Positions 1-35,019 of a DNA stretch of 35,019 bases are shown in pieces. The stretch's first letter is position 1. The number at the start of each line of letters is the position of its first letter. This DNA is from Sphaerotilus sp. (lineage in GTDB: Bacteria > Pseudomonadota > Gammaproteobacteria > Burkholderiales > Burkholderiaceae_C), in contig JAAFKB010000041.1 in NCBI GenBank assembly GCA_013299055.1, positions 1-35,019 of the forward strand. The letters are read 5' to 3'. The notes beneath the pieces were generated by a model. It did no database searches. It was not told the origin of the DNA and saw only the letters and a list, made by a program, of their open reading frames with translations. The position numbers and the translations under genes were made by a program.

Positions 1-239
1 CCGTCAAGCCGCTGCCGGAGTACCGCCTGTACGTGGAAATCGAGGACGGCCGGCGCGGCATCTTCGACATGAAACCGTACCTGGAGCGCGGCGTGTTCCG
101 TGAACTCAAGGACGAGCGGTACTTCCGGCGCGTCGGCATCCTCTACGGCGCCGTGGCCTGGCCCCATGAGCAGGACATCGCGCCCGAAACACTGCTGGCC
201 GGGATGACGCCGGTGCAGGAGGCGCCCCTGTGTAGCTGA
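1..239 (+). CDS. DUF2442 domain protein, C-terminal part (5' end outside window)
   Basis: The reading frame is open from the first bases of the window and ends at TGA 237-239, so the gene starts upstream; the GTG at 33 is internal, because in-frame coding (VKPLPEYRLYVEIEDG) precedes it. The pattern of a short beta-rich start, a 'G.FDMKPYL..GVF.ELKD..YF..V' core and 'W.H.QDI.PE.L' near the end is that of the small DUF2442 family, of unknown biochemical function. Such genes often sit beside toxin-antitoxin or DUF4160 genes, and here a HigBA-like pair follows on the opposite strand, stop to stop. A 62-bp stretch (120-181) recurs almost unchanged at 4461-4522 in a broken second copy. Confidence 0.75.
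   Translation, partial: VKPLPEYRLYVEIEDGRRGIFDMKPYLERGVFRELKDERYFRRVGILYGAVAWPHEQDIAPETLLAGMTPVQEAPLCS
120..181 (+). repeat. 62-bp direct repeat, copy 1 (within DUF2442 gene)
   Basis: This stretch matches 4461-4522 at 60 of 62 positions; the differences are A to G and G to A. Similarity continues, more diverged and without gaps, on both sides. Copy 1 lies inside the intact reading frame. The two direct copies bracket about 4.3 kb holding the HigBA-like pair, the lipoprotein, the diguanylate cyclase and the binding protein. Confidence 0.9.
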
Positions 240-240
240 A

Positions 241-558
241 TTACCCTTGGCGTGGTTGTGCAACCGCACCCTTCGGAACCGCCATCAGCCGCACGCCCAG
301 CGCCTCGCACACCCGGTTGACCGTATCGAAGCGCGGGTGCGCCCCCGGCCGCAGCGCCTTGTAGAGTGCCTCTCGCCCCAACCCAGAGTCCTTGGCGATC
401 TGCGCCATGCCCCGCGCCTTGGCGATGTGCCCCAGCGCGTCGGCCAACTCGCCCGCATCGCCCTCGGCCAGCACCACGCTCAGGTACTGCGCCACGGCCT
501 CGTCATTGTCCAGATAGTCCGCCATGTCGAATTCGGGCAGGTCAGCGATCTTGGTCAT
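241..558 (-). CDS. HigA-like antitoxin (addiction module antidote family, XRE-type)
   Basis: Predicted DNA-binding antitoxin of about 105 residues. The sequence follows the 'probable addiction module antidote' family: an acidic N-terminal segment (FDMADYLDNDEAVAQYL), then a helix-turn-helix region with 'ARARGM-type' and 'IAKDSGLGREALYKAL' helices, then 'F.TV..V..ALGVRL'. I chose the ATG at 558 because AGGA lies five bases upstream; the ATG at 573 lacks a Shine-Dalgarno sequence. The start lies inside the end of the toxin gene (17-bp overlap), implying translational coupling. The order is toxin first, antitoxin second, as is usual for this HigBA/HP0892-like class. It probably autoregulates the pair through the palindrome at 878-895. 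Confidence 0.85.
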   Translation of the reverse strand: MTKIADLPEFDMADYLDNDEAVAQYLSVVLAEGDAGELADALGHIAKARGMAQIAKDSGLGREALYKALRPGAHPRFDTVNRVCEALGVRLMAVPKGAVAQPRQG

Positions 559-868
559 CTTCGTCCTCGTCATCGGTGGTCAGGGTAGAGGCCAGCGCCT
601 GCGCAGCGGTGATGTCGGCCTGCTGGGTGCTCTTGTCGCCGCCGCCCAGCATCACGACCAGCACGCCTTCGCGCTGCACGTAGTACATGCGCCAGCCGGG
701 GCCGAAGAACTCGCGCATTTCGAACACGCCCTCGCCCACCGGTTTCACGTCGCCCAGCGCCCCGCGCTGCGCCCGCTCCAGTCGGCGAACCAAGCGGATG
801 CGGGTCATGCCGTCACGCAGCGACTTCAGCCAAGCATCGAATTGCGGTGTGCGCTTGATCGTGTACAT
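542..868 (-). CDS. HigB-like toxin (RelE/ParE superfamily, Gp49-like)
   Basis: Predicted 108-residue toxin, likely an mRNA interferase acting on translating ribosomes as is known for RelE/HigB families. The sequence 'YTIKRTPQFDAWL.SL.D...RIR...RL.R...GALGDVKPVGEGVFEMREFFGPGWRMYYV' is characteristic of the family usually paired with the antidote downstream. The frame is open up to 928, but the family start 'MYTIKRTP' is the ATG at 868, directly after the palindromic operator, so translation from a very short leader is expected. The C-terminus is an unusually acidic tail (TDDEDEDDQDR) encoded where the gene overlaps the antitoxin. No catalytic test is possible from sequence alone. Confidence 0.85.
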   Translation of the reverse strand: MYTIKRTPQFDAWLKSLRDGMTRIRLVRRLERAQRGALGDVKPVGEGVFEMREFFGPGWRMYYVQREGVLVVMLGGGDKSTQQADITAAQALASTLTTDDEDEDDQDR

Positions 869-875
869 GTTTGCA

Positions 876-904
876 AATGTATTCGATCGAATACAAAAAT
901 GCAA
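876..904 (-). promoter_or_regulatory. Candidate promoter of the HigBA-like operon
   Basis: On the minus strand TTGCAT (904-899) and TACATT (881-876) are separated by 17 bases, a sigma70-like arrangement with four of six matches in each box. Initiation would be at about 869, immediately before the ATG at 868, giving an almost leaderless transcript with no Shine-Dalgarno sequence. A second TTGCAT at 916-911 could serve an alternative promoter. The palindrome fills the spacer and -10 box. Confidence 0.5.
878..895. promoter_or_regulatory. Perfect 18-bp palindrome, probable HigBA operator
   Basis: TGTATTCGATCGAATACA is identical to its reverse complement over all 18 bases. It is AT-rich in a GC-rich context, lies ten bases upstream of the toxin start and overlaps the candidate -10 box. 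This is the expected position for a site bound by the HigA-like antitoxin (alone or with toxin) in conditional repression. Confidence 0.75.
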
Positions 905-997
905 CCTACCATGCAACCCGCAGGGCAAATTGCAGACCGACCACTGGCGCGAGAAGGCCGCCGCGCACGCCCATCAGTCTCAATGCGGGCGCGCTGT

Positions 998-1219
998 TCA
1001 CGTCACAACATACGCCTGCTGCGGATGATTCGGCTGCCCCGGATACCGCAGCGCCAGCACCCCACCCGCGACCATCGGAATCAGATGCTTGTTGCGCAGG
1101 TAATGCCGATCGCGTCCCAACAGCTCGGCCAGTTCCCCGCCACTCAGCGGACGCCAAGCGCACAGCCGCACGATGCCATCCCGCAAGTCGTCGGCCAACT
1201 CGCCCGGATCAGCCCTGCC
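998..1219 (-). pseudogene. Remnant of an AlbA_2-type ATP-binding regulator (C-terminal winged helix)
   Basis: Only the last ~73 codons look coding: 'LADDLRDGIVRLCAWRPLSGGELAELLGRD..YLRNKHLIPMVAGGVLALRYPGQPNHPQQAYVV'. This resembles the C-terminal winged-helix ending (PM...G.L...YP..PNHP.QAY) of AlbA_2/AAA_4 transcriptional-regulator-like proteins. Upstream in this frame (1220-1609) the translation is low-complexity and not protein-like, and no AlbA_2 or ATPase domain is present, so this appears to be a stranded 3' end. A full-length relative without this tail lies at 32600-33868. A frameshift from the small frame at 1246-1422 is possible but unproven. Confidence 0.5.
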
Positions 1220-1245
1220 ACAGATACCCCCAGCGCCTGCACCCG

Positions 1246-1422
1246 CTACGGCTTCGCCCGCCGCAGCCCCTCGGCCTGCCGCTCGTAGTCGTCGCGTGAC
1301 CGGCTCATGTCGGCCAGACAGCGCGAGCGATCCTGCTGGTCCTGCCGCTTCATGCAGTGGTCGCATGGGCCACCCCATATGGCATGCCGACATCCCTCTG
1401 CGGAGAATCGACACCATTCCAT
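1246..1422 (-). CDS. Small hypothetical protein, Cys-rich (doubtful)
   Basis: A 58-residue frame starting MEWCRFSAEGCRHAIWGGPC, with four cysteines and two histidines in the first 25 residues and a charged helical end (SRSRDDYERQAEGLRRA). GGAGG lies ten bases upstream of the ATG at 1422. The cysteine/histidine spacing could bind a metal, but I recognise no family. It is divergent from the lipoprotein at 1449 with starts only 26 bp apart, so both are unlikely to be well expressed from separate promoters. It may be gene debris like its downstream neighbour. Confidence 0.25.
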   Translation of the reverse strand: MEWCRFSAEGCRHAIWGGPCDHCMKRQDQQDRSRCLADMSRSRDDYERQAEGLRRAKP

Positions 1423-1448
1423 CCCACCCCAACCTCCAGGAGACTGCC

Positions 1449-1688
1449 ATGCCCTCACCCGCCGCCCTGCGTCTGCCGATGCCGCTTGCCCTGTGCTGCG
1501 CGCTGCTGGCTGGATGTGCCACGCCGGTCACGGTGCTGAGGCACCCGTCCACTGGCGCAGTCACCCAATGTGGCGGCAGCCGCCTCGGATCGGCGGCAGC
1601 CGGCCTCATCGGCTACACCCTGCAGAAGAACGACGATGTCCGTTGCGTGGCCGATCACGAGGCCCGCGGGTTCAGGCGAACCCCCTGA
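1449..1688 (+). CDS. Small putative lipoprotein
   Basis: A 79-residue protein with a lipoprotein signal peptide: a short N-terminus, hydrophobic 'LPLALCCALLAG' and a lipobox LLAG-C at about residues 21-25. The mature part contains 'PVTVLRHPSTGAVTQCGG', a glycine-rich stretch and 'DVRCVADHEARGFRR'. The ATG at 1449 is chosen because AGGAG (1438-1442) lies six bases upstream; longer in-frame starts would bury the signal peptide. Two further cysteines might form a disulfide in the envelope. Function unknown. It converges on the diguanylate cyclase gene. Confidence 0.65.
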   Translation: MPSPAALRLPMPLALCCALLAGCATPVTVLRHPSTGAVTQCGGSRLGSAAAGLIGYTLQKNDDVRCVADHEARGFRRTP

Positions 1689-1705
1689 CAGCAGCGCATG
1701 CTGTC
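1687..1705 (+). terminator. Hairpin at the lipoprotein stop codon
   Basis: GACAGCA and TGCTGTC form a perfect seven-base-pair stem around the loop GCGCA, starting inside the TGA stop codon. There is no T-run after it, so it may be a weak terminator or a 3'-end stabilising hairpin rather than a classical intrinsic terminator. Confidence 0.35.
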
Positions 1706-1760
1706 CACGGCGCCGGCATAGGCCGTCAGCAGGTTGAACAGGCTGCGGGGACAGCGCCGG

Positions 1761-3488
1761 TCAAGACCCCGCCGGATCCGCCGGACTGCCGTAGAGCCGG
1801 AACGTCCGCCGACCTGCTCCCTTGGCGGCGTAGAGCGCCATGTCCGCGTGCTTGAGCAGCGTGCTGGCGTCGCGCCCGTGCTCGGGGTGCAGCGCGATGC
1901 CGATCGAGGCTGAAACCTGAACGGGCGGTGCAGCCGCTTCCAGGTGGAAGGGCTGCTCCAGCGCATGGATGATCTTCTGCGCCAGCCGCTGCGGTGCCAG
2001 CGGCGGGCCGTCTGCATGGGCGATCAGCACGAACTCGTCGCCGCCGAGCCGGGTCACGTCTTCCCGGCGGCCCACCAGCCGGACCAGCCGCTCGGACGCC
2101 TCCCGCAGCAGCGCATCGCCGATGTCGTGGCCGCGCTGGTCGTTCACCTGCTTGAACCCGTCGAGGTCCAGGAACAACAGCGCCCAGTCCTGCCCCGGCT
2201 GCTGCGCCAGGCGGCCCGACAGCATCCGCATCAGGCAGCCCCGGTTGGGCAGGCCCGTGAGCGGGTCGCTGTCGGCCGCGTGCTCGGCCTGCACCTTGGC
2301 CCGGTGCAGCGCCTCATGGTGCCGCGCCACCGAGCGGGCGGTGTGGTCGAAGACATGCTCCAGGGCGTCGAGTTCGCAGCCGCCCAGGATGAGCCGTGCG
2401 GTGGGGCCGGCGGTGTTCACGTGGACCTCGCCCGTGATGTCGCGTGCCAGGTGCTCGGCCTGGGTGCGGATCTGGCGCAGCCGGTGCCCGAGCAGCGCGG
2501 CGAACAGGCCGGCTGCCACGATCGCCAGACCGAACAGCGTGACGGCCGATTGCGTGGCCTCGCGTGCGGCGGCGACCACCTGGGACTGGGCCGCCTGCGC
2601 ATCCCCCTGGATGATCAGCACGAAGGTCTCGTCGCCCAGCCGCACCGGCACGTACTGGCGCAGGCTGTCCTGTTCCAGGTCGAACACCAGCACCGGCCGG
2701 CGCTCGAACAGGCATTGCTCCAGCGGGCGCTGGTGCAGGACAGGCGTCATGTGAAAGCGGTCGGACGAGCGGGCCACCACCCCGATGGGCGTGGCGATGG
2801 CCAGCTCGACCGTGCTGTCGCGGGCGATGCGCTGCGCGAACCGGTTGTCGAAGCGGGTGCCGGCCATGACCACCCCCACCACGACGTTGGCGTCGGCGCC
2901 TGGTACCGGCATGATCGAGCGCACGATCAGGCCGCCGCTGGCCTCCTTGGCGGTCTGCAGCATGGCCTCGCCCGCCAAGGCTTCGGAAACCCCCCAGGCC
3001 GACGCCTTGACCCCACGCACGGCCGTGGCCGGTGCGCGGTGGACGATCACGCGGTGGCGATCGACCAGATCCAGCGTCGAGAGTCCGGCCGCCTCGACGC
3101 TGGTGTCGAGTTCCTTCTGGACGGCATCGAGCATGCCCGGGGTGCTGTTCTTCAGCGCCTCGCGCACGGCGGGATGCCGCGCGAGCGCCTGTGTCGTGCT
3201 GACCAGTATCCGTGACTCGGCTTCGATGCGCGCCTGTGCCACCAGGGCGGCCCCCAGCAGGTTCTCGCTCTCGGAGTGGCGGATGAGCGTCTGCGCCGAC
3301 TCCACGTAGGACCGGTAGCTCGACCCGATGACCACCACCGCCAGCGTGGTGACGAACACCAGCACCTGCAGGCCGATCGGGAAGTGCCGCAGCCACCGCC
3401 GCCGACGCGGGCCGGTGCGTGCCGGGTGTGCCGGCAGACTGCGGTCCTGGTCACGGCGGAACACTGGCACCCGCTGGGGCATGGTCAT
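1761..3488 (-). CDS. Membrane diguanylate cyclase with periplasmic sensor (GGDEF)
   Basis: Predicted 575-residue enzyme making cyclic di-GMP from two GTP. Membrane helices at about residues 38-56 and 314-334 bracket a ~255-residue periplasmic region resembling a double-Cache sensor (motifs such as 'DLVDRHRVIVHRAP', 'VGVVMAGTRFDNRF'). A cytoplasmic linker of about 65 residues leads to a GGDEF domain from about 405 ('DSDPLTGLPNR') to 566. The active-site loop GGDEF is intact at 482-486, so catalysis is expected. A possible inhibitory-site RxxD (474-477) is one residue closer to GGDEF than usual, so product inhibition is uncertain. There is no EAL domain. The start overlaps the stop of the upstream binding-protein gene as ATGA, indicating translational coupling and a shared sensory role. 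Confidence 0.92.
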   Translation of the reverse strand: MTMPQRVPVFRRDQDRSLPAHPARTGPRRRRWLRHFPIGLQVLVFVTTLAVVVIGSSYRSYVESAQTLIRHSESENLLGAALVAQARIEAESRILVSTTQALARHPAVREALKNSTPGMLDAVQKELDTSVEAAGLSTLDLVDRHRVIVHRAPATAVRGVKASAWGVSEALAGEAMLQTAKEASGGLIVRSIMPVPGADANVVVGVVMAGTRFDNRFAQRIARDSTVELAIATPIGVVARSSDRFHMTPVLHQRPLEQCLFERRPVLVFDLEQDSLRQYVPVRLGDETFVLIIQGDAQAAQSQVVAAAREATQSAVTLFGLAIVAAGLFAALLGHRLRQIRTQAEHLARDITGEVHVNTAGPTARLILGGCELDALEHVFDHTARSVARHHEALHRAKVQAEHAADSDPLTGLPNRGCLMRMLSGRLAQQPGQDWALLFLDLDGFKQVNDQRGHDIGDALLREASERLVRLVGRREDVTRLGGDEFVLIAHADGPPLAPQRLAQKIIHALEQPFHLEAAAPPVQVSASIGIALHPEHGRDASTLLKHADMALYAAKGAGRRTFRLYGSPADPAGS

Positions 3489-4330
3489 TTGGGCAGCGTC
3501 CGGGGCACGGCGATCTGCAGCTTGCGCAAGACCTGCGCGCCCTCTGCCGAGGTGACAAAGGCCAGGAAACGCCGCATGTCCTCGTTCAGCAGGGATTCCC
3601 GGTACGCCAGCACATGCTCGACCTTCATCGGGTAGCGCCCGCTGGCCACCGTGTCGGCGCTGGCGGCCACGCCATGGAAGTTCAGGGCGCGGATCCGGTC
3701 GTCGCCGATGCCCGAGGTGGACAGCGTCATCCAGCCCAGCGCGGTGCGGTAGCGTGCCAGCCCTTCGCGCATCTCGGTGTCCGAATTCGCCAGCTTGGCC
3801 GACGCGGTGAACTTCACTTGCGCGAACGCCGGGATGTTGCGCCGCAGGGCCTGGTGCGCGATCTCGCTGGGTTCCCGGTAGAACACCAGCACCGGGCCCG
3901 GTGTGCCACTCAGCATTTCCCAGTCGTCGCTGGTGCCGCTGAACAGTGCCAGTGCCTGCGCCTCGGTGAGGTTGGTGATCGACACATCGCGTCCCGCCAC
4001 GAACACCACCGCATCGGCGCCGTAGACCACCTGCTGCAAGCCGCCGCTGCGCAGTTCGTCCTCGGTGAGGCGGCGTGCCAGCCGGGCGATGGACGCTTCA
4101 CCCGACTGCAGCGCCCGCAGCCCGCCGGCAATGCCGATGCTGGGCGGCACGTCGATGACCACACCGGGCCGCTGGCGCATGTATTCCGCTGCCAGCGCAC
4201 GCAGACCGATCTCGGGGGGACCGGCACCCGGGATGACATTGGTGGCCGCCGCGGCCAGCCCTGCCCACAGCAGGCCCACGGTGGCGGCCACTCGCCGAAG
4301 ACTTGCCCATCCGCTCTCCATCTGCCGCAT
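3485..4330 (-). CDS. PstS-like periplasmic substrate-binding protein
   Basis: A 281-residue exported protein of the phosphate-binding PBP type: a signal peptide ending near 'LLWAGLAAAA', then 'VIPGAGPPEIGLRALAAEYMRQRPGVVIDVPPSIGIAGGLRALQSGEASIARLARRL', which has the fold pattern of PstS-like domains. I favour the ATG at 4330, ten bases after AGGAG (4345-4341); the frame is open to 4390. No ABC permease or ATPase genes are nearby, so a sensory rather than transport role is likely. The stop overlaps the start of the diguanylate cyclase (ATGA). Inference: ligand-bound protein could signal to the cyclase's periplasmic domain. The ligand (phosphate or another oxyanion) is not determinable here. 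Confidence 0.85.
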   Translation of the reverse strand: MRQMESGWASLRRVAATVGLLWAGLAAAATNVIPGAGPPEIGLRALAAEYMRQRPGVVIDVPPSIGIAGGLRALQSGEASIARLARRLTEDELRSGGLQQVVYGADAVVFVAGRDVSITNLTEAQALALFSGTSDDWEMLSGTPGPVLVFYREPSEIAHQALRRNIPAFAQVKFTASAKLANSDTEMREGLARYRTALGWMTLSTSGIGDDRIRALNFHGVAASADTVASGRYPMKVEHVLAYRESLLNEDMRRFLAFVTSAEGAQVLRKLQIAVPRTLPK

Positions 4331-4427
4331 GTCTGCAACGCTCCTGTGTTCTTGTGTGTCAGGGGCCGGCTTCGAGACGCACCGAGCCATGTCTCACGAC
4401 TTATCGGACATGGGGCGCTGAAGCTGA

Positions 4428-4568
4428 GGACTGACACTCCGCGAACGCAAGGACAGGCGTTACTTCCGGCGCGTCGGCATCCTCTGCGGCGCCGTGACCT
4501 GGCCCCATGAGCAGGACATCGCCCTCAGCACGCCGCCTACCGGGCACGCAGGGGGAAACCACCCTGCA
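4428..4568 (+). pseudogene. Fragment of a second DUF2442 gene
   Basis: The frame reads 'ERKDRRYFRRVGILCGAV' then 'TWPHEQDIALS', matching the DUF2442 protein at the window start without gaps at DNA level. A stop (4425-4427) lies just before the similarity, the N-terminal half is missing, and similarity fades after about 4535, so it is a remnant. The best-conserved part is 4461-4522. It overlaps the upstream region of the TlpA-like gene and may contribute only leader or promoter DNA now. Confidence 0.7.
4461..4522 (+). repeat. 62-bp direct repeat, copy 2 (within DUF2442 remnant)
   Basis: Matches 120-181 at 60 of 62 positions. It is embedded in the broken DUF2442 fragment. Recombination between the copies would delete about 4.3 kb. 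Confidence 0.9.
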
Positions 4569-4608
4569 TGGTGATGACACGGACCCGCTCCTCTACACTC
4601 GCCCCACC

Positions 4609-5112
4609 ATGAAAACCGCCCGCATCGCCCTCGCCGCCGTGGCCCTTGCCGCCCTTGCTGTCGCCGCTTCGTTCGCCGTGGGCGGCAAGGAGAGGGCGCC
4701 CACCGTCCAGTACACCCTGCTCGACGGCTCGACGCACAGCAGCGATGCGCTGCGCGGCAAGGTGGTGCTGGTCAACTTCTGGGCGACGAGCTGCACCACC
4801 TGCGTCAAGGAAATGCCGCAGCTCATCGCCACGCACCAGAAGTACAAGGACCGCGGCTTCGAGACGCTGTCGATCGCGATGGCCTACGATCCGCCGGCCT
4901 ACGTGGTGAACTTCGCCGAGACGCGCAAGCTGCCCTTCCGGGTGACGATGGACAACACCGGCGAGATGGCCCGGCAGTTCGGCAAGGTCCAGCTCACGCC
5001 GACCACCTTCGTGCTCAACAAGAAGGGCGAGATCATCCAGCGATACGTCGGCGAGCCGGACTTCCAGCAGCTGCACACGCTGCTGGAAAAGCTGCTGGCC
5101 GAAGCGGCGTAA
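4609..5112 (+). CDS. TlpA/ResA-like thioredoxin-fold protein
   Basis: A 167-residue envelope thiol-disulfide protein. Residues ~5-24 form an uncleaved anchor or signal peptide (IALAAVALAALAVAASFAV), followed by a thioredoxin fold of the AhpC-TSA/Redoxin type: 'VQYTLLDG...LRGKVVLVNFWATSCTTC', with the redox pair C62-x-x-C65, and a cis-Pro loop 'LTPTTFVLNKKGEI'. The family reduces or transfers disulfides in the periplasm, for example in cytochrome c maturation, but no such genes are adjacent. The start at 4609 leaves the signal peptide at the N-terminus; the frame extends to 4507 only through the DUF2442 remnant. No Shine-Dalgarno is visible, but TACACT (4594-4599) lies nine bases upstream, hinting at a near-leaderless transcript. 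Confidence 0.9.
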   Translation: MKTARIALAAVALAALAVAASFAVGGKERAPTVQYTLLDGSTHSSDALRGKVVLVNFWATSCTTCVKEMPQLIATHQKYKDRGFETLSIAMAYDPPAYVVNFAETRKLPFRVTMDNTGEMARQFGKVQLTPTTFVLNKKGEIIQRYVGEPDFQQLHTLLEKLLAEAA

Positions 5113-5120
5113 TCCCGCCC

Positions 5121-5149
5121 TTGTCGGTCTCCCGGCGGCGGCCTAGACT
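5121..5149 (+). promoter_or_regulatory. Candidate sigma70-type promoter for the CHAT gene
   Basis: TTGTCG (5121-5126) and TAGACT (5144-5149) are separated by 17 bases, each matching four of six consensus positions. Initiation near 5156 would leave a short leader with the strong Shine-Dalgarno GGGGGAGA (5163-5170) before the ATG at 5176. GGCGGC/GCCGCC (5134-5139, 5150-5155) form an inverted repeat around the -10 box, a possible operator. Confidence 0.5.
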
Positions 5150-5175
5150 GCCGCCCCAACAAGGGGGAGACGGAC

Positions 5176-8100
5176 ATGTCCGACAAGAACACGCCAGAGG
5201 CTGGCCGCGCCGTGGTGCTGACGCTGCGCGGGGGGAAATCCCTGGCGCCGAGCCTGCCCGCCTGCTTCACCGCCGCCCGCTCGCGCAGCAGCAGCACCGA
5301 CAGCGCCGAGCCGCACGACCCGTTCCTCCCGCCCGGTTTCCTGATCCCGCGCCAGACCATCGCGCTGGGCCGCCGCACGCCGCAGCAGCGCGGCACCCCG
5401 GCGCCGACCGACAAGGCCCCGGCGCTGCATGTCGCACCCGACGAGCTGGTGGTCATCGAGCTGGCCCATGGCGGGCTGGTCATCACCCGTGGCGAGCGGC
5501 TGCACCCGCAGCACCTGTCCGAGGCGCTCCAGGCCGGCGGGGTGTCGCGTGGCGCGGTGTCGGACTGGGCGGGCGAGCAGATCAGCCGCATCTACACCGT
5601 CGCGCTGGGCGCCTTGCCTGCGGACGATCCGGTGGTGGCGGACCTCGGCGACAAGGTCGAGGACTGGCTGCTGGACAAGGTGGCCGCCCCGCTGGCGCGC
5701 AAGGGCGTCGCGGGGGTCGTCTGGGCGATCGAGCGGCGGCTGACCGGCCTGTGCGGACTGCGGCGCTGGCACCGGGACGGGATGCGCAACTGGTCCGGCG
5801 AAGGGGTGGAACGCGGTCAGCAGCCGATGCTGGTGTTCCTCCACGATCTCGCCTCCGACACGCTGGGCAGCTTCGGCGCCCTGCAGGGCAGCGAGACGCT
5901 GGGCGCGCTGGAGCGACAGTTCCCCGGCGGTGTCTATGGCTTCGAGCACCGCACGCTGTCGTGCAGCCCGGTCGTGAACGCCACCGAGCTGGTGAAGGCA
6001 TTGCCGCAGGGCGCGCACGTCAGCCTCGTGACGCTGGGCCGGGGCGGGCTGGTGGGCGATCTGCTGTGCGTGACCGACTTCGCCAGCCCCGGCCATCTGC
6101 CCGAGGCGCAGCGGGCCGAGCTGGACCAGCTCGCCGCAGTGCTGCGGGATCGGACGATCACCGTGCAACGCTACCTGCGCGTGGCGAGCCCGTCCGACGG
6201 CACGGCGCTGCTGGGCGAGTCGCTGGACCTGTTCCTCTCGGGCGTGCTGTCGGTGGTGGAGGCGGGCGTGGGGCTGGTGGCCGATCCGCTGACGCAGACG
6301 GTCTGCTCGGCGTTCCAGCGCACCGTGCTGGAGATGGTGCGGCTGCGCGCCGACGCCAGCGCGGTCCCCGGTCTGGCCGATCTGGTGCCCGATGCGCCGC
6401 TGGGCCGCTTCCTGCGTGATGCCTCGGTGCAAGCAGGGGTGCAGATGGCCGTCATCGCGGGCGATACCGACGACGACGACGGCGGCTGGCGGCGCCGCAC
6501 GGGGCTGTGGCTGCTGGACAAGGTGCTGATCGGCTCGCCGTACCACGACCTCGTGGTGGACACGCCGTCGATGCTGGGCGGGATCGCGGCCAAGGTCCAG
6601 CCTCCCGTGCGTGTCCGGCTCGATGCCCGCGAAGAGGTGAGCCACTTCCGCTACTTCCAGCATCCGCCGCATGTGCAGGCGCTGAAGGACTGGCTGTGCG
6701 CGCCGCGCGCGGAGGCGCTGGCGGCGTTGCCGGGGTTCGACACGCTGGAGGCCGTGCAGAAGAAGCTGCGACCGGCGGAACCCGACGAAGCACCCGCCAG
6801 CGCGGCGCCCACGCGCAATGCGTCCAGCGCCGTCCAGTCTCCCCGTGCGGCGCGGACACGCCGTGCTCCGCGCAGCACCCTGCGCCGCAAGCTGACCGTC
6901 TCCGTCCACGCCGCCGACCTGCGCTTCCTGCCGGGCGTGCTGATGGTCGGCCACTACGAGCAGGATCCGATCGCCGGCCCGCAGGCGGTGCTGGACCGCG
7001 AGCTGCTGCAGGGGCTGCTGACCGAGCGCCACAGCCTGGGCCTGTATCCGGGGCCGATCGGCTCGGCGCTGGCGGTGCTGCCCGAAGGCGGTGGCACGCA
7101 GCGCGGCGCGGTCATCGTCGGCCTGGGGCGCTTCGAGAAACCGCTGACCCGCGACGGGCTGACCGAGGCGGTGATGGCCGGCGTGCTGCGCTACCTGCTG
7201 CAGGTGAGCGACTGCCACGGCTCGGCAGCGCGGGGGCTGGAGCTGAACACGCTGCTGATCGGCACCAACTCGGCGTCGAGCCTGTCGATGGGCGCGTCGG
7301 TGGAGGCGCTGGTGCGCGGCGTGCTGGAGGCCAATGCGCGCTTCCACGACACGACGCGGCAGGATCTGCGCGTGGACACGCTGCGCATCGTCGAGCTGTA
7401 CCTGGACACCGCCATCACCGCCACCTACGCGCTGAAGGATCCCGACCGCCAGCAGGCGCTGGGCACGGCCGCGGCGCAGCTCGACACCCAGCTGGAGTGC
7501 GTCGCGACCCTGGAGCAGCACGACGGCGCCCGCCAGCGCCTGTTCGACGGCGCAGCAGCGGGCGGCAACTACTGGCCACGCCTGATGGTCACGGACGCCC
7601 GCTGCAGCGAGGATGGCGAGGCGCGGGACGATCCACCGAAGCCAGCGACCACATCGACACAACCCACCGCCGTGGCCACACGGCTGCGCTACCTGCACCT
7701 TGGCCAGCGCGCCCGTGTCGAGACGGTGGAGCATCAGCGCCAGCCGGGGTTGGTCGAGCAGCTCGTGCGCCAGCAGATCCAGGACAACCGCTGGAACCTG
7801 GACGCTGGCCGTGCGCTGTTCCAGCTGATGGTGCCGCACGTCCTGAAGGACACCCTGCGCCACTTCCAGCAGCTGGTGGTGGTGGTCGATGCGCAGACCG
7901 CCAACATGCCGTGGGAACTGGTGGCGGCGGACGATCCGGGGCGTGCTGGCGGGGCGCCGCGTGCGCTGGCACTGTGCATCCCGCTGGTGCGGCAACTGGT
8001 CACGGCCGAGTACCGCCAGCAGCTGCGCCAGTCCACGGGCCGGGCGGCGCTGGTGATCGGCAATCCGGCGCTGGACGGGTTCAGCGAGCACTTCGTGAAC

Positions 8101-9789
8101 GAGAAGGACGAGCCGCTCGGGCAGCCCCCGGATCTGGCGGGTGCCGCAGACGAGGCCGTCGCCGTGGCTGCCGTGCTGCGGGCGCAGGGCCACGACGTGA
8201 CCTTGCTGGCCGATGAGACTCAGGCGCACGCCGCCGACGTGCTGAAGGCGCTGTACCGCCAGCCGTGGCGCATCCTGCATGTGTGCGCGCACGGCGGATT
8301 CGCGCTGCGCACGGTGGACAAGGTGGAGCTGACGGGCGTGCTGCTGTCGGATGGCGCGGTGATCACCGCCGCCGAGATCGAGGCGATGGAGATGGTGCCG
8401 GAGCTGGTGTTCCTGAACTGCTGCCACCTCGGGCAGATGACTGCACCGGTGCGGGCGGGCAGCGTGCAGCGGCTGGCGGCGAGTCTCGCGCAGGAGCTGA
8501 TCAGGGTGGGTGTGCGCTGCGTGGTGGTGGCAGGCTGGGCGGTGGGGGACTGGCCGGCGCAGCGGTTCGGCGAGGTTTTTTACGACAAGCTGCTTGGGAC
8601 GGAGGGATTGGACTTTGGCCATGCCGTGTTCAAGGCGCGCCAGGCCGCGCAGGATGCGGCGCCGCAGGACATCACCTGGGGGGCGTACCAGGCGTATGGG
8701 GATCCGGGGTGGCGGGCGAATCCGCAGGGAGCGGGTGGCGGCCCGCGCCCTGACCACCGTTTCGTGACGCCGGATGAGCTGCTGGACAAGCTGGCGCAGG
8801 AGCGGGTGGAAGCCACGCAACTGGCCAAGCGCCATGTCGCCACGGAGGCGGAGCAGCAGGCGCAGTGGGGCCGAGTCGAGGCATTGATCGAGCACAAATG
8901 CCCCGAGGGCCAGGGCTGGCGCGATCGTCCGGAGGTGCAGGCAGCCTTGGGTCGCACGTGGTACGACCTGATGAACTTTGAGCGGGCGATTCCCTGTCTG
9001 GAACGTGCCATCCGCGGCAAGCAGGAAAAGGGTCTTGTGCCGATCAAGGCCGTCGAGCTGCTGGTCAACGCACTGACCCGACGGGGGCAGCAGCTGGCGC
9101 GGGCTGGTCAGCATACCGATGCGGAGAAGCTGGTGGCCTCGGCCTTGGTCTGGCTGGATCGGCTCGATGCCATGGCGACCAACGACTTGGGCGAGACCAC
9201 GACAGAGCGTCGCAACCTGCGCGGCAGTGCTTACAAGCGCCGGGCAGATGTGCGGGCCCGCCTCTTGCTGGCGACCACTGGTGCCGCCGAGCGAGACACC
9301 GTGAGGCGCGCTTTGCGCGCTGCGATTCGCGGTGCCATCGACATCTACAAGGAGAGTGCCGAAAAAGCGGAGACGCCCGAAAAGCCGTATCCCCAGCTCA
9401 ATGCCTTGGCGCTGCAGGCACTGGAATGCAAGCCGAGTGATGCCGCCCCGCTGACAGAACTGGCTGCGCAAGCAGGCAAGGAAGCGCAGAAGAAGGCCCG
9501 ATCGGCCAAGGGCGGCATCTGGGACCACCTGATGACAGCCGAAGCCGAGGTGGTGGCCTGGCTGCTGGCTGGTCCGGATCCAGCAAAGACCCACGTCGAT
9601 CGGGATCGTGTGGTCCGGGCATACGAAAAGGTGTTGGACGCCCATCCGATCAATCCTGCGGAGTGTGATTCAGTGTGTACCCATCTGGATCTGCTGGCGT
9701 GTCTGGCGAAGGCGCTCGGCAAGGCCGAGTTGGTCGAACGCCTGGAGGTGGTTGAGCGGGTGGTGAAAGCTCGTGTAAAACACGACTGA
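5176..9789 (+). CDS. CHAT-domain (caspase-like) protein with hydrolase-like, M17-N-like and TPR regions
   Basis: A 1537-residue cytoplasmic multidomain protein. Residues ~210-330 resemble an alpha/beta hydrolase ('QPMLVFLHDLASDTLGSF'), but the nucleophile elbow reads LGRGGLVG (about 287-294), with glycine where serine is expected, so it is probably inactive. Residues ~572-730 resemble the macro-like N-terminal domain of M17 aminopeptidases ('GAVIVGLGRFEKPLT', 'SMGASVEALVRGVLEANARF') without the peptidase domain. Residues ~835-1175 form a CHAT protease domain; the expected pair is present: His1039 in 'HVCAHGGF' and Cys1083 in 'FLNCCHLG'. The rest (~1215-1537) is helical and TPR-like ('RPEVQAALGRTWYDLMNFERAIPCLERAI'). 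CHAT proteases cleave partner proteins in some immune and cell-death systems. The downstream gene starts 21 bp after the stop and is the obvious partner. The role is inferred. Confidence 0.88.
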   Translation: MSDKNTPEAGRAVVLTLRGGKSLAPSLPACFTAARSRSSSTDSAEPHDPFLPPGFLIPRQTIALGRRTPQQRGTPAPTDKAPALHVAPDELVVIELAHGGLVITRGERLHPQHLSEALQAGGVSRGAVSDWAGEQISRIYTVALGALPADDPVVADLGDKVEDWLLDKVAAPLARKGVAGVVWAIERRLTGLCGLRRWHRDGMRNWSGEGVERGQQPMLVFLHDLASDTLGSFGALQGSETLGALERQFPGGVYGFEHRTLSCSPVVNATELVKALPQGAHVSLVTLGRGGLVGDLLCVTDFASPGHLPEAQRAELDQLAAVLRDRTITVQRYLRVASPSDGTALLGESLDLFLSGVLSVVEAGVGLVADPLTQTVCSAFQRTVLEMVRLRADASAVPGLADLVPDAPLGRFLRDASVQAGVQMAVIAGDTDDDDGGWRRRTGLWLLDKVLIGSPYHDLVVDTPSMLGGIAAKVQPPVRVRLDAREEVSHFRYFQHPPHVQALKDWLCAPRAEALAALPGFDTLEAVQKKLRPAEPDEAPASAAPTRNASSAVQSPRAARTRRAPRSTLRRKLTVSVHAADLRFLPGVLMVGHYEQDPIAGPQAVLDRELLQGLLTERHSLGLYPGPIGSALAVLPEGGGTQRGAVIVGLGRFEKPLTRDGLTEAVMAGVLRYLLQVSDCHGSAARGLELNTLLIGTNSASSLSMGASVEALVRGVLEANARFHDTTRQDLRVDTLRIVELYLDTAITATYALKDPDRQQALGTAAAQLDTQLECVATLEQHDGARQRLFDGAAAGGNYWPRLMVTDARCSEDGEARDDPPKPATTSTQPTAVATRLRYLHLGQRARVETVEHQRQPGLVEQLVRQQIQDNRWNLDAGRALFQLMVPHVLKDTLRHFQQLVVVVDAQTANMPWELVAADDPGRAGGAPRALALCIPLVRQLVTAEYRQQLRQSTGRAALVIGNPALDGFSEHFVNEKDEPLGQPPDLAGAADEAVAVAAVLRAQGHDVTLLADETQAHAADVLKALYRQPWRILHVCAHGGFALRTVDKVELTGVLLSDGAVITAAEIEAMEMVPELVFLNCCHLGQMTAPVRAGSVQRLAASLAQELIRVGVRCVVVAGWAVGDWPAQRFGEVFYDKLLGTEGLDFGHAVFKARQAAQDAAPQDITWGAYQAYGDPGWRANPQGAGGGPRPDHRFVTPDELLDKLAQERVEATQLAKRHVATEAEQQAQWGRVEALIEHKCPEGQGWRDRPEVQAALGRTWYDLMNFERAIPCLERAIRGKQEKGLVPIKAVELLVNALTRRGQQLARAGQHTDAEKLVASALVWLDRLDAMATNDLGETTTERRNLRGSAYKRRADVRARLLLATTGAAERDTVRRALRAAIRGAIDIYKESAEKAETPEKPYPQLNALALQALECKPSDAAPLTELAAQAGKEAQKKARSAKGGIWDHLMTAEAEVVAWLLAGPDPAKTHVDRDRVVRAYEKVLDAHPINPAECDSVCTHLDLLACLAKALGKAELVERLEVVERVVKARVKHD

Positions 9790-9810
9790 ACCTGGTTGAT
9801 GGAGAACCCC

Positions 9811-10836
9811 GTGCCCGCTCCCCTGTGCTTCGTCCTCATGCCCTTCGGCCGCCAGACGCTGCCCTCCGGTGTGACCGTCGATTTCGACACCGCCTACCGT
9901 GACACCATCGCACCGGCCGTCACGGCGGCCGGCCTGCAGCCCGTGCGCGCTGACCAGGGCCGCCCCGCCTTTCGCTTCTTCCATGGCCTGCCACCATCCG
10001 AGCTGTCCCGCCTGAGCACCGATGTTTTCCGCGACCGCATCCCCGCCGCCGAGGACGCCCGCCAGACGCTGGAAGTCGCCCGCTGCACGCACGATCCGGC
10101 CCGCGTGCGAGAGGCCGCTGCTGCGCTAGGTCCGCTCGAATCGCTGGACGCCGGCACGCTGGTCGATCTGCTGCTGTCCTACCGCGCCGTGAAGGAGCAC
10201 CAAGCGATGGTCGATCTGGTCGCGCAACTGCCCGAGGCGATTGCACAGACCCGGCTGGTGCAGGAGCAGCTTGGTTTCGCGCTCAACCGGCTGGGCCGCC
10301 GCGACGAGGCCGAGGCGGTGCTGCAGGCCGTCATCGCCCGCCACGGCCCCAGCGGCGAATCGAACGGGCTGCTGGGCCGCATCTACAAGGACCGCTGGGA
10401 AGCGGCCGTGCAGGCGGGTGACGCGGGCGCCGCACGGCGGTGGCTCGACCAGGCCATCGCTACTTACCTGCAAGGCTTCGAGGTCGACTGGCGCGACGCC
10501 TACCCCGGCGTCAACGCCGCCACGCTGATGGAATTGACCACGCCACCTGACCCGCGCCGACTGGCGCTGCTGCCGGTGGTGGCGTATGCGGTCGAGCGGC
10601 GCATCGCGGCCGGCGCGCCCGATTACTGGGACCACGCGACGCTGCTGGAGCTGGCCGTGCTGCGCGAAGACGAATCCGCCGCCGCCCGGCACCTCGCCGA
10701 CGCGCTCGCCGCCGTGCGCGAGCCGTGGGAGCCGGAGACGACGGCGCGCAATCTGTGGCTGATTCGCGCCGCGTGGGCCGCACGCGGCGTGGTGCAGGAC
10801 TGGCTCGACGCGACCGCAGCCGCGCTGCGCCGTTAG
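9811..10836 (+). CDS. TRAFs-binding (DUF4071-like) TPR protein with truncated N-terminal domain
   Basis: About 341 residues. The N-terminus 'PAPLCFVLMPFG...FDTAYRDTIAPAVTAAGLQPVRADQ' is the start of the 'CFVLMPFG' domain that heads many bacterial TRAFs-binding/DUF4071 proteins. From memory the family continues for ~100 residues (GG.IHK..FERL..CD..VADLT..N.NV.YELG.RH) before 'LKTDVFRERV'; here 'RADQG' runs directly into 'RPAFRFFHGLPPSELSRLSTDVFRDR', so most of that domain is missing in frame. The rest is a TPR-like helical array (R.VQEQLGFALNRLGRRDEAEAVLQAVI). GTG 9811 is preferred because GGAG lies six bases upstream; ATG 9799 and TTG 9796 are alternatives. It follows the CHAT gene in an operon. 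No catalytic residues can be assigned. Confidence 0.75.
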   Translation: MPAPLCFVLMPFGRQTLPSGVTVDFDTAYRDTIAPAVTAAGLQPVRADQGRPAFRFFHGLPPSELSRLSTDVFRDRIPAAEDARQTLEVARCTHDPARVREAAAALGPLESLDAGTLVDLLLSYRAVKEHQAMVDLVAQLPEAIAQTRLVQEQLGFALNRLGRRDEAEAVLQAVIARHGPSGESNGLLGRIYKDRWEAAVQAGDAGAARRWLDQAIATYLQGFEVDWRDAYPGVNAATLMELTTPPDPRRLALLPVVAYAVERRIAAGAPDYWDHATLLELAVLREDESAAARHLADALAAVREPWEPETTARNLWLIRAAWAARGVVQDWLDATAAALRR

Positions 10837-10846
10837 CCGGCCGCTG

Positions 10847-11563
10847 TCACCCCTTCAGCGCCCCGAACACCGACTGCAGGATCTTGCTCCCCGTCCCGAT
10901 CGGATCCTGCCGGATCTTCTTCTCTTCTTCGCCGATCATCCGGTAAAGCCCGTCCAGCGCCTTGCCCGTCACGTACTGCTGGATGTTGGCCTGCTGGTCG
11001 TTGACGAGGCCGAGCGCCTTGGCCTTGCCCGCGATGGCGTTGTACTTCTGGGCCAGTGCCACCTTCTCGGTCGCGGTCGTCACGATCGGCAGGAACTTCT
11101 CGCCCATCGGCGTGCGGGTCTTGTCGGCGAAGAAATCGGTCACCGAGGTCTCGCCGCCGCGCAGGATCTGGGTGGCGTCCTGAACCGACATCGATTTCAC
11201 CGCGTTCACCAGCAGCGGCTTGGCGGCGGGCACGGCCTGTTCCGCCGCCCGGTTCATCGCGGTTTCCAGTGCGTCGAGTTTCGCGCCCTGTCCGAAGGTG
11301 CGCAGCAGCTTGGCGCCTTGCTGCAGCCATTCCGGCAACGCGATGCGCACCAGCGGGTTGTTCAGATAGCCGCCGTCGCGCCCCAGCAGGCTCACCGCCG
11401 AGCCGGCGCCCCGCTCCAGCGCCGCCCGCAGTCCCTGCGTCGCGTCCAGCTCGCTCAGCGCCCAGCCGGGCAGGGCTGCGGTACCGCCGAGCAGGAACGC
11501 CGCGTGTTGCAGCACCAGCCGGCGAGGCAGATCCGGAGCATGTGCGGTGTGAAGGATGTTCAT
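10847..11563 (-). CDS. DUF4197 family exported protein
   Basis: A 238-residue protein. The N-terminus has a twin-arginine followed by a hydrophobic stretch (PRRLVLQHAAFLLGGTAALPGWA), suggesting export, possibly by Tat. The mature part 'ALERGAGSAVSLLGRDGGYLNNPLVRIALP..LQ', 'TDFFADKTRTPMGEKFLPIV' and 'YNAIAGKAKALGL' is typical of DUF4197, a helical envelope protein of unknown function widespread in proteobacteria. ATG 11563 is preceded by AGGAG. Its start overlaps the pfp stop (ATGA), so the two are translationally coupled, although DUF4197 has no known link to glycolysis. It ends 10 bp from the convergent TRAFs-binding gene. Confidence 0.88.
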   Translation of the reverse strand: MNILHTAHAPDLPRRLVLQHAAFLLGGTAALPGWALSELDATQGLRAALERGAGSAVSLLGRDGGYLNNPLVRIALPEWLQQGAKLLRTFGQGAKLDALETAMNRAAEQAVPAAKPLLVNAVKSMSVQDATQILRGGETSVTDFFADKTRTPMGEKFLPIVTTATEKVALAQKYNAIAGKAKALGLVNDQQANIQQYVTGKALDGLYRMIGEEEKKIRQDPIGTGSKILQSVFGALKG

Positions 11564-12783
11564 TCGGGTCTCCTGTTCAGAACTTTGGCGACCGGATTCG
11601 GCCGCAAGCGGAACGCATCCGGCATCCCCGACCCGAGCAGCGGGCGCAGGTAGAGCCGGAACGCATCGGTCACGTCGGTGCCGCTGGCGCTGAGGAACTC
11701 GTCCTCCATCGTGCGCGTCTTGCCAGCCACGGCGTCCAGTGGCAGCAGCTTGTAGTCCGCGGCGTAATAACCGGCGCGCTGGATCGCCACCGAGCCATCC
11801 CGCCCGCCCCACATCGCGAACTGCACCGCCTTCTCGCCGACCTCGCGCGCCTCGCGCTGGTCCACGTCGCTGACGCAGCCGATGAAGCTGCGCTGCAGGT
11901 AGCCGAAGGTGTCGCCGCGCACCCGCTTGATGCCCAGCCGGCGCTTGATCTCCTCGCACAGCAGGTCCGTCAGCGCCCCGGTGCCCGAGAGCTGCACGTT
12001 GCCGTGGGCGTCGAACTCCATGTCCTTGGCCAGCGTGGTGATGATGGGCGTGCCGGCCGCGTCGTGGATGCCTTCGCTGACGGCGATGACGCAGCGGCCG
12101 AGGCGGTCGTAGGTCGCCTTCACGTCGGCGAGAAAACGCTCGATGTCGAACGTGCGCTCCGGCACGTAGATCAGGTGCGGGCCGTCGTCGTCGAACTTCT
12201 TGCCCAGCGCCGAGGCTGCGGTCAGAAAACCGGCGTGGCGCCCCATCACGACACCGACGTAGATGCCGGGCAGCGCCGCGTTGTCCAGATTCGCGCCTGC
12301 AAATGCCTGTGCCACGAAGCGCGCTGCACTCGGGAATCCAGGCGTGTGGTCGTTGCCGACGAGGTCGTTGTCGATCGTCTTGGGGATGTGGATGCAGCGC
12401 AGGTCGTAGCGCGCCGCCTGCGCCTGCTCGCTGACGATGCGCACGGTGTCGGACGAGTCGTTGCCGCCGATGTAGAAGAACTGGCCGATCTGGTGCGCCT
12501 GCAGCACCTTGAAGATCTCGCGGCAATACGCCTCATCGGGCTTGTCGCGGGTCGAACCCAGCGCGGACGACGGCGTGGCGGCGACCAGTTCCAGGTTGTG
12601 GCTGGTCTCCTGCGTCAGGTCCACGAGGTCTTCGTTGACGATGCCGCGCACGCCGTGGCGCGCGCCGTAGACGCACTCGACGCCGCGGTGTCGCCGCGCT
12701 TCGAGCACGACGCCGACGAGCGACTGGTTGATGACGGCGGTCGGGCCACCACCTTGGGCGACCAGGATCTTGGCGGGGTTCAT
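11560..12783 (-). CDS. pfp: Diphosphate-fructose-6-phosphate 1-phosphotransferase (PPi-dependent phosphofructokinase)
   Basis: A 407-residue cytosolic enzyme that reversibly phosphorylates fructose 6-phosphate with pyrophosphate, serving glycolysis and gluconeogenesis. 'LVAQGGGPTAVINQSL' starts the phosphofructokinase fold. PPi use is indicated by GGND (106-109), with Asp where ATP enzymes have Gly, and by PKTIDND (134-140), with Lys replacing the Gly of the ATP-type PGTIDND. The Asn at 108, where GGDD is common, is unusual. Asp138 and Asp140 are the expected catalytic acids. ATG 12783 is preceded by GAGGAGAG; the longer frame to 12906 has no family similarity. Coupled by ATGA overlap to the DUF4197 gene. 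Confidence 0.93.
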   Translation of the reverse strand: MNPAKILVAQGGGPTAVINQSLVGVVLEARRHRGVECVYGARHGVRGIVNEDLVDLTQETSHNLELVAATPSSALGSTRDKPDEAYCREIFKVLQAHQIGQFFYIGGNDSSDTVRIVSEQAQAARYDLRCIHIPKTIDNDLVGNDHTPGFPSAARFVAQAFAGANLDNAALPGIYVGVVMGRHAGFLTAASALGKKFDDDGPHLIYVPERTFDIERFLADVKATYDRLGRCVIAVSEGIHDAAGTPIITTLAKDMEFDAHGNVQLSGTGALTDLLCEEIKRRLGIKRVRGDTFGYLQRSFIGCVSDVDQREAREVGEKAVQFAMWGGRDGSVAIQRAGYYAADYKLLPLDAVAGKTRTMEDEFLSASGTDVTDAFRLYLRPLLGSGMPDAFRLRPNPVAKVLNRRPE

Positions 12784-12943
12784 GCGCAGGCTCTCCTCGG
12801 GACGGGGGTAGGTCGGGATCATCCTACGTCGTGTGCAGGGAACGCTCGGGGAGAATCCCGCGCCGCTGCAACGGTCCTGACCGCTGCGGGCACCCTTCGG
12901 CGGCACTCAGGTTCGATTCATTTCCATCCGGTTCACTTCCCTG

Positions 12944-14620
12944 ATGCTCCGATCCCTCGACACCGCTACTGATACTGATACCCCTTTCCGAGACCGTTCC
13001 GCCGGTGTGCCTACCGAGTGGGTGCTGCTGGCCGTGAGCCTGCTGTGGGCGCTGACCTGCCACGCGCCGTTTTTCTCCGCCGCCTTGCGAGGGCGCGAGT
13101 GGGGCGAGTCCGGTACCTGGGCATTTGCCGCGGCGCTGGGGGCAGGGCTGCTGGCGCTGAACTTCGTGGTGCTGGCGCTGCTCTGTCACGGGCGGCTGTT
13201 CAAGCCGGTGCTGGCGCTGCTGCTGGTGGTGGCGGCCGGGGCAACGCACTTCATGCAGACCTTCGGGGTCTACCTGGACCCGTCGATGCTGCGCAATGCG
13301 CTGCGCACCGACGTGGGCGAGGCACGCGAGCTGCTGAGTCTCGGGTTCGCCGCGCGCGTGCTGCTGCAGGCGGCGCTGCCGATCGCGCTGCTGTGGTGGG
13401 TGCCGCTGCGCCAGCGGTCCTGGGCTCGGGTGCTGGGGCTGCGGCTGCTGTGGACCGTCGGGGGGCTGGTCGTGCTGGTGGGAACGGTCTTGGCCGTGTT
13501 CCAGCCGCTGGCCTCGCTGATGCGCAACCACAAGGAGATCCGTTACCTGATCACGCCGACGAACGTGCTGTGGTCCACCGGCAGCGTGGTGGCCCAGGAT
13601 CTCAAGGGGGCGGCCAAGCCGCGTCAGCCCATCGGACTGGACGCCCAGCCCGGCCCGCAGATGCAGACGCGCACCCGGCCGACGGTGCTGGTCGTGGTGG
13701 TGGGCGAGACGGCACGGGCCGCGAACTGGGGCCTGAACGGCTATGCCCGCCAGACGACCCCGGCGCTGGCGAAGATCCCCGGGCTGGTGAATTTCCGCCA
13801 GGTGACGAGCTGCGGCACGAACACCGAGGTGTCGGTGCCGTGCATGTTCGCTCCCGTCGGGCGGCGTGACTACGACGAGGCGGCGATCCGGGGGAGCGAG
13901 TCGCTGCTGCACGTGCTGCACCGGGCCGGGGTGGGGGTGCTGTGGCGCGACAACCAGTCGGGCTGCAAGGGCGTGTGCGAAGGACTGCCGAGCGAGGAGG
14001 TGCTGCAGCAGAACCCGCCGGGTCTGTGCAGCGACGGCCGCTGTCTGGACGAGGCGCTGCTGCACGGCCTGGACGAGCGGCTCGCGCAGGCCAAGGGCAC
14101 GCAGGTGCTGGTGCTGCACCAGCTGGGCAACCACGGGCCGTCGTACTTCCGCCGCTACCCGCCGGAATTCGCCCAGTTCCAGCCCGCCTGCCAGCACGAT
14201 GACCTGCGCCAGTGTTCGCCCGCCGAGATCGTCAACGCCTACGACAACGTGCTGCGCTACACCGACCATGTGCTGGCGTCGCTGATCGCCAGGCTCCAGG
14301 CCCGGTCGGCGGAGGTGGACAGCGCGGTGGTCTACGTCTCCGACCACGGCGAGTCGCTGGGCGAGTCGAACCTGTTCCTGCACGGCCTGCCCTACGCCAT
14401 CGCCCCGGATGTGCAGAAGCAGGTGCCGATGGTGATGTGGTTCTCCGAGGGGCTGACGCGCGCGGCCGCACTGGACACCGACTGTCTGCGCCGCCGCGCT
14501 GCGCAGCCTGCCGCGCACGACCACCTCTTCCACACCGTGCTCGGGCTGGCCGACGTGCGCACCGCGCTGTATGCCCGGGAGTGGGATCTGCTGCGCGACT
14601 GCCGCAAGGCGGCGCCGTGA
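12944..14620 (+). CDS. eptA: Phosphoethanolamine-lipid A transferase
   Basis: A 558-residue inner-membrane enzyme that transfers phosphoethanolamine from phosphatidylethanolamine to lipid A, lowering surface charge and sensitivity to cationic peptides. Five hydrophobic segments occupy roughly residues 25-190 (WVLLAVSLLWAL, FAAALGAGLLALNFVVLALL, VLALLLVVAAGA and others), followed by a periplasmic alkaline-phosphatase-like domain. Metal and catalytic residues are visible: Glu255 in VGETAR, Thr294 in 'SCGTNTEVSVPCMF', and the Asp-His of SDHGESLGE; several cysteines suit the family's disulfides. No clear Shine-Dalgarno precedes ATG 12944, and the first ~20 residues (with a TDTDT repeat) are atypical, so a start nearer 13007 is possible. 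The PAP2 gene overlaps at GTGA. Confidence 0.93.
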   Translation: MLRSLDTATDTDTPFRDRSAGVPTEWVLLAVSLLWALTCHAPFFSAALRGREWGESGTWAFAAALGAGLLALNFVVLALLCHGRLFKPVLALLLVVAAGATHFMQTFGVYLDPSMLRNALRTDVGEARELLSLGFAARVLLQAALPIALLWWVPLRQRSWARVLGLRLLWTVGGLVVLVGTVLAVFQPLASLMRNHKEIRYLITPTNVLWSTGSVVAQDLKGAAKPRQPIGLDAQPGPQMQTRTRPTVLVVVVGETARAANWGLNGYARQTTPALAKIPGLVNFRQVTSCGTNTEVSVPCMFAPVGRRDYDEAAIRGSESLLHVLHRAGVGVLWRDNQSGCKGVCEGLPSEEVLQQNPPGLCSDGRCLDEALLHGLDERLAQAKGTQVLVLHQLGNHGPSYFRRYPPEFAQFQPACQHDDLRQCSPAEIVNAYDNVLRYTDHVLASLIARLQARSAEVDSAVVYVSDHGESLGESNLFLHGLPYAIAPDVQKQVPMVMWFSEGLTRAAALDTDCLRRRAAQPAAHDHLFHTVLGLADVRTALYAREWDLLRDCRKAAP

Positions 14621-15291
14621 CCGCGGACTGGCGGCGGGATCTGGCCTGGCTGGCGCTGGGGCTGGCCGCGGTGATCGGCTGGGATGCGGCGGGGGCGGAT
14701 CTGGTGGTGGTGCGCTGGTTCGGATCGGCCGAGGGCTTTGCGCTGCGCGACGCCTGGTGGACCCGTGGCCTGCTGCACGAGGGCGGACGCTGGCTGGCGT
14801 GGGCCGCGCTGCTGGGGCTGGTGGCGGGGATCTGGCGGCCGCTGCCGGCGTTCGCCGCGTTGTCGCAGCGCGAACGCATCGGCTGGGTGCTGCTCACGCT
14901 GGCGGCGGTCCTGCTGGTGCCGGCGCTCAAGCGGGTGAGCCTGACGAGCTGCCCCTGGGATCTGGCGGAGTTCGGTGGTGTGGCGCAGTACGTCTCGCAT
15001 TGGCGCTGGGGCGTCGGCGATGGCGGGTCGGGGCACTGCTTTCCTTCCGGCCATGCGGCGGGGGCGTTTGCCTTCCTGAGCGGCTACTTCGTGCTGCGCC
15101 CGCACACGGCGCGGTGGGCACGGCGGTGGCTGGCCGGTGTGCTGGTGGTGGGGGTGCTGTTTGGCACGGCGCAGCTGGTGCGCGGGGCGCATTACCCCAG
15201 CCACACGCTGTGGACGGCATGGTGCTGCTGGGCGATCTGCCTGTGCGGCCACGGGTTCTGGCAGGGTGTGGGGCGCGTCTTACCGCGGTAA
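14617..15291 (+). CDS. PAP2-family membrane phosphatase
   Basis: A 224-residue integral membrane protein beginning at GTG, which overlaps the eptA stop (GTGA), so the two form a coupled operon. Motifs: 'KRVSLTSCPWDL' (first motif, with Cys-Pro in place of Arg-Pro), 'GGSGHCFPSGHAAGAFAF' (catalytic PSGH) and 'RGAHYPSHTLWTAW' (third motif, Arg and His present, usual Asp replaced by Thr). About six hydrophobic helices surround these. Family members remove phosphates from lipids or undecaprenyl pyrophosphate; next to eptA, lipid A 1-phosphate or 4'-phosphate removal or phosphate-donor recycling is a reasonable inference. The loss of the third-motif Asp makes the activity less certain. The stop codon lies within a 22-bp palindrome. 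Confidence 0.88.
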   Translation: MTADWRRDLAWLALGLAAVIGWDAAGADLVVVRWFGSAEGFALRDAWWTRGLLHEGGRWLAWAALLGLVAGIWRPLPAFAALSQRERIGWVLLTLAAVLLVPALKRVSLTSCPWDLAEFGGVAQYVSHWRWGVGDGGSGHCFPSGHAAGAFAFLSGYFVLRPHTARWARRWLAGVLVVGVLFGTAQLVRGAHYPSHTLWTAWCCWAICLCGHGFWQGVGRVLPR

Positions 15292-15296
15292 GACGC
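15275..15296. repeat. Perfect 22-bp palindrome at the PAP2 3' end
   Basis: GCGTCTTACC-GC-GGTAAGACGC is fully self-complementary and contains the TAA stop codon of the PAP2 gene. As RNA it forms a nine-pair stem with a CGCG loop, but no T-run follows, so it is not a classical terminator. A degenerate second copy (CGTCTTT...GGTAAGCC) lies at 15308-15327. The pair could be protein-binding sites or 3'-end processing hairpins. Confidence 0.7.
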
Positions 15297-15351
15297 ACTG
15301 CCAGGCACGTCTTTCGCACGGTAAGCCACAGTCTGAGGGCAGGGGAGGGCG

Positions 15352-15386
15352 CTTTCTTGAAAGTGAGTGCAAGCTTTCATGAAAAG
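15352..15386. repeat. Two similar small inverted repeats 22 bp apart
   Basis: CTTTCTTGAAAG (15352-15363) is palindromic, and CTTTCATGAAAAG (15374-15386) is a near copy with the same symmetry. Their centres are 22 bp apart, about two helical turns, as for tandem operators. No gene start lies just downstream on the plus strand; the nearest candidate start is DUF2868 at 15796. Confidence 0.45.
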
Positions 15387-15455
15387 GCCGCTGCTGTGTC
15401 TGCCGGACCGGTGTGGTGGGGGTGTGGCCGGGGTGTGGCGGACGTACGGACGTGA

Positions 15456-15487
15456 CAAAGCCGGCGCTCCTGGGCGAAGGCGCCGGC
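15456..15487 (-). terminator. Candidate intrinsic terminator (minus strand)
   Basis: On the minus strand GCCGGCGC and GCGCCGGC form a perfect eight-pair GC-rich stem around a 12-base loop, followed directly by TTTGT. This is the only hairpin in 15292-15795 with a following T-run. It lies about 20 bases after the stop of the small minus-strand frame at 15507, which supports that frame being transcribed. Confidence 0.45.
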
Positions 15488-15506
15488 GGTGTGGTCGATC
15501 AGGCCA

Positions 15507-15686
15507 TCAGCCGATTCCTGGGGGCTCCCGGCCGCGTGGTCGCCACAGCGGCCGTGGGTGCAGGTGTGTGCGGAGCCGGCCAGAGGTGGCGGCTGACCAG
15601 GGCGGTGCCCACACCGCACCGCCCGACCGCAGCGGAGCGGCCAGGGCAGGGCACAGCAGGAGCAGGAACAGCCGGATGACGCACAT
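15507..15686 (-). CDS. Small secreted Pro/Arg/Trp-rich peptide (tentative)
   Basis: A 59-residue frame starting MCVIRLFLLLLCPALAAP, a convincing signal peptide with a cleavage site after ALA. The mature ~42 residues are rich in Pro, Arg, Trp and Leu (APPW, HPRPLWRPRGREPPG) and cationic. Downstream on the same strand is the hairpin with T-run at 15487-15456. There is no clear Shine-Dalgarno sequence before the ATG at 15686, and no family is recognised. It sits alone between the PAP2 gene and the DUF2868 gene. In GC-rich DNA such frames can arise by chance. Confidence 0.35.
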   Translation of the reverse strand: MCVIRLFLLLLCPALAAPLRSGGAVWAPPWSAATSGRLRTHLHPRPLWRPRGREPPGIG

Positions 15687-15795
15687 GCCGTGAGTGTGGT
15701 GCCGTGTGACACGGGAAATGGCTGGATGAAGCGGCGCTGAACGGCCCATCCTGTCGGATCGGCGTGGGCGTGGGTCTGCACGGTACAGTCGCCGG

Positions 15796-17292
15796 ATGGA
15801 TGAAACGACCGCCCGCCAAGTGCTGCTGGTCCAGGCGTTCGAGACCGCCGGGACCGACCACCCGCTCTGGACCGCCGAGGACCGCCGCTGGGCTACCCGC
15901 GTGGCGCTCGATGGCGCCGACCCTTCTGCCCGCGCCGACCGTTTCGTCGCCACCCGCGCCGACGCTGCCGTGCGCCGCCTGGCCCCGCGCGCCGCGCCGG
16001 TGCAGGCGTGGCTGTCCCACCGCCTCTGGCACCGCCGCTGGGCGGTGGCGGCCTTGCTGCTGGGCGCCGTGCTCGGGTTCGTGGCCGACACCGTGGGGGC
16101 GGGGCAGCGTGTCAACCTGCTGGGCACGGGGGTGTGGGGGCTGGTCGCGTGGAACCTGCTGGTCTATCTGCTGCTGGTGCTGCCGTTGCCGGGGGGCTGG
16201 TTGCGCCGGGGGCTGGCGCGGCGGATGCTGGACTTGCGCGGCCTGCTGCGCGGCGCCCGCCAGGAGCCGGTCTATGACCGCGTCGCCCAGACCTGGGTGG
16301 CCGCCAGTGCGCCACTGTCGCTGGCGCGGGCGGGCGTGCTGATGCACCTGGGCGCTGCGGGGCTGGCGCTGGGGGTGATCGCCGGACTGTACCTGCGCGG
16401 ACTGGGGCTGGATTACCGCGCCGGCTGGGCCAGCACCTTCCTCGATGCGGCGGCCGTGCATCAGGTGCTGGGCGCGCTCTACTGGCCGGCCCAGCAGGCG
16501 CTGCACGGGCTGCAGTGGTCGCCTTTCGTGGTCTCGCCGATCACGCTGCCCGACCTGGCAGGATTCGAGGCGCTGCGGCAAGTCGGCGGCACCCTGCCCG
16601 CGCCGGCCCCCGCCAACAGCGCCGCGCCGTGGATCCACCTGCAGGCGCTGACGCTGGCGCTGTTTGTCGTGGTGCCGCGGCTGCTGCTGGCGGCGCTGGG
16701 CGGGTTGCGGGCGCTGTGGTGGGCCAAGCGGTTTCCGCTGCGCCTGGACGGGGATCCGTATTTCGACGCACTGCGGCGCCAGCAGCGCCGCGAGCAGGCG
16801 CGGGTGACGCTGCTGCCCTATGCGCAGGACGCCGCCACACCCGCCGAACACGAGGCGCTGCGACAGTGGCTGCATCCGCTGCTGGGCGAGGCGATGCAGT
16901 GGCAGGTGATGCCCGTGCGCGCCTACGGCAGCGAGGACGAGGTGGCACTGCAGCAGTCGCTGGTCGGCCGGCCGACGCTGCTGCTGGCGCGATTCGACCT
17001 GTCCGCCACGCCGGAGGCCGAGGTCCACGGCCGCTGGCTGCGCGCCCTGCAGACCGCCACGCGCCAGGCCGGTGCGCCACGCGGGGTGCTGGTGGTCGAG
17101 GAAAGCAGCTTTGTCCAGCGTTTCGGCCAGACCGCGCCCGAGCGCATCGCGCAGCGCCGCGCCGCGTGGCAGGCGCTGGCGACCGATGTGGGCATGGCGC
17201 TGCTGGCGGTGCGCGGCGGGGTGCCGATCGAGCCGACCGCCAGCGCCGTGCGCCAGCAGCTCGATGGCGCCGCGGCCGGAGCCACGGCATGA
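15796..17292 (+). CDS. DUF2868 membrane protein
   Basis: A 498-residue inner-membrane protein of the DUF2868 family. The N-terminal ~75 residues are cytoplasmic ('VLLVQAFETAGTDHPLWTAEDRRWATR'); hydrophobic helices lie at about 81-99, 108-131, 177-200 and 279-302, and a ~190-residue C-terminal cytoplasmic domain follows ('PYAQDAATPAEHEALRQWL', 'VLVVEESSFVQRFG'). Biochemical function is unknown, but the gene is commonly found directly before a DUF3482 GTPase, as here, with an ATGA overlap, so the two probably form a membrane GTPase complex. No Shine-Dalgarno precedes ATG 15796; TACAGT at 15784-15789 ends six bases upstream, as expected for a leaderless transcript, although no -35 box is obvious. 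Confidence 0.88.
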   Translation: MDETTARQVLLVQAFETAGTDHPLWTAEDRRWATRVALDGADPSARADRFVATRADAAVRRLAPRAAPVQAWLSHRLWHRRWAVAALLLGAVLGFVADTVGAGQRVNLLGTGVWGLVAWNLLVYLLLVLPLPGGWLRRGLARRMLDLRGLLRGARQEPVYDRVAQTWVAASAPLSLARAGVLMHLGAAGLALGVIAGLYLRGLGLDYRAGWASTFLDAAAVHQVLGALYWPAQQALHGLQWSPFVVSPITLPDLAGFEALRQVGGTLPAPAPANSAAPWIHLQALTLALFVVVPRLLLAALGGLRALWWAKRFPLRLDGDPYFDALRRQQRREQARVTLLPYAQDAATPAEHEALRQWLHPLLGEAMQWQVMPVRAYGSEDEVALQQSLVGRPTLLLARFDLSATPEAEVHGRWLRALQTATRQAGAPRGVLVVEESSFVQRFGQTAPERIAQRRAAWQALATDVGMALLAVRGGVPIEPTASAVRQQLDGAAAGATA

Positions 17293-18764
17293 GCCGCCGC
17301 GACAACACCCTCGCGCTGAGCCTGGTCTCGCACACCAACATCGGCAAGACGACGCTCGCGCGCACCCTGCTCGGCCGCGACATCGGCACCGTGCGCGATG
17401 CCACCCACGTCACCGACTTCGCCGACGAACACCGCATGGTCGAGACCCCGCAGGGCGAGTCGCTCACGCTGTGGGACACGCCCGGTTTCGGCGACAGCGT
17501 GCGGCTGGCCAGGCGCATGAAGCAGTCCGGCAACCCGGTCGGCTGGCTGCTCACCGAGGTGTGGGACCGCTGGCGCGACCGGGCGTTCTGGGCGAGCCAG
17601 ATGGCGCTGCGCAATGTGCGCGACGAGGCCGACGTGGTGCTCTACCTCGTCAGCGCCGCCGAGTCGCCCGACGCGGCGGGCTATGTGGCACCGGAGATGG
17701 AGTTGCTGGCGTGGACGGGCCTGCCGGTGATCGTGCTGCTCAACCAGCTGGGCGCACCGGGCCAGCCCGCGCAGGAGGCCGCCGAGATCGAACGCTGGCG
17801 CACGCACCTGGCCGGTCACCCGCAGGTGCGTGCCGTGCTGCCGATGGATGCGTTCGCGCGCTGCTGGGTGCAGGAGCTGACGCTGCTGCAGGCGGTCGAG
17901 GCCGCGCTGCCGCCCGAGCGTCAGCCGCTGATGGGCCGGCTGCGCGGGCTCTGGCAGGCGCAGCGGCTGGCCACCTTCGAGGCGTCGATGCGCACGCTGG
18001 CCGAGAGCCTGGCCCGCGTCGCCCACGCCCGCGAGACGGTGCCGGAGGCGGGGTCGCTGCGGTCGGCACTGCGGCAGGTGGGCAGCGCGCTGGGCTTGCG
18101 CCGCGACGAGGCCGATCCGCGCCAGACGGCCCAGGCGGCGCTGCTGGCACGGCTGGACAGCGAGGTGCGCAGCAGCACCAGCGACCTGCTGCACCTGCAC
18201 GCGCTGGAAGGCCAGGCTGCGGCCGAAGACATCCTCGCCCGCGTCGGTGGCCAGTTCGACCGGCGCGAGCGGGTGGGCAGCGGCACGGCGGCGGTGGTCG
18301 GCGGCATGCTGTCGGGTGCGCTCACCGGGCTGGGTGCCGATCTGGCCACGGGCGGACTGACGCTCGGGGGCGGGCTGATCACCGGTGGCGTGCTCGGGGC
18401 GCTGGGGGCGATGGGGCTGGCGCATGGCGTCAACCTCGTGCGCGGGCTGGACGAGTCGTGGCTGGGCTGGCAGCCCGAGGCACTGGATGCGGCGGTCGAG
18501 GCGGCGCTGCTGCGTTACCTGGCGGTGGCGCATTTCGGGCGCGGACGCGGGCAGTGGGCGCAGTCGGAGGCGCCGGTGCAGTGGCGCGCGGTGGTGGGCG
18601 AGGCACTGCAGTCGCAGCGGGCGGCGCTGGACGGGGTGTGGTCGACGCGGCACGTCCAGACGGACACCGACACCACGGCCACCGCGCAGGCCCTGCGCGA
18701 GGTGCTGGAGCGCAGTGCCCGGCAGGTGCTGGGCACGCTGTACCCGCAGGCGCCGATGCCTTAA
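17289..18764 (+). CDS. GTPase with DUF3482 domain
   Basis: A 491-residue Era/TrmE-like GTPase. The P-loop 'SHTNIGKTTL' (about 14-23) supplies the GK[ST] with Lys20, G3 is 'LWDTPGFGDS' with Asp63, and 'NQLG' after 'VIVLLN' stands where NKxD is expected, so guanine specificity may be relaxed. The C-terminal half is DUF3482: a helical region, then a glycine-rich hydrophobic stretch ('GTAAVVGGMLSGALTGLGADLATGG' and following, about 340-390) that could insert in the membrane. It overlaps the DUF2868 gene by ATGA and is therefore coupled to it. The stop codon shares the bases TTAA with that of the convergent glycosyltransferase gene. Cellular role unknown. Confidence 0.9.
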   Translation: MSRRDNTLALSLVSHTNIGKTTLARTLLGRDIGTVRDATHVTDFADEHRMVETPQGESLTLWDTPGFGDSVRLARRMKQSGNPVGWLLTEVWDRWRDRAFWASQMALRNVRDEADVVLYLVSAAESPDAAGYVAPEMELLAWTGLPVIVLLNQLGAPGQPAQEAAEIERWRTHLAGHPQVRAVLPMDAFARCWVQELTLLQAVEAALPPERQPLMGRLRGLWQAQRLATFEASMRTLAESLARVAHARETVPEAGSLRSALRQVGSALGLRRDEADPRQTAQAALLARLDSEVRSSTSDLLHLHALEGQAAAEDILARVGGQFDRRERVGSGTAAVVGGMLSGALTGLGADLATGGLTLGGGLITGGVLGALGAMGLAHGVNLVRGLDESWLGWQPEALDAAVEAALLRYLAVAHFGRGRGQWAQSEAPVQWRAVVGEALQSQRAALDGVWSTRHVQTDTDTTATAQALREVLERSARQVLGTLYPQAPMP

Positions 18765-19831
18765 ACCACCGCCAGATCGCTGCGCGGCACCTGCACTGGC
18801 GAGAGCCCGTGCGCCAGCAGCATCGACGCCCGGAAGCGGTGGTGTCCGTGGTGGTGGCGTGCCCGGGTGCGGGCGGCCTGCCCGAGGTCGTGGCGCAGCG
18901 GTGCGGCCTCGACCAGGCGGGCAATGGCGCTGATCAGGTCGTTGTTGCGGTTGCAGAGATACCCTGACAGCGCATGCACGATCAGCGCCCGGTAGGCCGG
19001 CACCTGGCGGCCCAGACATGGCACGCCGACGGCCATCGCCTCCGCCATGCCGCGCGTGTCCAGGCCGGTGGCGTCCGGGGCGACGTAGACCCAGGCGCCG
19101 CACAGGGCCGCGGCGCGCTCGGCCGCATCCGCGCCGCGCAGCAGCCTGATCTGGGCCGCCTGCAGCATCTGCCGCACCGACGGGCCGGCGTCACCGATCC
19201 AGCCGAAGGTCAGTGCCGGCCGCAACCCGGTCAGCATCACGGCGAGCTGCACGAAGGCCTGGGCGTAGACGAGGTCGTCGGCGCGGCCGGTGGTGACGAT
19301 GAGCGGCGTGTCGGCCTCGGCGCGGGGCGTCTGGAAATAGACCTCGTCGACCGGGTCCGAGAGATCGGCCGGCAGGCCGCGTCCGGCGGTGTCCAGCGCC
19401 TCGACCCGGCTGCGCTGCACGCGGAAGGCCGAGCGGTCGAGCCCGCGCACCAGCCGCGCCACGAGGTCGTCGTTGTCCAGGTGGAAGAACAGCGGCGCCT
19501 GCACCGAGGAGCCGCGCAGCACATGCCGCCCCAGCAGCCCGGCAGGCAGGCCATGCAGGTGCACCGCCAGCGCCACCTCGCTGCCCAGTTCGCCGCGCAG
19601 GGCGTTGGCGGCGCGGCGGATGGCAGGCAGGCCGACGCGGGCCGGTGCGTCCTCGACCAGCCGCACCGCCGTCGGCAGCATCAGCCGGGCCTGCGCGGCG
19701 TCGCGGTGGTCCATCAGCACGAGGCTCTGGGGCAGGCCGGTGTCGGCCAGCGCGAGCACGGTCGGCCACAGCGTCTGTCCCCGGCCGCCCGGTTGCAGGC
19801 GGCTGACGAGGTGGAGCACACGGCTGGTCAT
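18761..19831 (-). CDS. Glycosyltransferase, GT4-like (GT-B fold)
   Basis: A 356-residue cytoplasmic glycosyltransferase. The start 'RVLHLVSRLQPGGRGQTLWPTVLALA' is the glycine-rich beginning of GT-B enzymes. The second half has 'LTFGWIGDAGPSVRQMLQAAQ', 'ERAAALCGAWVYVAPDATGLDTRGMAEAMAVGVPCLGRQVPAYRALI', where the acidic residue pair normally seen as E-x7-E is altered (D...E). The C-terminus holds a histidine-rich ARHHHGHHRFRAS segment. It lies downstream of the initiating sugar transferase on the same strand (46-bp gap), so it probably adds a sugar early in repeat-unit assembly. Donor and linkage are unknown. Its stop shares TTAA with the GTPase gene. Confidence 0.8.
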   Translation of the reverse strand: MTSRVLHLVSRLQPGGRGQTLWPTVLALADTGLPQSLVLMDHRDAAQARLMLPTAVRLVEDAPARVGLPAIRRAANALRGELGSEVALAVHLHGLPAGLLGRHVLRGSSVQAPLFFHLDNDDLVARLVRGLDRSAFRVQRSRVEALDTAGRGLPADLSDPVDEVYFQTPRAEADTPLIVTTGRADDLVYAQAFVQLAVMLTGLRPALTFGWIGDAGPSVRQMLQAAQIRLLRGADAAERAAALCGAWVYVAPDATGLDTRGMAEAMAVGVPCLGRQVPAYRALIVHALSGYLCNRNNDLISAIARLVEAAPLRHDLGQAARTRARHHHGHHRFRASMLLAHGLSPVQVPRSDLAVV

Positions 19832-19877
19832 GGCGGGATCACTTTCACGGTCTCACGGTCTCTCGCGGTGGAGAGGG

Positions 19878-20600
19878 TCAGCGTGCGCCGCTGCCCAGCA
19901 GCACCACACGCAAGGTGTGGACCAGGATGCTCAGGCGCATGCGCACGCTGTGCTTTTCGACAAACACGCGGTCAAGTTCAACCCGTTCGTCGTAGGTCGT
20001 GTCGTTGCGCCCGCTGACCTGCCACAGCCCGGTCATGCCGGGGCGCACGCTCAGGTAGTGCCAGCGCACCTGCCCGTAGCGCGGCAGCTCCGCCAGCGTG
20101 ATCGGCCGCGGCCCCACCAGACTCATCTCGCCGCGCAGCACGTTGAGGAGCTGCGGCAGCTCGTCCAGGCTGGTGCGGCGCAGGAAGTTGCCGATGGGGG
20201 TGATGCGCGGGTCGTCGAGCAGCTTGTGGTCGCGCTCCCATTCGGCGCGGGCGTTGGCGTCCTTTGCCAGCAGATCGCGCAGCATGGCGTCGGAATCGAG
20301 GTACATGCTGCGGAACTTGAGGCAGCGGAAGAGCTTGCCATGCTGGCCGATGCGGTAGTGGCCGAACAGGATGGGCGCGCCGTCCTTGCGCCAGATCAGC
20401 AGGGCCACAAGGAGGAACACCGGGCTGAACACCAGCAGCAGCAAGGCCGCCAGCAGCTGGTCCACCCGCAGGTGCAGCCGCTCCATCACGCGCGAGTGCC
20501 GGGGCTGACGCTCCTCGCGGAAGCGGCGGGCGCCGGCCACGAAGGTGTTCAGAGAGTTCAGATTGGGTGAGTCGGTCGAGTGATCGTGTTTCTTTTTCAT
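19878..20600 (-). CDS. Initiating undecaprenyl-phosphate sugar phosphotransferase
   Basis: A 240-residue monotopic membrane enzyme that transfers a sugar 1-phosphate from a nucleotide sugar to undecaprenyl phosphate, the first step of exopolysaccharide repeat-unit synthesis. One hydrophobic helix (about 48-70) is followed by the catalytic domain: 'GQHGKLFRCLKFRSMYLDSD', 'DPRITPIGNFLRRTSLDELPQL' with the Asp146-Glu147 dyad, 'RGEMSLVGPRP' and 'RPGMTGLWQVSGRND'. It lacks the long multispanning N-terminus of WbaP proteins, so it is the short PglC/WcaJ-C type. I chose ATG 20600, preceded by GGGAAG; ATG 20651 is a longer option. Transcribed divergently from the epsF operon, which implies shared control. 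Confidence 0.92.
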   Translation of the reverse strand: MKKKHDHSTDSPNLNSLNTFVAGARRFREERQPRHSRVMERLHLRVDQLLAALLLLVFSPVFLLVALLIWRKDGAPILFGHYRIGQHGKLFRCLKFRSMYLDSDAMLRDLLAKDANARAEWERDHKLLDDPRITPIGNFLRRTSLDELPQLLNVLRGEMSLVGPRPITLAELPRYGQVRWHYLSVRPGMTGLWQVSGRNDTTYDERVELDRVFVEKHSVRMRLSILVHTLRVVLLGSGAR

Positions 20601-20948
20601 ACAAAGTCTTCCCAATTGATGCGAGCTTGGTCCGAGGGGCAACGCTTTCATGCATTATTCCCGGCTTGTTTCTAGGCCAGATGAAGTGCCATCGGATTTC
20701 ATGGTTCTTCGTGCAATTGACTTCATTTTTGGTGCATTTCAAACGATAAGTCATCATGTGCTGGGAAATCTGCCAGTACTGGATCGTTTTTTCGGCTTCC
20801 GGGTGCATGACCCCTTGCCTGGGTAGGGGTGATGTCGGTGTTCTCCCTCGGCTGAAGGGTGTCTTTCTGGGTTAAGGAAGGCCCAAATTGATGCCGATGA
20901 CCGGACATCCGGATCTTGTAAAGTTACAACTTGTAAACACGAAAACCC
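20601..20948. promoter_or_regulatory. Divergent AT-richer control region of the exopolysaccharide locus
   Basis: These 348 bases contain no gene and are visibly richer in A and T than the flanking coding DNA. Several symmetric elements are present: CCAGTACTGG (20773-20782); ACCCCT/AGGGGT stem (20810-20830), which competes with GGGT/ACCC (20801-20813); CCGGA-CA-TCCGG (20901-20912); TTGTAA-AG-TTACAA (20916-20929), followed by a third TTGTAA at 20931-20936. On the minus strand AATAAT near 20660 may be a -10 box for the sugar transferase. No clear Shine-Dalgarno precedes epsF. I found no match to known cyclic-di-GMP riboswitch cores or to sigma54 spacing. Confidence 0.6.
20810..20830 (+). promoter_or_regulatory. 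Possible competing leader hairpins
   Basis: ACCCCT (20810-20815) can pair with AGGGGT (20825-20830), or its ACCC part can pair with the upstream GGGT (20801-20804). The two stems are mutually exclusive, a layout seen in attenuators. This only matters if transcription of the plus-strand operon starts upstream of 20800, which I cannot show. Confidence 0.25.
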
Positions 20949-22400
20949 ATGTCACTTGCCCGTTTCCTGTTGACGCTGAAGGCGCGCTGGGCCACCGCCG
21001 CACTGGTGCTGGCCACCGTGCTGGCGCTGACCGCGCTGGTCAGCACCCTGCTGCCCAAGCAGTACACCGCCACGTCGATGGTGCTGGTGGACATCAAGTC
21101 GGCGGATCCGCTGGCGGTGTCGCCGCAGCAGCAGGCCGGACAGGCGGCGGCCTACATGGCCACCCAGGTCGATCTGCTGCAGAGCGAGCGGGTGGCCCGC
21201 GCCGTGATGGCCGCCACCAGCATGACACGCGACCCGAACGACGCCGCCCACCAGCTCTGGCGCAGCAAGACCAACGGGCTCGGCGAGTTCGAGGAATGGC
21301 AGGCCGCGCGCATGAAGAAGAAGCTGGAGGTGCGGCCGACCAAGGAGTCCGGGGTCATCTCCATCGCCTATACCGCCGACAGCCGCGAGGCAGCCGCGCA
21401 GATCGCCAATGCCTATGTGCAGGCGTATGTCGACACGAGCCTGGCCCTGCGCGTGGAGCCGGCGCGTACCAGCACCGCCTTCTTCGACGAGCGCGCCACC
21501 CAGCTGCGCACCACGCTGGACGCCGCACAGGCGAAGCTGTCGGAGTTCCAGCGCCAGCATGGCCTGCTGACGATTGGCGGGGCCGAGGAGCGGCTGGACG
21601 TGGAGACGGCGCGGCTGAACGAGCTGTCGTCGCAGCTGGTGGCGCTGCAGGCGCAGACCGGCGAGTCCGGCAGCCGCCAGTCGCAGGCCCGCGCCAACCC
21701 CGAGAAGTCGCCCGAGGTCATCAACCACCCGGTGGTCAGCACGCTCTCGGCCGAGGTGCTGCGCCAGGAGACGCGCCTGAACGAGATGAGCGCCCGCCTG
21801 GGCGACCGCCATCCGTCGATCGTCGAGCAGCGCGCCGCGGTGGCGCAGCTGCGCAGCCAGCTCGCCTCGGAGTCGCGCCGCGTGGCCGCCAGCCTGGGCG
21901 TGAACGACACCGTCAACCAGCAGCGCCTGGAGCAGGTCCGCACCGCCCTGGAGGCCCAGCGCACCAAGGTGCTCGACCTCACGACGCGCCGCGACGAGGC
22001 CCGCGTGCTGCAGAAGGACGTGCAGAACGCGCAGACCGCCTTCGACGCCGTGACTGGCCGCAGCACGCAGAGCGCCACCGAGAGCCAGGCGCGCATGAGC
22101 AACGTGTCGGTGCTCAAGACCGCCGCACCGCCGGCGCTGGCGTCGTCGCCGCAGATGGAGGTGAACCTCGGCGTGGCGGCGCTGCTGGGCTCCGTGCTGG
22201 CGCTGGCGGTGGTGCTGGTGCAGGAGCAGCGCAACCGCCGCCTGCGCTGCGCCGACGACGTGCCGGAGCTGCTCGACCTGCCGCTGCTGGTCGAGATCCC
22301 GGCCCGCCAGCTCGCCGGCAAGGGCAAGGCTCTGTCGCTGCCGCGGCTCGGACGCAACGCACCCAAGCCGGGTGCGTCCACGGGCCGCCTGCCGGCGTGA
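20949..22400 (+). CDS. epsF: Chain-length determinant protein, EpsF/Wzz type
   Basis: A 483-residue inner-membrane co-polymerase that sets exopolysaccharide chain length. 'MSLARFLLTLKARWATAALVLATVLALTALV' carries the first membrane helix (about 16-36) and is followed by 'LPKQYTATSMVLVDIKSADPLAV', the Wzz-type sequence of EpsF proteins. A long periplasmic coiled-coil region (residues ~170-385, many Gln/Glu/Arg/Leu) ends in a proline-rich 'KTAAPPALASSPQ' before the second helix (about 397-417). The C-terminal cytoplasmic tail (~65 residues, basic) probably contacts the kinase. The kinase gene follows after two bases. The start matches EpsF relatives although the Shine-Dalgarno is poor. First gene of the plus-strand operon. 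Confidence 0.88.
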   Translation: MSLARFLLTLKARWATAALVLATVLALTALVSTLLPKQYTATSMVLVDIKSADPLAVSPQQQAGQAAAYMATQVDLLQSERVARAVMAATSMTRDPNDAAHQLWRSKTNGLGEFEEWQAARMKKKLEVRPTKESGVISIAYTADSREAAAQIANAYVQAYVDTSLALRVEPARTSTAFFDERATQLRTTLDAAQAKLSEFQRQHGLLTIGGAEERLDVETARLNELSSQLVALQAQTGESGSRQSQARANPEKSPEVINHPVVSTLSAEVLRQETRLNEMSARLGDRHPSIVEQRAAVAQLRSQLASESRRVAASLGVNDTVNQQRLEQVRTALEAQRTKVLDLTTRRDEARVLQKDVQNAQTAFDAVTGRSTQSATESQARMSNVSVLKTAAPPALASSPQMEVNLGVAALLGSVLALAVVLVQEQRNRRLRCADDVPELLDLPLLVEIPARQLAGKGKALSLPRLGRNAPKPGASTGRLPA

Positions 22401-22402
22401 CC

Positions 22403-23305
22403 ATGCACATGAAACGCGACTTCGAACTCAGTCGGGTCTCCCCGATGGACGAGGCCGGCTTCACCGTCGAGCCGCAGCACACGCTGAGCCTGGGCGACAT
22501 CCTGCGCCGGCAGTGCCAGCTGGGGGACGCCGAGGTGGCGCGCATCATGGCGCTGCAGGCCGAGCGCGGGCTGCGCTTCGGCGATGCCGCCGTGGCGCTG
22601 CGTCTGGTGCAGCCCAGCGACGTGACGCAGGCGCTGGCGCGGCAGTTCAGCTACGCCTGCACCACCACCGAGGTCGCCCCGCACCTGGCTGAGCTGGTCA
22701 CGGCCGTCGACCCGCAGGGCGAGCGCGCCGAGGTCTACCGCGACCTGCGCGCCCAGATCATGCTGCGCCCCGGCGGTGCGGAGCCGGCCGCATTGGCCGT
22801 GGTCAGCCCGGCGCCAGGCGATGGCCGCACCCACATCGCCGCCAACCTGGCCGTGGCGTTCAGCCAGATGGGCCAGCGCACGGTGCTGGTGGACGCCAAC
22901 CTGCGCGCACCCAGGCTGCACACGCTGTTCGACCTGCCGGCGCGGCCGGGGCTGACCGCCATCCTCGCCGACCGGCAGGTGGCGGGCGAGCTGGACCGCA
23001 TCGACGTGCTGCCCAACCTGCATGTGCTGCAGGTGGGTGCGGCGCCGCCGAATCCGCAGGAACTGGTGCAGCGCGAGACCTTCCGCACCCTGCTGCGCGA
23101 GCTGACGCGCAAGTTCGACCGCGTCATCGTCGACACCCCGGCGGCCCACGGCACGGCCGACGCCCGCGTGATCGCCACCGCCTGCGCCCAGGCGCTGGTC
23201 GTCGGCCGGCGGGACCACAGCACGGCGACCCAGCTGCGCGAACTGGTCGGCGGACTGCGGGCGCAGCGGGTCGATCTGGTCGGCGTGGTCATGAATGTCT
23301 GCTGA
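22403..23305 (+). CDS. epsG: EpsG-type chain-length determinant tyrosine kinase
   Basis: A 300-residue cytoplasmic BY-kinase-like protein that partners EpsF. The N-terminal part holds two 24-residue repeats (29-52 and 58-81) separated by five residues, each with an [S/R]-[L/F]-G start and Gln end, resembling MshEN domains. The kinase domain has Walker A 'SPAPGDGRTH' (135-144; Arg142 where Lys is usual), Walker A' 'VLVDANLR' (161-168) and Walker B 'VIVDTP' (241-246). There is no C-terminal tyrosine cluster; the protein ends VVMNVC. Hence autophosphorylation of the classical type is doubtful, and it may act as an ATP-binding regulator. ATG 22403 follows the epsF stop by two bases; Met at 22409 is an alternative. 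Confidence 0.87.
   Translation: MHMKRDFELSRVSPMDEAGFTVEPQHTLSLGDILRRQCQLGDAEVARIMALQAERGLRFGDAAVALRLVQPSDVTQALARQFSYACTTTEVAPHLAELVTAVDPQGERAEVYRDLRAQIMLRPGGAEPAALAVVSPAPGDGRTHIAANLAVAFSQMGQRTVLVDANLRAPRLHTLFDLPARPGLTAILADRQVAGELDRIDVLPNLHVLQVGAAPPNPQELVQRETFRTLLRELTRKFDRVIVDTPAAHGTADARVIATACAQALVVGRRDHSTATQLRELVGGLRAQRVDLVGVVMNVC
22487..22645 (+). other. MshEN-like tandem 24-5-24 repeat encoded in epsG
   Basis: Codons for residues 29-81. Repeat I begins SLGDILRRQC and ends ALQ; the spacer is AERGL; repeat II begins RFGDAAVALR and ends LARQ. Lengths 24, 5 and 24 are those described for cyclic-di-GMP-binding MshEN domains. Repeat I has Ser in place of the initial Arg. Confidence 0.6.
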
Positions 23306-23314
23306 TGTCCGCTG

Positions 23315-24553
23315 ATGGCCACTGACCGCGCCTCCACCGTGCGCAAGCTGATCGAGCTGGCGATGACCCACGTCGCCACGTTCGCGTTCCCGCTCGTCTT
23401 CGCCGTGATCTGCGGACGCACGCTGGGCATCCACGATTACGGCATCGTCTCGTTCTACGCCGCGCTGGCCGCCTTCCTGGGCATGGTCATCGAGTTCGGT
23501 TTCGACTGGTACGGCATCCGCGAGGTCGCCCGCCACCAGAAGGACGCCGCCAGCGTCCACCGCATCCTGTGGAACATCACGGCCGCCAAGCTGCTGCTGT
23601 GCGCGGGGGTGGTGAGCGTGGCAGGCGGGGCACTGTGGCAGCTGCGGGCGCACGCCGAATGGCCGCTGATGCTCGCCTCCAGCGCCTATCTGGTGGGCTT
23701 TGCCTTCGACGCTGGCTGGTATGTGCGGGCGCTGGAGCAGACGCGGCTGCTGCTGCTCATCACCAGCGGCGTGCGGCTGATCGGCATCGCGGTGCTGCTG
23801 GTGGTGGTGCCCCGGGTGGCGACGATGGAGAGCGCACTCGGCGTCTACGCGCTGGTGTCGCTGCTGACCAGCGGCGTGACCTGGTTCTTCCTGGCGCGCC
23901 ACGGGCTGGTGCGGCGCGCGCCCATCGAGCGGCGCTACATCGGCGAGCTGCTGCGCCAGTCGTCGGCCATCGTGTTCGGCAACGTCAACGGTGCCATGCT
24001 CACCAATGGCGGCATCGCGCTGCTCGGAATGCACGCCGACCCCGCCACCGTCGGCGCCGCCAACCTCGCGCTGCGGGTGCGCATGGCGGGGCAGGCGGTG
24101 ATGCTGCCGGTGCAGCAGCTCGGCTTCGTGCGCATCTCCGGACTGGCCTCGCGCACGCCGCTGGCGGCCATGGCGCTGGGCAGCCGGCTGATGGTGGTGA
24201 CACTGGCCATCGGCACGGTGATCAGCGCGGTCTGCATGGCCGCGGCGCCGTGGATCGCGGCGTATGTCTTCAAGACCGAGGTGCCGATCGCCGTGCTGCT
24301 GATCCTGCTGCTGTCGTTCAGCATCCCGGTGCAGGGGATGGCCAACCTGTTCGGCATGCAGTCGCTGATCGCGCTGGGCCAGGAGCGGCGCTACGCCCTG
24401 ATCCAGCTCGCCGCGACGCTGGCCTTCTGCGCGTGCCTGTTCCTGCTCGACCGCCAGAGCGCCTACGGCTGGGCGATCCTGGGAGCCGAGACGACGGTGA
24501 TGCTGCTGTCGGCGGGGGTGTTGATCCGCTTGCGTGGGGAGATGGCGGCATGA
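23315..24553 (+). CDS. Wzx-type flippase (polysaccharide transport protein)
   Basis: A 412-residue integral membrane protein with about twelve hydrophobic segments, of the MATE/MVF-like polysaccharide flippase superfamily. The N-terminus 'LIELAMTHVATFAFPLVFAVICGRTLGIHDYGIVSFYAALAAFLGMVIEFGFDWYGIREVARHQ' has the family's usual 'lG...yG...f..a.......i..GF...a.re.a' layout. It is expected to move undecaprenyl-PP-linked repeat units across the inner membrane. It starts nine bases after epsG, and its stop overlaps the start of the next gene as ATGA, so it is co-translated with the putative polymerase. Confidence 0.85.
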   Translation: MATDRASTVRKLIELAMTHVATFAFPLVFAVICGRTLGIHDYGIVSFYAALAAFLGMVIEFGFDWYGIREVARHQKDAASVHRILWNITAAKLLLCAGVVSVAGGALWQLRAHAEWPLMLASSAYLVGFAFDAGWYVRALEQTRLLLLITSGVRLIGIAVLLVVVPRVATMESALGVYALVSLLTSGVTWFFLARHGLVRRAPIERRYIGELLRQSSAIVFGNVNGAMLTNGGIALLGMHADPATVGAANLALRVRMAGQAVMLPVQQLGFVRISGLASRTPLAAMALGSRLMVVTLAIGTVISAVCMAAAPWIAAYVFKTEVPIAVLLILLLSFSIPVQGMANLFGMQSLIALGQERRYALIQLAATLAFCACLFLLDRQSAYGWAILGAETTVMLLSAGVLIRLRGEMAA

Positions 24554-25860
24554 CGAACACCCGGTCGACAGGCGCGGCCATGCCCATGCCGTGGTGGTGC
24601 GCTCCGGCGGGGATCGCCGTCGGTTTCCTGCTGCCACTGATGGTGCTGATCTCCTACGCAGGGGATCTGCCGCACCCGGCGCTGACCATCCGTGGTGTGG
24701 CCGTGCTCGATGCGCACTATCTGCAGCTCGGCGGGATGATGATCCTGGCCATCGCGCTGGCGGGCTGGTTCGGGGCGCAGCTGCAGCTCGGCCCCGTGCC
24801 TGTGGTGCGCGACCGGCGGGGCTGGGACCGCGCCGCGCTGGGCATCGGTGGCCTGGCCACGTTCGCGTTTGTCATCTGGTTCCGCGACTTCGTGTTCAAC
24901 CCGGTGCTGTTGTTCCAGACGCTGACCGGCGAGTTCAAGCCCGACCGCAACACCATCGCCCTGACCCCGGGCCTGACCTCGCTGGCCAACATGGGGCCGG
25001 TGTTCTTCTCCGTCTACGCGTTCCGGCTCCTCGACAAGGGCGAGCAGGCGCTGCCCCGCGCGATGCACGTCCTGTTCGTGGTGCTCGGCCTGTTCACGCT
25101 GTTCCGGGTCTACGTCTGGACCGAGCGGCTGGCGCTGATCGAGCTGCTGGTGCCCTTCGGACTGACCTTCGGGCGCTGGACCTCGACCCGTGCCGGCACC
25201 GGCTGGGCCCTGACCCGCACGGTCGGCCCGTATGCGGCGATCCCGATGGTGGTCCTGCTCTTCGGTGCCAGCGAGTACTTCCGGTCGTGGTCGTCCGACA
25301 CCTACCAGGGCAAGATGGACTTCTGGGAATTCGCCATCGGCCGCTTCGCGAGCTACTACTACACCTCGCTGAACAACGGTGCCGGCCTGCTGGCCAACAT
25401 GCCCTGGCCGACCTGGACCTTCGAGTTCACGCTGGAGTGGCTGCACCGGGCGCCCTTCGGGGCCGGCAAGCCGTTTTCGGACGCGGTGGGCTACACGGGA
25501 CCGCAGTTCGACTGGTACCTCGCCACCTACCAGGACGAGGAATTCAACAGCCCGTCCGGCATCTTCGGGCCGCTGTCCGATCTGGGGCTCTACGGCGGCC
25601 TGGGCTACATGCTGGGCATCGGGCTGGTGAGCGGGCTGTGCTTCCGGGCCTACCGCGAGGCGCGGCTGGTCGGGGTGCTGTTCTACCCGATCTTCTTCAT
25701 CACCTTCATGGAGATCTACCGCTACCCCTACCTCGGCGTGCCGAGAGCGTTCACCTGGACGCTGGGCATCGGGCTGGCGCTGCTGCTGGCCGCCACGGTG
25801 AAACCGATTCCTGCGCCACGGCGATCCGTCGGCGACCCCTCCGCGCACCCGGCGAGCTGA
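24550..25860 (+). CDS. Putative Wzy-type exopolysaccharide polymerase
   Basis: A 436-residue multispanning membrane protein with ~10-12 hydrophobic helices and a large loop around 245-345 ('EYFRSWSSDTYQGKMDFWEFAIGRFASYYYTSLNNGAGLL', 'GYTGPQFDWYLATYQDEEFNSPSGIFGPLSDLGLYGGLGYM'). The RFASYYYTSLNNG and E-F-N-S-P-SGIFGPL-D-G patterns occur in O-antigen polymerase-like oligosaccharide repeat-unit polymerases. The position between flippase and glycosyltransferases supports a Wzy role. Sequence identity among Wzy proteins is low, so this is by topology and context. Begins at ATGA overlapping the flippase stop; the next gene begins three bases after its own stop. Confidence 0.75.
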   Translation: MTNTRSTGAAMPMPWWCAPAGIAVGFLLPLMVLISYAGDLPHPALTIRGVAVLDAHYLQLGGMMILAIALAGWFGAQLQLGPVPVVRDRRGWDRAALGIGGLATFAFVIWFRDFVFNPVLLFQTLTGEFKPDRNTIALTPGLTSLANMGPVFFSVYAFRLLDKGEQALPRAMHVLFVVLGLFTLFRVYVWTERLALIELLVPFGLTFGRWTSTRAGTGWALTRTVGPYAAIPMVVLLFGASEYFRSWSSDTYQGKMDFWEFAIGRFASYYYTSLNNGAGLLANMPWPTWTFEFTLEWLHRAPFGAGKPFSDAVGYTGPQFDWYLATYQDEEFNSPSGIFGPLSDLGLYGGLGYMLGIGLVSGLCFRAYREARLVGVLFYPIFFITFMEIYRYPYLGVPRAFTWTLGIGLALLLAATVKPIPAPRRSVGDPSAHPAS

Positions 25861-25863
25861 TCC

Positions 25864-26946
25864 ATGCACGATCCCACCACCCGCCCCGCTCCTCGGCTGA
25901 GCATCGTCATCGACAACTACAACTACGCGCAGTTCGTGGCCCGTGCCATCGACTCTGCCCTGGAGCAGACGGTGTCCGACCTGGTCGAGGTGATCGTGGT
26001 CGACGACGGCTCGACCGACGGCTCGATGGCCGTGATCGCGCCTTACGCCGACCGCGTGCGCATCATCGACAAGCTCAACGGCGGGCAGGCGTCGGCCTAC
26101 AACGCCGGCTTCGCAGTGGCGCAGGGCGCGCTGGTGCTGTTCCTGGACGCCGACGACTGGCTCTACCCGGACGCGGCCGCCGAGATCATCGCGGCCTGGA
26201 CACCGGGCACGTCCAAGGTGCAGTTCCTGCTGGACATGGTCGATGCGGGTGGCGATCCGCTGCACCGCCAGGTGCCACGCGCGCTGCACGACACCGAGGC
26301 GCCCCGGCTCCTGCGGGCGTGCGGCGCCTACGGCTCTCCCCCTGGCTCCGGCAACGCCTATGACCGCCACTACCTGCGCCAGATCCTGCCCCTGGACACG
26401 GCGGCCTGGCGCACGGGCGCGGATTCGGTGCCGATCCTGCTGGCCCCCGCCTACGGACAGATCCGTTCCCTGCGGCGTGCCCTGGGGGCCTACCGCATCC
26501 ACCGCGCCCCTGACGACGACGCCCTGGTCTTCAACAACTACTCCGGCAACCTGCTGTCCGAGCTGCAGCGCATCACCGCGGGCAAGCACGCCGTGGCCGC
26601 GGGGCTGGACCGGCTGGGCCTGCCGCACGCCGAGCCGCTCGGGCTGGCTCCGTGGGAGGCGCGCACGGTGGTGATGTGCGCCCGCTTCGGTGGACCGCAG
26701 GCGCAGGCGGCGATGCAGCCGTCCCCTGGTGCGGTGGTCCGCCAGGCGCTGCGCTCGGTGTGCCGCTGGCCGCTCATCTCCTGGACCCGCAAGCTGCAGA
26801 TGGTGGTGTGGATGGTGGGGGTGATGGCCCTGCCGCTGCCGCTGGCGCACCGGCTGGCCCGGCTGCACCGCCGCTCGGCCGGTCAGCCCGACCACTCGGC
26901 CCACGCCGCCGCCGCCCGGCTCGCGGCCCTGAAGGCCCACGTCTGA
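25864..26946 (+). CDS. Glycosyltransferase family 2
   Basis: A 360-residue GT-A fold inverting transferase. 'LSIVIDNYNYAQFVARAIDSALEQ' begins the nucleotide-binding fold; 'VIVVDDGSTDGS' with Asp47-Asp48 and the metal-binding 'LFLDADDWL' (DADD at 95-98) are the family motifs, and 'NGGQASAYNAGFAVAQG' lies between them. The usual 'P.YN' start is 'DNYN' here. The acceptor-side half is less conserved, and a hydrophobic helix near 305-325 (VVWMVGVMALPLPLA) may tether it to the membrane. It presumably adds one sugar of the repeat unit; donor unknown. Operon member, 19 bases before the next gene. Confidence 0.9.
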   Translation: MHDPTTRPAPRLSIVIDNYNYAQFVARAIDSALEQTVSDLVEVIVVDDGSTDGSMAVIAPYADRVRIIDKLNGGQASAYNAGFAVAQGALVLFLDADDWLYPDAAAEIIAAWTPGTSKVQFLLDMVDAGGDPLHRQVPRALHDTEAPRLLRACGAYGSPPGSGNAYDRHYLRQILPLDTAAWRTGADSVPILLAPAYGQIRSLRRALGAYRIHRAPDDDALVFNNYSGNLLSELQRITAGKHAVAAGLDRLGLPHAEPLGLAPWEARTVVMCARFGGPQAQAAMQPSPGAVVRQALRSVCRWPLISWTRKLQMVVWMVGVMALPLPLAHRLARLHRRSAGQPDHSAHAAAARLAALKAHV

Positions 26947-26965
26947 GCGGACCGTCCCCGACCCC

Positions 26966-28033
26966 ATGCTGATCAACGCCCGCTTTCTCACCCGCCAGGC
27001 CACTGGCGTGGACCGCTTCGCCATCGAGCTGCTGCAGGCCGGGATGCGCACGGGCGTGCTGCCACAGGCCCAGGCTGTCGCGCCCACCCAGGCCACGCTG
27101 GTGACGCCACCACCGCCGGGACTGTCCGTGCGCCAGGCCGGGCGCCATGGCGGACACCGCTGGGAGCAGTTCGAGCTGCCCGCGCTCGCAGCCGAAGCCG
27201 GGGGCCTGCCGCTGGTCAACCTGTGCAACACCGCGCCGCTGCGCCACCGCCACCAGATCGCGGTCATCCACGATGCGGCGGCCGTGGCCAATCCGCAGAA
27301 CTACAGCTTCGCGTTCCGGCAGTGGTACCGCGTGATGATCGGCTCGCTCATGCGCCGTAGCCGGGTCGTCGCCACCGTCTCGCGCTTCAGCGCCAGCGAG
27401 CTGGCGCACCACTTCGGCCGCCCATCGCGTGGCATCGAGGTCATCCCCGAGGGCGGTGAGCACATCCTGCGCCTGCCGGCGGACCCGACCGTGTTCGAGC
27501 GGCTCGACCTGCGTGGGCGGCGCTACGTGCTGGCGGTGGGCAGCCAGTCGCTGAACAAGAACTTTGCCGCCGTGCTCAACGCCATGAGCCTGATCGACGA
27601 CCCGGACGTGGTGCTGGTCGCGGCCGGGGGCGGCAACACGCGCATCTTCACCGACAGTGCGCTGCAGCACGAACGCCTGCAGCGCACCGGCTACGTCAGC
27701 GACCAGCAACTGCGCGCCCTCTATGAAGGCGCAGCATGTTTCGTGTTCCCGTCGTTCTACGAAGGCTTCGGGCTGCCGCCGCTGGAGGCGATGTGCTGCG
27801 GCTGCCCGGTGGTGGTCTCCGACCGCGCCTCGCTGCCTGAGGTCTGCGCCGACGCTGCGCTGTACTGCAACCCGGATGACCCCAGCACGCTGGCTGCGCA
27901 ACTGCGCCGCGTGCTCGGCTCGCCTGCGCTGACCGACGAGCTGCGCCGACGTGGCCACCAGCGTGCCACGCAGCTCACCTGGGAGCGGGCCGCCCGCGAG
28001 TTCGCGGACGTGATGGATCTGCACTTCGCCTGA
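26966..28033 (+). CDS. Glycosyltransferase family 4
   Basis: A 355-residue GT-B fold retaining transferase. N-terminal 'LINARFLTRQATGVDRFAIELLQAG' and the signature 'NLCNTAPL..RHQIAVIHDAA' resemble mannosyltransferase-type GT4 proteins of exopolysaccharide loci. The donor-binding half shows 'YVLAVGSQSLNKNFAAVLNAM' and 'EGAACFVFPSFYEGFGLPPLEAMCCGCPVVVSDRASLPEV', containing the E-x7-E motif (EGFGLPPLE). It starts 19 bases after the GT2 gene and ends four bases before the fusion gene. Donor specificity cannot be read from the sequence. Confidence 0.9.
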   Translation: MLINARFLTRQATGVDRFAIELLQAGMRTGVLPQAQAVAPTQATLVTPPPPGLSVRQAGRHGGHRWEQFELPALAAEAGGLPLVNLCNTAPLRHRHQIAVIHDAAAVANPQNYSFAFRQWYRVMIGSLMRRSRVVATVSRFSASELAHHFGRPSRGIEVIPEGGEHILRLPADPTVFERLDLRGRRYVLAVGSQSLNKNFAAVLNAMSLIDDPDVVLVAAGGGNTRIFTDSALQHERLQRTGYVSDQQLRALYEGAACFVFPSFYEGFGLPPLEAMCCGCPVVVSDRASLPEVCADAALYCNPDDPSTLAAQLRRVLGSPALTDELRRRGHQRATQLTWERAAREFADVMDLHFA

Positions 28034-28037
28034 GGAC

Positions 28038-30233
28038 ATGCCCATGCAAGCCGCCCCCCCGCCCGCTCCTTTCCGTGTTGCCGTGGTGCATGAATGGCTG
28101 GTCAACCACGCCGGCAGCGAGAAAGTCGTCGAGGAGATCCTGAAGATCTATCCACAGGCGGACCTGTTCGCCGTGGTCGATTTCCTGAAGCCCCACGAGC
28201 GCGGCTTCCTGCAAGGCAAGGTGGCCAAGACGACGTTCGTGCAGCGCCTGCCCGGTGCCGAGAAACGCTTCCGCCACTACCTGCCGCTGATGCCGCTGGC
28301 GATGGAGCAGCACGATCTCTCGGGCTACGACCTGATCCTGTCGTCGAGCCACGCCGTCGCCAAAGGTGTGCTGACCGGGCCGGACCAGCTCCACGTCTGC
28401 TACATCCATTCGCCGATCCGCTATGCCTGGGACATGCAGCACCAGTACCTGAAGGAGTCGGGCATGGCCACCGGCGTCAAGGGCACGGTCGCCAAGCTGC
28501 TGCTGCACTACATGCGGCTGTGGGACACCCGCACCGCCGCCGGGGTCGACCAGTTCCTCGCCAACTCGGCCTTCATCGCCCGCCGGGTGCGCAAGGTCTA
28601 CCGGCGCGACGCGGCCGTGATCCACCCCCCCGTGGACGTGGGGCGTTTTGCCCTGCGCACGGACAAGGAGGACTTCTACCTCACCGCCTCGCGCATGGTG
28701 CCGTACAAGCGCATGCCGATGATCGTCGAGGCGTTCTCGCGCATGCCGGACAAGAAGCTCATCGTCATCGGCGACGGGCCGGAGATGGACAAGGTGCGCG
28801 CCGCCGCCGGGCCGAACGTGTCGGTGCTGGGCTTCCTCGGGGACGCGGCGCTGGTGGACCACATGCAGCGCGCCAAGGCGTTTGTCTTCGCCGCCGAGGA
28901 AGACTTCGGCATCACGCCCGTCGAGGCACAAGCCTGCGGCACCCCGGTGATCGCCTTCGGGCGCGGGGGCTCGCTGGAGACGGTGCGCGGTCGCGGCCAC
29001 CCGGCGCAGCGCACGGGCGTGTTCTTCCAGGAGCAGACGCCCGAAGCGGTCATCGCCGCGGTCGAAGACTTCGAGGCGCTGCCGCAGCCGATCCGCCCCC
29101 AGACCTGCCGCGCGCACGCCGAGCAGTTCGCGCCGGCCCTGTTCCGCCAGCGTTTCCAGGCGGCGGTCGAGCAGGCGTGGGCGCGCTTCCATGCCGAGGA
29201 GGCGCCGCTGCCGCTGCCGGTGCTGTCCGAGGTGTCGGCGCCTGCTCCCGTTCCAGTGCCTGTCCCTGCGCCAGTCCCGGCTGCCGTTTCCATTCCTGCT
29301 TTCGTGCCGGCTCCCCCGGCCACGCCCGCCATGTCATCCCAGGCCGCCGCTGCCCGCCCCGATCTTTCCTTCGACCTGCCGGCCCCGAACGCCGGCCCGC
29401 CCGCCGTGCTGCGCCCGATCGGCGAGATCATCCGCGCCAAGCGCCCGCTGTCGGACGGCGACATCGCGCACATCCTGCTGGTGCAGCGCCGCATGAAGCT
29501 GCGCTTCGGCGAAGCGGCGGTGGCGCTGGATCTTGTGACGCAGGCCGACGTGCTGTGGGCGTTGTCGCAGCAGTTCAACTACCCGTATTCGCTCGATGGC
29601 CGGGGCCTGAGCGGCGCGGATCTGGTGGTGGCGGTGGAGCCGTATGGCGCGCAAGCCGAAGCCTTCCGCGACCTGCGCAGCAAGATCATGGCCAACGACG
29701 AGGCGCTGGGTCGCCAGCCGCTGGCCGTGGTCAGCCCCGACAGCGGGGACGGCCGCACCTACGTGGCCGCGAACCTGGCCGTGACCTTCAGCCAGCTCGG
29801 CGAGCGCACGGTGCTGGTGGACGGCAACCTGCGCGACCCTGGCATCCACAAGCTCTTCGGACTGAAAGAGCGCGCCAGCCTGAGCGACCTGCTCAACGGC
29901 CGCCGCCCGGCCAAGCCCTTCGACCGCTCGGCGGACCTGCCGGGCCTGTTCATCATGCAGGTCGGCGCACCCCCGCCGAACCCGCTGGAGCTGCTGCAGC
30001 AGCCGATGTTCGGCATCCTGCTGCGCGAGCTGCAGCGCGAGTTCGACCGCGTGATCGTGGACACGCCCCCCGCGCGCCACACGGCCGACGCTCGGGTCAT
30101 CGCCGCGACCTGTCGCCAGTCGGTGCTGGTCGGCCGCCATGGCAAGACCGAGGCGCGCACGATGAACCTGCTGGTGGACCGCCTGCGGCGCACGCAGGCG
30201 ACGATCGCCGGTGTCGTCCTCAATGACCACTGA
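28038..30233 (+). CDS. Fusion: GT4 glycosyltransferase + EpsG-like tyrosine-kinase domain
   Basis: A 731-residue cytoplasmic protein joining two exopolysaccharide functions. Residues ~12-380 are a complete WbaZ-like GT4 ('VAVVHEWLVNHAGSEKVVEEI', 'CYIHSPIRYAWDMQHQYL', E288-x7-E296 in 'EEDFGITPVEAQACGTPV'). Residues ~388-459 are a Pro/Ala/Val linker (PVPVPVPAPVP). Residues 460-512 are two 24-residue MshEN-like repeats separated by five residues. Residues ~560-731 are an EpsG-like P-loop domain: Walker A 'SPDSGDGRTY' (566-575), A' 'VLVDGNLRD', Walker B 'VIVDTPP'. Like EpsG, it has Arg for the Walker Lys and no tyrosine tail. One continuous frame, no stop or frameshift. It is the last plus-strand gene of the operon and overlaps the convergent gene by 14 bp. 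Confidence 0.92.
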   Translation: MPMQAAPPPAPFRVAVVHEWLVNHAGSEKVVEEILKIYPQADLFAVVDFLKPHERGFLQGKVAKTTFVQRLPGAEKRFRHYLPLMPLAMEQHDLSGYDLILSSSHAVAKGVLTGPDQLHVCYIHSPIRYAWDMQHQYLKESGMATGVKGTVAKLLLHYMRLWDTRTAAGVDQFLANSAFIARRVRKVYRRDAAVIHPPVDVGRFALRTDKEDFYLTASRMVPYKRMPMIVEAFSRMPDKKLIVIGDGPEMDKVRAAAGPNVSVLGFLGDAALVDHMQRAKAFVFAAEEDFGITPVEAQACGTPVIAFGRGGSLETVRGRGHPAQRTGVFFQEQTPEAVIAAVEDFEALPQPIRPQTCRAHAEQFAPALFRQRFQAAVEQAWARFHAEEAPLPLPVLSEVSAPAPVPVPVPAPVPAAVSIPAFVPAPPATPAMSSQAAAARPDLSFDLPAPNAGPPAVLRPIGEIIRAKRPLSDGDIAHILLVQRRMKLRFGEAAVALDLVTQADVLWALSQQFNYPYSLDGRGLSGADLVVAVEPYGAQAEAFRDLRSKIMANDEALGRQPLAVVSPDSGDGRTYVAANLAVTFSQLGERTVLVDGNLRDPGIHKLFGLKERASLSDLLNGRRPAKPFDRSADLPGLFIMQVGAPPPNPLELLQQPMFGILLRELQREFDRVIVDTPPARHTADARVIAATCRQSVLVGRHGKTEARTMNLLVDRLRRTQATIAGVVLNDH
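29415..29573 (+). other. MshEN-like tandem 24-5-24 repeat encoded in the fusion gene
   Basis: Codons for residues 460-512. Repeat I begins PIGEIIRAKR and ends LLVQ; the spacer is RRMKL; repeat II begins RFGEAAVALD and ends LSQQ. The spacing is the same as in the stand-alone EpsG, so both kinases carry the domain. Repeat I has Pro for the usual Arg. Confidence 0.6.
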
Positions 30234-31317
30234 AGCGGCGGCAATCGAGCTGCGCGCCAGGGGTTGTCTGCACGAGGCGGCCGGCGCGGTGGTTCAGCGT
30301 GCCGTGGCGGCTGTGCTCCACCGTGTTGCCGCGCAGCAGGATGTCCCCGAGACCGGCTGCACCGTCCGGCACCGCGTGGGTGTGGAGTTCGATGGCGGCA
30401 TGGCCGGTCGGCGCCGCGGTGACGCCCGTGCGTGCCGCAGGGGTCTGGATCTCGCGCAGCCGGTTGTCCTCGATGCGCACGTCGTGGACGCCGTGGGTGC
30501 GCCAGTTGCCCTCCTGCGCGATGAGCACGCCGGCCGCCCGCGCGATGCCCGTCACCGTGTTGCCGCGCAGGGTGATGTGCGCGCCGCCCACGACCGTCAG
30601 CCCGCGCCCCCAGCGGGCGCCGGACACGGTGTTGTCGGCGACGAGGAGGTCGCGCACCACCGGCTCGTTGTCGTAGGACACGATGGAGATGAGGTCATCG
30701 CCGGTGTCCTGCACCTGGTTGGCGAGCACACGGCCGTGGCGGCTGCCGCCGGTAGTGTGGATGCCGTCGGCCAGCGTGTTGCGCACCGTGTTGCCGGCAA
30801 CGGTGAAGTCGGTCGCGCCGTAGACCAGCATGCCGACCGATCCGGCGCCATCGACCGTCACGCCGCGCACCACATTGCCCCGCTGCGGGGTCTGGCCTTC
30901 GCGGTAGACGCTGATGCGCGCCTGCGCTGGTTCGCTGCGGCGCTGGTCGGGTGTGGCGGTGAGCGTCAGGCCGTAGAGGCGCACGCCGTCGGCGCGCAGG
31001 CCGAGCGTGTGGTCACGCGGGTCGGTCGCTTCCAGCGTGGCGCCCGGCCCCCACAGCGTCACGCCCGGCACGCTGACGAGCACGCTGCGCTGCTGTCGGT
31101 AGCGCCCCGGCGGAAACACCAGCCAGCCGCCCGGCCTGAGCGCCTTCAGTGCGCGGTCGATGGCCGCGTCGTCGGCGAGGTCGTCGTCGGCCACCGCCCC
31201 GAAGTCCGTCACCCGCAAGGCACCGACCGGCACCGCGGGCCATGGCGCGAGCACGGCGCAAGCCGCCACCGATCCCCAGAACCCCCCCAAGGCCACGCAT
31301 CCCACGGAGACCCGCAT
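30220..31317 (-). CDS. Exported right-handed beta-helix protein (pectate lyase-like)
   Basis: About 365 residues. A signal-like N-terminus (SVGCVALGGFWGSVAACAVLA) is followed by 'LRVTDFGAVADDDLADDAAIDRALKAL..GGWLVFPPGRY', the start of pectate-lyase-3/GH28-like proteins, then beta-helix coils with repeated N-T-V turns ('VAGNTVRNTLADGIHT', 'VADNTVSGARWGRGL', 'LRGNTVTGIARAAG', 'IEDNRLREI', 'LRGNTVEHS'). Such proteins are polysaccharide lyases, hydrolases, epimerases or phage-like depolymerases; catalytic residues cannot be assigned. It is convergent to the operon (14-bp overlap with the fusion gene) and could trim or modify the polymer outside the cytoplasm. The ATG at 31317 shares CATG with the divergent aminotransferase start; 31353 is an alternative. 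Confidence 0.8.
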   Translation of the reverse strand: MRVSVGCVALGGFWGSVAACAVLAPWPAVPVGALRVTDFGAVADDDLADDAAIDRALKALRPGGWLVFPPGRYRQQRSVLVSVPGVTLWGPGATLEATDPRDHTLGLRADGVRLYGLTLTATPDQRRSEPAQARISVYREGQTPQRGNVVRGVTVDGAGSVGMLVYGATDFTVAGNTVRNTLADGIHTTGGSRHGRVLANQVQDTGDDLISIVSYDNEPVVRDLLVADNTVSGARWGRGLTVVGGAHITLRGNTVTGIARAAGVLIAQEGNWRTHGVHDVRIEDNRLREIQTPAARTGVTAAPTGHAAIELHTHAVPDGAAGLGDILLRGNTVEHSRHGTLNHRAGRLVQTTPGAQLDCRRFSGH

Positions 31318-32572
31318 GAGTGCTGACCACCCTGAGCACCCTGACCATCCCATCTACGTCACCCAGCCCTTTCTGCCGCCGCTGGCGGAGTTCATGCCCT
31401 ACCTGGAAAAGATCTGGGACCGCAAGCTCGTCACCAATGGCGGCCCCTTCCACCAGCAGCTCGAAGCCGAACTGGCCGCCTACCTGGGCGTGCAGCACCT
31501 GGCGCTGTTCACCAACGGCACGCTCGGCCTGCTCACCGCGCTGCAGGCCCTGCGCGTGACTGGCGAGGTCATCACCACGCCGTACTCGTTTGCCGCCACC
31601 GCGCACTCGGTGCTGTGGAACGGCCTGAAGCCTGTCTTTGCCGATATCGACCCGGACACCTGCAATCTGGATCCCGACAGCATCGAAGCCGCCATCACGC
31701 CGCAGACCACCGCCATCATGCCGGTGCATTGCTACGGTCGGCCCTGCGATGTCGAGCGCATCCAGAAGATCGCCGACACCTACGGCCTGAAGGTCATCTA
31801 CGACGCGGCGCATGCTTTCGGGGTGCAGTACAAGGGCAAGAGCCTGCTGAACTGGGGTGACCTGTCGGTGCTGAGCTTCCACGCCACCAAGGTGTATTCC
31901 ACCATCGAAGGCGGCGCCATCATCTGCCCGGACGCCAAGACCAAGCAGCGCATCGACTACCTCAAGAACTTCGGCATCGCCGACGAGGTCACGGTGATGG
32001 CGGCGGGCATCAACGGCAAGATGAACGAGGTGCAGGCCGCCTTCGGGCTGATGCAGTTGCGCCATGTGGACGACTGCATCGCCCGCCGCGGCGAGATCGC
32101 CCGGCTCTACACGCAGCAGCTCGCTGGCCTGCTGGGCATCCGCGTGCCGGACGACGCGCCGCACACGGTGCCGAACCACTCGTACTTTCCCATCTTCATC
32201 GGCCCGGACCACCCGCTCAGCCGCGACGCCGTGTACGACCGCCTGCGCCAGCGCGGCATCCATGCCCGCCGCTACTTCTACCCGCTGCTCAGCGACATGC
32301 CGATGTACCGCGGTCTGCCTTCTGCGGCCAAGGACCACCTGCCGGTCGCGCACGAGATCGCCGCGCAGGTGCTGTGCCTGCCGATCTACCCGGCGCTGTC
32401 GGATGCGGACGTGATGCGGGTGGTGGACATTCTCCGCAGCGCGCTGGTGTACGAAGGGTGGCCGGCGCAGACGGTGGCGCAGGATGGGGTGGCGGTGGCT
32501 GTGTCGGCCCCAGTGGGGGAGCCGACTGGTCGGTTGATCGAGCGGCGCTTGGGGTCTGAGCGGCGGGTCTGA
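31316..32572 (+). CDS. DegT/DnrJ/EryC1/StrS sugar aminotransferase
   Basis: A 418-residue PLP-dependent enzyme that aminates a nucleotide keto-sugar, supplying an amino sugar for the polysaccharide. Motifs: 'LALFTNGTLGLLTALQAL', 'EVITTPYSFAATAHSVLWNGLKPVFADIDPDTCNLDP', 'VHCYGRPCDV', 'VIYDAAHAFGV' (Asp163 pairs with the PLP nitrogen) and 'LSFHATKVYSTIEGGAI' with the Schiff-base Lys192. The C-terminal 35 residues after 'LRSALVYEG' are low complexity and probably disordered. ATG 31316 is preceded by GGAG (31305-31308), six bases away. The start codon overlaps that of the divergent beta-helix gene, so its promoter must lie within that gene or further upstream. Confidence 0.92.
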   Translation: MSADHPEHPDHPIYVTQPFLPPLAEFMPYLEKIWDRKLVTNGGPFHQQLEAELAAYLGVQHLALFTNGTLGLLTALQALRVTGEVITTPYSFAATAHSVLWNGLKPVFADIDPDTCNLDPDSIEAAITPQTTAIMPVHCYGRPCDVERIQKIADTYGLKVIYDAAHAFGVQYKGKSLLNWGDLSVLSFHATKVYSTIEGGAIICPDAKTKQRIDYLKNFGIADEVTVMAAGINGKMNEVQAAFGLMQLRHVDDCIARRGEIARLYTQQLAGLLGIRVPDDAPHTVPNHSYFPIFIGPDHPLSRDAVYDRLRQRGIHARRYFYPLLSDMPMYRGLPSAAKDHLPVAHEIAAQVLCLPIYPALSDADVMRVVDILRSALVYEGWPAQTVAQDGVAVAVSAPVGEPTGRLIERRLGSERRV

Positions 32573-32599
32573 GCGGGTCTTGGCTCGGCTTGGTTCGGG

Positions 32600-33868
32600 T
32601 TAGTCGCCATCTCCGAATCGTGCCGCTGGCACCACCAGCACCAGCTCCGCCTCGTCCACCATCCGGTACACCGGTCGCTGCCCGGAAAGCCGCTCGCTGC
32701 TGTCCAGGATCACCTGCACGCCCTCGCCGCGCTTGTCCATCATCGTGCTGCGGCCAGTGAACACCTGGTCCTCCTCGGCGACCACACACTTGGCGAGCAG
32801 ACTGGTCAGCGCCTCGTTGCGGGCGGCCTGACGGTAGGGCAGGCTCTCCACCGTCATCGTGTTCGGGATCGCGCCGGGCGAGTACAGCTCCAGCCGGTCG
32901 GCGAACACGCGCAGGCGGATCTTGGCGCCGTGGATCGCGTAGTCGCGGTGCGCCACGGCGTTCACCACCGCCTCGAACACGGCGGTCAGGTCGAACTGCG
33001 GCAAGTCCTGGCGGCCCATGTGCTTGCGGGCGGCCACGCGCATGTTCTTCATGACGAAGTGGCAGGCGGCGAGCACCTGCTGGTCGAGCGGGCCGGTGAT
33101 GTCCTTGGCGTCGATCTGGTAGTAGAGATGGTCGCCGGGCGGGACCACCTCGGTCCCTCGGTACGCCACCGCCTGGATGAAGGCGTTGGGCAGCCAGCGG
33201 CGCGGATCGGCGCTCGCCATCAGCACGCCGGTCACGGTCGGGCGCAGCGTGCCGTCGGCGTCGGGGCGGGCCATCGCCAGCTTGTCGAGCAGCACCTCGC
33301 GGCTGTCCTTCTGGCGCAGGCTGGCAAAGCGTTGCCACAGGTCGGGGCGCAAGTCGTCCAGCGTGGCGCCGGGCACGGGCTGTTCGTCGAAGCGGATGAT
33401 GCGGGCCTGGCTGCGCTGCTGGAACAGGCGGGCGAGGTAGTCGGGCGCCATTTCCCGTTTGGCGCTGCCGACGCGGTGCAGGTAGCCGCCGGGGCTGCGG
33501 TGGACGAACAGGCTGCGAGGCACGTCCACGCGCACGACGGGCTGTGCCATGCCGCTGGGGTCGGGCAGCGTGAGTCGCTCGATGACAGGGGTCAGCGGTG
33601 GCGTCACTCCGGTCAGGCAGAGTTCGCGCACGAAGTCCTCGACAGCATCGAGCCGTTCGACCGGGAGGCCCTGCACCTGGCGCCCGTCGTCCACACCGAG
33701 CACGCAGACACCGCCCCGGCTGTTGGCAAAGGCCGCCAGTTCGTCGGCCAGCGAATCCCGGTGCGGTGCGCTCACGCGGTGGCCGGCGAAACGGACTTCC
33801 TTCAATTCGAGGAAAGTGTCCTCGCCGAGTCGGATCTTGGCGAGCAGGTCTGGCGGGTTGTCGAACAT
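32600..33868 (-). CDS. AlbA_2 / ATP-binding putative transcriptional regulator
   Basis: A 422-residue cytoplasmic protein. Residues ~10-130 are an AlbA_2 (Schlafen-like) nucleic-acid-binding domain: 'EDTFLELKEVRF', 'SLADELAAFANSRGGVCVLGVDDGRQVQGL'. 'GYLHRVGSAKREMAPDYLARLF' follows, and the C-terminal part has a GHKL-type ATPase-like motif 'AVFEAVVNAVAHRDYAIHG...DRLELYSPGAIP' and 'GEGVQVILDSS'. Family members are poorly characterised; some accompany toxin-antitoxin or phage-defence genes. The start at ATG 33868 matches the family N-terminus; upstream sequence in frame (to 33982) is unrelated. It lies 110 bp downstream of the RES/Xre pair and converges on the aminotransferase gene. The winged-helix C-terminus seen in some relatives is absent. 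Confidence 0.85.
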   Translation of the reverse strand: MFDNPPDLLAKIRLGEDTFLELKEVRFAGHRVSAPHRDSLADELAAFANSRGGVCVLGVDDGRQVQGLPVERLDAVEDFVRELCLTGVTPPLTPVIERLTLPDPSGMAQPVVRVDVPRSLFVHRSPGGYLHRVGSAKREMAPDYLARLFQQRSQARIIRFDEQPVPGATLDDLRPDLWQRFASLRQKDSREVLLDKLAMARPDADGTLRPTVTGVLMASADPRRWLPNAFIQAVAYRGTEVVPPGDHLYYQIDAKDITGPLDQQVLAACHFVMKNMRVAARKHMGRQDLPQFDLTAVFEAVVNAVAHRDYAIHGAKIRLRVFADRLELYSPGAIPNTMTVESLPYRQAARNEALTSLLAKCVVAEEDQVFTGRSTMMDKRGEGVQVILDSSERLSGQRPVYRMVDEAELVLVVPAARFGDGD

Positions 33869-33910
33869 GGCGCGCCGTTGGCTGAGTCGTGGGGTGAGTG
33901 GGCTTGATGG

Positions 33911-33968
33911 CCAAGTTTGCCAAGTGCTCCGGCCTTTCGGGAAACTGCTCGGAAAACTACTTGGAAAC
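33911..33968. promoter_or_regulatory. Cluster of short repeats upstream of the AlbA_2 gene
   Basis: GGAAAC-type units begin at 33940, 33951 and 33963 (11 and 12 bp apart, about one helical turn), and CCAAGT occurs at 33911 and 33920 with its inverse ACTTGG at 33959. They fill the gap between the RES gene and the AlbA_2 gene and could be operator sites for a regulator of the latter. Confidence 0.35.
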
Positions 33969-33978
33969 AGCGAGCGAA

Positions 33979-34434
33979 TCAAGGCGAGCGCAACAGCCGC
34001 GCATCAAACGGGTACCGTGCCACCGACACCACTACCGCCTGTTGGGCCTGCGGGTGCAGCGGGTTGAACAGGCGGTTGAAGCTGCGCCCGACCACGGCCG
34101 ACGGCACGCGCAGCAGCAAGCTGCGCCTTTGCGCGAGCCACTCGTCGCCACAGCGGCGGGTGGCCTCGGCGTCGGCGTGCCAGTCCGGTGTGTCCGGCAA
34201 CACGGCGTCCTCGCTGCACACGTCATCCGGCAAGGCGACTTCCATCAACTGGTACTGCGCCGGCAATTCGCCAGGATGCGACACCTGCACATGGACCAGC
34301 ACCTCCAGCAGCGCCGCCGCCGGACTTTCGGCCAGGTAGACGATCGGGCGCCCTCGGTGGTGCCAGCGGCCGGGGTGCAGCACGCCGCCGGTGCCCGACA
34401 GGTCGGCGTAGTTGCTGATGCGCCAGAGGATCAC
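33979..34434 (-). CDS. RES-domain toxin (MbcT-like)
   Basis: A 151-residue toxin of the Xre-RES type II class; characterised members deplete NAD+. The core 'LWRISNYADLSGTGGVLHPGRWHHRGRPIVYLAESPAAALLEVLVHV' carries the conserved Arg of 'WRIS', the 'G-RW...G-.-YL-E-' block and the Glu of 'LLEVL'. The start GTG at 34434 gives the normal family N-terminus (ILWRIS), seven bases after the antitoxin stop; the open frame to 34584 only runs through the antitoxin gene. Antitoxin-first order and tight spacing are typical of the class. Confidence 0.88.
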   Translation of the reverse strand: MILWRISNYADLSGTGGVLHPGRWHHRGRPIVYLAESPAAALLEVLVHVQVSHPGELPAQYQLMEVALPDDVCSEDAVLPDTPDWHADAEATRRCGDEWLAQRRSLLLRVPSAVVGRSFNRLFNPLHPQAQQAVVVSVARYPFDARLLRSP

Positions 34435-34441
34435 GCCGGGC

Positions 34442-34873
34442 TCAGGCGAAGTAGCCCTGGTCGATTTCGTGCAGCCACGCCTGCACGGCCTCGAAGCCGA
34501 GGGTGTCGGCGGCGAAATCCATCGGCGCGGCGCCACCCAGGCGCTCTTTCGGGCTGTGCAGCCATGCCTGCGCGCGCACCGCATCGCCGAAGACCAGTTC
34601 CGCCAGCGTCTGCACGCGCACCAGCCGGTACAGCCCGTCGAACTCGTCGCGGCTCAGGCGGGCCTCGGCCTTGCGGCGGATCCAGGTGCGGCGCGGCACG
34701 ATGCGGTAGACATCGGCGGGCGACAGCAGGTTCTGGCCGGTGAGGCTGTGCATCAGGGCGGTGCCGAGCTGCTCCCGATCAGCACGCGCCAGGGCCATTT
34801 CGCTCGCGCCGGACGGCAGGCCCAGCGCCTGACCCAAGGTGCGGCTGAGGGTCGATTCGAGGTTGGCTTGCAT
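34442..34873 (-). CDS. Xre/MbcA/ParS-type antitoxin (DUF2384)
   Basis: A 143-residue antitoxin paired with the RES toxin. The central part 'GQNLLSPADVYRIVPRRTWIRRKAEARLSRDEFDGLYRLVRV' is the Xre-like DNA-binding region, and the C-terminus 'LAELVFGDAVRAQAWLHSPKERLGGAAPMDFAADTLGFEAVQAWLHEIDQGYFA' is the DUF2384 toxin-binding region. ATG 34873 agrees with family length; the longer frame to 34933 runs through the promoter. There is no visible Shine-Dalgarno. It likely represses its own promoter through the inverted repeat at 34917-34932. Confidence 0.88.
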   Translation of the reverse strand: MQANLESTLSRTLGQALGLPSGASEMALARADREQLGTALMHSLTGQNLLSPADVYRIVPRRTWIRRKAEARLSRDEFDGLYRLVRVQTLAELVFGDAVRAQAWLHSPKERLGGAAPMDFAADTLGFEAVQAWLHEIDQGYFA

Positions 34874-34902
34874 GCGGTGGATTCGTGGGGGGAGTGAGCC
34901 AG

Positions 34903-34931
34903 ATTCTAGGGTGTGGTGCGCCAGTTGGCAC
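34903..34931 (-). promoter_or_regulatory. Candidate promoter and operator of the RES/Xre pair
   Basis: On the minus strand GTGCCA (34931-34926) and TAGAAT (34908-34903; five of six consensus bases) are 17 bases apart. An imperfect inverted repeat TGCGCCA-GT-TGGCACA (34917-34932) covers the -35 box, a fitting operator for the antitoxin. Confidence 0.5.
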
Positions 34932-34938
34932 ACATCGG

Positions 34939-35019
34939 TCAGGAAGACGGCGTGCCCTCGTCGTCCTTGTAGACCTTCGCGAAGGTCAGGATCACCTCGC
35001 GCACCACCTTGCGCTGTGG
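34939..35019 (-). CDS. Unidentified protein, last 26 residues only
   Basis: The minus-strand frame entering from the window edge reads PQRKVVREVILTFAKVYKDD and six more residues, then TGA (34941-34939). The helical, charged pattern looks coding, but it is too short to identify. It lies upstream of and in the same direction as the RES/Xre pair, with about 65 bp between its stop and the antitoxin start. Confidence 0.5.
   Translation of the reverse strand, partial: PQRKVVREVILTFAKVYKDDEGTPSS

What the first reader, a model, noticed from the sequence alone, without database searches (positions are those of the whole stretch)
28038..30233. Glycosyltransferase fused to an EpsG-like tyrosine kinase in one continuous frame
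The sequence shows a full-length GT4 with its E-x7-E motif, a ~70-residue Pro/Ala/Val linker, and a complete EpsG-like P-loop domain, uninterrupted over 731 residues. BY-kinases are normally separate or fused to Wzz co-polymerases; fusion to a cytoplasmic repeat-unit glycosyltransferase would place assembly and length control on one chain. A stand-alone EpsG (22403-23305) is retained in the same operon, so the fusion is a paralogue rather than a replacement. The inference that kinase state or ligand binding gates the glycosyltransferase is untested.
Basis: partly seen in the sequence, partly recalled or inferred. Interest (0 to 1): 0.8.

Follow-up and report, generated by a model that had tools for sequence, protein, structure and literature searches.

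The report
Glycosyltransferase fused to kinase-like co-polymerase partner
In some sheath-forming Sphaerotilus-type bacteria, an enzyme that adds a sugar to a surface polysaccharide is joined by a floppy linker to a kinase-like protein that has lost the usual catalytic residue, so it probably ties sugar-chain building to the export machine rather than acting as a kinase.

Summary
The fusion is real. ORF 28038-30233 encodes 731 residues: a WbaZ-like GT4 with its motif intact, a disordered Pro/Ala/Val linker, an MshEN-like helical domain and a BY-kinase (EpsG) fold. The same uninterrupted architecture occurs in 6 of 13 held genomes of the genus (Sphaerotilus/Leptothrix), with in-frame linkers of 73-136 residues and both halves under purifying selection. 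No such fusion appeared outside the genus in the genomes sampled. The kinase label is doubtful: Walker A has Arg for Lys, Walker A' has D-x-N for D-x-D, and there is no tyrosine tail. The stand-alone EpsG of the same operon also has the Arg. The ring-forming EX2RX2R motif is kept. Two sister genomes have one unfused EpsG at the same operon position and lack a close relative of this GT, so the fused half looks like the operon's old EpsG rather than a spare copy (duplication order not settled). Best reading: a pseudokinase-type scaffold that docks a repeat-unit GT onto the EpsF co-polymerase without phosphorylation, comparable in mode to EcpK/HfsB. Docking, ring formation and effect on the GT are inferred, not shown.

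The parts
28038..30233 (+). GT4-EpsG fusion gene, 731 aa (an in-frame ATG at 28044 is an alternative start, like the M-Q starts chosen for G004 and G008)
28038..29192 (+). WbaZ-like GT4 half, residues 1-385, E288-x7-E296, R219 and K224 kept
   Evidence: Pfam; PDB best GT match 2f9f 'first mannosyl transferase (wbaZ-1)'; invariants; AF2 block means mostly above 80, 55-73 at about 121-160
29193..29405 (+). Pro/Ala/Val linker, predicted disordered
   Evidence: pLDDT under 50 at 389-458; lengths 73-136 aa in six genomes, all in frame
29406..29582 (+). MshEN-like four-helix domain, residues 457-515, degenerate c-di-GMP motif I
   Evidence: profile A6 vs MshE 5htl E 1e-7; NF053729 22.1 bits under cut-off 38; helices
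29583..30230 (+). BY-kinase-like (EpsG) fold, residues 516-731
   Evidence: TIGR03029/TIGR01007; CapA1B1 4jlv by sequence and by fold E 3.3e-16
29658..29678 (+). EX2RX2R motif E541-R544-R547 (octamer interface motif of CapB)
   Evidence: 68 of 68 EpsG rows; motif role PMC3795738 passages
29733..29759 (+). Walker A, SPDSGDGRT, Lys replaced by Arg573
29820..29834 (+). Walker A' D595-G-N597-L-R599 (second Asp is Asn)
20949..22400 (+). EpsF/Wzz-type co-polymerase (PCP-2), presumed docking partner
   Evidence: TIGR03017 424.7 bits, above cut-off 422.75; tail segment LPLLVEIP in 8 of 8 operons looked at, fused and sister
22403..23305 (+). stand-alone EpsG1, also GDGR in Walker A
23315..24553 (+). 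Wzx-type flippase
   Evidence: PF01943; synteny
24550..25860 (+). hydrophobic 436-aa protein, Wzy polymerase candidate by place and make-up only
   Evidence: frame by codon-position GC and homologues in 5 fusion and 2 sister operons; no Pfam match
25864..26946 (+). GT2 glycosyltransferase
   Evidence: PF00535
26966..28033 (+). GT4b glycosyltransferase
   Evidence: PF00534

Best explanation
The protein is a repeat-unit glycosyltransferase built onto a scaffold. Shown here: a GT4 with its conserved residues; a linker predicted to be disordered; an EpsG fold that keeps the ring-interface motif but in all six fusions lacks the Walker A Lys, the second Walker A' Asp and a tyrosine tail; linkage to one EpsF, a Wzx-type flippase and further GTs; conservation of the fusion in one clade. 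Inferred: the EpsG half docks on the cytoplasmic tail of EpsF (alone or mixed with EpsG1) as BY-kinases and pseudokinases do on their PCP-2 partners, so that several GT domains hang around the co-polymerase base. A sugar (by resemblance to WbaZ possibly mannose) is then added next to flippase and polymerase, coupling repeat-unit assembly with export without tyrosine phosphorylation. Nucleotide binding may remain as a structural or slow switch. The polymer may be sheath or slime polysaccharide; nothing here tests that.
For: Fusion in 6 of 13 genus genomes, one frame each. Linkers vary 73-136 aa and stay in frame. dN/dS over seven pairs: GT half 0.05-0.33, EpsG half 0.015-0.34, linker 0.21-1.09. 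Walker A: 47 K, 19 R, 1 S, 1 C of 68 EpsG rows; R in 14 of 14 rows of the clade holding fusions, EpsG1 and sisters. EX2RX2R residues in 68 of 68. C-terminal tail 0-4 aa in 68 of 68. Fold match to CapA1B1 and Wzc octamer subunits. Sister operons: one unfused EpsG in the same last position. Precedents seen in passages: pseudokinase scaffold EcpK/HfsB (PMC12004946); CapAB phosphorylation raises CapM GT activity 4-fold (PMC6441080); the Lys-lacking mutant CapA1B2 K55M crystallises as an ADP-bound octamer (PMC3795738). In 3 of 20 long-frame EpsGs examined, EpsG is fused to EpsF itself.
Against: No interaction, oligomer or activity was measured or modelled. The Y-cluster supplies about half of the CapAB octamer interface and is absent here. 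CapB1, once proposed as a pseudokinase, was later reported active, and Lys-to-Arg is milder than the Lys-to-Met of those precedents, so weak kinase or ATPase activity is possible. The fusion scores above the cut-off of TIGR01007, the tyrosine autokinase subfamily. Loss of the Lys is not special to this operon: at least 5 changes on the EpsG tree, and 4 of 40 other BY-kinase rows read R; a missing tail is common to the sampled EpsG family, and 12 of 40 other BY-kinase rows have no Tyr in the last 25 residues. EpsG1 could do all the EpsF work. The full-length model is poor over the EpsG half, so domain arrangement is unknown.
Confidence: 0.5

Rival explanations
1. Active kinase reading: the EpsG half still binds and hydrolyses ATP with Arg in place of Lys and phosphorylates the attached GT or its neighbours, switching sugar transfer on and off.
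For: Walker B D675, Walker A Gly/Thr and A' D595/R599 are kept; TIGR01007 above cut-off; both halves are under purifying selection; CapAB stimulates the GT CapM by phosphorylation in trans, and CapB1 was active although called a pseudokinase (PMC6441080 passages).
Against: Lys573 and Asp597 missing in 6 of 6 fusions; no Tyr cluster, three fusions having a single last Tyr; EpsG1 has Arg as well. No substrate tyrosine was looked for.
Confidence: 0.15
2. Ligand-gated GT: the MshEN-like half binds c-di-GMP (or another nucleotide) and the EpsG half relays this to the GT or to EpsF.
For: The half is a real MshEN_N relative (5htl E 1e-7); motif II Arg, Gly and Gln and motif I Gln are kept; MshEN domains occur fused to GTs (PMC5013675 passages); a c-di-GMP-controlled exopolysaccharide synthase of E. 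coli is known (PMC8669469, listing only).
Against: Motif I Arg position is Pro, and both turn Gly are Arg and Asp in the fusion; none of the 57 EpsG rows with a letter at that Arg position has Arg there, though an Arg often stands one residue before it. NF053729 scores 22.1 against cut-off 38. Arg9 and Gln32 matter for binding in MshE.
Confidence: 0.15
3. Passive tether: the fusion only fixes a 1:1 ratio or co-localises a GT with the export complex; the EpsG half does nothing else because EpsG1 does the co-polymerase work.
For: EpsG1 is kept next to EpsF in 6 of 6 fusion genomes; the linker is long and predicted disordered.
Against: Constraint on the EpsG half is about as strong as on the GT; sisters have the orthologue of the fused half as the only EpsG of this operon.
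Confidence: 0.15
4. Artefact or split translation: a frameshift error hides a stop, or the EpsG half is made separately from an internal start.
For: An in-frame ATG lies at 29331 in the linker, with like ones in G004 and G008; in-frame GTG codons occur there too.
Against: Six genomes agree on one frame; the three other fusions lack that Met; no purine-rich site is seen before it in the window; the MKRD-x2-LS leader of 5 of 7 stand-alone copies looked at (window, L031, L032, L034, L035; not L028, L030) is absent from the fusion.
Confidence: 0.05

Closest known systems
EpsG, TIGR03029 (kinase-like partner of EpsF in EPS operons)
   Same: Same MshEN-like plus BY-kinase-like domain order, EpsF in the operon
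   Different: Fused to a GT4; under the equivalog cut-off; Lys-to-Arg and Asp-to-Asn changes (each also met in some unfused EpsGs)
EcpK (Myxococcus xanthus) and HfsB (Caulobacter) BY pseudokinases
   Same: BY-kinase fold without full catalytic residues or Tyr tail, beside a PCP-2 lacking a kinase domain
   Different: Those are stand-alone; EcpK lacks the consensus Walker motifs, here much of them remains; here a GT is attached
CapA/CapB and Wzc
   Same: Same fold and EX2RX2R motif; CapAB regulates the GT CapM in trans
   Different: Autokinases with Lys and Tyr cluster; joined, if at all, to the transmembrane co-polymerase, not to a GT
WbaZ-like GT4 glycosyltransferases
   Same: GT half, 54-71% identity to 39 unfused GTs in A5
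   Different: Those have no EpsG-type domain in the same frame
MshEN-GT fusions (for example NfrB of E. coli, name recalled)
   Same: GT and an MshEN-type domain in one protein
   Different: c-di-GMP-controlled synthases (listing); here motif I is degenerate and a BY-kinase fold follows

Membership tests
BY-kinase (active tyrosine kinase) | Walker A with catalytic Lys, GK[S/T] | tested here: not met
   GDGRT in 6 of 6 fusions; definition from PMC12220298 passages
BY-kinase (active tyrosine kinase) | Walker A' DXDXR | tested here: not met
   DGNLR in 6 of 6 fusions
BY-kinase (active tyrosine kinase) | Walker B DX2P | tested here: met
   D675-T-P-P
BY-kinase (active tyrosine kinase) | C-terminal tyrosine cluster | tested here: not met
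   Window ORF ends VVLNDH; tail 0-4 aa in 68 of 68 EpsG rows, against 19-59 aa in 31 of 40 other BY-kinase rows
BY-kinase (active tyrosine kinase) | TIGR01007 autokinase subfamily score | tested here: met
   125.8 bits vs cut-off 108.05
BY-kinase (active tyrosine kinase) | Autophosphorylation on tyrosine | not testable with these tools
   needs protein
EpsG equivalog TIGR03029 | Score above 313.8 bits | tested here: not met
   245.8 bits; EpsG1 256.6 bits
BY pseudokinase scaffold (EcpK/HfsB type) | BY-kinase fold lacking catalytic residues and Tyr tail | tested here: inconclusive
   fold, lost Lys/Asp and missing tail fit, but Walker motifs are only partly lost and inactivity is unproven
BY pseudokinase scaffold (EcpK/HfsB type) | PCP-2 partner without its own kinase domain | tested here: met
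   EpsF 483 aa, TIGR03017
BY pseudokinase scaffold (EcpK/HfsB type) | Direct binding to the PCP-2 tail | not testable with these tools
   two-hybrid or pull-down needed
MshEN c-di-GMP receptor | Two RLGxx...Q 24-residue motifs, 5-residue spacer | tested here: inconclusive
   sequence relative, motif II Arg, Gly and Gln kept, motif I Arg position and both turn Gly lost
GT4, WbaZ-like | GT4 domain with E-x7-E | tested here: met
GT4, WbaZ-like | Mannosyl transfer to a lipid-linked acceptor | not testable with these tools
   enzyme assay needed

The most novel reading that the evidence does not exclude
A phosphorylation-independent assembly in which a ring of kinase-dead EpsG domains, locked by loss of the Walker Lys and tyrosine tail, carries an array of repeat-unit glycosyltransferases under the EpsF co-polymerase, making sugar addition, flipping and polymerisation one machine in sheath-forming bacteria.
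Probability: 0.25. Interest if true: 0.75.

Novelty: new variant of a known kind. Interest (0 to 1): 0.52.

Why it matters
How cytoplasmic repeat-unit glycosyltransferases are coordinated with Wzx/Wzy polymerisation is, to my knowledge, poorly known. A natural covalent link between a GT and the co-polymerase partner gives a directly testable handle, in cultured strains (S. natans, S. sulfidivorans), and bears on whether BY-kinase folds work mainly as scaffolds. Genes of sheath formation in this group are stated to be not well understood (PMC13386937 passage). In my searches of open papers (20, 15, 7 and 2 papers listed of 86, 87, 7 and 2 that matched, judged by title and start of abstract) I found no description of a GT fused to a BY-kinase domain; a main BY-kinase review was not held.

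Tried and rejected
Sequencing-error explanation: rejected by five further genomes in frame. Internal start at 29331: like Met in 3 of 6 fusions only, no purine-rich site in the window. Widespread fusion: of the 80 loci returned (of 162 relatives; the other 82 were not returned), only 4, all of the Sphaerotilus group, have both domains in one ORF; (399 family genomes) 4 spanning matches, all in the genus, with the weakest rows cut from the listing; (399 order and 369 class genomes, partly overlapping samples) only the window itself spans both halves at E <= 1e-120. Fusions of EpsG with other kinds of GT outside this sampling are not excluded.

Twenty EpsG hits with long open frames (chosen by hand) were checked: in 17 the codon-position GC of the upstream part shows another frame is coding, 3 are EpsF-EpsG fusions, none looked like a GT fusion.

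A motif tally by text pattern failed because the pattern was too strict; one search replaced it with an alignment count. Rows in that count: 68 distinct EpsG-like hits, and 40 distinct other BY-kinases as control, out of 146 ORFs with a kinase hit; the rest were duplicates or partial. The sample leans towards relatives of the fusion. In one search I used a wrong frame (24534) for the gene between Wzx and GT2; one search corrected it to 24550-25860 and the synteny held. Alignment A3 was dropped because kinase-only rows seemed misplaced (13-20% identity). Full-length AF2 was good only for the GT half; the EpsG half was taken from a separate model.

Duplication order is unsettled: the tree puts fusions with the sisters (100/96) but holding fusions and EpsG1 together is not rejected (p 0.13); the tree tool warned of long branches, the EpsG1 stem among them, and the plain LG+G4 model was used.

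Full report
OBSERVATION. The ORF 28038-30233 is open for 731 codons. Pfam and NCBIfam place a GT4 in residues about 56-352 and an EpsG-type domain in 461-730. The best solved-structure matches by sequence are CapA1B1/CapAB and Wzc for 523-730, and 'first mannosyl transferase (wbaZ-1)' 2f9f for 198-318. The GT motif E288-x7-E296 and residues R219 and K224 are invariant over 44 aligned rows.

CONSERVATION. The window lies in G000, one of 13 held genomes of its genus. Six of 13 carry GT and EpsG domain in one open frame: G000, G001, G004, G005, G008 and G010. Linkers of 73, 116, 136, 102, 89 and 93 residues (G000, G004, G008, G001, G010, G005) all keep frame. Nei-Gojobori dN/dS over seven pairs is 0.05-0.33 in the GT half, 0.015-0.34 in the EpsG half and 0.21-1.09 in the linker. 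This is a crude method on GC-rich genes, but it suggests that neither half is decaying. AlphaFold2 gives the linker pLDDT below 50 at 389-458 and the EpsG half a mean of 85 in a separate model, whose best Foldseek match is CapA1B1 (E 3.3e-16).

DISTRIBUTION. Beyond the genus no spanning match was found in the genomes sampled from family (399), order (399) and class (369) (thresholds and cut listings as told under Tried and rejected), nor among the 80 loci returned by the scan of genome contigs except four of the Sphaerotilus group. Unfused relatives of the GT are widespread, 54-71% identical in A5. In 11 of the 14 Cohnella and Saccharibacillus loci a BY-kinase ORF ends 0.5-0.9 kb upstream of this GT on the same strand.

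EVOLUTION. Synteny: in 6 of 6 fusion genomes the order is EpsF - EpsG1 - Wzx - hydrophobic polymerase candidate - GT2 - GT4b - fusion. In the sister genomes G011 and G012 it is EpsF - Wzx - polymerase candidate - GT2 - GT4b - EpsG, with no EpsG beside EpsF and no match to the GT half at E <= 1e-50 in the genome. The tree of 68 EpsG rows puts the six fusions with these two sisters (100/96) and the six EpsG1 next to them (14 rows, 100/99). So the fused half is most likely the operon's old EpsG with a GT joined to its front, and EpsG1 the other copy. The order of duplication is not settled (AU p 0.13). In G003 the same kind of GT and an EpsG are separate genes of one stretch.

KINASE OR NOT. Over 68 EpsG rows the Walker A Lys is K in 47, R in 19, S in 1, C in 1; all 14 rows of the operon's clade have R. 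Walker A' second Asp is N in 20 of 68, including 6 of 6 fusions. The tree needs at least 5 changes between Lys and not-Lys, so loss recurs elsewhere in the family. The residues of the EX2RX2R ring motif are E, R and R in 68 of 68. The ORFs end 0-4 residues after the domain in 68 of 68; 49 have no Tyr, 18 one and 1 two in the last 25 residues, against none in 12 of 40 other BY-kinases and two or more in 28 of 40. As control, the 40 other BY-kinases read K in 35, R in 4, 1 not covered. By the definitions quoted in PMC12220298 (passages) the fusion fails two of three Walker motifs; against that, it scores above the cut-off of the autokinase model TIGR01007. PMC3795738 (passages) reports that the Lys-lacking mutant CapA1B2 K55M forms an octamer with bound ADP, and that half of the interface rests on EX2RX2R and half on the Y-cluster. 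PMC12004946 (passages) describes EcpK and HfsB as pseudokinases that act as scaffolds for PCP-2 proteins. A caution: CapB1 had been called a pseudokinase and was then found active (PMC6441080 passages).

MshEN-LIKE HALF. A profile of this stretch finds MshE (5htl) at E 1e-7 and PilF/PilB, so EpsG carries an MshEN_N relative. In the fusion the motif I Arg position is Pro and the two turn glycines are Arg and Asp; motif II Arg, Gly and Gln stay (motif and key residues from PMC5013675 passages). An Arg stands one residue before the motif I position in many rows, the fusion included. c-di-GMP binding is therefore doubtful but not excluded.

MECHANISM. I favour a scaffold: the EpsG half docks on the EpsF tail, whose LPLLVEIP segment is kept in 8 of 8 operons looked at, and holds a GT beside flippase and polymerase. 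A functional tie between BY-kinases and repeat-unit GTs has precedent in trans: CapAB phosphorylates CapM and raises lipid I(cap) synthesis 4-fold (PMC6441080 passages). Here the tie is covalent and the chemistry of phosphorylation seems lost. Docking, ring formation, nucleotide binding, the sugar moved and any role in the sheath are inference.

NOVELTY. GT domains, EpsG folds, pseudokinase partners and MshEN-GT fusions are known; this combination was not met in my paper searches (open papers only, listings). It is a clade-restricted architecture of known parts, as far as sampled.

Noticed in passing
L212, L213, L216 (from G081, G257, G427): EpsF and EpsG joined in one frame, a Wzc-like natural fusion, in three other genomes of the family; shows EpsG fusing to its own partner.
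   Followed up: partly
L034, L035 (G011, G012): Sister operons with a single EpsG at the end of the operon and none beside EpsF.
   Followed up: yes
L152, L153 (G139, G405): In two other genera the WbaZ-like GT and an EpsG-type gene lie tail to tail.
   Followed up: no
30220-31353 (-): Convergent beta-helix (pectate-lyase/epimerase-like) ORF whose end overlaps the end of the fusion gene by 14 bases.
   Followed up: partly
18761-20651 (-): Divergent GT4 gene and a short WbaP-like priming transferase, probably part of the same polysaccharide locus.
   Followed up: partly
5176-9789 (+): 1537-aa protein with DUF7379, CHAT and TPR-S domains, a combination that recalls conflict/defence proteins.
   Followed up: no
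33979-34933 (-): RES-domain toxin (NF049844) next to an ORF with the Xre/MbcA/ParS toxin-binding antitoxin domain: a RES/Xre toxin-antitoxin pair; a Schlafen AlbA_2 protein lies beside it at 32600-33982.
   Followed up: partly
EpsG family: The N-terminal part of EpsG proteins is an MshEN_N relative with a well kept second and a degraded first c-di-GMP motif across the sampled family.
   Followed up: partly
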